From assembly GCA_038503075.1 (NCBI GenBank), contig JBCAML010000008.1, positions 1,240,001 through 1,304,000 on the forward strand: 64,000 bases of DNA. Reading direction: 5' to 3'. The DNA comes from Gyromitra esculenta (taxonomy: Eukaryota > Ascomycota > Pezizomycetes > Pezizales > Discinaceae). The notes under the pieces were generated by a model. That model was not told the origin of the DNA. It made no database searches and was given only the letters and a program-made list of their open reading frames with translations. The translations under genes were made by a program, and so were the position numbers. This document shows, piece after piece, positions 1 to 64,000 of the stretch. The number at the start of each line of letters is the position of its first letter. The stretch's first letter is position 1.

Positions 1-84
1 CAACTTTGTATTTGGTACAACCCATATTAAAAGTGTTGCTCTATATCCAAAGCATACCTACAAATAAACTGGTTTTTATAATCC

Positions 85-150
85 GAAAAAACCAAAACCA
101 AAATCAAAACAAATCAAAATCAAAACAAGTCAAGATCAAAATCAAAACAA
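85..150. repeat. A-rich CAAAAT/CAAAAC low-complexity tract
   Basis: The sequence is built of loosely repeated 6-mers such as CAAAAT and CAAAAC, with occasional CAAGAT. The tandem structure is imperfect, so this is simple-sequence DNA rather than a defined minisatellite. Confidence 0.7.
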
Positions 151-204
151 GCAGCAGAAACACTCAAAAGTAAAAACTGTTTTTTAATGATGCTTTGCTG
201 CAAA

Positions 205-298
205 GATGTTTCTAGAATGGAGTGTTTCGCTGGAAGGGTGTTTCGCTAGATGTTTCTGGGATAAAGGATGGGATGTTTCGCTGGTGGGATGTTTCAGA
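205..298. repeat. Degenerate GATGTTTCGCTGG repeat
   Basis: Six imperfect copies of a GRTGTTTCNCTGG-like unit start near 205, 222, 238, 249, 272 and 288, with irregular spacing of 11-23 bases. Some copies are cut to GATGTTTC. It looks like a decayed minisatellite; no function is apparent. Confidence 0.55.
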
Positions 299-1696
299 GA
301 TGGAGGATTTTTTTCCTGCCAGCCCACAAAAATTATTTTGGCTAGTAAAAATCTATTTTCAAATTTTTAGAAATTAAAAAATTGACATACAGTACAAGCT
401 TTGCTTATGGAACAACCCATATTAAAAGTTATACTATTTGCCAATATTGGTAAACAGTATGTACGCTTTGCAAATCCCATATCTTGACATAGGACGGAAC
501 ATATATGGAAATTATCGTCGACATCTATTTCTGCTAACCTGCACTGGAGCCACTGCTTATTGTGGCACTTTAGGCATATAAAATCTGCTAATACGTATAC
601 AGCAGAGGACGAGAAACCGCGTTAATACACAGGAGGATTGAGGGTTCGGGTAGTACGTGACAATTAGGTGGGCGTGTTTCTGGAGCTCCCGGCGGAAGCA
701 AGGGGCGCGTGAACATAATACTAGCACATTGTTACCAGCGAGCTATCGTCAAAGGAAGGACCGAGACACTAAATTGATTGATTGAGAAAAGAGCATTAAT
801 AGGTAAGTCTATTGCCCATAGATTTTGATGAAGTGGGTGAGTAGAAATGAATATGATTGAAGGATGAATGGATTGATATGCGTTTGTATGATATTAAAGA
901 GACAGTCGTAAATTTGTTCTCGAAACGGTTTGCATAAGAGGCAGTACCACAAAAATTTACGAGAAATGGAATCATCCTAAGACATCCAGCATCCAGTAGG
1001 CCAATATACCGGTATGGGCTAGGCACGAGATTACATATTTCATTCCTAAAAAAAGCTTATTTTGGGTTAGTCGTCTACCCATAGGAGAGAAATTTTGACT
1101 ATTTGGCATACTACATACATTGCTCGCCTTAGAAATTTGCCCCAATCTTGCGCGTTAGATCCATTTTACAGTTACATGTATGTCCCCTTCGCTATCACGT
1201 GGCTGGTTGTTAAAGTTAGGTTAGTACTAAGCACTTCTATTTATATTTTATTTGGAGGAACTTGGTTCATGCAATATTTCATGATAGCGAGTGTCAATCT
1301 TCAACAATACTGAGTAACTAGAATTCTTAATACTCATACGGTAATAACATACAGGGTAACAGAAAACCTCTTCTCCAGAGAATAGCAGGAATGGGGGACA
1401 TGAGAAAAGTGAAATTTTGGTTAGGGAATCATGCATAGTTACACAGTGAAACTGGAGGAGACAAAGGAAAATGAAGCGATAAAAAAATGTATTTATGAAT
1501 AACCCAGTCCCTTTTCCAAGAAAAAGCTAACGGCGTTGAGCACCACCCATTACAGAGAAAAGGATGGCTACTTTTCTTAGTCCCCCAGAGGAACAGAAAC
1601 TCATCATACTTACGAAAAAAAAATCAGTAAATTCCAACTTTATCGTTTTACAAAGAAAAATTGAATCAAAAATAGTTCGTTATCAATAATCACGCT

Positions 1697-4600
1697 TTAA
1701 GCGGAAGCAACTGCAATGGCTTGAAGAGGCACTCTCTCCGCTCGTCCGAGGATTTCAGCAGGGTGTGCGCTCCTATGCACGATTCCTCCAGTGACGGGGA
1801 GTTGTGTTGAGCTCATGAGATACTCGTCTACCTCGCGAGCGCATTGTCTTCCCTCATTGATACCCCTAAAAAAACGTAAGCATCATTGATTTTCGTGGAA
1901 AGTTTACCAAGTTAATGAAACTCACCAGACAATCAAACTCTGTCCCCTTCTACAATCGCCAGCAGCAAAGACACCGGGTTCAGAGGTGGAATAGCCCCCC
2001 GGTGGTGTCTTGACATTCTTTCTGGGATCCCTCTCGATATTGCCTAGGGCTCTATCCTCGGGTCCTAAGAATCCCATTGACAAAAGCACAAGGTCGGCGG
2101 GGAAAAATTTCTCTGATCCCTCAACTTGTTTCATGTCCCAGCCACCCCGTGGACTCCTAGCCCATTCAACACGAACAGTATTGATACCCTTGACGTTTCC
2201 ATTGCCGTCGCTAACGAATTCCTTGCTCATAACACAGTACTCACGTGGATCGTTTCCATACTGGGCTTTAACTTCAGAATGGCCATAGTCAATTCTGTAT
2301 ATCTTAGGCCACTGTGGCCAAGGATTATCACGTGCCCTCTCTTTCGGTGGCTTAGGAAGCAGCTCGAAGTTGACCACAGACTTAGCGCCGTGACGAACAG
2401 AAGTGCCGATACAATCATTACCAGTGTCACCACCACCGATGACGATGACATCTTTGCCTTTTGCTGAAATGTATTGACCATCTTCGTGAGCAGTGTCGAG
2501 CAAGGACTTTGTATTGGCGTGAAGAAAAGCTAATGGACTATTAGTGAGAACTCGATACCAGACAGATTTTACTCACTCATTGCAAAGTGGATACCCTCAA
2601 GGTTGCGGTTAGGGATCGGAAGGTCCCTAGGAACTGTAGCACCAGTAGCAATGATGGTTGCGTCGTTCTTTGCCTGAATTTCGGACATCTGCAAATCCTT
2701 GCCAACATGGACACCGGTCACAAATTTAATACCCTCCGCGGCCATAAAATCGGTTCGACGTTGAACGACCGATTTATCCAATTTCATATTCGGGATGCCA
2801 TACATAAGTAAGCCACCTATACGATCTGCGCGCTCATAGACGGTAACCGAATGTCCAGCTTTGTTTAGCTGATCAGCGGCAGCCAGCCCGGCAGGCCCAG
2901 AGCCAATAACGGCAATCTTATTTCCGGTACGGACAGGTGGTGGAGTAGGAATCATCCAACCCATCTCAAAACCACGATCGATAATAGCACACTCAATGCT
3001 TTTGATACCAACCGGATCTTCGTTTATTCCAAGAACACAAGCGCCTTCGCAAGGAGCAGGGCAAACACGGCCGGTAAACTCGGGAAAGTTGTTGGTTTGG
3101 AGCAATTTGTACAAAGCATTTCTCCACTGGTTTTGAAAAACCAATTCGTTCCACTAGAATTTTCTGTGAGCCAATCGCTGTCAAATTGATCTTAGTTAAA
3201 ACTAACCTTAGGGATGATATTCGAGATGGGACAACCAGTATCACTTTGGCAGAATGGAACACCACAGTCCATGCACCGTGCAGATTGGTACTTAAGCTCG
3301 TCTTCCTCAAGGCGTTTTGAAAGCTCGGCCCAATCTTTGGTGCGTGTTTTTGGGTTTCGGTATTTTTCGCTACGACGAGCATACAGCATGAAACCCTTAG
3401 TCTTATTGAGAACTAAAGCTGACTTCTTCTTCTCTGCTTTTGCATCTGTAATACTATCTTCGAGATCAGTCATGGCTGCTTCATGCTTGTGCTTAGCATC
3501 CGCTTGAAGTTGTTTGGCCAACTGCTGTTCACGAGCAGAACTTCCAGGTAGAAGTGAGAGTGGATGCGAATTAGTTCTTGCTGCTGCCGCCTTGGCAGCC
3601 TCCTCTTGAAGAACCCTTTTGTAATCGGTTGGAAGCACTCTTACGAATCGAGGAAGGGCTCTTCGGAAGTCTAGTAGAACACGTTTGGCAAGTTCGGAGC
3701 CGGTGTACTGATAATGGTCTTCAACAAGACCACGTACATAAGAAATTTCGTATGGATCAGTGATATCCGAAAGTTCTACCATCTCCGTGTTGACCTTCGA
3801 GCGGAAATCCTGCTTCATATCTAGAACATAGGCAATACCACCAGACATACCAGCAGCAAAATTACGGCCAGTATCGCCCAAGATAAGCACTCTCCCTCCA
3901 GTCATATATTCGCAACCATGATCACCAACACCTTCAACAACAGCTATGGCACCCGAATTCCTCACTGCAAAACGTTCAGCGGCAACACCACGAAAGAAAA
4001 CCTGGCCAGAAGTAGCTCCATAGAGGCACACGTTCCCGACAATGATGTTTTCTTCCGCCTTGTACGTAGCGTTGCGCGGCGGGTAAACCACAATGCGACC
4101 TCCACTTAACCCTTTTCCGACATAATCATTAGCGTCGCCTTCCAGTTCCAGAGTGACACCAGGTGCTAGGAAGGCTCCGAAAGATTGGCCTGCAGATCCC
4201 TTGAGATTGACATGAATAGAATCAGGCTCCAACCCGGCCTCGCCTTTAGCCCTACTGATCCTGTAAGATAAGGTTGCTCCGAGAGCACGATCAGTGTTGA
4301 CGATGTCAGACTCGATCCGCGTAGGAACACCTCTATCTAATGTGTACTCTGATTCATCAATGAGCTTGTTGTCGAGACGCACATGCAGACGGTGATCTTG
4401 CTTGCGAACATTGTAGGTCGCAACATTAGGGCGAAGAGTGTGAGCAGGCGTGAGGATAAGAGATAAGTCGATATTCTTTGTCTTTTCGGTCATGAGATCC
4501 TTGCGAACGTAAAGCTTCTCTGAATGACCAATCATCTCGTTGATCGTCCTAAATCCCAATCTTGCCATGATAGCTCGGAGCTCGTTGGCAACATAGTAAA

Positions 4601-7600
4601 AGAAGTTGATGACGTGCTCAGGAGTTCCTGTGAATTTCTTCCGCAGCTCGGGATCTTGAGTGGCGATACCAACAGGGCAAGTATTTAAATGGCATTCTAG
4701 ACAAGGGTAAGCACAATGTTAAAAATTAAGATACGGGTAACTAACTTCTCATCATGATACATCCCATCGCAATTAAAGGCGTAGTCGCGAATCCCCACTC
4801 CTCAGCACCCAGCAAACAAGCAATAGCAACATCGCGTCCTGTACGCAATTGACCGTCGGTTTGTACAATGACACGACCACGCAAATCATTCAAGACAAGG
4901 GTCTGGTGAGTCTCAGCTAGTCCAAGTTCCCAAGGTAAACCAGCATATTTAATACCAGTCCACCTCGAAGCACCAGTGCCGCCGTCATGCCCTGAGATGA
5001 GAATGTGATCGGCCTTGGCCTTGGCCACACCAGAAGCGACAATTCCGACACCAGTCTCCGAGACAAGTTTGACTGAAACACGAGCTCGTGGATTCGCACA
5101 TTTAAGATCGTAGATCAGCTGCTTCAAGTCCTCTATGGAGTATATGTCGTGATGAGGCGGGGGGGAAATTAGTCCGACACCTGGAGTGGAGTGCCGAGTT
5201 CGGGCGATAGATTGCGAGACCTTATGTCCAGGAAGTTCACCACCTTCTCCCGGCTTCGCTCCTTGGGCCATCTTGATCTGTAGCTCGTCGGAATCGGCCA
5301 AGTAATGGGAAGTGACACCAAAGCGACCAGAAGCGACCTGCTTGATAGCTGACCTCATTGTATCGCCATTTTCCATAATATTGCTTCGCTCAGGGTCCTC
5401 ACCACCTTCACCAGTGTTTGATTTCCCACCGAGCCTATTCATTGCAATAGCAATAGTTGAGTGGGATTCCATGGAAATCGATCCATACGACATAGCGCCA
5501 GTACAGAATCGACGAACGATCTCAGTCCATGGCTCAACTTGATCGATAGGAACCGGTTTAGACTTCGAGAAATCGAAATCTAACAAGCCTCGCAGAGTAC
5601 AATTCTTAATCTGCTCGTATTCAGAAAGCGAATACGCTTCATAGGACTTGTCATTCTTCGAGCGCACTGCATCTTGGATGTTGGCAATGCTGACAGGGTC
5701 ATTGACGTGAGCTTCACCACCATCACGCCAATGATACTCGCCTGACTCTGGAAGGCCAGGAATGGAGACAATCGAACGGCTCGGGTATCCGAGTTCGTGG
5801 AAAGCGAATGCATCTTGCGCAATATAATCGAAAGTAATACCCTTTATACGTGTCGCTGTTCCCGTAAAGCATTTATCAACGACCGAGTCATCGACACCCA
5901 ACGCCTCGAAAATCTGTGCGCCCTTGTAGCTTTGCAATGTTGAAATACCCATCTTACTCATGACCTTCAGGATACCCCCATCACAAGAATGCTTATAGTT
6001 ATCGACGATCTGCTCATCAGAAAGACCTCCCCTAATCAATTTCTCGCGATTCATCTTCAGAATACATTCCAACGCAAGATATGGGCAGATGGCATCAGCA
6101 CCGTAGCCCAGGAGCACACAAAGATGATGAACCTCTCTCGCTTCGGCAGTTTCAATGATCAAAGCAATCTTCGAGCGCACTTTGTTGCGGATAAGGTGGT
6201 GGTGGACTCCTCCAGTGGCAAGAAGAGCGGATACAGCAACACGATCGGCAGATGCGTTACGGTCGGAGAGCACAAGTATCTTATAACCTGCCTTGACTGC
6301 CTCACTTGCTTGGCTGCAAATTTCATCGATGGCATCGATATAACCGGGCACTCCTAAGTTCTTGGGGAAGGTAATATCGATGGTACGAACAGTCCAGTCA
6401 TCGTGACACTCCTGGATTCTGCTCAACGCATTGAATTCCTGGAGGGAAAGCACCGGGGAGGGTATAAGGAGGCGATGACACTGGGAAGGATCAATTTCAA
6501 GGAGATTTCCCTGAGGGCCGACATAGCATTCAAGAGACATGACAACAGCCTCACGAATAGGGTCGATGGGAGGATTTGTGACCTGTGCGAAGAGCTGGCG
6601 GAAATACTCATACAAAAGGCGAGGTTGGTTTGCTAAGCAAGCCAATGGACCATCATTACCCATAGAACCAAGTGCTTCTTTCGAATCTGCAGCCTATACG
6701 AATCGTACATTCAGTACGAGCTCCTTTAAGTGAGCGATATACAATGACTTACCATTGGCCCCAGCAACAAGCTGACCTGCTCAAAAGTGTACCCAAATGC
6801 AAGTAAACGCTTATCGTTTTGCAAACTGACTTCATCCAGTAAAGGATCAAGACTCACAGATGAATTCTTCAAACCATCTTGAACTTTCGAGAGTGTGATC
6901 AATTGTTCCTGCGTCCAGGCCGTGAAGTCGAAACGAGAAGATACCTGCATCTTCAGCTCCTTATCATCGACAATTCGTCCCTCAACCGTGTCCACCAACA
7001 ACATCCTGCCAGGCTGCAGTCTACCCTTCTGAACGATGCGCTCCGGTTCAATCAAAATGGTGCCGACTTCAGATGCACAAATAATGCGATCATCGTCAGT
7101 TACATAGAATCTACATGGCCTCAGGCCGTTTCGATCCAACGTAGCACCACAGTACCTCCCATCTGCAAAAGTAAACAACGCCGGCCCATCCCATGGTTCC
7201 ATCAAACAAGCAGCCCACTCATAGAAAGCCGCCTTCTTAGGATCCATCTCCGTGTTATCTTGCCAAGCTTCGGGAACTAACATCATAACAGCCTCAGGTA
7301 GGGAAAGAACGCCATTGATAACCAACAGCTCGAGCACGTTATCAAAAGCAGCAGAATCGGATCCTCCAACCTCAATTATTGGGTAAAGTTTCTCAAGGTC
7401 TTCACCAAAGAATTCAGAGCGCATTCGTCCTTCACGCGCATGCATCCAATTCTTGTTGCCCCGTAATGTGTTGATTTCGCCTAGCAACCAAATCAGCATC
7501 TATGATTAGAGTGGTAAACTCTCAGAGAGTTCTCACCATTGTGTGCTGCCCATCTCAGTGGCTGAGCACGATCCCAACTGGGAAACGTGTTCGTCGAGAA

Positions 7601-8471
7601 ACGTGAGTGAACAAGCGCGAAGTGGACCGCATAATCAACGTTTACCAGGTCATGGTAATAAGTGTATACCTGGACAGGAGCCAATTGGCCTTTATAAACG
7701 ATGTTCTTATTGCTCAGAGAGCAAATATAGAACCAATTGTGAAGTCCAATTTCTTTAGTGCCAACCTTCCGTAACACATATAGTTGTCGCTCGAAATATT
7801 TCTCATCAAAACTCGAATCCGTATTTTCTGGCTCCTTTCCTTCGCCATACGAACTCTTGAGCACAATGAAGGGCTGAATGATCCTAGGTTCCCGAGACAA
7901 AGCAGCCGGCCCCAAAAGAGTACTGTCACGAGGTACATCCCGCCAACCCAATACACGAAGGCCATACTGCTCCGCAACCTTCTCAAAAGTTGCTTTACTT
8001 CGGGAAAGGACATCTTCGTTAGGCTTAAAAAATAGGTTTCCGACAGCATATTGGCCTTGTGGAGGTAGTACAATGCCAGTAGTCCCGGTAAACTCTTTCA
8101 CAAAGAACTTATGAGGAATGGATGTCATTACACCGGCTCCATCACCATCCCTGGCATCTGAACCAACAGCTCCGCGATGAGTCATGTTACACAACAAACT
8201 TCGCGCATCACTAAGGATCTTGTGGCTCGCCACACCTTTAATGTGTCTGTATCAAAGATATCAGCAATTGCTTATTATAATTGAGAGTAATGCGAACGCA
8301 CGCAGCAAATCCTACACCGCAGGCATCCTTCTCGAGTTCAGGATCGTAGAGACCCTGTTTCAGCGGTAGAGTGCCAGCCCATGATTGGTTCTCGGGCGTA
8401 TCTTGATATTCGTAGACGTTTGTAGGCTCCTCTTCAATGATTTCGTATCCGGGATCGTAGGAGGGGGCCAT
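1697..8471 (-). CDS. GLT1: Glutamate synthase (NADH/NADPH, GOGAT), single-chain
   Basis: Converts glutamine and 2-oxoglutarate to two glutamates with NAD(P)H, the synthase step of ammonium assimilation. Eight exons (8302-8471, 7537-8246, 6753-7480, 4746-6693, 3207-4696, 2577-3153, 1926-2529, 1697-1865) join in phase across seven GT-AG introns of 47-60 bp and give 2131 residues; yeast Glt1 is 2145. Cys51 in DACGVGF is the expected N-terminal nucleophile of the glutaminase domain after propeptide removal. C1181, C1187 and C1192 match the 3Fe-4S cluster that follows the FMN synthase domain. The GXGXG domain lies near 1290-1480. Cysteines 1660/1663/1668/1674 and 1713/1717/1721 belong to the 4Fe-4S clusters of the beta-type region. 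GSGPAG (1766-1771) binds FAD and GGGDTG (1906-1911) binds the pyridine nucleotide. The frame is open with no missing residue seen. NADH rather than NADPH use is inferred from fungal orthologues. Confidence 0.97.
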
Positions 8472-8561
8472 TCTTTGGCGGGGGCTAACGGTGGGAAATC
8501 CCAGCCGCTATCTGTCGCTTACCCGTGGGATATTACTGTGAGGCTACTGTTTCCTAATCCT

Positions 8562-9008
8562 TTATCGATACTTTTATTCTATTTGGTAGATAAAGAGTCC
8601 AATTCGCCTACAGTAGATCGATAAGTTAGATTATTATATGTAATTGCGAAAGAATTGTTCCTCGCTAGTTCTCACGACGTAGATTAATAGGAAATCAAAC
8701 CTTATATGAGACCACGGACCAGAAATTCTATGCGTGGAGGAGGGGTTTCCGGCAGTAGAAGCTTTGGGCGGGGTATTACGTCTGACACCCCGACCAATGG
8801 GTTTTATTGCAGTACCGCAATAGAAATAGCAATAGCAATGACGGATATGAGCAGATGAAGAGCAAGGAGGGGATTTCTCTGAAAGAAGTGAGTTAGAAGT
8901 GGAGGGTTTGTTAGGTACTTCACTTGAGGGTGTGACAGGGCTTAGTGGTGGGGTGACAGCTTCCCGATAACGTCAAAATAATTAGCAACAATGAGATAAG
9001 CGTTATCA
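8562..9008. promoter_or_regulatory. Cluster of HGATAR sites upstream of GLT1
   Basis: Six matches to the fungal GATA-factor site HGATAR lie upstream of the GLT1 start at 8471: 8562-8567 (reverse), 8588-8593, 8619-8624, 8965-8970, 8994-8999 and 9003-9008 (reverse). The last two form an inverted pair, AGATAAGCGTTATCA. AreA/NIT2-type GATA factors control nitrogen genes in filamentous fungi, so nitrogen control of GLT1 is a reasonable inference. The motif is short, so some sites may be chance. Confidence 0.5.
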
Positions 9009-9457
9009 TCAGAGGTGTCTCAAACAATCCCAAGAAGAATAGTCCTCTCTCCCTAAACGCTGCAATTTCCTTCCCCTCTCCACCGCAAGGAGTCACTAAC
9101 GGAAAAATTCCAGCGATGTTCAAGTACAAAAGCGGGAGGAACCACTTGGCTTAGAGCAGCGGGGAAATGTGATAAGAGAGGGAAGGAGTCTACAGGGCAG
9201 AGGAGGGACGCAAGCTTTAAATATGTGGTGGTGGTTGGTACTCAGAAAATGGAAAATACATTCAAATAACTTGGTAATGGGGTGAGAAAATTTTTTGACG
9301 GTATTCATGATCGCCGTTCGATATCGATGAATCTTGTACACGTGAAAAAACAAATGCGAACTACCAAAGCGGGGAAGTACGGGCTCCCGTCTACCATTGC
9401 ATAGGAACGAAAGTTGTTTGCTTGGTGGTTGTTCTCTTGAGGGCGAGGCCCATGCTT

Positions 9458-9492
9458 ATTGGACCCCTCCACCCCACGCTTTCGGGTCCAAT
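9458..9492. promoter_or_regulatory. Inverted repeat with two divergent CCAAT boxes
   Basis: ATTGGACCC at 9458-9466 is the exact reverse complement of GGGTCCAAT at 9484-9492, with 17 bases between them. Each arm contains a CCAAT pentamer, the site of the fungal HAP/CBC complex. It lies about 1 kb upstream of GLT1 and could serve that gene or an unrecognised transcript. Confidence 0.4.
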
Positions 9493-12400
9493 CACAGGCG
9501 TCGTATTTGCGAGATCTATGGCGGCAAACCCTACCCTTTCCGGCATGCTAGCGGTTGTTTAAGGTGCGGCTACTTCGTGTAACATTGGCCTGCATCTCCA
9601 GATCGTTCTCTTCAGACAAGCCCAAATGCGGAGCCGCAGGTACATCCTCATGAGAGAGGCGGCACCGCGGAATATTTCCGAGAAGAATAGTGCAAATCAA
9701 TATTTTGCGTCCAACCGAAAGTGCAGAAAACCGCACACCAACATTTCTTCAAGCGACTCGGGCATTCACCCAATTCGATCTACCTACATAAATGGCCGCT
9801 ACCATCGTTTCCGCTCCCCATTTGCATCGACCTCAGAAAAAATAAATACGAATTGTATCCCCCTCAAAGGTGTGAAAATGGAGGGTTCACTGAGTGGAAG
9901 CCGAGTCTCTCAACCCTAGCTTCGGGAGAAATCGGTTGGCTAGACCCCGAAGACTATTTCGCTATTGGTCCTCCGTTTTCGATTTCCACCCTACACCGCA
10001 GTACGTACTGTGTGTCCCTGTCGCGTCATTTCTCAGCCAGAATCAAACTATGAGTCAAGGATTTGAAGCCGTGCCCACTACCTAATAATCTCGAATCTCC
10101 ACGACTTTGGTAAATATTTAGCCTTAGGCTTTCGGACACCATGTCCTACTTGGTTTCAACCGGGACAAGTCATGGTTGGGACGCTTCAATCATAGAAACC
10201 GCCATAACTGTGCTAGCACGAAAATCTCACTAAGGAAAATATTTTCCTGTGCCTAAAGCTGTGCCTCCTGATCATAGCAACCTCCAGGAACACGTCAGAT
10301 CATCTGTTTCATACCCGATAAATTAACAAAAAGATCAAGTTCTCCGCGGAGCTCGCATCATATTATTTTGTATGAACCCCGCGCTTTTGTTATGGAGTTG
10401 CAACTCGGGATTGGGAGTGGTTTCGCCCCCCCGCCTCTCACCCCCCCCCAGTTGACTATAGAACCACCACTTTAGTGTGCCGTTCCGAAACCTAGCGCTT
10501 TAAGTATAGTGCACCTCAATCTCTAGTTACTAGCATCGCATAAGTACAGACAGAAACATAAAAGAGCAAAACGAAACGCCAGCAGGCTTGCTCACGCGCA
10601 CGCATAGCACAGCAACCAGAAACAAGCAAATACCAGCCCCCACCGCGAGGGATAGCTATAGTAGGCTACACGTAACGGAGGAAATCTCAAATAGCCCCTC
10701 ACGCTGTCAACAGCTTCACCTTGGCTCAGATCTTTCAGTTTATGTCTCATGGATAATTGATACAATACTCTAAGATATTGCATGCCTACATTAACACCCC
10801 AATTTGTAACTGAGTTCACGCAAACTATTAGCCAATTCGCAAGTCTTAGAGTTACAATACGTAGGATAACTCCTAGTCACGAATACATGTTGATAACCAT
10901 AGAAAGGGATCTGGTTTTTGACTCAGGTTTATTTTGGGGTTTTAAGAATCTCATCTTTCCGAATCAACAAAATTACAAACCATTCCAAGAGTTCCGGTCG
11001 GCCGCTTACCATGTATTTGTGTAACAAAAAAGGTCACGATCACTGCATCCCACCACAACAGCTTCGAGTTTCCCCGATAGATACCATCGCGCTAAAACTT
11101 TGAGTATCTGAGAGGATTCCACGATCAATATCCCTATATATGACCCAAGCATCCGTGGACGTAATGAGTGATCAAATATGATCTAAAGAAAATTTCACAA
11201 AACAAAACTCCAGAAAATGATTAATGTTCGAGGTCCAACATATCTATAACATGGATAACTGGTAATATATAAGGTTATAGCTTATAGTTAACATTAATAA
11301 GCTCTGAATTCACATATTTCACTGCTTACATGTATATGCTACGTGTATAAAGCTTAAGTACATGTATGTACTTCACATTAATAGTATTCAGCCTATAGCT
11401 AAGGCTTTCAAGACTCAACAGATATCGGCGCTGCGATTTCATGTGAGTAATATTACCCTGACGATGAAATCACCCCTAAAATGCGACTCTTGCCCCAATA
11501 TATATGCAATGCCTTACGTAATTACTAGTGTATATGATAAGAAAAACGAAAAACTTGTTCAAATAGATGCCTTCATGGTCCACCCGGACACCCCTCTCAT
11601 CCGGACAGTTTGTGGTTGGTGAATATTTGGTAGAAAATACCTGCTTAACCAGCAAAGAAGCCAGTTGCAGCGCTGGAAACTTTCCTACTTCCGTTGGTTG
11701 CCCGGGTGAGGAGGGCGTTCGAGTGGACTATGAAGGCGCCTAGCATAGTTACAATTTTTTTCCTTCTGGAAAAAAAGCAGTAGAGCTCGAGGGCCCAGAG
11801 CATATTCGAGAATTAAGATTTCTTCCAATAGATGAGCTCTTTAATGACAGATACTCGGATTTATATTGGATAAAGTCTTTTACGATCAACAGCTGCAAAA
11901 ATGGATAATATAAGATCTCCAGTACGTATACAGCATGGTCTCAGCTGCCTCTGTACGTATACTCTACATGTACTTTACTACGCTCGGCAACTCCCGTCAG
12001 GTTCAGGTTTGCAGGGGTGTATCTACTTTGGAGTTGACCGTCAATGCTGTACATGTTCTAGTTCCTGTACTACATAGCGGAATTACTATCATTTTCTAAT
12101 ATATGATGCAAGGTATAGCGAGAAAAAGTAATATACATGTATCATTAAGGGACTCAAGTTCAATGCCAAGCCACGGAAATCGACCACATAAGTGATATCC
12201 GGAACATTCACCTCTCGACCAATTGCTTAACCTGCGCATGCTTCTAGGCTTGAATCTAGTCCTAGTTTTTGTTAGACAAGAAATTGAAATGGAAACCCAG
12301 ATCGTATTTCATACTATTGAAGTTTTATGTATTCTGCGACCTATTGCAACCTGTTGCAGATATGACAACATTCACAAGAATGCCAATATATAATCGATCG

Positions 12401-12583
12401 ATACGAATTGTGGTATGCGTACATGTGGTCCATAAGTTTTTCTGAATAAATGAGCACACCACAATCTAACTAAACTCCTAAAGTAGATTCCTACTATAAA
12501 AACTATTTACCCCATATAACGAACATTATGACTTGCGTAGCGCAGCGGAATGCAGCCCCATCGCAATGGCACGTGCCAACTTC

Positions 12584-13045
12584 TAGTGATGTCCACGAGC
12601 CGAGTCAGCTCGAGCTTTGAGCTCGAGCCTTAGGCTCGAACAACACGAGCTAGAGAGCCCACGAGCCGAGCCCGTTCGAGTCACAATTCAAGAAGCTCGA
12701 GCTTGGACTCGAGCCCTGACTAATCATATATAGATTTTGCTTGTGGGTGATGAGACTTTAAACTCAGGCCCTCCTTACCTCAGGTTCAGTTCTAGACAGG
12801 CCCCTAACTTGCCTTCGCTAGCAACTCGAACAGCAAGATAAATACAGCGGATGATTTATTAAGTTTCCATACAATCACAGATAATCACTCCATACTACAC
12901 GCCCTCTCACCCCCCTCCCTCTAGGCTCGAGCCTAGGCTCGAGCCTAACTGTCCAGCTCGAACACCACGAGCCGTAATAGCCACAAGCCGAGCCAGCTCG
13001 AGCTCTCACCCGGGCTCGTCTCGAACAGGCTCGTGGACATCACTA
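12584..13045. mobile_element. hAT-type MITE (non-autonomous DNA transposon)
   Basis: A 462-bp element with inverted ends: TAGTGATGTCCACGAGCC at the left and its exact reverse complement at the right. It is flanked by CCAACTTC (12576-12583) and CCAACTTA (13046-13053), an 8-bp target duplication with one mismatch. The 8-bp duplication and the TAGTG terminus are typical of the hAT superfamily. Many copies of CTCGAGC lie just inside both ends, as expected for subterminal transposase-binding repeats. There is no transposase ORF. Confidence 0.85.
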
Positions 13046-13053
13046 CCAACTTA

Positions 13054-14556
13054 CCAGCATCTTCTCCTTCAACTACAGTAAGACATGCATCGATGTAATC
13101 ATGCACTGAGAACTACATGTACTCCACACGTATGTAGCACCAGCAACAATCCCGCCAATTAATCGTCAAGATCAATTCGCAGAACAATACATTATAACCG
13201 TAAACCAATAGCTAGAAATTTCGATGCCGATTTATGAGGCATTGGCCGGAGACCTCCGTGTCTATAAATGTCAGACCAAAGAGTAATTCCTATTTTCCCT
13301 TATCCAGCTGAACAGCAGATCGATTAAAGTCTGTGGAGTTTGTGGATCGTCGATATCCTTCTCGTTGCCCTTTCTGACTTTACTGTTCCGCTGTGTCGTA
13401 CAAGTGCGACCCCCACGGTTTCAAGAGAAGATTCATATGGAGAAGCTTATCGCGTGCCTACGGTACCTAGTTAGTTGCTTTTATTATCACTCGGCCGATT
13501 CGCCTAGATATATCAGGTCCCTATAAACAAGGCAGAACTATCAATTACTATAATTATCAATCAAATTGGGGCCTCCAGCTATTTCTCAACCTTTTTGAGG
13601 CATTACCGTTAAAGTTACCGCTCCACTCGTGAGTATTTACCGGGGTTAATGGCTCCCAAAAGAGACACCAATACGCTTGATATCATGATCTTATCGAAAG
13701 ATCAGATTCTACATCGAATAAAAGGGGAAAAGTGGGTATTTCTCCACTTCCCCGCATTCGTCATCTGTGAAACGTTCTTCCCTCTCCCCTGGTTCAATCG
13801 TTGCTTTCTTCCTTTTTTGTCTCAACCCCGCACCCTCGAAATTGCTGTGATACCGGTAAATTATTCTTCTCAGATCTCTTAAGTATTTTACGATTCCCAT
13901 TCGAGGGATAATAAATATGATCTCTCTTTTTTTTTTTGGTACATTTTTTATTTTATAAACAATGCTTGATCATGATAGAAAGTGAATGGCAGGTGGGCAT
14001 ACGCATAATGTGATCACGTTGCTTCCATCTGGTTCTCGGTACCAAATAATACATGTAGCGAAGAGGCGATTGATCTCTGGCCATGGGTCCCCTTTTCACA
14101 CAATTACATATACAGCTCAAGTCATGAGAGCTAAAGGCAGATTTAGACTAGACTACATGTATTCACTTTACGGCAAATAGGTTGGCTGCTAAATTTTGTC
14201 GTCTACCTAGCTCAAACACTTAAAGACCCGCAACTGAATACTACTCTTGTTGAGAATATACTTCCAACCATTCAGATAGATTAAGTATGTATGGTACTCA
14301 ATGGGGATTCAATATGAATGTATGTCCGTCTGTGAAATAATCAAGATACAAATGCAATCAGATGCTGGAAGCAGCACCTATGCCAAGATCGAGTGACTTC
14401 CAGTGAATTATTTACTTAGTTATAATTACGGAGCCCCCTATGCTAAGCTTAGCAATAGTCTCCAGTCTTAGCTTTCAGCTAATCAGATAGTGATCAGCAC
14501 CGATCAAGTTCCTAAAGATCGAGGCTAGATTCGCCTGTGCAAAGGGCCTATTGAGC
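13054..14556. other. Intergenic DNA, no gene seen
   Basis: ORFs in this stretch are at most 77 codons and unrecognised. Three copies of TACATGTA occur (13114, 14050, 14154). A run of T and a pyrimidine-rich stretch lie near 13,920-13,960. Confidence 0.5.
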
Positions 14557-14572
14557 AATAATGCCTGCTCTA

Positions 14573-15130
14573 TTTTTTTTTTTTTTGTTAAATCATTGTT
14601 TCATTGTTTTATATGGGTACAAGAATATCACATGCAACCGAAGTTATGGCGTAAACAAAACCCCTACTCTCCAAACCCTCCTAGACAAAAAGAAATACAA
14701 AAAAAAAAACAATACATTTAGCAACATATGCTATTGGTGGAGCCGATGGTGGTGAGGTACAGTGTGTGTGATTGGTAGACTACTGCTGGCCTTGGTAGTA
14801 GTAGTCTGCTGGCGCATCAAGCACAAACGAAGTAGAGATGGAGGCGCGCACTAAGCGGGGGCGAAGAGTGGCTAGTAGCCGAGATCCGAGATTCGAGTTG
14901 CAGCCGAAGAGAGGAGAGGGGGCCCTTGAGTCTCACTAGGAGAGGGCAAAGGGTGAGGAGTGTATCATGATGGATGCTTCCCTAAAAGGGCATCATGAGA
15001 AGAGGAAAGGTATCACGAAGCAGGAGTGAAGCCTAAGTGCTAAAGACTTTTGGCCCTGTGTCACCCCGTTGCAACGCAGAAGGAGGAGTTGTAGCTTCAA
15101 GCGAGTGAAGTGTACAGGAGAAGGAGCATG
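14573..15130 (-). mobile_element. Non-autonomous LINE-like retroposon (NAL), copy 1
   Basis: A 558-bp element on the minus strand. It ends in a 14-base poly(A), seen as T at 14573-14586, and is flanked by a perfect 16-bp duplication AATAATGCCTGCTCTA (14557-14572 and 15131-15146). A poly(A) tail with a long duplication marks target-primed reverse transcription. Its last ~110 bp match the 3' end of the LINE at 32048-32167, so that LINE machinery probably moved it. It has no long ORF, and I see no clear pol III A/B boxes, so it is not an obvious tRNA SINE. Compared with copy 2 it lacks about 17 bp at the 5' end. Confidence 0.87.
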
Positions 15131-15146
15131 AATAATGCCTGCTCTA

Positions 15147-16552
15147 GAGACTACATGTATATATAGCTCTTGCAACTCAGGGCCCAACTCGATCGAAAGC
15201 AGAAGATGTTGATTGAGGTGTACTAGAAAAGGAGCGATTTGACAAGTTCTGTGCCCAGCCCAATATCATGGATTACTCCAGTCGTAGATTTCAGTGCGTT
15301 AGGACACCGCGGCTAGGCTAATTCTCTTAAACTCTCCGAATAGTTTCGGGGAATTTCAGTGCTCCAATGACCTCTCAGGATGTTTCCGATACTTCGAGTT
15401 TTACATTTCATTGTTTCTACCATCGGAGAAATTTTACGCCCGCCCAGCCCCAGACGTCGCTTTACACAGGTAAGTAAGACTAAGAGAGGGCCTACTATTG
15501 ATAAGCTGCAGGAGACAAAAAAAGCCCATATTTTGGGTGTGCGTTAGAGCTGTTATGATATTTAAGTTTTTGAGAGGCTCCTATAAAATCACTCTAGTTT
15601 AGAAGAAAGCTAGAGACCCCTCCGAGTACAGGAAGCTTAAGCTCCCGGGAACCCCCTAGATGCCCAAACCTGAGCCTCCAACTCTCTAGAACCTACGATA
15701 TGCGGCAAGCTACGTGCGCGTATACGTGAGAGCGGTTGGGAATAGGACTAAGATTGAATCTGAATTAGTTATAAATTCTCGGTATGAGGCACCATTTCTC
15801 AAAGCAGTCATCTCAACAACGAACATCTATACTAAACAACCTTCATATTCCAACAGAAAAACCCAAGACATACACATATGACTTAGTCATCACCATAAAC
15901 TGAGGGTTGAATTTGCCGAACGAAATAATAAATAATAAATAAACGGCTTAGCCATACATTATCACTCGAAGGCTTCGGACATCGTTTGTTGTAGAAGTTA
16001 CTTATTATTGTTTGTTTGTTTAAGTAGAAAAGTGATGATTGTTGTGTTGATAAACAGTCGCTTTATTTGACCTTAAGGTATTCATTCTCATAAACATATA
16101 TCGCATAGCCGGCCGAACCCATGGCCACGGCAGTAGTCAAAGATTGTTTCTAGCAGGGATAATGAGAACTCTCGTAATATCCCAGCCAAAACATCCTGAT
16201 ATCTTGGACTTAAAATGGATGCAACTCTCTTACTTCCACCCTAAAAGACGGAGGCTATTGATATCGAAGTCAAGCACACTCAAGAGCAATCCAACTTTGG
16301 AAGGCTTGAGGGGAAACTCTACCAAACTTCTCTGACAGAAAAATACTTCACTAGGTGAAAGAGTGTTGGCTCTAAATCTAGTGTAGAACAAGAGCGTCCC
16401 CAAAGACCCAGTTAAATTTCTAACACTAGTTGATGGTTTTCGAAACGAGAAATACTTGGAATTCATAATCACAAGGACTTTCGGTACTAGCTAATAGCTT
16501 CCGCCTAAGTCGTGATTTAAATTAGTAACCCCGTAACGAGGCCTTTGCTCTA
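15147..16552. other. Intergenic DNA, no gene seen
   Basis: No supported ORF. It holds one TACATGTA (15152) and A/T-rich stretches near 15,920-16,060. The overlapping ORFs at 16144-16472 on opposite strands look random. Confidence 0.5.
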
Positions 16553-16557
16553 CCTGA

Positions 16558-17287
16558 TGTAACGGGGGTAGTCCTACTGCTCTGTAGTGGGAATAGGTAT
16601 AGGAATACGGCCGTTGCAAATACTAAATCAGGTTGAGATGTTAAGAGTATTTCGTGCAAGATACTCAATAATCTTAAGGGCTCTACTCGGTAGTATTCTG
16701 TCTGTTGAGACTAGGAAGAAGAGCAACAGGTGGCGGGGTCATGCACTATCTTTATAGTGCTGCTGACTCGCCGTCCTCTTTCTGTTCTACTCTGCTGGGG
16801 GCCCGTCGAGACCCTGAGAACATGCCAAGCTATTGCGAGCGGGACACCTCAGGATTCAGCTAATGATCACTTCGGCGCTCTCCGACACTCCTCGGTTGTT
16901 CTGTCCAGTTAGACCTTCTTGATCCGCCAGCTGCATGCCATGCCTATGCTGGATGTAGGAATCGGCGCTGATCAGTCTACTTTTGCATGTGAGGTGTCCT
17001 GCACTTAATAGATTCCCTATTGCCACACCAGTGGCTCTGGGCCGCTAGTATATGCATAGATGGATTGGAAACGCCACCACAGGAGCTTCCTGTGTTTGGT
17101 ATCACCGGGGATATATCATTGGCTCGTCAGCTAATGTTATTACCATTGGTTCACTCCAATCGAACGAGGGTAGCAGGTATCCTCTAACATGTGGTAGCTA
17201 CACCACTCATGCTGATCCTTACTACCTCTCTGCTTGCCCGGTGCTATTATGCTTCACTGCAGGTAACGGTATTGTAGATCCGTTACA
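16558..17287. mobile_element. Solo LTR, family C, copy 1
   Basis: A 730-bp unit beginning TGTAACGGGG and ending CCGTTACA, so it has TG...CA ends inside a short inverted repeat. It is flanked by a perfect 5-bp duplication CCTGA (16553-16557 and 17288-17292). No internal retroelement coding remains, so this is a solo LTR left by LTR-LTR recombination. A second copy lies at 52226-53384. Confidence 0.9.
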
Positions 17288-17486
17288 CCTGATGCACAGT
17301 CACAAGCGAGTATAATTTCTCTACTTGTCCTACAAACCCTTAACCATTAAACTCCAAATAAGTCCGGCTTATGGTGGATACAAAAATCAAAAACCTACTC
17401 TCTACACAAAACATAGCTATAGGGTGGACCACAACAGTCTGTAGCTAACCGGCAAGGATGAGAACTTTTGCTAGCTGGCCTCTTTC

Positions 17487-18381
17487 TATTATACCTATTG
17501 GTAGCTTAGTTGGTTACGACTTGAGTTCGCTTACGATGCACACATATGGACTAGCGTTCAATCCCCGACCATGTCGGTTATTATTAATCTTGGTTGATTA
17601 TTAATAAGATTCGGATTGGATGTTTAGTTTCCTTGTGTAAATCGATAGTGGCCGACTCTTTCGATCAATGACTTAAGATTCGACATACGTTGCGTCGCGG
17701 TTAATTCGACAATCGCATACGATAATGAGAGGGTAGGAGCGAGGAAAGCGTTCAGGGTCTATGGGATTTCTTCATGTTAGTTCATGTTATTACATAGCGC
17801 TTTGTATTCGACGCTTGACTACTATAAGTAGTCAGTGTTCTACCGTTGAGAAGTACGATGATTAGCGACGAAGAACGAGCGCTATCAATATTATATTGTA
17901 TAGGCAGCGGTATACGACTTTCGTTCATATGCTCTCGAGGTCACGTGTTCGTTTCATCTTCAAGTAATACTTTCTTCATGCAAAGAATCCTTTATTTCTT
18001 CAAGAGACTTTGTTGTTCTTCACGCGACACGAACCTCAAAGTCGCGACGCGTCGCATGACAGACGTCGCCAGGATTGGTTAGACGAAGAGTATATTCGAG
18101 CAACACGATACCGACAAGCAAAGCAAGCGATATTCAAACTACACATAGGGCCAAGGACCCTTCGGCGTTAGTTATTAAAACCTTACTATTGGAAGTTCTT
18201 GCGGAACTTTCTTTCGTCCCTACTTTGAGCACTACGGTTATCTATTAGCGGTTCATGAGAAGCAGTTAGGACTTGCGCCTGTGTATTGTGTTGCGGATAG
18301 CAACCGGGCAGGTTATAGCGTCTAGATTGTTATCTAAAGCTTCTTGGAGATTTCTGTGCGGTAAGAAGTACCGGTCTTACA
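17487..18381 (+). repeat. 5' LTR of Gypsy-A copy 1 (long type)
   Basis: An 895-bp LTR that starts TATTATACC, where other copies have TGTTATACC, and ends CGGTCTTACA. A block of about 260 bp near 17900-18160 replaces the ~90-bp block of the short-type LTR. The outer parts match the 3' LTR. The U3 start carries A-box-like (17502-17513) and B-box-like (17554-17564) tRNA promoter motifs. Confidence 0.9.
17502..17564 (+). promoter_or_regulatory. tRNA-like A and B boxes in the Gypsy-A U3
   Basis: TAGCTTAGTTGG at 17502-17513 fits the pol III A box of tRNA genes. GCGTTCAATCC at 17554-17564 fits a B box with one or two changes. The 40-base gap is within the range for tRNA genes. The same pair recurs in all four Gypsy-A LTRs (for example 24486-24497 and 24538-24548). 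The stem pairings are too poor for a working tRNA, so this looks like captured tRNA sequence. Confidence 0.45.
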
Positions 18382-18383
18382 GT

Positions 18384-18395
18384 ATATTGATAGGC
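18384..18395 (+). other. Putative primer-binding site of Gypsy-A copy 1
   Basis: Just inside the 5' LTR, ATATTGATAGGC is complementary, allowing one bulged base, to GCCTTATCAATAT in the LTR around the presumed RNA start (the 17880-17892 region; this copy has GCGCTATCAATAT). That suggests self-priming. Copy 2 has the same arrangement at about 43314-43326. Confidence 0.4.
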
Positions 18396-18647
18396 GTATC
18401 AATCTTTGGTTATTATAATGGCGGATGTATTTGTGATGGATACAGACATGTCGACGGTTACGAGGATCGTGCTCGAGACATTCTTGAAGACTCCTTGGCG
18501 TCGCTACATCTTTCTGGCGCCGTTGCAACGCGCAGTCATCTCTTCTGGACAGTCTGAGGATGTTCATGCGCAGCGTGATAATCTCATCTTCTACGCTAAA
18601 CGAAGCCTTTAGACACGTTGTCTTAAGGCAAGAAGAGGCTCAGGCAG

Positions 18648-20496
18648 GAAACACCGTTGCCCTTAAACCAACTTAACTCACAGGCTCAAACTCAATATCT
18701 AAGCCTGCATATCCAGCAGCGCATGGCAGACCAACAAGAGTTCTCGGCCGAAGAACTCGCCGTATCAGTACTGGTTCGCGATCTTGGTAATAACATTGGC
18801 CTGGCCCTGCAACAGCAAGGACATGAGCGCACACCAGCGCATTGGAAGGGTGGAAACGGTAGTCGAAGCTATAGTGGGGGAAACAGTAGGAGAAATGCAA
18901 AGACAACGAAGTCGAACGATCGGGGAGTGTTCTCAGTCAGATCACTCAACGTATTCGAGCTCAGTCAGAACTACCAGCCCGATCAGAAGCAGGCCTCAGT
19001 GACTCTATTCATGCACCCCAACTACCTCCCACTAGAAGCGAAAGGAAAGGAACCAGCCCAAAGTGAACGAGGTGAACCCTCCGGAGCACACGGAGGTAAT
19101 GGTGGGCAGCCCCACATGGACCTAATTACCGTGTTGGTGCTGGCGCCCCTGGATCAGGTGACGGATCGTCGTCGGATGATTCGGAGGAAGAAAGGGCGGG
19201 AAGAACATCGAAGATACCAATCGATGGCTGGCCAGCAGAAAAAGAGAAAGAGAGAACCGACGGCGAAGGACAAGTAATGTGCACCTCCACGCCACAAATA
19301 ACCCTGGTGAGATGGTAATCACCATTGATCACAGGTAAAGCATCACCGTCATCTCGACACCACAAGATCCCGATCGGTGACCAGAAAAATTCACTGCTGC
19401 CACAAACCAGGATCTCAGAGCATGGATCCGAAGCTGCGAAGTATATTTTGAGATGAATGAGTGGCTTTGGACCAGCGACCGACACAAAATCCACTATGCC
19501 GCCAGCCGTTGTGAAGGAAACAAAGCTCGACCATACGTTGTTATGTATACCAACAAGATGGACGGAGCCGAAGGACAAATCCAGGAACCAGAGTATGCCT
19601 ACTGGGCAACCTTCTCACTGAAGATGAAGGAAGTATTCTGCTCTCCGGACGAAAAACGCGATGCCATATATGCCATGGATCGTGTACCTTACACAACCGT
19701 TGAGGAATATATCCTCAAAATGAGCAACCTAAATATAAAGGTTGGGATGGCTGGGACACTGTGGAGGATGAAGATCGAAGCAAAGATCCCTCTCAAGATA
19801 CGAGAGTTGATGGTAGGTTGTGGTCCGTTTGACGATGATGTACAATGGCTGGAGGCCTTACGATCAAGAGGAAGGTTGTGGGAGGAGTATTTGTATCACC
19901 AGAAACTGGAGAATAGAGGTCTCCCAGCCACGGATGGTCGTGGGAAAAAGGAGGAGAAAAAGCAAGAGGAACGTCGGGAAAAGGGGTTCAAAAGCAGAGT
20001 CAAGAAGGACTCAAAAAGTAATGTCAAGGAGGATACCCCTAAAAAGGATGCCCCTCCCCCCACTAACAGCACCGGAGATGCCTCGGGTTGGAAGGCTGCT
20101 CATGAAGGGGTAAGTCAGGACCTAGTTGACCGACGCAGACGGGCGAAACACTGCACTAGGTGTGGTCGGCCCGACTGTCACTGGAAGACGTGCGACATGA
20201 AGGAACCTCGAACGGTATCATCAGCGCAAGCCGGCGCCAGTCGTAAACGAAAATGGGTCAAGCCCGAAAAGAATGAGCGAGTCTTTGGGGATGCATTAGA
20301 GAAGCGTTTGAAGCTAGCGCCAAGACGAGGGCGCGACAGCGCCACCTGCAAAAGGGGCCGTGAGCGGAGTTACCGCTCCAAAGGGGCGGATCTCAGGACC
20401 CCTGTTAATCTTTATGCAAATACAAATTCGACGAAGAAATGTCAGAGAATTTTCAGTAGGTCGACTACCGGCGGGCCAGGAGGTAGCAGACGTTAA
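18648..20496 (+). pseudogene. Gypsy-A copy 1 gag remnant
   Basis: Homologous to the gag of copy 2 but split over at least three frames. Readable pieces lie at 18657-19277 and 19453-20496. The C-terminal piece keeps a basic KKEEKKQEERR-type stretch and the zinc-knuckle-like CTRCGRPDCHWKTC. Most disruptions are single-base insertions or deletions, many in homopolymers, rather than stop-creating transitions. Confidence 0.88.
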
Positions 20497-20689
20497 CCAA
20501 ACATTCGAAACCCTGGCAATCGAAGAAAGAATTGTCTCAATCCTTGAGACCGAAAAATACAAAAACAAACGAAAAAGAAAAGAGGACGACTCTTCGGAAT
20601 CGTCGACAAAAAACAACATACAGAACCCACCGTATACGAGCGGCGAGGGCAAGCGCTACTGGTAATCAATGGAAGGAAGGTGGTAGTCA

Positions 20690-23600
20690 ATGTATTGCTA
20701 GATTCTGGAGCTAATGTTTTCTCTTGTCCCCTTTGTTTGTTAGGAAATGGTCGGTCCCAAAGGTGCAAAGAGACGCCCCGTTGACCGTTAGAAACTTCAC
20801 AGGTGAAGAAGTGGTTGGAGCGGGACAAGCCTTTACTAACCCTATTACTATGATCATAGGGAATAATCATACATCTAATGTATCTTGCGAGATTGGGCCA
20901 GTCGAGGCTGGGTTAGACTTGATAGTCTTGGGGGTTGGTGGTTGACGAGTCACCGGTTGGAAAACCCTTACGACCACGCAAACTGGAAGTTCGAATCTCC
21001 TGGTTGCTGTAACCAGTGTCTTCTGTGACGACTGCTCCTCTTAATACCGAGAACGATATCGAATATGACGAATGGCTGGGCCTGGACGAGAATGCCGAAT
21101 AATTGGCATGGTGCGTGCAATCGATGACGAAGAAACTGAACTTCTGAAGACTCTGGGAGCATACCACCGATTTGTCAGTCTATTCGGCACTCCCATCCAG
21201 GAATCCTTGCCAGAACGTAGGCCATTCGATCACGCTATTGATCTCGAGCATGGGACAACCGCCCCGTGGGGTCCAATCTATAAACTTTCGGAAAAAGAAC
21301 TTGAGATTCTCCGGAAGTACTTGGACAAAATGGTGGCCGAAGGAAGATACGGCCAAGCAAGTCACCTGCTTGGGTCGCCCATATTATTCGCGCCGAAACC
21401 AGACGGAGGGCTACGACTATGCGTAGATTACCGTGGCTTGAACAAGGTGACAGTAAAGAACCGATACCCTCTGCCGCTAATGTCGAATTGCGTGATAGAG
21501 TCGATGGGGCTTCGATCTTTCTCAAACTGGACCTCAAAGATGGTTTTCACCAGATCCGTATCAAAGAAGGCGATGAGTGGAAAACAGCGATTCGTACAAG
21601 ATATGGTCATTTCGAGTACACAGTCATGCCTTTCGGCTTGGCAAACGCCCGGCAACCTTTCAAGATATGATGCATCAGGTGCTCCGCGAATTTCTGGACC
21701 AAGGGGTCGTGGTTTATATTGACGACATCCTCATCTACTCAAAGACCCTCGAGGAACATGAGGCCTTGGTGACCAGAGTCCTGCAGCGGTTGGAGGACGA
21801 GGGTTTGGCAGTATCCATTAAGAAAAGCTACTTTCACTTGCGGGAAGTTGAGTTTTTAGGGTACATAATTTCTGACAAAGGCGTGTCTATGTCAATGAAG
21901 AAGGTCGAGTCAATCCTTTCATGGGAAACCCCGAAGAGCATACGCGATGTTCAGGTATTCATTGGATTCGCCAATTTTTACCGACGGTTCATCGAAAATT
22001 TCTCCCAAGTTGCAAGTCCCTTAAGGAGTTAACCAAAGGGGACCCCAAGAAATTCCAATGGGGTGACCGTCAAGCGATAAGCTTCGAGTACCTAAAAGTT
22101 GCGCTTCACGACAGCACCTATCCTTTGTCACTTTGCGCCGGAACGGCAGACTGTAGTAGAAACCGACGCCTCAGACTATGCGGCGGTTGCGTCCTCTCGC
22201 AGATCATCGATAGCAAGCTACATCCCGTAGCATTCCATTCAGAAAATTTAATAAAGCGAACTTAACTACGAGGTGCACGATAAAGAACTACTCGCGATAG
22301 TAACCACCTGCAAGGAATGGCGACATTACCCAGAAGGAAGCAAGCACCAAGCGATCGTCTATACGGACCATAAAAATCTCGAATATTTCATGAAGGAGAC
22401 AAGGATCCTAAATCGACGACAGGTAGATGGGCGGAATATTTATCGTCATTCGACTTTAAAATCATATATCGACCTGGATCGACGGGAGGAAAGCCAGATG
22501 CGTTATCAAGACGACCGGAGTATCGTCACAGGAGGGGATACAACACAGCCTACAGAAGCCATGTTCGAAGCGGTAAAGTCGATATGACTGGCCGTCCCGT
22601 AAGTCAATCGTTATATCGCTTAATTCATAGAAAAGACGATAACACAATTGTACAAAACCAAAACGATGACCGTTACACTTTCTGAGCTGGACTCAAACGG
22701 CAATCATCGCAATTATAATTTTAATCACTAATACAACACACGAGAGCTACTTATTTCATCAGCATCCCTCAAAGCGCTTCAAGTCGCTTAAATTTAATTC
22801 GGACTTTTGGAGCAGGTTAAAAGGAAGGTTGAGTCGACGAAGACTATAAGGAAATTCGAGACTTAGTTAAAGCTGGCAGCGAAATCAAGAGGCTACAACA
22901 CTACGCAGTGATGGAGGAACTCCTCTATTGGAAAAACAGGCTAACAATCACTAACGATGATGAAATCAAAACTACCGATTTTAGAAAATGAACACGACTC
23001 CAAGATAGCGAGGGCACTTTGGCATGGACAAAACCACGGAACTTGTTCAGCGGAACTTCTACGGCCTCATATGACCGAGTGGATTACAGATTACGTCCGC
23101 TCATGCGATCAATGCCAACATAACAAATCCGTGCGTCATAAGAAATATGGACTCCTGCAACCGCTAGAGACCCCATACGGCTCCATGGATGTCGATATCA
23201 ACAGACTTCATCGTCCAGTTACCGAGTCGAGAGGATTCACCCAAATATGTGTAGTAGTTGACAGGTTTACCAAGATGGCGCACTTCATCCCACTAATAGA
23301 AAGAGCTACAGCAAGTGATGTGGCAAAGGCTTTTGTTGACAAAGTTTGGAAACTTCACGGGCTTCCGAAAGAAATTGTTTCAGATCGAGATGCTAAGTTC
23401 ACAGGGGAATTCTGGACCTCATTATGCAAACTTCTAGACATTAAGTCCAGCAAATCTACCGCATTCCATCCTGAGACCGACGGACAAACCGAAAGGGTTA
23501 ATCAAGTCCTGGAAGCCTACCTAAGAAACTTCGTCAACTACGACCAAGATGACTGGTACGACCTACTGCCGTTAGCAGAGTTCGCTTACAACAATGCCGA

Positions 23601-24260
23601 AGCCACAGCCACTGGAATCAGCCCCTTCTATGCCAATCATGGTTTCCATCCCAGAACAGCTTGGACGATTGATACCGAAGTCAAGAATCCAGCGTCAAAG
23701 TTATACGCACATTGGCTTCAGAAAGTAAACGATTTTGCCACTACCTCGCTCAAAGCGCGAGAAAACATGTCCAAATATTTTGACAAGAAACGACAGGCGG
23801 AGCCATCGCTTTAAGGTCGGAGATTTAGTAATGCTCGACGCCAGAAACATTAGAACCAAGCGTCCAACGAAAAAGTTAGCCCTAAGTCATACGGACCCTT
23901 CCCGATTACGCGAGTCGGTACTAGAGCTTGCACTTTAGATACAGGAGGTCGCTGGAGGATATTCACCTTCCATGTATCTTGCTCGAGCCATCGGACAAGC
24001 GTCAGGAAACCCGAAAACAAGACCGACCGCCGCCTGACGACATTGAAGGTGACAATGAGTACGAGGTGGAATACATCGTCAAAAGCGAGAAGAGAGAAAC
24101 CAAAGTGGGACGACGAACGATCGGCCGGATGTTATTTCGTCAAATGGGTGGGATACGGAAGATGAGAACTCATGGGAACCTGCCGACGAAGGAGGATTAG
24201 CCAATGCAGCCGAAGCAATTGCCGAATTTCACAGTCTTTACCCACAACAGCCTAAGCCAT
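20690..24260 (+). pseudogene. Gypsy-A copy 1 pol remnant (PR-RT-RH-IN-chromodomain)
   Basis: In order: protease (LLDSGANVF, 20695-20940), reverse transcriptase (about 21072-22030, with YIDDILIYS), RNase H (about 22040-22560), integrase with DDE core (22957-23814, with DGQTERVN) and a chromodomain remnant (23928-24260). The frame is broken at many points, for example near 21330, 21380, 21650, 22030 and 23815, and the copy cannot make a working polyprotein. Copy 2 gives the unbroken comparison for most segments. Confidence 0.9.
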
Positions 24261-24470
24261 AATCTGTTTCACATTTGTATTCTTTCCTTGCGTTTAGAAT
24301 ATGTATAAAATGTTTTACTACTAAAAAGAAACTAGGCGAGGAAAATTTTCCATCGTGGCCAAGTAAACGCGGTGTTTTTTACGTACCCAAGATGCTATAG
24401 TACCACTTTGTAATCAGTTAATTATTTTGTATTATAGTTAGACGAGGACGACTAACCTAGGAGGGGATTA

Positions 24471-25198
24471 TGTTATACCTATTGGTAGCTTAGTTGGTTA
24501 TGACTTGAGTTCGCATACGATGCACACATATGGACTAGCGTTCAATCCCCGACCATGTCGGTTATTATTAATCTTGGTTGATTATTAATAAGATTCGGAT
24601 TGGATGTTTGGTTTCCTTGTGTCATCAATGGCCGACTCTTTCGATCGACACTTCCCCGATTTGCTTATACGTTGCGTCGCCGATTAATTCCGACAATCAC
24701 GCCATACGATAATGAGAGGGGTAGGAGCGAAGGAAAGCGTTTCAGGGTCTATGGGATTTCTTCATGTTAGTTCATGTTATTACATAGTCTTTGTATTCGA
24801 CGCTTGACTACTATAAGTAGTCCAGTGTTCTACCGTTGAGAAGGGTCTTCTTCCGGATCATTAGCGACGAAGAACGAGCCTTATCAATATTATATTGTTT
24901 CTAGCAAAATTACTTCCGTGCAATTTACTCTATTACTTGTGAATTACTTTTATCTCGCTTAGCAAGGCTTTGGCCCTTCAGCGTTAGTTATTAAACCTTA
25001 CTATTGGAAGTTCTTCACGGAACTTTGCTCGATCCCTACTTTGAACCCTACGGTTATCTTTTAGCGGTTCATAAGAGGCAGTTAGGACTTGCGCCTGTGT
25101 ATTGTGTTGCGGATAGCAACCGGGCAGGTTATAGCGTCTAGATTGTTATCTAAAGCTTCTTGGAGATTTCCTGTGCGGTAAGAAGTACCGGTCTTACA
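24471..25198 (+). repeat. 3' LTR of Gypsy-A copy 1 (short type)
   Basis: A 728-bp LTR, TGTTATACC...CGGTCTTACA, preceded by the purine tract AGGAGGGGATTA. It has the short internal block, like the 5' LTR of copy 2 and unlike its own partner at 17487-18381. Confidence 0.92.
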
Positions 25199-25240
25199 GC
25201 GTGTGTCATCGAAGAGGTGGAATGTGGGTATATAAGCGAA

Positions 25241-25650
25241 TCTTAAGGAATGAGGTTTCTCGTCAAGCTCTCGGGTATCCCCAGAGATGAGCAGTGCTAC
25301 TTGAACAAGGAACTAACAACGAGAGTGTACGCGAAGATTCCACGGGCTCTACGAGTTCTTCGAATAGTGAAGGTTCGAAGACAGCGACAGCAAAAAGATT
25401 ACGAAGTGCAACCGAGGTTTGTATTGAAAAATACAAGAGTGACTATAGAAGACGTTGCTTAAAGAAAGAAGAAGAAAAAGTACAACAAGAGGGGAAATCC
25501 CTTCGCTTATATACTCATAATCCATCTCTCTGATGACAAACGTATGACTCATTGTAAATGAAACCAAAAGAAACATATCGAAACGACAACGGAACACCAC
25601 AATCAAACACCCGTACAACTAATCGAACAATACAGCAACCATCCATGAAA
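25241..25650 (-). mobile_element. R-family solo LTR R2
   Basis: A 410-bp minus-strand LTR (read on plus: TCTTAAGG...CCATGAAA), flanked by GCGAA at 25236-25240 and 25651-25655. It is inserted in R1 directly downstream of that LTR's TATATAAG box. ORFs at 25250-25533 and 25349-25618 are open frames inside the LTR and not genes. Confidence 0.9.
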
Positions 25651-25906
25651 GCGAAAGGTTTTCCCCTCTTTGTACTTTTCTCTCTTTTCTCTTTAAACAA
25701 CGTCTTCTATTGTCACTTTCCTTGTATCCAACAATACAAGCCAGGATTCTCTCAAATCCTTCGTCGCCTCCGTGATATTCTTCATGTTTATCACGTCGCT
25801 ACATTAACGTAGTTTCGCTGTCGGAGTCATCAGAACTCCTTCTCATTGTAGAGCCTGTGGAATCATCGTTTAACTCCTGTCGCTAGTTTCCGTTCAAGTA
25901 GCACTG

Positions 25907-26315
25907 TCTCAAGGAGCAGGTTTCTTATCAAGCTCTTGAGTATCCCTCGAGATGAGCAGTGCTACTTGAGTGGGAAACCAACAGTGAGAGTGTGTACGGA
26001 GATTCTACAGGCTCTATGAGTGGGTCAAGTTGAGATGACTTGACGACAGCGACAGCGACGGGTTACGTGGTATAACCGAGGTTTGTATTGTGGAATACAA
26101 GAGTAAACAATAGAAGACGTTGCTTAAAGAAAGAAGAAGGAAAAGTACAACATGAGGGGGAATCCCTTCGCTTATATACTACGTTCCAACTCCATCGATG
26201 ACAAAGACATGACTCATTGTAGCAGGAAACCCATAGAAACACAAAGAACGACAACAGAACGCGACAACCATGTACCCATGTACCTAATCAGTCAACAAAA
26301 CATCCATCCATGAAA
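25907..26315 (-). mobile_element. R-family solo LTR R3
   Basis: A 409-bp minus-strand LTR (TCTCAAGG...CCATGAAA on plus) inserted in R1, with the duplication CACTG at 25902-25906 and 26316-26320. The target lies in the conserved AGTAGCACTGCTCACC segment near the 3' end of R1. Confidence 0.9.
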
Positions 26316-26375
26316 CACTGCTCACCTTTGGGGATACCAAAGGGCTTGACGAAAACCTCGCTCCTAGAGAGAAAT

Positions 26376-26927
26376 AAGCCATATAGGTAGTAATATCTCA
26401 CGGTTCGACACCTTTGTTAAGCCCTTCAGTATCCCTGAAGGTGAGAAGTGCTACTTAAGCGAGGTGTCAACACGTTTGAATAGTGCGATGTTTCTACAGG
26501 TTCTATGAGGGGTCTATCTCAAGGTGAGATAAGTGCTGCAAGGTGGATAGCGACAGCGAGGGTTCTGAGGTAGAACCGAGATAGTATTTGAATAGTACAA
26601 GAGAAGGTAAAAGAGAACGTTGCTTAAGGAAAGAAGAAGAAGAAGATACACAACCACCAAATTCCCACACTTAAATACCCCGCTTCTAACACCTTGTGAC
26701 TCCTAACCAAACCTGAACCGAACAACAAAGACATTATACGAAATCTCATAACCCATTACAACTATTAACCGAAACCTAACCCATCACCCGATCCAATCCG
26801 TGAAATAATACAGGAAACATGTCTTTATTTCATGTGTTTTTCTGAGCTCTGTCATGAGCATGGAAAAATTGCCCATATTGTTAGGGCGTGGTTTTGTTGC
26901 TGTCGCCTCATTAAACGGCCACTACTG
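26376..26927. mobile_element. TA-flanked MITE, one arm (split by inversion)
   Basis: One terminus reads ...CACTACTG at 26927, followed by TA. The other terminus, ...TGCTACTG followed by TA, is at 44264. About 70 bp inside each end are alike (26850-26927 and 44199-44264). They now point the same way, but become inverted repeats starting CAGTAG if the 25.2-36.2 kb segment is turned back. TA duplication and CAGTA-like ends suggest a Tc1/mariner-Fot1 type. The arm contains the B-type solo LTR at 26396-26805. Confidence 0.7.
26396..26805 (-). mobile_element. B-family solo LTR B1
   Basis: A 410-bp minus-strand LTR (TCTCACGG...CCGTGAAA on plus), flanked by TAATA at 26391-26395 and 26806-26810. It is related to the Gypsy-B LTR and keeps the ACGTTGCTTAA segment (complement of the self-primer). 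Confidence 0.9.
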
Positions 26928-26947
26928 TAGGTCTCATATTTAATTGG

Positions 26948-27677
26948 TTTTGTTAAATCATTGTTTCATTGTTTTATCTAGGTACAAGAATATCACATGC
27001 AACCGAAGTTATAGCGTGAACAAAACCTTACTCTCTCAACCCTCCTAGACAAAAGAAAATACAAAAGAAACAAATATCCAGTGAACAAGTACTGTTGGTG
27101 GAGCTGATGTCTCAAGGAGCGAGATTCTTGTCAACCTCTTGGGTATCCCCCGGGATGAGCAGTGCTACTTGAACAAGAAACTAACGACAAGAGTGTACGC
27201 GAAGATTCCACAGGCTCTACGAGTTCTCCGAACAATGAGGGTTCGAAGACAGCGACAGCGAAAAGTTACAAGGGGTAACCGAGGTTTTGTATTGTAAAAT
27301 ACAAGAGTGACTATAGAAGACGTTGCTTAAAGAAAGAAGAAGGAAAAGTACTACAAGAGGGGGAATCCCTTCGCTTATATACCCATAATCCATCTCTCTG
27401 ATGACAAACGTATAACTCATTGTAAAAGGAACCAAGGGAAACGTATCAAAACAACGACAAAACAAAACAACCGAACACCCATGCCACTAACCAAACAATG
27501 CGACCACCATCCATGAAACGATGATAGTGAAGTTTAGTGTGTTTGATTGATAGAAAACTGCTGGCCTTGGTAGTAGCAGTCTACTGGTGCATCAAGCACA
27601 AATGAGGTAGAGATGAAGGCACGCATTAAGCAGAGGCGAAGAGAAAGGCTGTAACCGAGATTGCAACTGAGGAGAGA
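26948..27677 (-). mobile_element. NAL retroposon copy 2, 3' part
   Basis: The minus-strand 3' portion of the same family as 14573-15130, ending in a short A run at 26948-26951. It is interrupted by solo LTR R4 (27110-27518) and then by R5, which begins at 27678. Its 5' part lies at 32168-32444 in the opposite orientation because of the inner inversion; AGAGA at 27673-27677 matches TCTCT at 32440-32444 as reverse complement. Confidence 0.82.
27110..27518 (-). mobile_element. R-family solo LTR R4
   Basis: A 409-bp LTR (TCTCAAGG...CCATGAAA) inside NAL copy 2. The flanks are TGATG (27105-27109) and CGATG (27519-27523). The homologous place in NAL copy 1 reads CGATG, so the left copy has undergone one C-to-T change. 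Confidence 0.88.
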
Positions 27678-27794
27678 TCTCAAGGAGCGAGATTCTCGTC
27701 AAGCTCTCAGGTATCCCCCAAGATAAGCAGTGCTACTTGAACGAGAAACTAACAGCGAGAGTGTCTATGGAGATTCTACAGGCTCTACGGGCGA
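27678..27794 (-). mobile_element. R-family solo LTR R5, first part (split)
   Basis: The first 117 bp of an R LTR, cut at 27794 by the A'-type LTR that follows. The rest is at 32445-32742 in opposite orientation. Both pieces together give about 410 bp. Outer flanks AGAGA (27673-27677) and TCTCT (32440-32444) are reverse complements, as expected if the inner segment was inverted. Confidence 0.85.
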
Positions 27795-28742
27795 TATTAT
27801 ACCTGTACCTTTTGAAGGAGTTTCTGGCCCTGGAGTTACCCTATCTTTGGAGTTACCCTACTTTAGCACCTTCCGGATCGGGACTGGTGCCTGTTACCCT
27901 GCCTCCAATCCTTCCAGTAGGTATAGTATTTGGAGAAGGGGGGACAGCACCAGAAAAGACCTGTCCCGGAGGGCAAAAGTAACCCCTAGGCCGTCAAGCA
28001 AAACCGTCCGGCGGAATGGGACCCGGAGGGTATGTACGGGAAGTGTCTGGCTTCGCTGTGGTTCAAACCGATTGCGAATCGGACCAAAACTGGCGGAGTT
28101 ACAAACTGACAAAGTTAAGAGAACGCAATGCTACGCGATAATTCCGATAGGCAAAATGATTGTCTCGAAGAGACGAACGCAATGAAGACAAATATGTAAC
28201 TCCCGTGTTACCGACATGCATACTGCTTTGAGAATCGCGGATGGGGGCCAGGGAACTCAATGGGGTATCGGGTATGGAGATAAGGTGAAGTGGTTTTATG
28301 TTGTCATAGTAGTTAGCGCCTCTACACCACACTATACCCAAACATAGTAGAGAGGAGGCATTATAAATACTCTCGCAGTGGATGTAAACTCTGAGTCGGA
28401 TCATTAGCGACGAAGAACGAGCCTTATCAATATTATATTGTTTCTAGCAAAATCACTTCCGTGCAATTTACTCTTTTACTTGTGAATTACTTTTATCTCG
28501 CTTAGCAAGGCCTTGGCCCTTCAGTGTTAGTTATTAAAGCCCTACTATTGGAAGTTCTTCACGGAACTTTGCTTGATCCCTACTTTTAACCCTACGGTTA
28601 TCTTTTAGCGATTCATAAGAAGCAGTTAGGACTTGCGCCTGTGTATTGTGTTGCGGATAGCAACCGGGCAGGTTATAGCGTCTAGATTGTTATCTAAAGC
28701 TTCTTGGAGATTTCCTGTGCGGTAAGAAGTACCGGTCTTACA
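27795..28742 (+). mobile_element. A'-type solo LTR, copy 1 (recombinant)
   Basis: A 948-bp LTR beginning TATTATACC (a change from TGTTATACC) and ending GGTCTTACA. From about 28400 on it matches the R-U5 half of the Gypsy-A LTR, while the first ~600 bp are unrelated to the Gypsy-A U3. Flanks are GGCGA (27790-27794) and GTATG (28743-28747), which do not match each other but match the flanks of copy 2 as reverse complements. ORFs within it (27730-28185, 28099-28404) are not genes. Confidence 0.9.
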
Positions 28743-28747
28743 GTATG

Positions 28748-31700
28748 CACATATATATCTGTCGATTTCACCAATTCATATCAAGCTAGCTTTTTAATTG
28801 AAAACTATCTTAGAGATGATATGATTAATATTCTTCTCACCTTCAAAAATCCAATCTTCAATGAATCAACATACAGCATCAATATCCTGAACATCTATAA
28901 TCGCGCTAGACCTGATTCAGGTGGTCATTTTATTCACCATTCCAAGATCTTTTTCAACCGCAATCTTCCTACCCTCATAGTAGGTGATTTTAACATCCAT
29001 CACCTTTCCACGGACCCATTACGAAATATCTCCTCCCAAGAATACAACGAAGGGGAGAAATATCACTTATCTGCAAATCAATCATCCTTCAAATGCCTCA
29101 ATACAGCAGGAATATTTACAAGATTCCCGTACGACTCCCACTCCAGACCAAGCGTATTTGATCTCAGCTTTGGTAACTCGCTCATCCTTCCATTTATAAC
29201 AAAATGGAACACTAGCCTACCCTCTACTGGCTCTGACCATATTCCTATTGCCATTCACCTCTCCACCCCAAAATTTTATACATCAAACCCCTCTCCAGAC
29301 TGGTCTAAAACAGACTGGAAAAAACTCTTACCCCTCATTAAAGACCTAAAAATCCCCGCTCCCTCACCACTCCCAAATCTCGATGTATGGTTCCATGAAT
29401 CCCTAAAACTCGTCACCAACCCGCTCACCTCCTGCACCCCCACAAAAAGACCATCGATATGGTCCAAAAAATGGTGGACGCCTCTCCTTTCTGAACTTCG
29501 AAGAATCTTTCACTCGGTCGACAGATCTCACAGATCTAAATTTCGTGGCCTAAAAGCCCCTCCATCAGAGAAGGTTAAAAAAGCAAAATATGCCTATTTT
29601 CACGAAATCGCTCGATGTAAAAAGAACCATTGGAACTCCTTCCTTTCTTCTGCATCTCCCTCAGACATCTGGGCCGCTAAAAGACTCAAAACCTCCTCCA
29701 ACAGTGAAGCTTTTCCCAGTCTTCCCAATATCGACTCCCCCTCACAACTCGCCTCTACCCTTATCGAACACTTTTTTCCCCCAAAAGAAAATCCACCTGC
29801 ACCCAATTATTTTCCTCACAGCGACTTCATTGAAATCGACTTCGATGAGATCTCAAAAGCTCTTAGCTCTTCCTCCAACTCGTCTGCGCCTGGACCCGAT
29901 ACTATATCCTATAGTATCTGGAAAAGAATTAACGCAATTAACCCCCAAATCATTCACCAATTACTCAATCCACTAGCACGCTATGGATATCACCCACTTC
30001 AACTCAAGAAAGCCTTCGACATCGTTCTCCCGAAACCTAACAAGGAATCATATGACTCCCCAGCCTCGTTTAGAGTAATTGTACTACTCGAAACACTCTC
30101 ACAGATCCTGGAAAGAATCTTTGCTACGCGCCTAGCTTTTCTCTCCCGATCAAACGGACTCATCCACCCAAACCAATGCGGTTCCCTCTCACTTATTTCC
30201 ACTGGCGACGCAGTTTCCCCACTTCTACACGACATTCAACTTCTCCAAGCTGCTGACAAAAAAGTCTCAACCCTCTTCCTCGATATTAAAGGGGGTTTTG
30301 ACAATGTCAACCCTTACATCCTTAAAAAAAGACTCCTTGACCATAACATTCCCCAATATATGACCTCATGGATTATCTCCTTTTTACACTCTCTTGAATG
30401 CGCCCTTCTTTTTAAGGGTTCACCTCGCACCTTTTTACCAGTCTCTGTCGGAGTTCCTCAAGGCTCCCCCATTTCTCCGCTTCTTTTTTGCATCTATGTT
30501 GCTCCCCTTCACTTGCAAAATGATTTCAAATTTACATTTTCCTACGTTGACGACTTCGCCATTACGGTCTTCTCGCACTCATCCAGAAAGAATGCTAAGC
30601 TCCTGGAAAAAGCCGCACATGATATAAACCAAATTGGTCAGAATATCAAAGTCAGCTTTTCTATTCCCAAAACAGAGCTAATCCACTGGACAACAATCCA
30701 CAACCGTCTTCCTCCAACTCCAGGTGCCGCCATAAATCTAAACGGCCACACCTTTTACCCTCTAACATGTGTTCGATGGCTAGGATTTTGGTTAGCCTAC
30801 AATTTTAACACAAATTCGCATTTTCTCAAACGTCTCTCTTCGGCCCAAAAAGCCTTCTTCGCCATTAAATCTCTTTCTCCCTCTGGTTCCGGACTGACTA
30901 GCCACAATGCCCGCAAACGAGCAATGGGGCTGATCAGGCCCATCCTCTCGTATGGCATGAACGTGTTCACACCATCCGCATCAATCCTTTGCAAAATAAG
31001 CCCCTTTTGGAATAATATCCTCAGATGGATCACCAATTGCTTTTCCTCTACTAATATTGGTGCCCTTACAAGAGAAGCTTCTCTTCCACCAATGATAGCT
31101 TTCGCCCACTATCTAAGAAGACGACATGCCATTCGCATCGCCACCTTACCCGTTCTATTCAACCCCGCCTCAGCTCGCCTCCCTCCAAATTTTCAGGCAG
31201 ACGGCACTCCTTTACCTCTTCTACGAATTCACCTGAAAGGCCTAGGCGCCAAAAGACCCAGACCTTGGTACTCTAACGCCAAAAGCCGGGTTCGTCCTTT
31301 AGTCATTGACTCGTTCGCGAACGAAGCGTGGAAATACCTCCCCGCCAACTACTACCCCGGAGCTGCAGGTCCTATCCTGGAGAAACCAAACCCAAATCGA
31401 ACAATGATAATCAAAGCCAGTAATGTCGCTATCAGTTCCCAACTTATTAAAGATTGGGACTCATACGCGCCAAGCCCCGATTACTACCCGTATCCTACCT
31501 CAACACTACCACACCTATTCATGAAATTTTCAAAATTCATGGCAGGTCGCATTCACCAAATGAGAGCCCATAAAAGTTATCTCAATGCTCATACATCCTG
31601 GTCCCATAACGGCCCTACATCGTGTTCCCTATGCGGTGACACTTTTCAAAATTTTTCTCATGCTATTCTACATTGCTTTGCACTGTCATCCGAACGAAAT

Positions 31701-31940
31701 TTATTTATTCCCTTTATAAATTCCCTAGATGCAGACTCTCCAATTTGTAACAACATCTCATCCTTAATTGCTCTTGCTGAATTTATTTCTAAAACAAGAA
31801 CAAATTTTCCTTCAATTAAAGAAATTGTTTTATCAGATCTTTCATCTTCCGGTTCATCAGATATTTTATCATCTGTTTCTTCTCATTCTACATCATCTCT
31901 TTCGTCCCTGTTAAATTTTTTTGATTTAATGGAGGATTAA
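28748..31940 (+). pseudogene. LINE ORF2, major part (endonuclease end, reverse transcriptase, zinc finger)
   Basis: Encodes the C-terminal part of an APE-type endonuclease (GDFNIHH; SDHIPI), a non-LTR reverse transcriptase (FLDIKGGFDNV, GVPQGSPISPLLF and the catalytic FSYVDDF), then a C-terminal CSLCGD...HAILHC zinc-binding segment of zf-RVT type. I see no RNase H domain. The reading frame is open to the TAA at 31938-31940, but the first ~77 codons lie elsewhere, at 33692-33921 on the minus strand. An LTR inserted into the gene with duplication GTATG, then an inversion, separated them. The two parts are in frame across the duplication, giving 1140 residues. The first 14 codons of the longer ORF starting at 28704 are LTR sequence. 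Closest clade by architecture: fungal Tad1-like, not certain. Confidence 0.9.
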
Positions 31941-32167
31941 TCTTTTTACGCTAGCTTTGGTAATTTTTTCGGCACGTGTCTGCCAATTGGGAATACCTGT
32001 TTAAGGAAAAACCTTTTCAGTTTTTAAAAAAGTTTTGTTTTATTTTTGGAGGGTTGTAGGGATTTAGGGTTTTGTTCACGCTATAACTTCGGTTGCATGT
32101 GATATTCTTGTACCTTTTATATATAAAACAATGAAACAATGATTTAACAAAAAAAAAAAAAAAAAAA
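31941..32167 (+). mobile_element. LINE 3' UTR and poly(A) tail
   Basis: About 105 bp of non-coding sequence, then 32048-32148, which is shared with the NAL retroposons (for example the segment CGGTTGCATGTGATATTCTT), then 19 A residues at 32149-32167. This marks the 3' end of the LINE. NAL copy 2 follows directly, so no target duplication can be read at this end. Confidence 0.85.
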
Positions 32168-32444
32168 CTGCAACCATGACCTAGGCATGCTCCCTCTCCT
32201 CTACACTTCATTCACTTGAAGCAACAACTCCTCCTTCTGCATTGCAACAGGGTGACACAGGGTCAAAAGTCTTTAGCACTTTGGCTTCACCCCCGCTTCG
32301 TGATACTCCTCCTCCTCTCATGATGCCCTTTTTGTTTTAAAAGGGAAGCATCCATCATGATACACCCACTCACCCTTTGCCCTCTCCTATGAGACTCAAG
32401 GGCCCCACCAATTCTCCTGCCTTTCATACAGGTCAGGCCTCTCT
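32168..32444 (+). mobile_element. NAL retroposon copy 2, 5' part
   Basis: Starts CTGCAACCATGACC immediately after the LINE poly(A) and runs through the same sequence as the 5' half of copy 1 (about 14930-15130 reversed). It stops at TCTCT (32440-32444), the duplication of solo LTR R5. Its first 14 bases equal the 5' end of the LINE at 36037. Confidence 0.82.
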
Positions 32445-32742
32445 TTTCACGGATGAATATTGTTGTTGGTTAATTAAGCATGGGGGTGCGCGGTCGCTGT
32501 GTTACGTTGTTGTTCATTGCGTTTCCTTTGGGTTCCGGTATAATGAGTCATTCGTTTGTCATCAAAGAGATGGAATATGGGTATATAAGTGAAGGATTGT
32601 CCCCTCTTGTTGTACTTTTCCTTCTTCTTTCCTTAAGCAACATCTTCTATTGTACACTCGTTGTATCCTACAATACAACCCTCGATTACACCTCGTAATC
32701 CTTCGCTGTCGCTGCCTTCAAGTCATCATAACTTGATTCGCC
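32445..32742 (+). mobile_element. R-family solo LTR R5, second part (split)
   Basis: Begins TTTCACGG and contains the TATATAAG box (about 32583) and TTAAGCAAC segment. It is cut at 32742 by the A'-type LTR. The last five bases, TCGCC (32738-32742), are the reverse complement of GGCGA at 27790-27794. Confidence 0.85.
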
Positions 32743-33691
32743 TGTAAGACCGGTACTTCTTACCGCACAGGAAATCTCCAAGAAGCTTTAGATAACACTC
32801 TAGACGCTATAACCTGCCCTGTTGTTATCCGCAACACAATACACAGGCGCAAGTCCTAACTGCTTCTTATGAATCGCTAAAAGATAACCGTAGGGTTAAA
32901 AGTAGGGATCAAGCAAAGTTCCGTGAAGAACTTCCAATAGTAGGGCTTTAATAACTAACACTGAAGGGCCAAGGCCTTGCTAAGCGAGATAAAAGTAATT
33001 CACAAGTAAAAGAGTAAATTGCACGGAAGTGATTTTTGCTAGAAACAATATAATATTGATAAGGCTCGTTCTTCGTCACTAATGATCCGACTCAGAGTTT
33101 ACATCCACTGCGAGAGTATTTATAATGCCTCCTCTCTACTATGTTTGGGTGTAGTGTGGTGTAGAGGCGCTAACTACTATGACAACATAAAACCACTTCG
33201 CCTTATCTCCATACCCGATACCCCATTGAGTTCCCTGGCCCCGATCCGCGATTCTCCGAGCAGTATGCATGTCGGTAACACGGGAGTTACGTATTCGTCT
33301 TCATTGCGTTCGTCTCTTCAAGACAATCATTTCGCCTATCCGAATCGTCGCGTAGCATTGCGTTCCCTTATCTTTGTCAGTCTGTAACTCGGCCAGTTTT
33401 GGTCCGATTCGCAATCTGTTTGAACCACAGCGAAGCCAGACACTTCCCCTACATACCCTCCGGGTCCCATTCCGCTGGACGGTTTTGCTTGACGGCCTAG
33501 GGGTTACTTTTGCCCTCCGGGACAGGTCTTTTCTGGTGCTGTCCCCCCTTCTCCAAATACTATACCTACTGGAAGGATTGGAGGCAGGGTAACAGGCTCC
33601 AGTCCCGATCCGGAAGGTGCTAAAGTAGGGTAACTCCAAAGATAGGGTAACTCCAGGGCCAGGAACTCCTTCAAAAGGTACAGGTATAACA
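32743..33691 (-). mobile_element. A'-type solo LTR, copy 2 (recombinant)
   Basis: A 949-bp inverted copy of the LTR at 27795-28742, nearly identical by eye. Flanks TCGCC (32738-32742) and CATAC (33692-33696) do not match each other; they match the flanks of copy 1 as reverse complements. This LTR interrupts the LINE endonuclease domain. Confidence 0.9.
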
Positions 33692-33921
33692 CATACTCTG
33701 ATTTTCTGATTAGGGAGAATGGAGGGGATAAGGAGGTGGTATCCTGGAGCTTTGAGAGGTTTGTTGTTCCAAAGGTAGGGATCTTGGATGGCAACGATTG
33801 AAGGCATGGATTTAAAGGACGAAAATAATGAATGAAAAATTTTTGAACTTCTAGCGCAGTTATGATGAACAACGCTGAAAGGGGGGAGAGGAAGATTTTT
33901 AGATGGGGGATTTCTGGGCAT
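33692..33921 (-). pseudogene. LINE ORF2, N-terminal fragment (endonuclease start)
   Basis: Starts with ATG at 33919-33921, two bases after the ORF1 stop. It encodes the beginning of an APE-type endonuclease (HHNCARSS, then IVAIQDPYLW). The frame continues in the piece starting at 28748 once the LTR and one copy of GTATG are left out. The tail of the longer open frame (33301-33690) is LTR sequence. Confidence 0.87.
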
Positions 33922-33923
33922 AA

Positions 33924-35899
33924 TTATTCGGATGACATGGATGTGTCAGCAGCAGATGGTGCTGATTTAATACTAGATTTGTCCAGAATAGTCTTGCGAA
34001 TGGGGCATTGAAGGTCAGTGGCGGTGTGATTTCCGTTGCAGTTAATGCAAACAGTTGAAGAAATGGGGCAGCAATTGACGATTGGTTTATCATTGCCACC
34101 TCCGGAGCATGTGGGGATGGAACAACGATGTTCGTGTCTAGGATGATCGTTTGAGCAAATAGGGCAAGTATGAGTTAAAGCTTTGTAGCCGGCAGTAGCG
34201 TGGCCAAAGCCCCAACATTTTTTGCATTGAGTGGTTGAAGAGGCAGACCACATGATATTGGCCTTGCGAGGTCGGGAAAAGAGTTTGATTGAGGAGCCAA
34301 TTTTCTTGGCATCGTTTGCGGAGCAAGAGATGACTACCGAAGTAGTTTTCTTTGTGGCACGAAGGGCAGCGTCCGTTTTAAGGAATCTTGCGCTAGTGAT
34401 TTGAATATCTGCGGCGTAGAGGATAGCTTTGGAAAGAGTGGTTGTAAGTTTGCTGGACTCGTCGGGGAGGGCAAATGTAGGGATGTTGTGGATAGCGACA
34501 TTGACGTCGGTAGGCGCTGTACGTATAGGATTAAATGGGTTATCCCCGATAGGGCAGCATTCATTGAGTGTTTTGTGAATGGCTGAGAAATAGGGGATGA
34601 ATGTGGAGGCTGGTGTGAAGGGATTGGCGGTGAAAGTAACAGTGCCTCTGTCATTTACAGTAGCTGACAGGGCCACGGATTGACTGTTGGGGAATTGGGC
34701 GGCTCTGAGGGCACATCCAATGGCTACTGGGAGTGTTGCAGATAATACAGCAGCTTCTGTGAAGGGAGAAGCAGTGGTGCGGGAAGCAAAGAATCTTCTT
34801 TCAGCAGTAGGAAGGGGGCGTGGTGCTTTTTCCTTAGCTTCTTTTGGTTCTTTGGGTTTCGGTTGGCTTTTCTGGATGAGGGGTGCTGCAGTGTTATCTT
34901 TTGGGGGTGCGGATTTGGCCGCTTCGGCAAAGGTAAGTTTTTTCCCTTTCTTGGCAAGCGGGGTAGTGTTGGTTGGTGACGTGTCGGCTGCGCGTTTTTG
35001 GCTAACAACTTTATCGGCAAGATTGCTAATTGCGGCTTGGATTTGGTTGAGTTGTTGAGGGTGGTTAATAGTAGGAGCTGTTTGCGACGAAGTAAGCAGC
35101 TCTTCGAGTTTGGTCATTCTAGTGTCCATGGACGATAGCATGTGTGTGGTGTTGATGACAAGCGCAATTAAAATTGCTTCAGTCCGAGAAGGGTCGGCGA
35201 GCGCGAGGTTTTGAACAATGGGAGCAATTCTCAAGGAGCGAGATCTCGTCAAGCCCTTTGGTATCCCCAAAGGTGAGCAGTGCTACTTGAACGGGAACTA
35301 GCGACCGGAGTTTAAGCGATGACTCCACAGGCTCTACAATCGAAGGGAGTTCGGATGACTCCAACAGCGAAACTTCGTTTGAAGTAGTGGTGTGATAGAA
35401 AGAGAGGTATCACGGAGACGACGAAGGATTAGGTGGGAATCCTGGCTTGTATTGTAGGATACAAGTAGAGTGACAATAGAAGATGTTGCTTAAGAGAAGA
35501 AGAAGAAAAAGTACAACAAGAGGGGAAATCCCTTCGCTTATATACTAAAGTTCCAACTCTTTTGATGACAAAGACATGACTCATTGCAACAAAAACCCAG
35601 AGAAACGAAAAGAAAGATAACAAAACGCGACAACCATGTACCCATGTACCTGTCCGACCAACGAAACGACCATCCATGAAAGCAATGCTCGTTTGGTTGA
35701 TAGGTGATTGTGCAATGAGTTTGCAGAGAATATCTTGCATCTCCGAAAGTGCACTTGAGGACATAATAGTGGGCGTAGAGGGACGAACAGGAGAATTGAC
35801 TCTTGATGGAGTGCCCGAAGAAGGCTGGAGAAGGGGAGTTGCAGAAAAATTCCTTCCACTGAGGAAGGGGGAGAAGAGTAGAATGTTTTCAGACATCAC
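33924..35899 (-). pseudogene. LINE ORF1 (gag-like, zinc knuckles), interrupted by a solo LTR
   Basis: Coding parts are 35682-35899 and 33924-35223. Together they make 506 codons in frame when the LTR at 35229-35681 and one GCAAT are left out. The protein has a Ser/Pro-rich start, a helical segment (MDTRMTKLEELL), a Lys/Pro-rich middle, and C-terminal CCHC-like knuckles (CKKCWGFGHATAGYK, CPICSNDHPRHEHRC, CINCNGNHTATDLQC) expected to bind the LINE RNA. It ends TAA at 33924-33926, and the ORF2 ATG follows after two bases. Confidence 0.88.
35229..35681 (-). mobile_element. R-family solo LTR R6
   Basis: A 453-bp LTR of the long R subtype (TCTCAAGG...CCATGAAA on plus) inserted in LINE ORF1. The duplication is GCAAT at 35224-35228 and 35682-35686. 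It is the only insertion in ORF1. Confidence 0.92.
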
Positions 35900-36037
35900 T
35901 AACGCTACGGTGAAGCTGAAAAATAGAGGGTTATGGTGGAGGACTGAGATTTGCGAGAAGGTTGGTAGTCCCGAATAGGAAGGTGTTTTTCAGAAAAAAT
36001 TGTGTAGAGGAGACGGAGCGTCGGGTCATGGTTGCAG
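35900..36037 (-). mobile_element. LINE 5' UTR
   Basis: Non-coding sequence upstream of ORF1. Read on the minus strand it starts CTGCAACCATGACC at 36037, the same 14 bases that begin NAL copy 2, and shares TCTCCTCTACAC shortly after. That places the LINE 5' end at or near 36037. Confidence 0.7.
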
Positions 36038-36222
36038 TGTATGTGAGTATACATATACCTGTACCTATAAGTCATGCAGGGTCACTCTCGGGAAAATAAC
36101 CATTTAAATTATATGTTATAGCTAGAATACGTAGTATATGGGTTCGTTCGCTGAGTGCAAACCATATACTGCCTTGGGCCACGACGCAATACAGAGCAAC
36201 TTAAGTGTAAACTGCGTGAAAG

Positions 36223-37138
36223 TGTAAGACCGGTACTTCTTACCGCACAGGAAATCTCCAAGAAGCTTTAGATAACAATCTAGACGCTATAACCTGCCCG
36301 GTTGCTATCCGCAACACAATACACAGGCGCAAGTCCTAACTGCTTCTTATGAACCGCTAATAGATAACCGTAGGGTTCAAAGTAGGGATCGAGCAAAGTT
36401 CCGTGAAGAACTTCCAATAGTAAGGTTTTAATAGCTAACGCTGAAGGGTCCTTGGCCCTATGTGTAGTTTGAATATCGCTTGCTTTGCTTGTTGGGTATC
36501 GTGTTCGTTCGAATATACTCTTCGTCTAACCAATCTGGAAGGACGAGGTCTGTTGTGGACGCGTCGTGACTTTGAGGTTCGTGTCGCGTGAAGCAACAAC
36601 AAAGTCTCTTGAAGAAATAAAGGATTCTTTGCATGAAGAAAGTATTACTTGAAGATGAAACGAACACAGGACCTTGAGAGTATGAATGAAAGTCGTATAC
36701 CGCTAAGCTATACAATATAATATTGATAAGGCTCGTTCTTCGTCGCTAATGATCAGGAAGAAGACCCTTCTCAACGGTAGAACACTGGACTACTTATAGT
36801 AGTCAAGCGTCGAATACAAAGGCTATGTAATAACATGAACTAACATGAAGAAATCCCATAGACCCTGAACGCTTTCCTTCGCTCCTACCCCTCTCATTAT
36901 CGTATGGCGTGATTGTCGGAATTAACCGGCGACGCAACGTATAAGCGAATCGGGGAAGTGTCGATCGAAAGAGTCGGCCATTGATGACACAAGGAAACCA
37001 AACATCCAATCCGAATCTTATTAATAATCAACCAAGATTAATAATAACCGACATGGTCGGGGATTGAACGCTAGTCCATATGTGTGCATCGTAAGCGAAC
37101 TCAAGTCGTAACCAACTAAGCTACCAATAGGTATAACA
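36223..37138 (-). repeat. 3' LTR of Gypsy-A copy 2 (long type)
   Basis: A 916-bp LTR of the long type, matching the 5' LTR of copy 1 rather than its own partner. In element orientation it is preceded by the purine tract GGAGGGGGATAC. Confidence 0.92.
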
Positions 37139-37349
37139 GTATCCCCCTCCTAGGTTAGTCGTCCTCGTCTAACTATAATACAAAATAATTAACTGATTAC
37201 AAAGTGGTTCTATAGCATCTTGGGTACGTAAAAACCACCGCGTTTACTTGGCCACGATGGAAAATTTTCCCCTCAGCTAGTTTCTTTTTAGTAGTAAAAC
37301 ATTTTATACATATTCTAAACGCAAGGAAAGAATACAAATGTGAAACAGC

Positions 37350-39065
37350 TTATGGCTTAGGCTGTTGTGGGTAAAGACTGTGAAATTCGGCAATTGCTTC
37401 GGCTGCATTGGCTAATCCTCCTTCGTCGGCAGGTTCCCATGAGTTCTCATCTTCCGGGTATCCCACCCATTTGATGAAATAGAACATCCGGCTGATCGTT
37501 CGTCGTCCCACTTTGGTTTCTCTCTCGCTTTTGACGATGTATTCCACCTCGTACTCATTGTCACCTTCAATGTCGTCAGGCGGCGGTCGGTCTTGTTTTC
37601 GGGTTTCCCTGACGCTTGTCCGGTATGGCTCGAGCAAGGATACATGGAAGGTGGGGAATATCCTCCAGCGACCTCCTGTATCTAAAGTGCAAGCTCTAGT
37701 ACCGACTCGTGTAATCGGGAAGGGTCCGTATGACTTAGGGGCTAACTTTTTCGTTGGACGCTTGGTTCTAATGTTTCTGGCGTCGAGCATTACTAAATCT
37801 CCGACCTTAAAGGATGGCTCCGCCTGTCGTTTCTTGTCAAAATATTTGGACATGTTTTCTCGGGTGGCTTTGAGTGAGGTAGTGGCAAAATCGTTTACTT
37901 TCTGAAGCCAATGTGCGTATAACTTTGACGCTGGATTCTTGACTTCGGTATCAATCGTCCAAGCTGTTCTGGGATGGAAACCATGATTGGCATAGAAGGG
38001 GCTGATTCCAGTGGCTGTGGCTTCGGCATTGTTGTAAGCGAACTCTGCTAACGGCAGTAGGTCGTACCAGTCATCTTGGTCGTAGTTGACGAAGTTTCTT
38101 AGGTAGGCTTCCAGGACTTGATTAACCCTTTCGGTTTGTCCGTCGGTCTCAGGATGGAATGCGGTAGATTTGCTGGACTTAATGTCTAGAAGTTTGCATA
38201 ATGAGGTCCAGAATTCCCCTGTGAACTTAGCATCTCGGTCTGAAACAATTTCTTTCGGAAGCCCGTGAAGTTTCCAAACTTTGTCAACAAAAGCCTTTGC
38301 CACATCACTTGCTGTAGCTCTTTCTATTAGTGGGATGAAGTGCGCCATCTTGGTAAACCTGTCAACTACTACACATATTTGGGTGAATCCTCTCGACTCG
38401 GGTAACTGGACGATGAAGTCTGTTGATATCGACATCCATGGAGCGTATGGGGTCTCTAGCGGTTGCAGGAGTCCATATTTCTTATGACGCACGGATTTGT
38501 TATGTTGGCATGGATCGCATGAGCGGACGTAATCTGTAATCCACTCGGTCATATGAGGCCAGTAGAAGTTCCGCTGAACAAGTTCCGTGGTTTTGTCCAT
38601 GCCAAAGTGCCCTGCTATCTTGGAGTCGTGTTCATTTTCTAAAATGGTAGTTTTGATTTCATCATCGTTAGGGATTGTTAGCCTGTTTTTCCAATAGAGG
38701 AGTTCCTCCATCACTGTGTAGTGTTGTAGCCTCTTGATTTCGCTGCCAGCTTTAACTAAGTCTCGAATTTCCTTATAGTCTTCGTCAGACTCAACCTTCC
38801 TTTTAACCTGCTCCAAAAAGTCCGAATTAAATTTAAGGACTTGAAGCGCTTTGAGGGATGCTGATGAAATAAGTAGCTCCTCGTGTGTTGTATTAGGATT
38901 AAAATTATAATGGTGATGATTGCCGTTTGAGTCCAGCTCGGTAAAGTGTAACGGGTCATCGTTTTGGTTTTGTACAATTGTGTTATCGTCTTTTCTATGA
39001 ATTAAGGATATAACGATTGACTTACTGGGACGGCCAGTCATATCGACTTGGCCGCTTCGGAACAT
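37350..39065 (-). pseudogene. Gypsy-A copy 2 integrase with chromodomain
   Basis: A 571-codon open frame. It has the HHCC-type zinc region (HDSKIAGHFGMDKT...CDPCQ), the DDE core (D in STDFIVQLPE, D in VSDRDAKF, E in DGQTERVN), and a C-terminal chromodomain with FIKWVGYPEDENSWEP. Chromodomains of this class direct insertion to heterochromatin, which fits the clustering of elements here. It overlaps the RT/RNase H frame by 28 bases in another frame. A functional pol would read through, so this is probably a frameshift mutation. Confidence 0.9.
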
Positions 39066-40747
39066 GGCTTCTGTAGGCTGTGTTGTATCCCCTCCTTAGG
39101 ACGATACTCCGGTCGTCTTGATAATGCATCTGGCTTTCCTCCCGCTGATCCAGGTCGATATATGATTTTAAAGTCGAATGACGATAAATATTCCGCCCAT
39201 CTAGCCTGTCGTCGATTTAGGATCCTTGTCTCCTTCATGAAATATTCGAGATTTTTATGGTCCGTATAGACGATCGCTTGGTGCTTGCTTCCTTCTAGGT
39301 AATGTCGCCATTCCTTGAAGGCGGTTACTATCGCGAGTAGTTCTTTATCGTGCACCTCGTAGTTAAGTTCGGCTTTATTAAATTTTCTGGAATGGAATGC
39401 TACGGGATGTAGCTTGCTATCGATGATCTGCGAGAGGACGCAACCTAGCGCATAGTCTGAGGCGTCGGTTTCTACAGTCTGCCGTTCCGGCGCAAAGTGA
39501 CAAAGGATAGGTGCTGTCGTGAAGGCAACTTTTAGGTACTCGAAGGCTATCGCTTGACGGTCACCCCATTGGAATTTCTTGGGGTCCCCTTTGGTTAACT
39601 CGGTTAAGGGACTTGCAACTTGGGAGAAATTTTCGATGAACCGTCGGTAAAAATTGGCGAATCCAATGAATACCTGAACATCGCGTATGCTCTTCGGGGT
39701 TTCCCATGAAAGGATTGACTCGACCTTCTTCATTGACATAGACACGCCTTTGTCAGAAATTATGTACCCTAAAAACTCAACTTCCCGCAAGTGAAAGTAG
39801 CTTTTCTTAATGGATACTGCCAAACCCTCGTCCTCCAACCGCTGCAGGACTCTGGTCACCAAGGCCTCATGTTCCTCGAGGGTCTTTGAGTAGATGAGGA
39901 TGTCGTCAATATAAACCACGACCCCTTGGTCCAGAAATTCGCGGAGCACCTGATGCATCATATCTTGAAAGGTTGCGGGGGCGTTTGCCAAGCCGAAAGG
40001 CATGACTGTGTACTCGAAATGACCATATCTTGTACGAAACGCTGTTTTCCACTCATCGCCTTCTTTGATACGGATCTGGTGAAAACCGTCTTTGAGGTCC
40101 AGTTTGGTAAAGATCGAAGCCCCATTGACTCTATCACGCAATTCGGACATTAGCGGCAGAGGGTATCGGTTCTTTACTGTCACCTTGTTCAAGCCACGGT
40201 AATCTACGCATAGTCGTAGCCCTCCGTCTGGTTTCGGCGCGAATAATATGGGCGACCCAGCAGGTGACTTGCTTGGCCGTATCTTCCCTTCGGCCACCAT
40301 TTTGTCCAAGTACTTCCGGAGAATCTCAAGTTCTTTTTCCGAAAGTTTATAGATTGGACCCCACGGGGCGGTTGTCCCATGCTCGAGATCAATAGCGTGA
40401 TCGAATGGCCTTCGTTCTGGCAAGGATTCCTGGATGGGAGTGCCGAATAGACTGACAAATCGGTGGTATGCTCCCGGGAGAGTCTTCAGAAGTTCAGTTT
40501 CTTCGTCATCGATTGCACGCACCATGCCAATTATTCGGGCATTCTCGTCCAGGCCCAGCCATTCGTCATATTCGATATCGTTCTCGGTATTAAGAGGAGC
40601 AGTCGTCACAGAGCACTGGTTACAGCAACCAGGAGATTCGAACTTCCAGTTTGCGTGGTCGTAAGGGTTTTCCAACCGGTGACTCGTCAACCACCAACCC
40701 CTGGCACTATCAAGTCTAACCCAGCCTCGACTGGCCCAATCTCGCAA
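39038..40747 (-). pseudogene. Gypsy-A copy 2 reverse transcriptase and RNase H
   Basis: An open frame of 569 codons with [12 protein letters not shown], catalytic VVYIDDILIYS, FLGYIISDKG, and RNase H with VETDASDYALG and DHKNLEYFM. The first ~20 codons (before WLTSHRLENPYDH) are out-of-frame read-through of the protease end. All active-site residues seen are present. Confidence 0.92.
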
Positions 40748-40953
40748 GATACATTAGATGTATGATTATTCCCTATGATCATAGTAATAGGGTTAGTAAA
40801 GGCTTGTCCCGCTCCAACCACTTCTTCACCTGTGAAGTTTCTAATGGTTAACGGGACGTCTCTTTGCACCTTTGGGACCGACCATTTCCTAACAAACAAA
40901 GGGGACAAGAGAAAAACATTAGCTCCAGAATCTAGCAATACATTGACTACCAC
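40687..40953 (-). pseudogene. Gypsy-A copy 2 aspartic protease
   Basis: A short frame with the retropepsin active site LLDSGANVF near its start, ending GLDLIVPGVGG. It connects to the RT frame after a shift near 40690. Its start is unclear because the linker from gag (40954-41177) is in other frames. Confidence 0.8.
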
Positions 40954-41177
40954 CTTCCTTCCATTGATTACCAGTAGCGCTTGCCCTCGGGGCCGCTCGT
41001 ATACGGTGGGTTCTGTATGTTGTTTTTTGTTGGACGATTCCGAAGAGTCGTCCTCCTTTCTTTTTCGTTTGTTTTTGTATTTTTCGGTCTCAAGGATTGA
41101 GACAATTCTTTCTTCGATTGCCAGGGTTTCGAATGTTTGGTTAACGTCTGCTACCTCCTGGCCCGCCGGTAGTCGAC

Positions 41178-43077
41178 CTAGTGAAAATTCTCTGACATTT
41201 CTTCGTCAGAATTTGTATTTGCATAAAGATTAACAGGGGTCCTGGAGATCCGCCCCTTTGGAGCGGTAACTCCGCTCACGGCCCCTTTTGCAGGTGGCGC
41301 TGTCGCGGCCCTCGTCTTGGGCGCTAGCTTCAAACGCTTCTCTAATGCATCCCCAGCACTCTGCTCATTCTTTTCGGGCTTGACCCATTTTCGTTTACGA
41401 CTGGCGCCGGCTTGCGCAGATGATACCGTTCGAGGTTCCTTCATGTCGCACGTCTTCCAGTGACAGTCGGGCCGACCACACCTAGTGCAGTGTTTCGCCC
41501 GTCTGCGTCGGTCAACTAGGTCCTGACTTACCCCTTCATGAGCAGCCTTCCAACCCGAGGCATCTCCGGTGCTGTTAGTGGGGGGAGGGGCATCCTTTTT
41601 AGGGGTATCCTCCTTGACATTACTTTTTGAGTCCTTCTTGACTCTGCTTTTGAACCCCTTTTCCCGACGTTCCTCCTGCTTTTTCTCCTCCTTTTTCCCA
41701 CGACCATCCGTGGCTGGGAGACCTCTATTCTCCAGTTTCTGGTGATACAAATACTCCTCCCACAACCTTCCTCTTGATCGTAAGGCCTCCAGCCATTGTA
41801 CATCATCGTCAAACGGACCACAACCTACCATCAACTCTCGTATCTTGAGAGGGATCTTTGCTTCGACCTTCATCCTCCACAGTGTCCCAGCCATCCCAAC
41901 CTTTATATTTAGGTTGCTCATTTTGAGGATATATTCCTCAACGGTTGTGTAAGGTACACGATCCATGGCATATATGGCATCGCGTTTTTCGTCCGGAGAG
42001 CAGAATACTTCCTTCTTTAGTGAGAAGGTTGCCCAATAGGCGTACTCTGGTTCCTGGATTTGTCCTTCGGCTCCGTCCATCTTGTTGGTATACATAACAA
42101 CGTATGGTCGAGCCTTGTTTCCTTCACAACGGCTGGCGGCATAGTGGATTTTGTGTCGGTCGCTGGTCCAAAGCCACTCATTCATCTCAAAATATACTTC
42201 GCAGCTTCGGATCCATGCTCTGAGATCCTGGTTTGTGGCAGCAGTGAATTTTTCTGGTTCACCGATCGGGATCTTGTGGTGTCGTGATGACGGTGACGCT
42301 TGGGGGTACCTGTGATCAATGGTGATTACCATCTCACCAGGGTTATTTTGGGGGGGGGGCGGTGGAGGAGCATTACTTGGTGCCCTCCGCCGCCGGTTTT
42401 CTCTTTCTCTTCTTCTGCTGGCCAGCCATCGATTGGTATCTTCGATGTTCTTCCTGGCCCTTTCTTCCTCCGAATCATCCGATGACGATCCGTCACCTGA
42501 TTCAGGGCGCCAGCACCAACACGGTAATTGGGTCCATGTGGGGCTGCCCACCATTACCCCCGTGTGCTCCGGAGGGTTCACCTCGTTCACTTTGGGCTGG
42601 TTCCTTTCCTTTCTCGCTTCTAGTGGGAGGTAGTTGGGGTGCATGAATAGAGCCACTGAGGCCTGCTTCTGATCGGGCTGGTAGTTCTGACTGAGCACGA
42701 ATATGTTGAGTGATCTGACTAAGTAACACTCCCTGATCGTTAAGCTGACTTCGTTGTCTTTGCATTTCTCCTACTGTTTCCCCCACTATAGCTTCGACTA
42801 CCGTTTCCACCCTTCCAATGCGCTGGTGCGCCTCATGTCCTTGCTGTTGCAGGGCCAGGCCAATGTTATTACCAAGACCGTGAACCAGTACCTCGATGCG
42901 GGCGAGTTCTTCGGCCGAGAACTCCTGTTGGTCTGCCATGCGCTGCTGGATATGGGTTAGGCTTAGATATTGAGTTTGAGCCTGTGAGTTAAGTTGGTTT
43001 AGGGCAACGGTGTTTCCTGCCTGAGCCTCTTCTTGCCTTAGTACAACGTGTCTAAAGGCTTCGTTTAGCGTAAGCAT
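41178..43077 (-). pseudogene. Gypsy-A copy 2 gag
   Basis: Two overlapping frames, 42502-43077 and 41178-42698, make up gag, with one frameshift near 42505. The N-terminal part is Gln-rich and helical. The middle has a retrotransposon gag domain (about IPIGEPEKF through LWEEYLYHQ). Then comes a Lys/Glu-rich linker, and CTRCGRPDCHWKTC at the C-terminal side. That knuckle reads C-x2-C-x5-H-x3-C instead of the usual C-x2-C-x4-H-x4-C. Confidence 0.87.
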
Positions 43078-43327
43078 GAGATTATCACGCTGTGCATGAA
43101 CATCCTCAATTTGAGCACTGCTCCGTAGGAATTGCGGATGAGGCGTGAAGTGTTTTGGAATGAAAAGAAGCGGGTGTGAGATGGGTAGTTCTTCGACGGG
43201 CCAAGGAGTTCTTCGAAGAGTGTCTCGAGATGGGATCCTCAGAACCGTCAGACATGTCTGTATCCATCACAAATACGTCCGCCATTATAGTTGAATAACC
43301 AAAGTATTGATATGCCTATCAATATAC

Positions 43328-44056
43328 TGTAAGACCGGTACTTCTTACCGCACAGGAAATCTCCAAGAAGCTTTAGATAACAATCTAGACGCTATAACCT
43401 GCCCGGTTGCTATCCGCAACACAATACACAGGCGCAAGTCCTAACTGCTTCTTATGAACCGCTAAAAGATAACCGTAGGGTTCAAAGTAGGGATCGAGCA
43501 AAGTTCCGTGAAGAACTTCCAATAGTAAGGTTTTAATAACTAACGCTGAAGGGCCAAAGCCTTGCTAAGCGAGATAAAAGTAATTCACAAGTAATAGAGT
43601 AAATTGCACGGAAGTAATTTTGCTAGAAACAATATAATATTGATAAGGCTCGTTCTTCGTCGCTAATGATCAGGAAGAAGACCCTTCTCAACGGTAGAAC
43701 ACTGGACTACTTATAGTAGTCAAGCGTCGAATACAAAGACTATGTAATAACATGAACTAACATGAAGAAATCCCATAGACCCTGAAACGCTTTCCTTCGC
43801 TCCTACCCCTCTCATTATCGTATGGCGTGATTGTCGGAATTAACCGGCGACGCAACGTATAAGCGAATCGGGGAAGTGTCGATCGAAAGAGTCGGCCATT
43901 GATGACACAAGGAAACCAAACATCCAATCCGAATCTTATTAATAATCAACCAAGATTAATAATAACCGACATGGTCGGGGATTGAACGCTAGTCCATATG
44001 TGTGCATCGTAAGCGAACTCAAGTCGTAACCAACTAAGCTACCAATAGGTATAACA
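43328..44056 (-). repeat. 5' LTR of Gypsy-A copy 2 (short type)
   Basis: A 729-bp LTR of the short type with TGTTATACC...CGGTCTTACA ends. It matches the 3' LTR of copy 1. The segment GCCTTATCAATAT (on the minus strand, about 43640-43652) can pair with the putative primer-binding site just inside the LTR (about 43314-43326). Confidence 0.92.
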
Positions 44057-44169
44057 CACGCATGACTCATTGTACTGGAAACCAAAAGAAACATAACAAA
44101 CAAACAACGAAAATAGAATAACCGAACACCCATACAACCAACCTTGCGACACAACAACCATCCGTGAAA
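44057..44169 (-). mobile_element. R-family solo LTR R1, first part (split by inversion)
   Basis: Ends CATCCGTGAAA at 44169, followed by ATTTC (44170-44174). It holds the upstream end of an R LTR. Joined to the reverse complement of 25199 onward, it matches the intact R2 copy at 25501-25600 across the junction, including ...GATGACA-ACGY-ATGACTCATTG. Confidence 0.85.
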
Positions 44170-44264
44170 ATTTCTATATCCAAACTTCATAGTGTGTATG
44201 GAGAAATTGCCCATATTTCTAGGCATTGCTTTGCAGCTGCCGCCTCATTAGACGACTGCTACTG
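44170..44264. mobile_element. TA-flanked MITE, second arm
   Basis: Carries ATTGCCCATATT and GCCGCCTCATTAGACGACTGCTACTG, ending at 44264 next to TA. It is the partner of the arm ending at 26927. R1 sits between the two arms. Confidence 0.68.
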
Positions 44265-45406
44265 TACATATACATCATATAGGGATATATAGATTCCCTT
44301 CCCAGGCCCACCTGTCCAGTTGCTATAATAGGCCGGTTGCTGATCCTCCCAGCTACTACTCGTCCCTAGGTGTATGAGCCGAAGAGCGAGGGGTGTGTGG
44401 CTTTGTATGTTATGGAAGTGGCTTCGTATAACACGTAGCTTGAGAACGGTGCTGTAGCATACGGAGCCATACTCCTCCCCCTGTTTTCCAGATCATATGC
44501 TCGGGAATGAGTATATGAGATCTTGATTCGCACAAATTAAAGATAAACAGGGAGTTGAATGGCTTAATTACCAATAATGCCCTATTACTACCTTTTCAAA
44601 ACGGGTTTATCCTGCATGCCATATGCTCTATTCAAAAATTTGCCCACCATGCGATATGTAGGCCCAGCCTGTTTTGGAAACTTCAGTTGCTTACAAGTAC
44701 CTACACTAACTTTGCGCGGTATCTATGGTGCGTGTACGCTGAAATCTAGAGCAATCGAATTGGTATGTGGAACGCCTTTGTCTTACAAAACTTCGCTAGT
44801 GCCTCACTAAATTTTATAGAAAAATCATCAACCTAAATATTTCAATCACCAATGCCCTAAAGATGAATGCTGTCAGATATGGTCATTTTATTAGCATTGA
44901 TGCTTAAACTAAGCTTTAAAAACTGATATTTGATTTAAAGTTCCTCTATGTATATTTGGTCATGTGTGCAGTATCTCTTAGAATGTTCCAAACTGAACTT
45001 TTTACAGCCAAAAATGAGGTTTTATTCCACCAAAACCACTCATCATCATGTCCTACAAAAACTTGCAGAGCTTCATTACTATCATTCTAGGTTTCACAAG
45101 TTTTCTTAGGGAATCTGGTTAGTTGTGGGTGTCGGTATTTCGACCTAAAGTGGTGGTCCAGGTTTAAGCGTACACACACTATACTTGCAACGTGACGTGA
45201 AGCGAACGCTAGCTAGTAGCTATGAGAGGTACTACTAGTAGTACACAGCAAGACAAATATAACTATAAATTTCAATTAATTATTTAATTAATGATGGTGG
45301 CAGTGCGGTGCCCAGCTTCTAACCTCCCACCTGAATTCGAATATCAGGAAACCAATCGTGATCAACCAATCAAACAGCCAGAATCTTTTAGTCGTTTCCT
45401 GTCACA
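44265..45406. other. Single-copy intergenic DNA
   Basis: No ORF above 77 codons and no repeat recognised from elsewhere in the window. It separates the Gypsy-A cluster from the LTR nest that begins at 45412. Confidence 0.5.
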
Positions 45407-45653
45407 GTTATTCTCACGGTTGAGTTCCTCGTTAAGCTCTTTAGTATCCCTGAAGATGAGCAGTACTACTTAAACAAGGTAACAACACGTTCAAAGAGTG
45501 CAGTGTTTCTACAAGTTCTACGAGATGTCTTTTCATGGATGGTTGTTTCGTTGGTTGGTTAGGTACATGGGTACATGGTTGTCAAGTGTTGTTGATGTTT
45601 TTCATGTTTCTTTTGGTTTTCTTATGATGAGTCATGGGTTTGTCATGGAAAAG

Positions 45654-46078
45654 TTTCACGGATAAGAATCGGGTAATGGGCTAGGATGGTTGTGGAAGTT
45701 ACGAAAGGGTTTTCTTTGAGTATAATGGCTTTGTCTTTCGGTTATGTTTCGGCTGTTGCCAGATGGCTGTTTGTGTTACAAGAAAGCGGGGTATTTAAAC
45801 GGAGGATTTTGGTCGTTTGTGTTCTCTTTCTCTTTCTTCCTTAAGCAACGTTCTCGTTACCTTCTGCTGTAAAGTCGTCGAAATACTATCTCGATTCTAT
45901 CTCAGAATCTTCGCTGTCACTGTCTCCCTCTCTGCACTTATCTCGCCTTGCGATTAAGATATCCTCGTAGAACTTGTAGAACACGTCGCACTCTTCAAAA
46001 CGTGTTGTCACCTCGCTTAAGTAGCACTGCTCACCTTCAGGGATACTGAAAGGCTTAACTCGAGGTACAACCGTGAGA
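45654..46078 (+). repeat. 5' LTR of Gypsy-B
   Basis: A 425-bp LTR. A TATA-like TATTTAAA lies at 45792-45799, and the predicted RNA start is AAGCAACGT at 45843-45851, about 50 bases downstream. The last part holds the segment AGTAGCACTGCTCACC shared with R-type LTRs. The ORF at 45886-46199 on the minus strand is an artefact of the LTR. Confidence 0.93.
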
Positions 46079-46080
46079 TT

Positions 46081-46089
46081 ACGTTGCTT
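46081..46089 (+). other. Self-primer binding site of Gypsy-B
   Basis: ACGTTGCTT lies two bases after the 5' LTR. It is the exact reverse complement of AAGCAACGT at 45843-45851 in the LTR (and 51297-51305 in the 3' LTR), where the RNA is expected to start. Tf1/sushi-group chromoviruses prime cDNA synthesis this way. I do not recognise a tRNA 3' end there. Confidence 0.7.
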
Positions 46090-46142
46090 CCAACATCTAC
46101 ACCTTCTACCATCCAATCCACACAGAACCTCCCAACGTTATC

Positions 46143-47432
46143 ATGGAAGGAGCCGCTGTCGCTGCAAAACGCTTCCCCACCAGAGAAGCCTTCGCCCAAG
46201 CCTACAGAGAAGACCCCGCCGAACTCTACAATGAGCTCAGAGACTTAAACCAAGCCCTGGAAGACCAAATCGATGTCCTCCAAGAAAGCGAACGAGAAAA
46301 TGAGGTCAAACTCAACACAGCTCGTATTCAGAACGACAATGCCCTCCGCCACGCTGCAGAACAAGACCAACGGGTAACAGAAACCGCTAACCTCATCGCT
46401 CGATTACGGCAGGAACGAAATGAGGCTCGAGCTACCATCCAAGCACCCCCTGCTCCTCCCAATCTCAGCGCTACCCCACCTCCAACAAACTCCCATCGCT
46501 CGGAGAGAATGCCAGATCCAGAAAAATTTGATGGATCCAGAACTAAGCTCCCCGGCTTCATCCTCCAATTACGGTCCAAGCTAACCGTCAACCGAGATCG
46601 TTTCGCAAACGAAACCACGATGATCCTCTACACCATTAACCGATTAGAAGGAGCAGCTCTGGAGCAAGTTCGTCACACGGTTCTCCCTTCCGGCCTCACC
46701 ACTTGGACCAGTGCAGAACAACTCATTGCCGCCCTGGAAACCGCTTTCGGAGATCCGGACCCAACAGGCACCGCTCGACGAGAACTTCACCAACTCCGTC
46801 AGGGAAAGCGCGACTTCTCGGCGTATCTAGCCGACTTCCAAAGAATTATGGGACAACTCAATTTCGATGAAAACTCGAAAATGGACGCCCTAGAACATGG
46901 CATGTCTGAAGAGCTAAAAGAAGCCATGGTGTTCGCACCCATTGCCCCTGCCACCCTTCCAGAAATGATCCTCACCCTCACCCGTTTAGATAACCGTATC
47001 CGAGCTCGTAAGGCAGAGAAACGGGGAAACACCCGTGAGAATATGGGTCAATTCAACGCTCCCGCAGCCTTTACTCCCGCTTCCTCCTTTACCCCAGGAG
47101 GATTAGCCCCGATGGACCTATCTTTTGGCCGCACTAGCAATATCTCTCGCCCCCCGCAGGACCAACGGTATACAATGGTTAACGGAAGAAGGAAGCTCTC
47201 GGAGGAAGAAAAACAGTGGCGTCGCACCACTGGGAAATGCATGTTTTGCGCCGCCCCTGACCATTCGTATGCCAACTGCCCCTCCGCTCCTAAGAAACCT
47301 ACGATGAGAGGAGCCCTTACCGCACCGCCTGCCACTCGTACGCCCCCCGCTTCCTCGCTCCCACCGCCCCCTCTTCCTCCTCAGTTTTTCGCGCTAGAAT
47401 CAGCAGACTCTTCCAACGAGTCTTTAAACTAG
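46143..47432 (+). CDS. Gypsy-B Gag
   Basis: 429 residues. Residues ~25-105 form a likely coiled coil (ELRDLNQALEDQIDVLQESE onward). A Pro-rich hinge follows, then the retrotransposon gag domain at ~120-285 (KFDGSRTKL, WTSAEQLIAALETAFGD). The zinc knuckle CMFCAAPDHSYANC at ~364-377 fits C-x2-C-x4-H-x4-C. The C-terminus is Pro-rich. The first ATG after the LTR is used; no other start is better placed. The reading frame ends TCT TTA AAC TAG, where the slippery heptamer directs some ribosomes into pol. Confidence 0.95.
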   Translation: MEGAAVAAKRFPTREAFAQAYREDPAELYNELRDLNQALEDQIDVLQESERENEVKLNTARIQNDNALRHAAEQDQRVTETANLIARLRQERNEARATIQAPPAPPNLSATPPPTNSHRSERMPDPEKFDGSRTKLPGFILQLRSKLTVNRDRFANETTMILYTINRLEGAALEQVRHTVLPSGLTTWTSAEQLIAALETAFGDPDPTGTARRELHQLRQGKRDFSAYLADFQRIMGQLNFDENSKMDALEHGMSEELKEAMVFAPIAPATLPEMILTLTRLDNRIRARKAEKRGNTRENMGQFNAPAAFTPASSFTPGGLAPMDLSFGRTSNISRPPQDQRYTMVNGRRKLSEEEKQWRRTTGKCMFCAAPDHSYANCPSAPKKPTMRGALTAPPATRTPPASSLPPPPLPPQFFALESADSSNESLN

Positions 47433-47467
47433 TCCAACCAAGGCTGACCAGTGACCCTGCCTTGGTT
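47423..47467 (+). promoter_or_regulatory. Programmed -1 ribosomal frameshift signal
   Basis: The slippery heptamer TTTAAAC (47423-47429) is in the right phase for gag (T TTA AAC) and sits directly before the gag TAG. After a 6-base spacer, AACCAAGGC (47436-47444) pairs perfectly with GCCTTGGTT (47459-47467), a 9-bp stem with a 14-base loop. A slip of -1 enters the frame that continues through all of pol without a stop. Confidence 0.85.
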
Positions 47468-50400
47468 CCCATTTCCTTACCTTTGTCGGCTTTTTCTATT
47501 TCGGGTTTTTCAGTGTCGGATACATGCGTGGAGGAACAATTGGATGGGGAACATTTTGTTGTATCTTGTAACATTTCCCATAACAATAAAATTATCAAAA
47601 CTCACGCACTATTGGACACTGGAGCCTCGGGATTTGCCTTCATTGATAAGGACTTTGCGAGTCACCACTCCCTACCTCTCCTACCCCTAAAAACCCCTCG
47701 GCAACTTGAAGTAATAGATGGCCGCCCAGTTTCGTCAGGAGACATCACCCATATTACTAATATCAACCTCTCCATCCAACAACACCAGGAACAAGCCCCC
47801 TGTTTCGTCACCCGACTAGGACACTACCCCCTCGTTCTAGGAATTCCATGGATGAATCATCACGATGTCCAACTCCGCTTCGCCCAAAAACGCATTGAGT
47901 TTAATTCTAAACTCTGCACCACCCATTGTACCCCCCATTTCGCCACCGTAACCGCCCCCTCGATTGTAGCCCCCAAGCTAAACCTATCCTTCATCAACGC
48001 CGCTAGCTTCAGAACTCTCACCCGAAAACATTCCTCCCAAGCCTATGCAATGTCATTGTACGAAATCAACAAAATCATCGATGACAAGACAACCAAGGAG
48101 GAATGGAGAACGAGAATCCCTACGGAATATCACGACTTTCTGGATATGTTCGATAAAAAGAAAGCCCAAGGATTACCCCCACACCGCTCGTATGACCACA
48201 AGATAGAACTAATGGAAGGAAAAGATGCCCCTTTCGGACCCCTCTATGGAATGTCCCGAGAAGAGCTTGTTGTCTTGAAAAAATATATTGAAGACAATCT
48301 TGAGAAGGGATTCATCCGGGCTAGTTCCTCTCCAGCGGGATCCCCCGTCCTATTTGTCAAAAAAGCTGACGGCTCCCTACGACTCTGTGTGGACTACCGA
48401 GGCCTTAATGCTATTACCGTTAAGGACCGCTATACCTCTCCCCTCATCCGCGAAACCCTGGACCGACTTGCAAAAGCACAATGGTATACCAAATTAGACC
48501 TCCGTGACGGTTACCACCAAGTACGCATTGCCGAGGGAGATGAGTGGAAGACAGCCTTTCGCACCCGCTACGGTTTATATGAATACCAAGTCATGCCGTT
48601 CGGCTTGACCAACGCCCCGGGAACTTTCCAACGATTCGTTAATGATTGTCTCACCGAGTACCTGGATATTTTTTGTACAGCCTACCTCGATGATATCCTA
48701 ATCTACAGTGATACCTTCGCGGAGCATCAAATCCATGTACGGAAGGTACTTCAGACACTCAAGAACAACCATATCTTGCTCAAACCGGAAAAATGCGAAT
48801 TCGAGGTACAGACGACCAAGTACCTAGGTCTCATTCTCACCCCCGACGGCATCAAGATGGACGAGGAGAAACTAAAAGCAGTACGAGAATGGGGTACCCC
48901 TAAGAGCGTCAAAGACGTACAAGCTTTTCTAGGCTTTGCTAATTTTTACCGTCGTTTTATTCTCGGTTTTTCCAAGCTAGCCTCCCCTCTCACGGCCCTA
49001 ACAAAAAAAGGTATTACTTTCGAATGGACAGTAGAAGCGGATATTGCCTTCGAGAACCTAAAACATGCCTTCACCACCGCTCCAGTCCTCATCCACTTTG
49101 ATCCTGACAAGAAAATCATTGTGGAAACCGACGCCTCCGACTTCGTATCCGGAGGAGTGCTGTCTCAATACGATGACGCTGGAGTTCTACACCCAGTCGC
49201 ATTCTTCTCAAAAAAGCATTCACCTGCCGAATGTAATTATGAAATTTACGACAAAGAACTGCTAGCAATCATCCGAGTATTCGAAGAATGGCGCCCGGAA
49301 CTCGAAGGCTCCAAACACCCCATTGACGTCATCAGTGACCATAAAAACCTTGAGTACTTTATGAGTACCAAACAACTCAACCGCCGTCAAGCCAGATGGG
49401 CTGAATACCTATCGCGCTTTGATTTTGTGATCACCTATCGCCCAGGCAGTCAAGGAGGAAAACCAGACGCATTGACCAGAAGATCAGGAGATCTTCCCAA
49501 GGAAGGGGATGAACGGTTGGCACACCAAAGCCAAGTGGTATTGAAGAAGGAAAATGTGGACCCTAAGCTAAGTTTGTTGTCGGCTTCTTTGTCAAATGAA
49601 GCCGCTGAACTGGACGCTCCCCTACAAAAACTCTTCCAAAACGGATTGGTTACTGACAAATTTCCGGAGAGAATACTTTTAGCGTTAAGGAATAAAGATC
49701 AACAATCAAAGGAGATCACCTTAAGCGAGTGTACCAACGAAAACGGAAGACTATGCTACCGAGGACGTATTTATGTTCCAGACTTCGACCCTCTACGCCT
49801 AGAACTCATCAAAAGGCACCATGATGTACCAGCCGCAGGCCACCCAGGAAGAGATAAAACATTTGAACTCCTGGATAGAAACTTCTATTGGCCCAAGATG
49901 AGGGAATCAGTCGCTCGTTATGTACGGAACTGTCATATTTGTCAGAAAGCTAAACCCGTCACTCAGCGTACCTCAGGAGTACTCCGCCCGTTACCTATCC
50001 CGCAACGACCCTGGCAAGAAATCTCGATGGACTTTGTTACCGGCCTTCCCGAGTCTAATGGCTATGATGCGATTATGGTAATTGTTGACAGGTTATCGAA
50101 AATGCGACACCTTATTCCATGTAATACTACTGTTAATTCACGGGATGTCGCTGATCTTTACCTGCAACATGTCTGGAAATTGCATGGCCTACCTACGCAT
50201 ATTACCTCCGATCGGGGCACCCAATTCACGGCCCACTTCTGGAAAGAGCTTTGTCAACGTCTCGGGATACAAGCTCGAATGTCTACTGCCTTCCATCCAG
50301 AAACGGACGGGCAAACAGAAAGACTAAATGCGGTAATGGAACAATACCTCCGATCCTATGTGACCTATCAACAAGAGGACTGGAGCAGATGGCTACCAAT

Positions 50401-51139
50401 GGCAGAATTCTCCGCAAATAATCAAGAATCGGCAAGTACGAAAGTATCTCCCTTCCTTGCTAACTACGGTTATCACCCTCGCTTCGACACCGCTCTTACT
50501 CCCCCGACAAATACCCCTCAAAGTCAAGATGCCACTGCCTTCGCAAGCAGGATGCAGGAACTGTACGACTATCTTAGGACACAGATCAGAACCGCTCAGG
50601 ATATCCAGGAAACGGCAACAAATAAACATCGGACACCCGCCCCGGCATACCAAATCCAAGACCAAGTCTTCGTGTCGATGAAGAATATTAGGACAAATCG
50701 TAACGCTCGAAAACTGGACTGGAAATGGATGGGTCCTTATGCAGTAAAAAAGATTATTTCCCCCTTCGCTTATGAAATAGATCTCCCCTCATCGGTCAAA
50801 TACCATCCTGTTTTTCATGTTTCCCTTCTTAAGCCTGCTCCTAATGATGCCCTCCCGGGACAAATTATTCCTCCTCCAGCCCCTATTACTGTTAACGAGC
50901 AAGAGGAATATTATATTGAAAAAATCCTCGATCAACGCAACCATCGAGGACAACTTCAATACCTCGTAGAGTGGACTGGATATGCTCACCCGACATGGGA
51001 ACCGGCTGAAGATCTGCAGGATACGTCTGCCCTTGATACATTCCTCGCCGAAACGATTATCGCTCCTTCTAAGGTTCGCAGGAGCTCACGCTTGAAGGGG
51101 GGAGCTACTTTCACGGATAAGAATCGGGTAATGGGCTAG
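47429..51139 (+). CDS. Gypsy-B Pol (PR-RT-RNase H-IN-chromodomain), read by -1 frameshift
   Basis: The frame is open from before the gag stop to 51139, about 1236 codons after the slip site; there is no ATG near its start (TTG at 47462). Residues below count from 47462. Protease LLDTGASGF is at ~50-58. Reverse transcriptase ~200-460 has FTKLDLRDG-type motifs (TKLDLRDGYHQ) and catalytic YLDD at ~407. RNase H has VETDASD at ~555. Integrase has an HHCC region at ~785-830 (HHDVPAAGH, CHICQ), then the DDE core (MDFVTGLPE, TSDRGTQF, DGQTERLN). The chromodomain (YLVEWTGYAHPTWEP) lies at ~1150-1200. All catalytic residues seen are present. The purine tract GAAGGGGGGAG (about 51094-51104) precedes the 3' LTR. 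Confidence 0.95.
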   Translation, partial: LVQPRLTSDPALVPISLPLSAFSISGFSVSDTCVEEQLDGEHFVVSCNISHNNKIIKTHALLDTGASGFAFIDKDFASHHSLPLLPLKTPRQLEVIDGRPVSSGDITHITNINLSIQQHQEQAPCFVTRLGHYPLVLGIPWMNHHDVQLRFAQKRIEFNSKLCTTHCTPHFATVTAPSIVAPKLNLSFINAASFRTLTRKHSSQAYAMSLYEINKIIDDKTTKEEWRTRIPTEYHDFLDMFDKKKAQGLPPHRSYDHKIELMEGKDAPFGPLYGMSREELVVLKKYIEDNLEKGFIRASSSPAGSPVLFVKKADGSLRLCVDYRGLNAITVKDRYTSPLIRETLDRLAKAQWYTKLDLRDGYHQVRIAEGDEWKTAFRTRYGLYEYQVMPFGLTNAPGTFQRFVNDCLTEYLDIFCTAYLDDILIYSDTFAEHQIHVRKVLQTLKNNHILLKPEKCEFEVQTTKYLGLILTPDGIKMDEEKLKAVREWGTPKSVKDVQAFLGFANFYRRFILGFSKLASPLTALTKKGITFEWTVEADIAFENLKHAFTTAPVLIHFDPDKKIIVETDASDFVSGGVLSQYDDAGVLHPVAFFSKKHSPAECNYEIYDKELLAIIRVFEEWRPELEGSKHPIDVISDHKNLEYFMSTKQLNRRQARWAEYLSRFDFVITYRPGSQGGKPDALTRRSGDLPKEGDERLAHQSQVVLKKENVDPKLSLLSASLSNEAAELDAPLQKLFQNGLVTDKFPERILLALRNKDQQSKEITLSECTNENGRLCYRGRIYVPDFDPLRLELIKRHHDVPAAGHPGRDKTFELLDRNFYWPKMRESVARYVRNCHICQKAKPVTQRTSGVLRPLPIPQRPWQEISMDFVTGLPESNGYDAIMVIVDRLSKMRHLIPCNTTVNSRDVADLYLQHVWKLHGLPTHITSDRGTQFTAHFWKELCQRLGIQARMSTAFHPETDGQTERLNAVMEQYLRSYVTYQQEDWSRWLPMAEFSANNQESASTKVSPFLANYGYHPRFDTALTPPTNTPQSQDATAFASRMQELYDYLRTQIRTAQDIQETATNKHRTPAPAYQIQDQVFVSMKNIRTNRNARKLDWKWMGPYAVKKIISPFAYEIDLPSSVKYHPVFHVSLLKPAPNDALPGQIIPPPAPITVNEQEEYYIEKILDQRNHRGQLQYLVEWTGYAHPTWEPAEDLQDTSALDTFLAETIIAPSKVRRSSRLKGGATFTDKNRVMG

Positions 51140-51532
51140 GATGGTTGTGGAAGTTACGAAGGGTTTTCTTTTAGTATAATGGCTTTGTCTTTCGGTTATG
51201 TTTCGGCTGTTGCCAGATGGCTGTTTGTGTTACGAGAAAGCGGGGTATTTAAACGGAGGATTTTGGTCGTTTGTGTTCTCTTTCTCTTTCTTCCTTAAGC
51301 AACGTTCTCGTTACCTTCTGCTGTAAAGTCGTCGAAATACTATCTCGATTCTATCTCAGAATCTTCGCTGTCGCTGTCTCCCTCGCTGCACTTATCTCGC
51401 CTTGAGATAAAGATATCCTCGTAGAACTTGTAGAACACGTCGCACTCTTCAAAACGTGTTGTCACCTCGCTTAAGTAGCACTGCTCACCTTCAGGGATAC
51501 TGAAGGGCTTAACCCGAGGCACAACCGTGAGA
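51109..51532 (+). repeat. 3' LTR of Gypsy-B
   Basis: A 424-bp LTR. It overlaps the last ten codons of pol. Differences from the 5' LTR are mainly single-base changes plus one indel in an A run. Confidence 0.93.
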
Positions 51533-52225
51533 AAAAGTCGGATCATGGATATATAAGTGAAGGGTTTTCCCCTCTCATTGTACTTTCTTTCTTCTTTTCT
51601 TAAGCAACGTCTTCTATTGTCACTTTACTTGTATCTTCCGAATACAAGCCAGGATTCCCACAAAATCCTTCGTTGCCTTCGTGATACCTCTTGTGTCATC
51701 ACGCCACTACATCAACGTAGTCTCGCTGTCGGAGTCATCATAACTCCCCTTTGCCGTAGAGCCTGTGGAATCATCACTTAAACTCCCGTTGCTGGTTTTA
51801 GTTCAAGTAGCACTGCTCACCTTTGGGGATACCAAAGGGCTTGACTGGAACTCGCTCCTTGAGAGGTCTACTTCAAGGCGAGGTAAGTGCGGCAAGGGAA
51901 AAACAGCGACAGCGAGGGTTCTGAGGTAGAACCGAGATAGTATTAAAACAATACAGGAGAAGGTAAACGAGAACGTTGCTTAAGGAAAGAAAGAAAGAAA
52001 GTTTCATGGATTGTTGTTTTGTTGGTTAGTTAGGTACATGGGTACGTGGTTGTCATGTTTTGTTGTTGTCCTTTAGGTTTCTTTAGGGTTTTTGGTTATC
52101 ATGAGTCATATGTTTGTCATCGAGAAGATGGATCACGGGTATATAAGCAAAGGGCTTTCCCCTCTTTGTATTCTTTTCTTCTTTTCTCATTAAGCAACGT
52201 CTTCTATTGCCACTCTACTTGTATC

Positions 52226-53384
52226 TGTAACGGGGGTAGTCCTACTACTCTGTAGTGGGAATTGGTATAGAAATACGGCCGTTGCGAATACTAAATCAGG
52301 TTGAGATGTTAAGAGTATTTTTGTGCAAAGTACTCAATAATCTTAAGGGCTCTACTTGGTAGTATTCTGTCTGATGAGACTGGGAAGAAGAGCAACAGGT
52401 GACGGGGCCATGGACTATCTTTATAGTCCTGCTGACTTGCCGTCCTCTTTCTGTTCTACTCTGAGGGGGGCCCATCGAGACCCTGAGAACATGCCAAGCT
52501 ATTGCGAGCGGGGCACCTCAGGATTCAGCTAATGATCACTTCGGTGCTCTCCAACACTCCTCGGTTGTTCTGTCCAGTTAGACCTTCTAGATCCGCCAGC
52601 TGCATGCCATGCCTATGCTGGATGCAGGAATCGGCGCTAATCAGTCTACTGTTCCATGTGAGGTGTCCTGCACTTAATAGATTCCCTATTGCCGCACCAG
52701 TGGCTCTGGGCCGCTAGTATATGCACAGATTTCACGGATAGAATCGAGTAATGGGTTAGGATGACTGTGGATGGTTGCGAAGGATTTTCTTTGGATATAA
52801 TGGCTTTGTTGTTCGGTTAAGTTTCGGTTGTTGTCGGATGGGTATTTGGTGTTACGGGAAAGCGGGGTATTTAAGTGGAAGATTTTGGTCGTTCCTGTTC
52901 TCCTTTTCTTTCTTCTCTAAGCAACGTTCTTACTTTACTTCTATTGTACTGTTTTAATATTACCTCGATTCTACCTCAGAATCCTCGCGGTCGCTGTCGC
53001 TGTGATAACCTTTACACTTAACTCGCCTTGAGTTAGACCCCCGTAGGACCTGTAGAAACATCATATACCTTGTCACTTGACCTTTCGTTTAAGTAGCTCT
53101 GCTCACCTTCAGGGATACTGAAGGGCTTAATCAAGGTCAAACCGTGAGAACAGATGGGTTGGAAACACCACCACAGGAGCTTCCTGTGTTTGGTATCACC
53201 GGAGATATATCATTGGCTCGTCAGCTAATATTATTCTCGCTGGTTCCACTCCATCGGAACAGCAGGGTAGCAGGTATCCTCTAACATGTGATAGCTACAC
53301 CACTCATGCTGATCCTTACTACCTCTCTGCTTGCCCGGTGCTATTATGCTTCACTGCAGGTAACAGTATTGTAGATCCGTTACA
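52226..53384. mobile_element. Solo LTR, family C, copy 2, split by a B-type LTR
   Basis: Its own sequence is 52226-52729 and 53155-53384, about 734 bp, closely similar to 16558-17287. The duplication is GTATC at 52221-52225 and 53385-53389, inside R8. TG...CA ends are kept. Confidence 0.92.
52730..53149 (+). mobile_element. B-family solo LTR B3
   Basis: A 420-bp plus-strand LTR (TTTCACGG...CCGTGAGA) with ACAGA at 52725-52729 and 53150-53154. It is the innermost and youngest layer on this side of the nest. It keeps TTTAAG and AAGCAACGTTCTTA (near 52919). Confidence 0.92.
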
Positions 53385-53926
53385 GTATCCTACAATACAA
53401 GCCAGGATTCCCACATAATCCTTCGTCGCCTCCGTGATACTTCCTTATCACGCCACTACATCAACGTAATTTCGCTGTTAGAGTCATCATAACTCTCTTC
53501 TGTCGTAGAGCCTGTGGAATCGTTGACTAAACTCCTGTCGCTAGTTCTCGTTCAAGTAGCACTGCTCGCCTTTGGGGATACCAAAGGGCTTGACGAGATC
53601 TCGCTCCTTGAGAGAAAGCAACAAGCAACCGAAATCCATTCCTTAAATACCCCGCATTTTCCCATGGTCTGACTCATAGCCGAAACACAACCGAACAACA
53701 AAGCCATTATACCCAAAGAAACAACCTTTGACTACCAATAACTCCATCCTAACTCATCACTCGATTCTATCCGTGAAAGTTATCTACAGTTTGATAGATA
53801 GATTCCCCCAAAGATGATACGCCGAGTGACCTGTAATTACGCGCATGCTTTCCTGAACGCTAGTCTCAATTATCAGGAATCCAAGAACTCAAAAACACTA
53901 TATAAAAAGCATCGTCCTTGGGAATT

Positions 53927-54337
53927 TCTCGAGGAGTGAGTTTCTTGTCAAGCTCTCGAGTATCCCTCGAGATGAGCAGTGCTACTTGAGTGGGAAACCA
54001 ACAGCGAGAGTGTGTACGGAGATTCTACAGGCTCTACGAGGGGGTCAAGTTATGATGACTTGAGGACAATGATAAATGGAGTACATGAGTGCCAGAACCG
54101 AGGATTGTATTTGTGAAATACACGAGTAGACTATAGAAGACGTTGCTTAAGGAAAGAAGAAGAAAAAGCACAACAAGAAGGGAATTCTCTTCGCTTATAT
54201 ACTGCATTCCAACTCTTCCGATGACAAAGACCTGACTCATGATAACAGAAACCCGAAGAAACAAAAGGAACACCGGTATGACATAACAACCACTAACCCC
54301 TGTTTCTAACCAGCCAACGAAACATCCATCCATGAAA
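53927..54337 (-). mobile_element. R-family solo LTR R9
   Basis: A 411-bp minus-strand LTR (TCTCGAGG...CCATGAAA on plus) with GAATT at 53922-53926 and 54338-54342. It lies outside the B2 nest in single-copy DNA. Confidence 0.9.
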
Positions 54338-57300
54338 GAATTCCCCATATGCATTCAGTGTAAGAGTAAACCTTATCATTAGCGTTAGATTAGTCACACT
54401 TGTACTATATATAGAGAGCTGTCGAGGAAGAGACTTCTAATCAACATCATCACTCTTATATCTATTAGATTGCACCTTACATTCAGCCATCAAATGATAC
54501 TCAATTACTGTCCCTCACTATCTAAGGCTAGTGTGAATCTCTTGGTTTATATGAGCTAGTAACCCATACATAAAGGTTACTGGGGAGAATTTTCGTCATA
54601 TGGTCATTCCTCTTTTATCCTTGCGTCAATATATCAGCTTTATGCCAACAAAATCCGCTTACATAAAATCGACCCCAGAGTGCTACGCGATAGGTAGTAA
54701 AGCTGATACAGTTGACCCCGCAACTTCTCAACAACTAGTATTCGAATTCTAAGAACGGCGTTCGATAACCAGAATTCTTGCCTGCATCTAAAAAAGAAAA
54801 GATTAATAAAAAAGGGCCGATCTATAATATAAAGATTGCTACTAAACCAACCAATATGTTTATATTGACATGGGTCTCTTAATTGACAATGGTTACGCAA
54901 ATGAACTATAATCTATCGGAAAAACAGGCCACATGTTTTTAGCTTTGCAATTTATACCGCATGTAGTGATTATCTGGATGCCAAAGCCGGCCGGAGCCTA
55001 CATGTACTATATATTCCTAGCCTCCTCACTTGAATTGAATTCCCTGCATTTTGCTTGGTATCCTTCGACCAATTATTTGGATAACACGCAAATGAGGCAT
55101 CATTTCTAGCGACTGACGAGCACTGTAATACCAACTTAATGGCAGTAACTTAGCCTCTCCGGGTTGTAGCTGGTACCACATATGACTATAACTGATTGCA
55201 TATACACATATATCTGTTCTTTTGGCTTAGCTGGAGATACTACATTTTATACTCCCACAATAAGATATCCTTGACGAGGTTAATATCCCTACCCTCAGGT
55301 AGCTCCATGTTTTCCTAGCGCCCTGCGTGGCAGCACTTTCGTCGGTATTCGGTCTCAAGAGTTTTTCGCACTATGAGGTAAAGATCCGAGATGTCTCCCA
55401 TGGCCAGAGACGTACGGACATGATAGCACTTCCCCGCGTGCACTGACCAGCCTTTTTAACCTGTACGTACTTTTTAGGTAATCCTCGATACAACTACACC
55501 TACTAATACTCGGTATACTCACAAATATGAAGACTGCGAGGCTCAATCGGAATCATGCAGCCGGAATCGTACAAAATAATCCAGAACCAGAAAGACAAAA
55601 GTCAACAAAAGGAAGCCATTCGTTGTTTGATAAGCCCTCTCGTTATCAAAAGATTTCTCAGAGACTGTTTATGATCTCCATAGAGATAGGACTAAAGTAT
55701 TCAGGTTACGACGGGAAGACTTCCTCGTGGCTTATCAAGTACAAATGCTATAACCATGGCCAACAACCAAGATTTAGCATCTTCGATTTACGGGTGAAAA
55801 TAACTGCCCAACGAGACAAAGCAAGGTTTAAAAAGTGACGTACAAAAACAACAGGAGACACATGTATTCCACCACGCTTTGGGAGACTGACTAGGCACAC
55901 TAAATACCTGGCTGGCATGTATCATGTGTTGTATATACGTGCATTTTCTCCATAGATCGGATCACGACAAAATCTGGCGAAGGTCACCTAAAACCCACTA
56001 ACAATCAGAGCCAGATACCTCAAGATAGCCCCAAGCGTATCTTATCGCCGAGTGATAGGCTCGTGCGCGTGAGGGCTTAAGCTCTTGGAAGTGTCAAATC
56101 GGAGGCATCTCGCTCTAGACTAGCCACGGCGAGCCGTGCACATCTTACGCGTGTCTTGAATCGGAGGCATACTCTAGATGCCTCGTTAATCTGTTCACGT
56201 GTACGGCTGTATGGTACGAAGGTCCGTCTCATCCCCAAGTTTGTGCCGGAGCTAGTCCCAAGAGTGCATTCGCATCTTTAAAAGTTCAATATAAGCTTTG
56301 CTTGCAACCGCTAAAAGCTAGCATTCCCTCATATTTTGGTGTCTTAAATATATATGATCATCGAACCAATCAAATGAGATATTTGGCTTCGATCACATGA
56401 AGTTGATGCCTCTCCACCCGAGACATTTAAAACTTATTTATTGGGTGGAAGAGTGCGTGCGTACAGCGCGTGCAGCTCCCTGCATCACCGAGTGATCGCT
56501 TATGAATGCACACCCTGAGGAAACAAACAGACGTTATCGGCATCTACGGGCCGATATCCAAGGGCAAAATTCGATTATTTTTTAGCAGCTGTCCGTTATC
56601 GCGCCTCTGATATCTTGTAATATAGTTATATTCAAATCTCATATTATCGCCAGGAAGCTTTAGTAAAGAAACCCCAGAATGTTTTTCCAGACAAAAACAA
56701 ATTTAATGCGCTAGATATTGATCATGATATATCTGCTTTTTTCGCCAACTGAGATACCGACGCGTGGATGAAGTAAATGGATTAAACTAACGTGAGGTAA
56801 TATTACGCAATGAAAGCCACATTATTACGCCTTTGACCTTTCGGGTCCATGGAGGGTGGTCTTCGCTTGCTTCAACCAAACCCAACCCATGAGTTGCCAG
56901 TGATATAACCCGTTTGAGCGGTTTACGTGCACATATAATTAGTCCTAGAAATTAATATTGTCGTTTCTGAACAACTATTATATGGATACCTAGAGCGCTA
57001 TCGATTTCTCCTCATAAGAAGTCGGAACATAGTGTGGGGTCCAAGGTTATATTATCGCGGACGGAAGTAAGATGCCGGTATTGATGCCTTTGGCAGCTGC
57101 AGGTTAGTAACACGAAGCGGACGCTGCATCTGTTTCATGATAGTCCGACCTTTTCCTTTTGATGCGCTGGACAAAATGAATATATAGGCCTCAGGATGAA
57201 AGTGTAAGAAATGATGTGATTTCGTTTCATCTATAGCTATATCCTATTAAATTCAAGAAGCGCTGACCGTATTTTACAAGAGGACTAAGCCTAGCGATAG

Positions 57301-57486
57301 CTATGTGGAAAAGAAAACAGATTTTGGAAGGGAAGGACTGTTCCTGGGTCTAGACATGTGGGGGCTGTTTCTTTTCCTTTACATCCCCCTCATGCTTCCT
57401 GACGCCGCTCTATACGTTATACATTTAACCGATAATTCACCAGTGACTGATCAATTTCGCAGAGCCATACGTGTAAGCATACAAGG

Positions 57487-57549
57487 CGAAATTTGGAGTG
57501 CTGAATGATTTTACGCTTTAGCTGCGCCTTAGCACTCCAGCCAAATTCC
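57487..57549. repeat. Imperfect inverted repeat
   Basis: GAAATTTGGAGTGCT at 57488-57502 pairs with AGCACTCCAGCCAAATT near 57531-57547, apart from a 4-base bulge, around a 28-base loop. It could be a decayed MITE tip or a hairpin in a transcript; there is no target duplication that I can find. Confidence 0.35.
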
Positions 57550-59719
57550 GTACACTTGCATTACTGCAAGTTCAATGCAACAAGTTCTGTATCTAATAGA
57601 ACCTAAATTTGATCAAGCCAGGAACCTCGTCTAAAGAGCCATGTTACTAGTATCCTACCTCATACCAGCCTTATTGTGATTGATGGCGGTTATGTGTAGT
57701 GATCTCACGAACCTTACTAAAACACCATCACCAGCAAGTGGCTTGAAAACGAATACCTATGTATCTTGTAACTTTACTACAGTCACTTTCAAGCGATCTA
57801 TCGCCAGATCCTATAGGTGCATCTCTATCAAAACTTTTCCTAGTATTTCTGATTGAATATGTGTTTGATGCTTAAATCTAATGCATTATTGTATGTAGTA
57901 TAGTAATTTTAGGTCCAAACACTTCTATCAACTGTTTAGTTACTCTTCTGCCTTCCCTTTGATATAGCTCTAAGAGATAGATTACAAGAGTGTTTTTGTT
58001 CGATAGTTATCGCGCTTTTGAAATTCCTCAGCATGCCTAGCTAGGGAGCGTCGACATTGGCTGTATAGTCGACCGACATGATAGCTAAAAAGTACTATGA
58101 ACTAGAGCAGGTAGATGAGACTCAAGCTGACGGGATATAGAGCCTCATATTCAGCTCTAATGGCCATTTAAATCACCTTCCTATCGATTCATAAGAATGT
58201 CACATGGAGCTATATGGCCATAGGCTGAAGCCTTATGACTGGCTATTATTATAACACTGAATAGTTAAAAGCGGCAAGCGAGCGCCTAGAATTGGTACAA
58301 AAATCGATTTGAGAACCCCTTAACCCGGCCCTGGATATATATGAATTCAAAATATACCAAAAGGGGGGTTAGATGGCGTTTTCATATTGTGGGTGGTCTA
58401 CTTTGATCCCTAGCCATCTTCCAGACGCCCTGGAAATATAGCGCACGTACCATGGATATATTCATGCACCAGAGTTAGAGAGGGTATGCCAATGGTAAGC
58501 TACCAAGGCAAACACCTGTTGTCAGTTGATTGAATTCAGCAAAATAAGTCACACTCTTAGCCGCCCAAGAGGCTTATCTTCGTTCTAATTTGTGACTTTA
58601 TGCAGGCCGATTTAACTTTGTGATCTGGGAATATCCTGTCCATCTGCAGTAACAACGAAGTACACGCGTCCTATCTTCGTAGAATTTTTCAGCCGGATGA
58701 AATGTCAGAACAAGCCGAGTATTTTTGTTCGGGATGCGGCCCCATATTATGAATAAAAGGGCTTGCCTGCCTGGAAAAATTTCTTAGCTAACAAGGTATT
58801 TGCTGATGAGAGCAAGTACATGTATGCTACTTTATAACTTGATAAATTATCTCACAACCCCATAACGGACTCCGATCAGCAGTGATCGATGACGGTGGGC
58901 TCTAGAGTAGGAATGTCGTTTCCTGAAGCCAAGCCGGTACAAAAACGGGAGCAGGGGCTGGTTTCACGCAGGTTTTGGCCATTCACGTCCTTCCGCAGCA
59001 ATGAGTAACGTCATCCTAAAGGAATCTTTTCTGCTTTTCTGCGCTTGTCATCTGAAGGGACCGGCAGGCTTGCGCGGCTTCCCCACTGCCAAGAAAAAGA
59101 TGGGGAATATGTGCGCTAGACAACGGCAAATAGAGCCGAACGGATAGCTTCCGGGCTCTAAGGTGACGAATAGGAATCAGAGTATCAAAATTCGAATGCG
59201 CAGGCGCATTTGCCCACCTCTACGATTTTTGTTAGCTGGGTTGGAGGTATCGTGAATTTGCGGGAGGTGAAATTCTGGATGCGAAAGCCACGCGGCTCAG
59301 TTGCTGGTTTCTCGGTAATGGTCTGCCGTTACCCCTGTCAGTACAGTAGCAAAAACAAAGTTTTCGGTGGGTGCCGAGATGTCATTGGACTTGGGTAAGA
59401 CATGGGCTGGGGTTTTGCTTGTTTGCTTTTCTGCAAGTGCAGAAGAGGCCTGCCATCTTATCCGGAATCGTCTTCAACTTTACTTAGCATTAAAGTTAAG
59501 CTGTCCCTCTGTTTTTGAGGGCGGGATCGTGACTTCAATCGTGCAACTCAGATTCAAGTGCTTGAAACTGGGTAGTATCATCATCTGTGACGCCTATCAA
59601 CATCAGTCCCGCGGCCGCTGCAGAGTCTTAGACAAATAGGAGGCACCTCGTGCTTGGATACCTGTTTTGGAAGTAGCAACCTCCCTTTTTCTCTCTCCCG
59701 CCTTTCGTCAAGGTTGAAA

Positions 59720-59746
59720 TCTTGGAAGTCTTGGAAGTCTTGGATA
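59720..59746. repeat. TCTTGGAAG tandem repeat
   Basis: Almost three copies of the 9-mer TCTTGGAAG in a row. It lies about 500 bp upstream of the LicD gene and has no evident role. Confidence 0.6.
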
Positions 59747-60113
59747 AAAATCTCTTGGGGTCTTTGGACCGACTGCCGAAGGGTCAAGCACCTTGCCCAA
59801 ATTCGAATTACTGGTTCTCCTGCTTCAAGCTTGCCTCCATTTCCGTTTCTCCCCAGTAAGACCGACACTACATTCGTTTGCTATCCCTACCCTCCGGTGC
59901 CCGCCCTCGCGGTTTTTATCTCGGAACTTCTTCTTCTCTCTCCCTTTAATTCTTTTCATTTATAATTCTTTCGACTTTAATTCTGGGCTGCCACCACAGC
60001 CAGGGGCCACTCGTCGTAACATCATCTCTTAGTAATCGCCGGGGTTCGCGCCAAATACCAGCTTGGTTTCAACTTTCACATTTTCGCTACTTTACGCCCT
60101 AACTCCACATAGT

Positions 60114-60121
60114 ATATATAC
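60114..60121 (+). promoter_or_regulatory. TATA box of the LicD-family gene
   Basis: TATATATA lies 112 bases before the ATG at 60233, downstream of a long pyrimidine-rich stretch (59,920-59,980). The spacing fits a fungal promoter. Confidence 0.45.
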
Positions 60122-60232
60122 ATAGCTACATCCGCCTATCGATCTTGCTCCTGGCTACGAGTTGGAAGAGGTATATCAAGAAAGGCAAACTCACATTAAT
60201 ACAACGGCGAAGACGACGACGACGAAAACAAC

Positions 60233-61603
60233 ATGCGGCTCCAAGCTCTCTTTCTAGGAGTGGTTACGCTGGGTTCGATGGTCTGTGGGGCATCCTTGGG
60301 CGGCAGGAAACAACTTAACGTTAAAAAGCAAGAGCCTCCAAGGCCGAGCACAAAGTACTTTCGTAAGTTTCTGCACAAGAAATGCCCTTCGCACAGGGCT
60401 GTTGGCGAATACAGGTGTGCTAACGGATGTCGTGTGACACAGATGAACCTGGGTTGGTTTTCCTCCACAATCCTTTTGCCCGGCAGCAAGATTCTGGCTG
60501 GCGTAGTGAGAAATGAGAAGAGTTGATTGGCCATATTTTCGGCCGGGGAATTTTTTATGCATGACATGACTCTCGTCGAACCGGAATCTCGCGATGGGGT
60601 CATAGTGTCAACCAGACTTTGGGCTGACAGGCGAATAGGCAAGGAGACTTAACTGGGCATTACGACGCGCGATACTTCAAAGAGGTTCAGGAATATGATG
60701 AGCGATTAGACACCTTGAAGCATTTGGCCAAATCTTGGCTTCAGACAACTGCGCGGGAAGGAATCGAAACATGGATAGCTCACGGGACATTGCTTGGATG
60801 GTGGTGGAACGGAAGAGTCGGTCATCTAGACGGATATTGTTGAAACGGTGATAGATGCTGACAAAGTGTAGCTTCTCCCCTGGGATTGGGATTTAGATGT
60901 TCAAGTGTCTTCGAAGACCCTAACCATGATGGGCGAACAATACAACATGACTAGGCATCACTATACCTCTGATGACGGTACCGTGAAACGGGAATATCTT
61001 CTGGACATAAACCCATGGATCTGGGAGCGTGTCAGGGGCGATGGAAATAATATCATCGACGCGAGATGGATAGATATCAGGAATGGGCTGTATATCGATA
61101 TTACGGGTATCGCAGAGACCAGGGTGGACCAACCAGGTGTTTACAACTGCAAGAATTACCACTGGTATAAGGTGAGAAAAGCTATCTCGATATGGTGGAT
61201 ACTTAATTTCGACGTCTAAGAAGTTTCATACAAACATGAGCTTGTCAGACGTCAGAAGTTGCAAAAGCATTATTTTCGATGTGGAACATAGCTAACTAAA
61301 CTACTAAAGACTGACGACATTTGGCCACTCCGTGATACTCTCTTTGAGGGCGTCCCCGCCAAAATCCCGTACAATTTTGACGAAATTCTCCTGAAAGAGT
61401 ACAAGACCAAAGCGCTTGTAGTCACTGAGTACGAAGGTCACCGATGGAATACTCAGACCAAGACATGGGATAGAGCAATCGATGTTCCAGCCGGAAAGGA
61501 AGCAGAGGAGCTTTTGAAGAATATCCGAGAACCAGAGAAGTACTCGACAGTCGAGTCTGGCGGGTTCTTTTATAATGCTTTCCGGTTACTTCATTGGTGG
61601 TGA
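60233..61603 (+). CDS. Secreted LicD-family protein
   Basis: Four exons (60233-60362, 60644-60816, 60872-61171, 61310-61603) join in phase to 298 residues. Residues 1-20 are a signal peptide (MRLQALFLGVVTLGSMVCGA). The LicD core shows HGTLLGWWWNG at 90-100 and PWDWDLD at 104-110, whose aspartates probably bind a metal. The domain continues through YLLDINPWIWERVRGDG, IDARWIDIRNGLYIDITG and VVTEYEGHRWN. LicD proteins transfer phosphocholine or phospho-sugars, and fungal relatives act in mannose-phosphate addition to glycans; the substrate here is unknown. Introns 2 (55 bp) and 3 (138 bp) have good branch sites (GCTGAC, CTAAC). Intron 1 (281 bp) is the least certain: it was chosen because GTAAGT at 60363 and the AG at 60643 keep the frame. 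There is no membrane segment after the signal. Confidence 0.82.
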
Positions 61604-62368
61604 TGAGTTACCCCATTCTGGTTGTAAAAGCGGTGTTTTATATTTTCTTTATTGTTTCTATAAAAAAGGTGATCTTTGGGATTTTGTTAGATTGGGTTTG
61701 TATATTCTGCATTTCTGCCTGGACGGCGGTTTCGGCTTCGAGAACTCAGCGCGACGACTCGATGGTTAGATCCTGTATCGGAAGGGGTATGTTTTTTGGC
61801 GGACAGCCTGTGAACTGTCATCAGGTTTGCGTTTGTGGGTAAACTGGGATAACTCACGATTCATCCTTTGGTAGGGAATGCGGGTGCTGCATGTCTGTGT
61901 GCGCGGGTGGTGTCTTTTCAAACTTGGGCTGTTTCACTTGAATAAGGAGTTTTCTGGTCTTTAATGACTTTCTTTACATTTCCGGCTGGGGTTCCTTTAT
62001 TCTTTTTTTCCCCCGCCTTTTTTTTGTTCTTTGTTTATTTTTTTTACCACAAGTCCTGATTTCTTTTGTCTTTCCCTTTTGTCCTCTTGCTTCTCGTGCG
62101 TGCATCGTGTGTAATTGTATCGGAGATCCTCTAAATAGGAAGGGACGAGATCTAGATCAAGATTTTTTCAATAATAGAAGATCTATTAGCAAACACGACA
62201 GGGTTGGAGTGATCATTGGTGATTGCCGGTGATGACGTTGATTCCTGTGGTTGGTGCAACCCTGCTGGGGAGTCTCGTAATTCCCCTCCCCCGCAAATTC
62301 CAATTCCTGTCTGGTGTCCGACAATATAGTAATAGTTCAACATTGAACGCCCCCACTAATATTCCACA
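61604..62368. other. Intergenic DNA between LicD gene and PSD1
   Basis: 765 bp with long T- and C-rich runs at 61,990-62,045. It holds the LicD 3' UTR and the PSD1 promoter. The ORFs at 61575-61842 overlap the LicD stop in other frames and are not supported. Confidence 0.55.
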
Positions 62369-64000
62369 ATGCCCATCCCTCCGCTTTACCGACTGCGTCC
62401 GCCATTGCGCCCTTCCATCGTCGCGGGCAAACCGGTTTCGGCACCATCCGTGTTACTGCTTCTCCGGCATCCACCTACGCAGCAGATATCACCGCAGACA
62501 CTCCGTCGCTACTCGCAACATCAACACCAAAGACAGTCGTTTTTTGAGAGGTTAAGGGATTCTTGGAATGACACGAAGATAGAATGGTACTCGATACCCG
62601 TTGGGCTTGGGATTGGGGTGGTGGCGTTTGCGCATCTACGAAATGTCAGGAACCGGGAAAGCCATGAGGGTTGCGACGGGGGTGGATATGAACGTGGTGA
62701 TGGGAAGAAGATTAAGCCTATGGGGTCATGGTAGGTGCTTTCTCCTTTAAAATATAAATATCCATCTGCCTCTCCTCTCCTCTCTCCTTTCCTTTCCTTT
62801 CCTACTGGGTATGAGAGAGATTTTTTTGAACGAGGTCAGGTACTGACTAGACACGATATATAGGCAAGTACAAGTACTCTCTACCCTCCCGCTTAAAGCA
62901 CTTTCCTACTACTGGGGGAAATTCAACGAAATCCCGCTCCCGACGTTCTTGCGCGTACCGGGGTTTAAGCTCTACTCCTTCATCTTCGGCGTTAACCTTT
63001 CCGAAGTTGGCGAAGCTGATCTTCGCTCTTACCGGAACCTAGCGGAGTTCTTCTACCGCCAACTCAAGCCCGGATGTCGTCCGATTGATCCTCGCCCCGA
63101 AGCCGTCGTCTCACCCGCCGACGGGAAGGTTCTGCAGTTTGGTGAAGTTCATGCAGGAGGTCAGGTAGAACAGGTGAAAGGGATGACGTATTCGCTCGAT
63201 GCACTTCTTGGCGCACAAGGGCCGATCGACAGTCAGGGTCAGAGTGTGAATCCTGCTGTGTTGGTGAAGAAGAAGCTTCAAGGGGAAGGGGTTGAGCCCG
63301 GGACGACGGAGGCACGATATGGGAAGGGCGGAGATGCGGATAAGGACTCAGCGCACTATCAGAGCGACGAAGAGTTTGCGAACGTCAACGGGATATCATA
63401 CACACTACCATCGCTCCTCTCTGGAGATGCAGGTGATAAGCGTCACGCTGAGGCCCCCGAGCAGGACGTATCGATGCCGACCGACTCTAGTGCTGTGGCT
63501 GAGGTCGGGAGCGATCTTGCTAAAGGCGTCATGAGTTCTTGGTGGGGCGGGGATGTGGAGGCGAAAAAAAAGAGGTTATTTTTCGCAGTTGTTTATTTAG
63601 CGCCTGGCGATTATCATAGGTTTCATAGTCCGGTGAACTGGGTTGCTGAGCGGCGGCGACACTTCGCTGGGGAGCTGTATAGCGTGTCACCGTATCTACA
63701 GAGTCGACTGCCTAATTTGTTCACACTGAACGAGCGTGTCGTCCTATTAGGACGGTGGAAGTATGGTATGTTCTCTATGACGCCTGTCGGCGCTACCAAC
63801 GTCGGGAGTATCAAGATCCACTTTGATAGAGAATTACGCACGAATTCTCTCACTCACGATGCAACGAAGGCAGACAGTGAGGGCGGATTTGCAGAGGCAA
63901 GCTATAAGGGGGCTAGTGCTCTGCTGGGCGGGTATCCGTTGACGAAGGGGGCAGAAATTGGAGGTTTTAATTTGGGAAGCACGGTGGTGCTCGTTTTTGA
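62369..64000 (+). CDS. PSD1: Phosphatidylserine decarboxylase, mitochondrial (3' end beyond window)
   Basis: Makes phosphatidylethanolamine from phosphatidylserine in the inner mitochondrial membrane. Exon 1 is 62369-62730. A 133-bp intron (GTAGGT...TATATAG, branch TACTGAC) follows, and exon 2 from 62864 is open to the window end, about 499 residues so far; yeast Psd1 has 500. Residues 1-50 are basic and Ser/Pro-rich, a likely presequence. Residues ~73-90 (YSIPVGLGIGVVAFAHL) form the membrane anchor. The family core starts at LRVPGFKLYSFIFGVN. Asp207 in SPADGK and His375 in YHRFHSPVNW match the self-cleavage residues. LGST at 491-494 is the processing site, where Ser493 becomes the pyruvoyl group. 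Residues ~250-345 form a variable linker between the two core halves. Only the short C-terminal tail is missing. Confidence 0.95.

Follow-up and report, generated by a model that had tools for sequence, protein, structure and literature searches.

Two nested inversions in Gyromitra esculenta, probably made by crossover between inverted Ty3/gypsy elements

Among the closest described counterparts of the locus reported here is the Drosophila buzzatii inversion 2z3, which the transposon Galileo produced and in which copies in opposite orientation, swapped target duplications, chimeric copies and lossless breakpoints were found (PMC2775673). In Candida albicans, intrachromosomal exchange at long inverted repeats flips the segment between them; eight of nine inversions were in ORF-containing repeats, and two were checked by PCR (PMC6591007). 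The flip/flop region of Saccharomyces chromosome XIV consists of 4 kb inverted repeats bounding a 24-kb segment that is present in both orientations (PMC9731477). The LTR retrotransposon crapaud of Podospora anserina has LTR variants differing in the 5' half, and some of its copies carry disparate LTRs, which were ascribed to conversion or ectopic recombination (PMC10787394).

We analysed a window of 64,000 nucleotides of the G. esculenta assembly, in which two nested inversions (Table 1) very probably arose, each via ectopic crossover between inverted members of one Ty3/gypsy chromovirus family. The nested pair is best explained as a new example of the inversion kind known from Galileo. It has in common with 2z3 the opposite copies, the swapped duplications, the chimeric state of both copies (here in the outer pair) and the absence of loss at breakpoints. 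Galileo, however, is a cut-and-paste transposon and 2z3 a cytological inversion, whereas here LTR retrotransposons would have flipped 11 kb and 4 kb in two nested events, at a locus known from its inverted order alone. As in Candida albicans, a fungal segment would have been flipped between inverted repeats on the same chromosome, but the repeats are LTR elements instead of ORF repeats and the case is made by sequence footprint only. The Saccharomyces region likewise has inverted repeats bounding a segment, but there the repeats are genes homogenized alike and recurrence was shown, whereas here recurrence is hypothetical. As in crapaud, the LTR variants of the family diverge in their 5' half and the LTRs of some copies are disparate; in contrast to crapaud, the flanks here reveal the exchange partners. 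A limited literature search for nested inversions tied to ectopic exchange between transposable elements and to their target site duplications gave no match, which does not imply that none exists.

Table 1. Features of the nested inversions (window coordinates)
Feature	Position	Strand	Remark
CTTTC, half of A's target duplication	17482..17486	+	
Copy 1, Ty3/gypsy element	17487..25198	+	now A 5' part + B 3' part
Copy 1 5' LTR, long type (A)	17487..18381	+	heavily altered
Copy 1 3' LTR, short type (B)	24471..25198	+	
Outer inverted segment, between copies 1 and 2	25199..36222	.	11.0 kb
GCGTG, half of B's target duplication	25199..25203	+	
R1 repeat, inner part	25199..26370	-	with two nested copies of its own family
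MITE, inner part	26371..26929	+	broken by solo LTR at 26396-26805
Element V, left of inner inversion	27519..27676	+	
451-bp repeat split by C insertion, left part	27678..27794	+	flank AGAGA
Solo LTR S1, third LTR type of the family	27795..28742	+	flanks GGCGA / GTATG
Inner inverted segment	28743..32742	.	4.0 kb
LINE, rest of endonuclease and reverse transcriptase	28748..31940	+	opposite strand from LINE's beginning
Element V, continuation on far side of inner inversion	32186..32439	-	
451-bp repeat split by C insertion, right part	32445..32742	-	flank AGAGA
Solo LTR S2	32743..33691	-	flanks GTATG / GGCGA, exchanged with S1
LINE, earlier part	33692..33841	-	other side of inner inversion
CTTTC, other half of A's target duplication	36218..36222	-	GAAAG on +
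Copy 2, Ty3/gypsy element	36223..44056	-	now B 5' part + A 3' part
Copy 2 3' LTR, long type (A)	36223..37138	-	
Copy 2 5' LTR, short type (B)	43328..44056	-	
GCGTG, other half of B's target duplication	44057..44061	-	CACGC on +
R1 repeat, outer part	44057..44169	+	
MITE, outer part	44170..44270	+	

Target duplications and LTR types of the outer pair

Copies 1 and 2 are homologous and lie in opposite orientation (18158-24898 against 43553-36712, 95.8%). Read directly, the boundaries have CTTTC before 17487 and GCGTG after 25198 in copy 1, and GAAAG before 36223 and CACGC after 44056 in copy 2; reverse-complemented, copy 2 runs from GCGTG to CTTTC, both 5-bp duplications being swapped relative to copy 1. 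This swap had been claimed in the preliminary description, and boundary and flank sequence bear it out. By our own estimate, the chance of two independent 5-mer matches is about 1 in a million.

In copy 2, an ORF at 39038-40747 (minus strand) contains RVT_1 and RT_RNaseH, and the ORF that follows it (37350-39065, minus strand) contains H2C2, rve, SH3_Tf2-1 and Chromo. In Ty3/gypsy chromoviruses (Metaviridae), reverse transcriptase and RNase H precede the integrase and a chromodomain is present, and by this domain order copies 1 and 2 can be assigned to that group. Among the matches of the pol proteins, Morchella sextelata was the commonest named fungus (56-71% identity), and the protein searches also identified a glutamate synthase piece.

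LTRs of the family have TG...CA ends and 5-bp target duplications, two LTRs of the window (at 17487 and 27795) starting with TA instead. Both ends were readable in 15 of 20 full-length copies fetched, with 13 exact target duplications, one matching at four of five letters and one mismatched, the latter in a tandem array; within each of the 15, both LTRs were of one type. The duplication also matches in an inverted neighbour (L035/L036). For 20 long-type LTRs, from 50 matches listed, the flanks were exact in 12, agreed at four of five letters in three, seemingly bordered element interior in four and mismatched in one, and nine other readable insertions within the window gave eight exact duplications and one with four of five.

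In the outer pair the LTR types are swapped too: the 5' LTR of copy 1 and the 3' LTR of copy 2 are long, and the 3' LTR of copy 1 and the 5' LTR of copy 2 are short. These pairings are followed by 206 of the 207 columns that split the four LTRs 2:2, of which 203 lie in one block and so reflect few independent events; the one contradicting column (24662 in copy 1) is where copy 1's 5' LTR aligns poorly. Between the two LTRs of B there are 6 substitutions and 2 gap events across 726 bp. By LTR type, both outer copies are chimeric. Interior markers are only suggestive of this. At 18915-19490, copy 1 has no shared-site mismatch to the long-LTR element L011 and copy 2 has 15, with L025, an element with third-type LTRs, nearly as near to copy 1 (1 mismatch); at the 3' end of the interior, where the model favours A, copy 2 is not L011-like (3 mismatches, against 0 to the short-LTR element L018). 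Copy 1 last shares a marker with L011 at 20223, one that L021 and L025 have as well, and its LTR markers of B type begin at 24740. Since 20281-22306 holds no site that distinguishes copy 1 from copy 2 and has both alleles represented among other copies, and informative sites beyond it are few, some within noisy patches, we place the outer crossover only in a soft range, 20223-24740.

Host repeats at the joins and the inner pair

Turning the outer segment back makes a 451-bp repeat and the MITE continuous, like intact copies elsewhere. R1 had been described as split, with reverse-complement flanks. This agrees with its tiling: 25199-25240, 25649-25911 and 26316-26370 align to one strand of the intact repeat L032 and 44057-44169 to the other, a 5-bp overlap joins the pieces where the insertion took place, and R1's own flanks become ATTTC/ATTTC once the segment is turned back. 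What had been overlooked is that its inner half is interrupted by further copies of this repeat, one nested at 25241-25650 and one at 25907-26315, both with matching flanks. The MITE tips, likewise described as now pointing the same way, do so, against opposite ways in 9 of 9 close tip pairs among 40 matches listed, and 26371-26395, 26806-26929 and 44170-44270 tile the intact MITE L029 with 5-bp overlaps; the related solo LTR in its left part had gone unnoticed.

Once the segments are turned back, the interrupted hosts are continuous at three of the four sites (B, C and D). The empty site of B was continuous in all 40 non-self matches listed (40 of 802 candidates scored) and in several paralogues within the window; the empty site of A is single-copy sequence, without a paralogue for comparison. 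In a search within the window, neither of the as-assembled control joins was crossed by any match.

Inside the outer segment, 5-bp duplications are swapped a second time (GGCGA and GTATG), between solo LTRs S1 and S2, which lie in opposite orientation at 97.3% identity, with differences at 27 columns. When 28743-32742 is turned back, the LINE, a further 451-bp repeat and element V each become continuous. The join at site D, in the LINE, is crossed by 37 of 38 non-self matches (up to 96%), and site C is continuous in 44 of 47 matches listed (identities reaching 93%; 40 candidates scored among 1104), with the AGAGA duplication of its 451-bp repeat restored. Element V can be aligned across the inner join at 77% with gaps, weakest at the join. 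The LINE contains Exo_endo_phos_2 and RVT_1 in 28704-31940 (plus strand), and therefore an endonuclease and a reverse transcriptase. Judged by continuous paralogues, joins B, C and D are without loss or gain.

Proposed mechanism and rival explanations

In the explanation that we propose, element A (CTTTC, long LTRs) and element B (GCGTG, short LTRs) would have crossed over in common sequence, flipping about 11 kb, and the solo LTRs with targets GGCGA and GTATG, as such or when still full-length elements, would have done the same for 4.0 kb, each inversion being a reciprocal homologous exchange (ectopic recombination) between oppositely oriented copies. Homologous repair is the presumable route of both, and two separate events appear to be needed, in either order. 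The preliminary description had proposed such a crossover between oppositely oriented elements, and the swapped flanks, the LTR types and the rebuilt hosts at the GCGTG site uphold it; the nested inversion had escaped it.

The exchanges were probably made in the living cell and not by the assembler. The main rival for the outer inversion, which we regard as unlikely, is that the genome is uninverted and the assembler joined two 7.7-kb inverted copies wrongly, as this would leave an identical swapped footprint; in Candida albicans, a reference orientation between inverted repeats failed to amplify (PMC6591007). It also draws on a noisy excess of private changes in copy 1, whose interior has 84 private substitutions and 48 indel events, the most among the aligned copies (copy 2: 1 and 2). 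They are clustered, 51 of the 84 having another event no more than two columns away (changes in L012, L014 and L015 are clustered alike), and strand-asymmetric, with 25 A>G and 5 T>C. Private to the 5' LTR of copy 1 are 53 letters and 15 gap columns, against none in its presumed partner in copy 2; over the length of the copy 1 LTR a genome search gave no relative nearer than about 92%, and the interior, gaps included, resembles other copies at about 95% (92-98% over 20500-22500). True old age or a distinct subfamily fits these values poorly, and a simple age model does not explain the private changes. They may reflect poor consensus, which keeps a wrong join alive as a rival. Because most differences within A's LTR pair are private to a single LTR, dating A by LTR divergence was dropped, and B's divergence is given as a substitution count and not in years. 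Against a wrong join, however, comparable copies were resolved with matching duplications, including inverted pairs about 3 kb (C15, L018 with L035/L036) and about 25 kb apart (C9, L016 and L024). The left flank of copy 1, compared outside 17288-17486, which has no paralogue, differs from its paralogue by 28 mismatches and 1 gap in 505 bp and by 14 and 3 in 233 bp, with no strong indel excess. The inner repeats are just 0.95 kb, hard to confuse if long reads were used, as the 23 contigs suggest, and the window contains no N.

A single complex event, such as template switching during repair, could be considered since the same family is involved in both nested inversions. We find it very improbable, as either footprint is complete alone, ordinary crossover is enough and the three checkable joins have neither deletions nor extra copies. 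Discordant ends could also arise without any inversion, by gene conversion or if third copies took part in several unrelated exchanges; 7 of 150 full crapaud copies have disparate LTRs (PMC10787394), and A's LTR pair is grossly unequal in divergence. This already disfavoured reading is the least credible of all, for conversion would leave the 5-mers beside a given pair of elements in place, which are swapped in two pairs here, and it would not turn the R1, MITE, LINE and V pieces around. Finally, nested crossover leaves the inverted copies in place, so that both segments might be live switches, each (outer, 11 kb; inner, 4 kb) flipping back and forth independently of the other, with four configurations coexisting in the species or even in one culture; we hold this to be doubtful.

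Significance

When elements mediate an inversion, swapped target duplications mark it cleanly within a single genome. Two such footprints lie nested here, three of the four insertion sites being verified within other repeats, and the scars are unusually well preserved. One assembly suffices to scan for past inversions in this way, and copies with mismatched duplications need to be paired up before LTR divergence is used for dating; C1:3185731 is a first candidate for such pairing. The locus is ready for PCR work on the frequency with which LTR elements, and perhaps even solo LTRs shorter than 1 kb, flip fungal DNA.

Elements at the locus

The genome assembly comprises 47.1 Mb in 23 contigs, and the whole window (G000:C8:1240001-1304000) is free of N bases. 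To the left it holds a glutamate synthase gene, present as several open pieces, and it also contains a dense nest of retroelements. Its proteins are those of a fungus. Comparison of the window with itself showed copies 1 and 2 of one element in inverted orientation, with 95.8% identity over 6.9 kb. In copy 2, reverse transcriptase and RNase H are followed by integrase and chromodomain, and the element is accordingly a Ty3/gypsy chromovirus. LTRs of this family fall into three or more types, "long" (~916 bp), "short" (~729 bp) and a third (~949 bp), which share at most roughly their final 345 bp; the third is present in 11 of 15 readable full-length copies. A second, apparently intact gypsy element has LTRs that are 97.6% alike and ORFs for a 429-aa gag and a 1225-aa pol. 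Morchella sextelata was the commonest named fungus among the matches listed for an intact gypsy pol in the window.

Coordinates of features in the window
Feature	Position	Strand	Flanks (left / right)	Details
Copy 1	17487-25198	+		self-comparison; ends and flanks read
Copy 2	36223-44056	-		self-comparison; ends and flanks read
Solo LTR S1	27795-28742	+	GGCGA / GTATG	
Solo LTR S2	32743-33691	-	GTATG / GGCGA	flanks in own reading direction
ORF of D-site LINE	28704-31940			1078 aa
Patch in copy 1	17487-18600			
451-bp repeat copies	25241-25650, 25907-26315, 27110-27518			
Second gypsy element	45654-51532	+	AAAAG / AAAAG	LTRs 45654-46078 and 51109-51532

The probable outer inversion

The preliminary description proposed an 11-kb inversion between two oppositely oriented elements. 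On rereading, the element ends and flanking 5-mers were as it gave them, and the inversion is supported by the flanks, the LTR types and one reconstructed insertion site. Copy 1 runs from a long to a short LTR and copy 2 from short to long, and each of the 15 readable copies elsewhere has two LTRs of the same type. An exchange model would start from element A with two long LTRs and element B with two short ones. The four LTRs divide 2:2 at 207 columns, of which 206 fit this grouping and 1 goes against it; 203 of the 207 fall in a single block, so independent marks are few. Between the two LTRs assigned to B there are 6 substitutions and 2 gap events over 726 bp. At 18915-19490, copy 1 equals the long-LTR copy L011 at all sites of shared variation, and copy 2 has 15 mismatches to L011. 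A copy with third-type LTRs, L025, is however almost as similar to copy 1, with a single mismatch. Copy 2 is unlike L011 in the final part of its interior (3 mismatches, against 0 to L018), although the model predicts A sequence there unless the exchange point is farther along. The interior markers alone are thus only suggestive of exchange; the crossover would fall within copy 1 at roughly 20.2-24.7 kb.

When the flanks of B were joined in model order with a single copy of the duplication, this empty site was continuous in each of the 40 listed matches apart from self (of 802 candidates, 40 were scored), and neither of two control joins, taken as assembled, was crossed by any match in the window. 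The empty site of A is single-copy, and so has no paralogue for this comparison. The repeat R1, previously described as split, does consist of pieces on the two sides that tile the intact repeat L032 and overlap by exactly the 5-bp duplication. R1 lies within a MITE, and the pieces of this MITE likewise tile an intact one, L029, overlapping by 5 bp at each of the two insertions into it. The tips of this MITE are parallel in the window, as reported, and 17 kb apart; close tip pairs elsewhere were opposite in 9/9 cases among 40 rows listed.

The probable inner inversion and duplication controls

While right about the outer inversion, the preliminary account missed a second one inside it, whose pair of solo LTRs, S1 and S2, emerged from listing the ends of this LTR family within the window. 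Their flanks show the same duplication exchange as the outer pair. Turned back, the empty site of the original insertion C is unbroken in 44 of the 47 listed matches to a 451-bp repeat, with identities reaching 93% (of 1104 candidates, 40 were scored), and the repeat regains its own AGAGA duplication. The surrounding element V can then be aligned over its full length to the copy near 14.6-15.1 kb, at 77% with gaps and least well at the join. The empty site of the other insertion, D, is unbroken in 37 of 38 non-self LINE matches, at up to 96%. Reading frames place D in the endonuclease region of this LINE, so that with the inner flip its earlier part and its main reading frame, an ORF covering the larger part of the element, now lie on opposite strands. 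Elsewhere in the window, three copies of the 451-bp repeat, which has 802 to 1104 first-look candidates genome-wide, sit inside other copies of itself or neighbouring elements; they carry 5-bp duplications, one agreeing at 4 of 5.

Both ends were readable in 15 of 20 full-length copies fetched and unreadable in 5. Duplications were exact in 13 of the 15 (in L019 from one of two candidate starts) and agreed at 4 of 5 in L017; L014 was mismatched, its left flank being, by our reading, the interior of a neighbouring tandem copy. They also match in L035/L036, which lies inverted to L018 at a distance of about 3 kb on C15, and in the inverted pair L016 and L024 on C9. For 20 long-type LTRs (the full-length rows among 50 listed, minus those of the window and L011), flanks were exact in 12, agreed at 4 of 5 in 3 and were mismatched in 1; 4 appear to border element interior, among which C5:1158550 also agrees at 4 of 5. 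Twelve other units examined in the window gave 9 readable insertions, 8 exact and one at 4 of 5. Mismatched duplications are therefore rare among the sampled copies of this genome; at the locus all four family units are mismatched and pair off exactly.

The one control LTR with wholly unmatched flanks (G000:C1:3185731-3186646, GTAAG / CCACT) is a candidate for another rearrangement. Solo LTRs G000:C7:565336 and G000:C7:572323, 7 kb apart, have nearly alike flanks on both sides, which suggests local duplication. L012 (G000:C1:2324600-2333900), in which an LTR is oriented opposite to the adjoining interior, may represent nested insertion accompanied by truncation, or a further rearranged copy.

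Inversion or assembly error

Two nested inversions, each by ectopic crossover between inverted family members, are probably the origin of this arrangement. A break in one element would have been repaired homologously from its inverted partner on the same chromosome, and resolution as a crossover would flip the segment and leave two chimeric elements with exchanged duplications. Two such crossovers would be needed, and nesting gives no order between inner and outer. We saw neither deletion nor duplication at the three checkable joins (of four). The same mechanism was proposed for Galileo in Drosophila buzzatii, where exchanged duplications are likewise read as crossover (PMC2775673).

The assembly may instead have placed the outer segment the wrong way round between its two 7.7-kb inverted repeats, which we consider unlikely. 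Such an error leaves the same footprint as a real inversion, and this, together with changes private to copy 1, keeps it alive. Private changes in the interior of copy 1 amount to 84 substitutions and 48 indel events; copy 2 has 1 and 2, and none of the 18 other aligned copies exceeds 48 and 24. Of these substitutions, 51 lie within 2 columns of another private event, a clustering similar to that in L012 (19/32), L014 (17/31) and L015 (6/8), and they are strand-asymmetric (A>G 25 vs T>C 5; 43 and 46 in the other copies pooled). In the 5' LTR of copy 1, 53 letters and 15 gap columns are private; the expected sister LTR in copy 2 has none of either. Age alone cannot load one sister LTR only; poor local consensus would produce such changes, and conversion of one LTR might. 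Copy 1 alone has a patch of clustered, strand-asymmetric changes with one-base losses, and smaller one-sided patches occur in L025, L016 and the extra LTR of L019. A comparable reference error was suspected in Candida albicans (PMC6591007). For the inner inversion, with 0.95-kb repeats 4 kb apart, error is far less probable provided that the reads were long, as the contig number suggests.

The mechanism of ectopic crossover is itself already known, and the locus is no new kind of system. Its doubled, nested footprint, with three of four original sites verified, makes it a good illustration as well as a practical test case.
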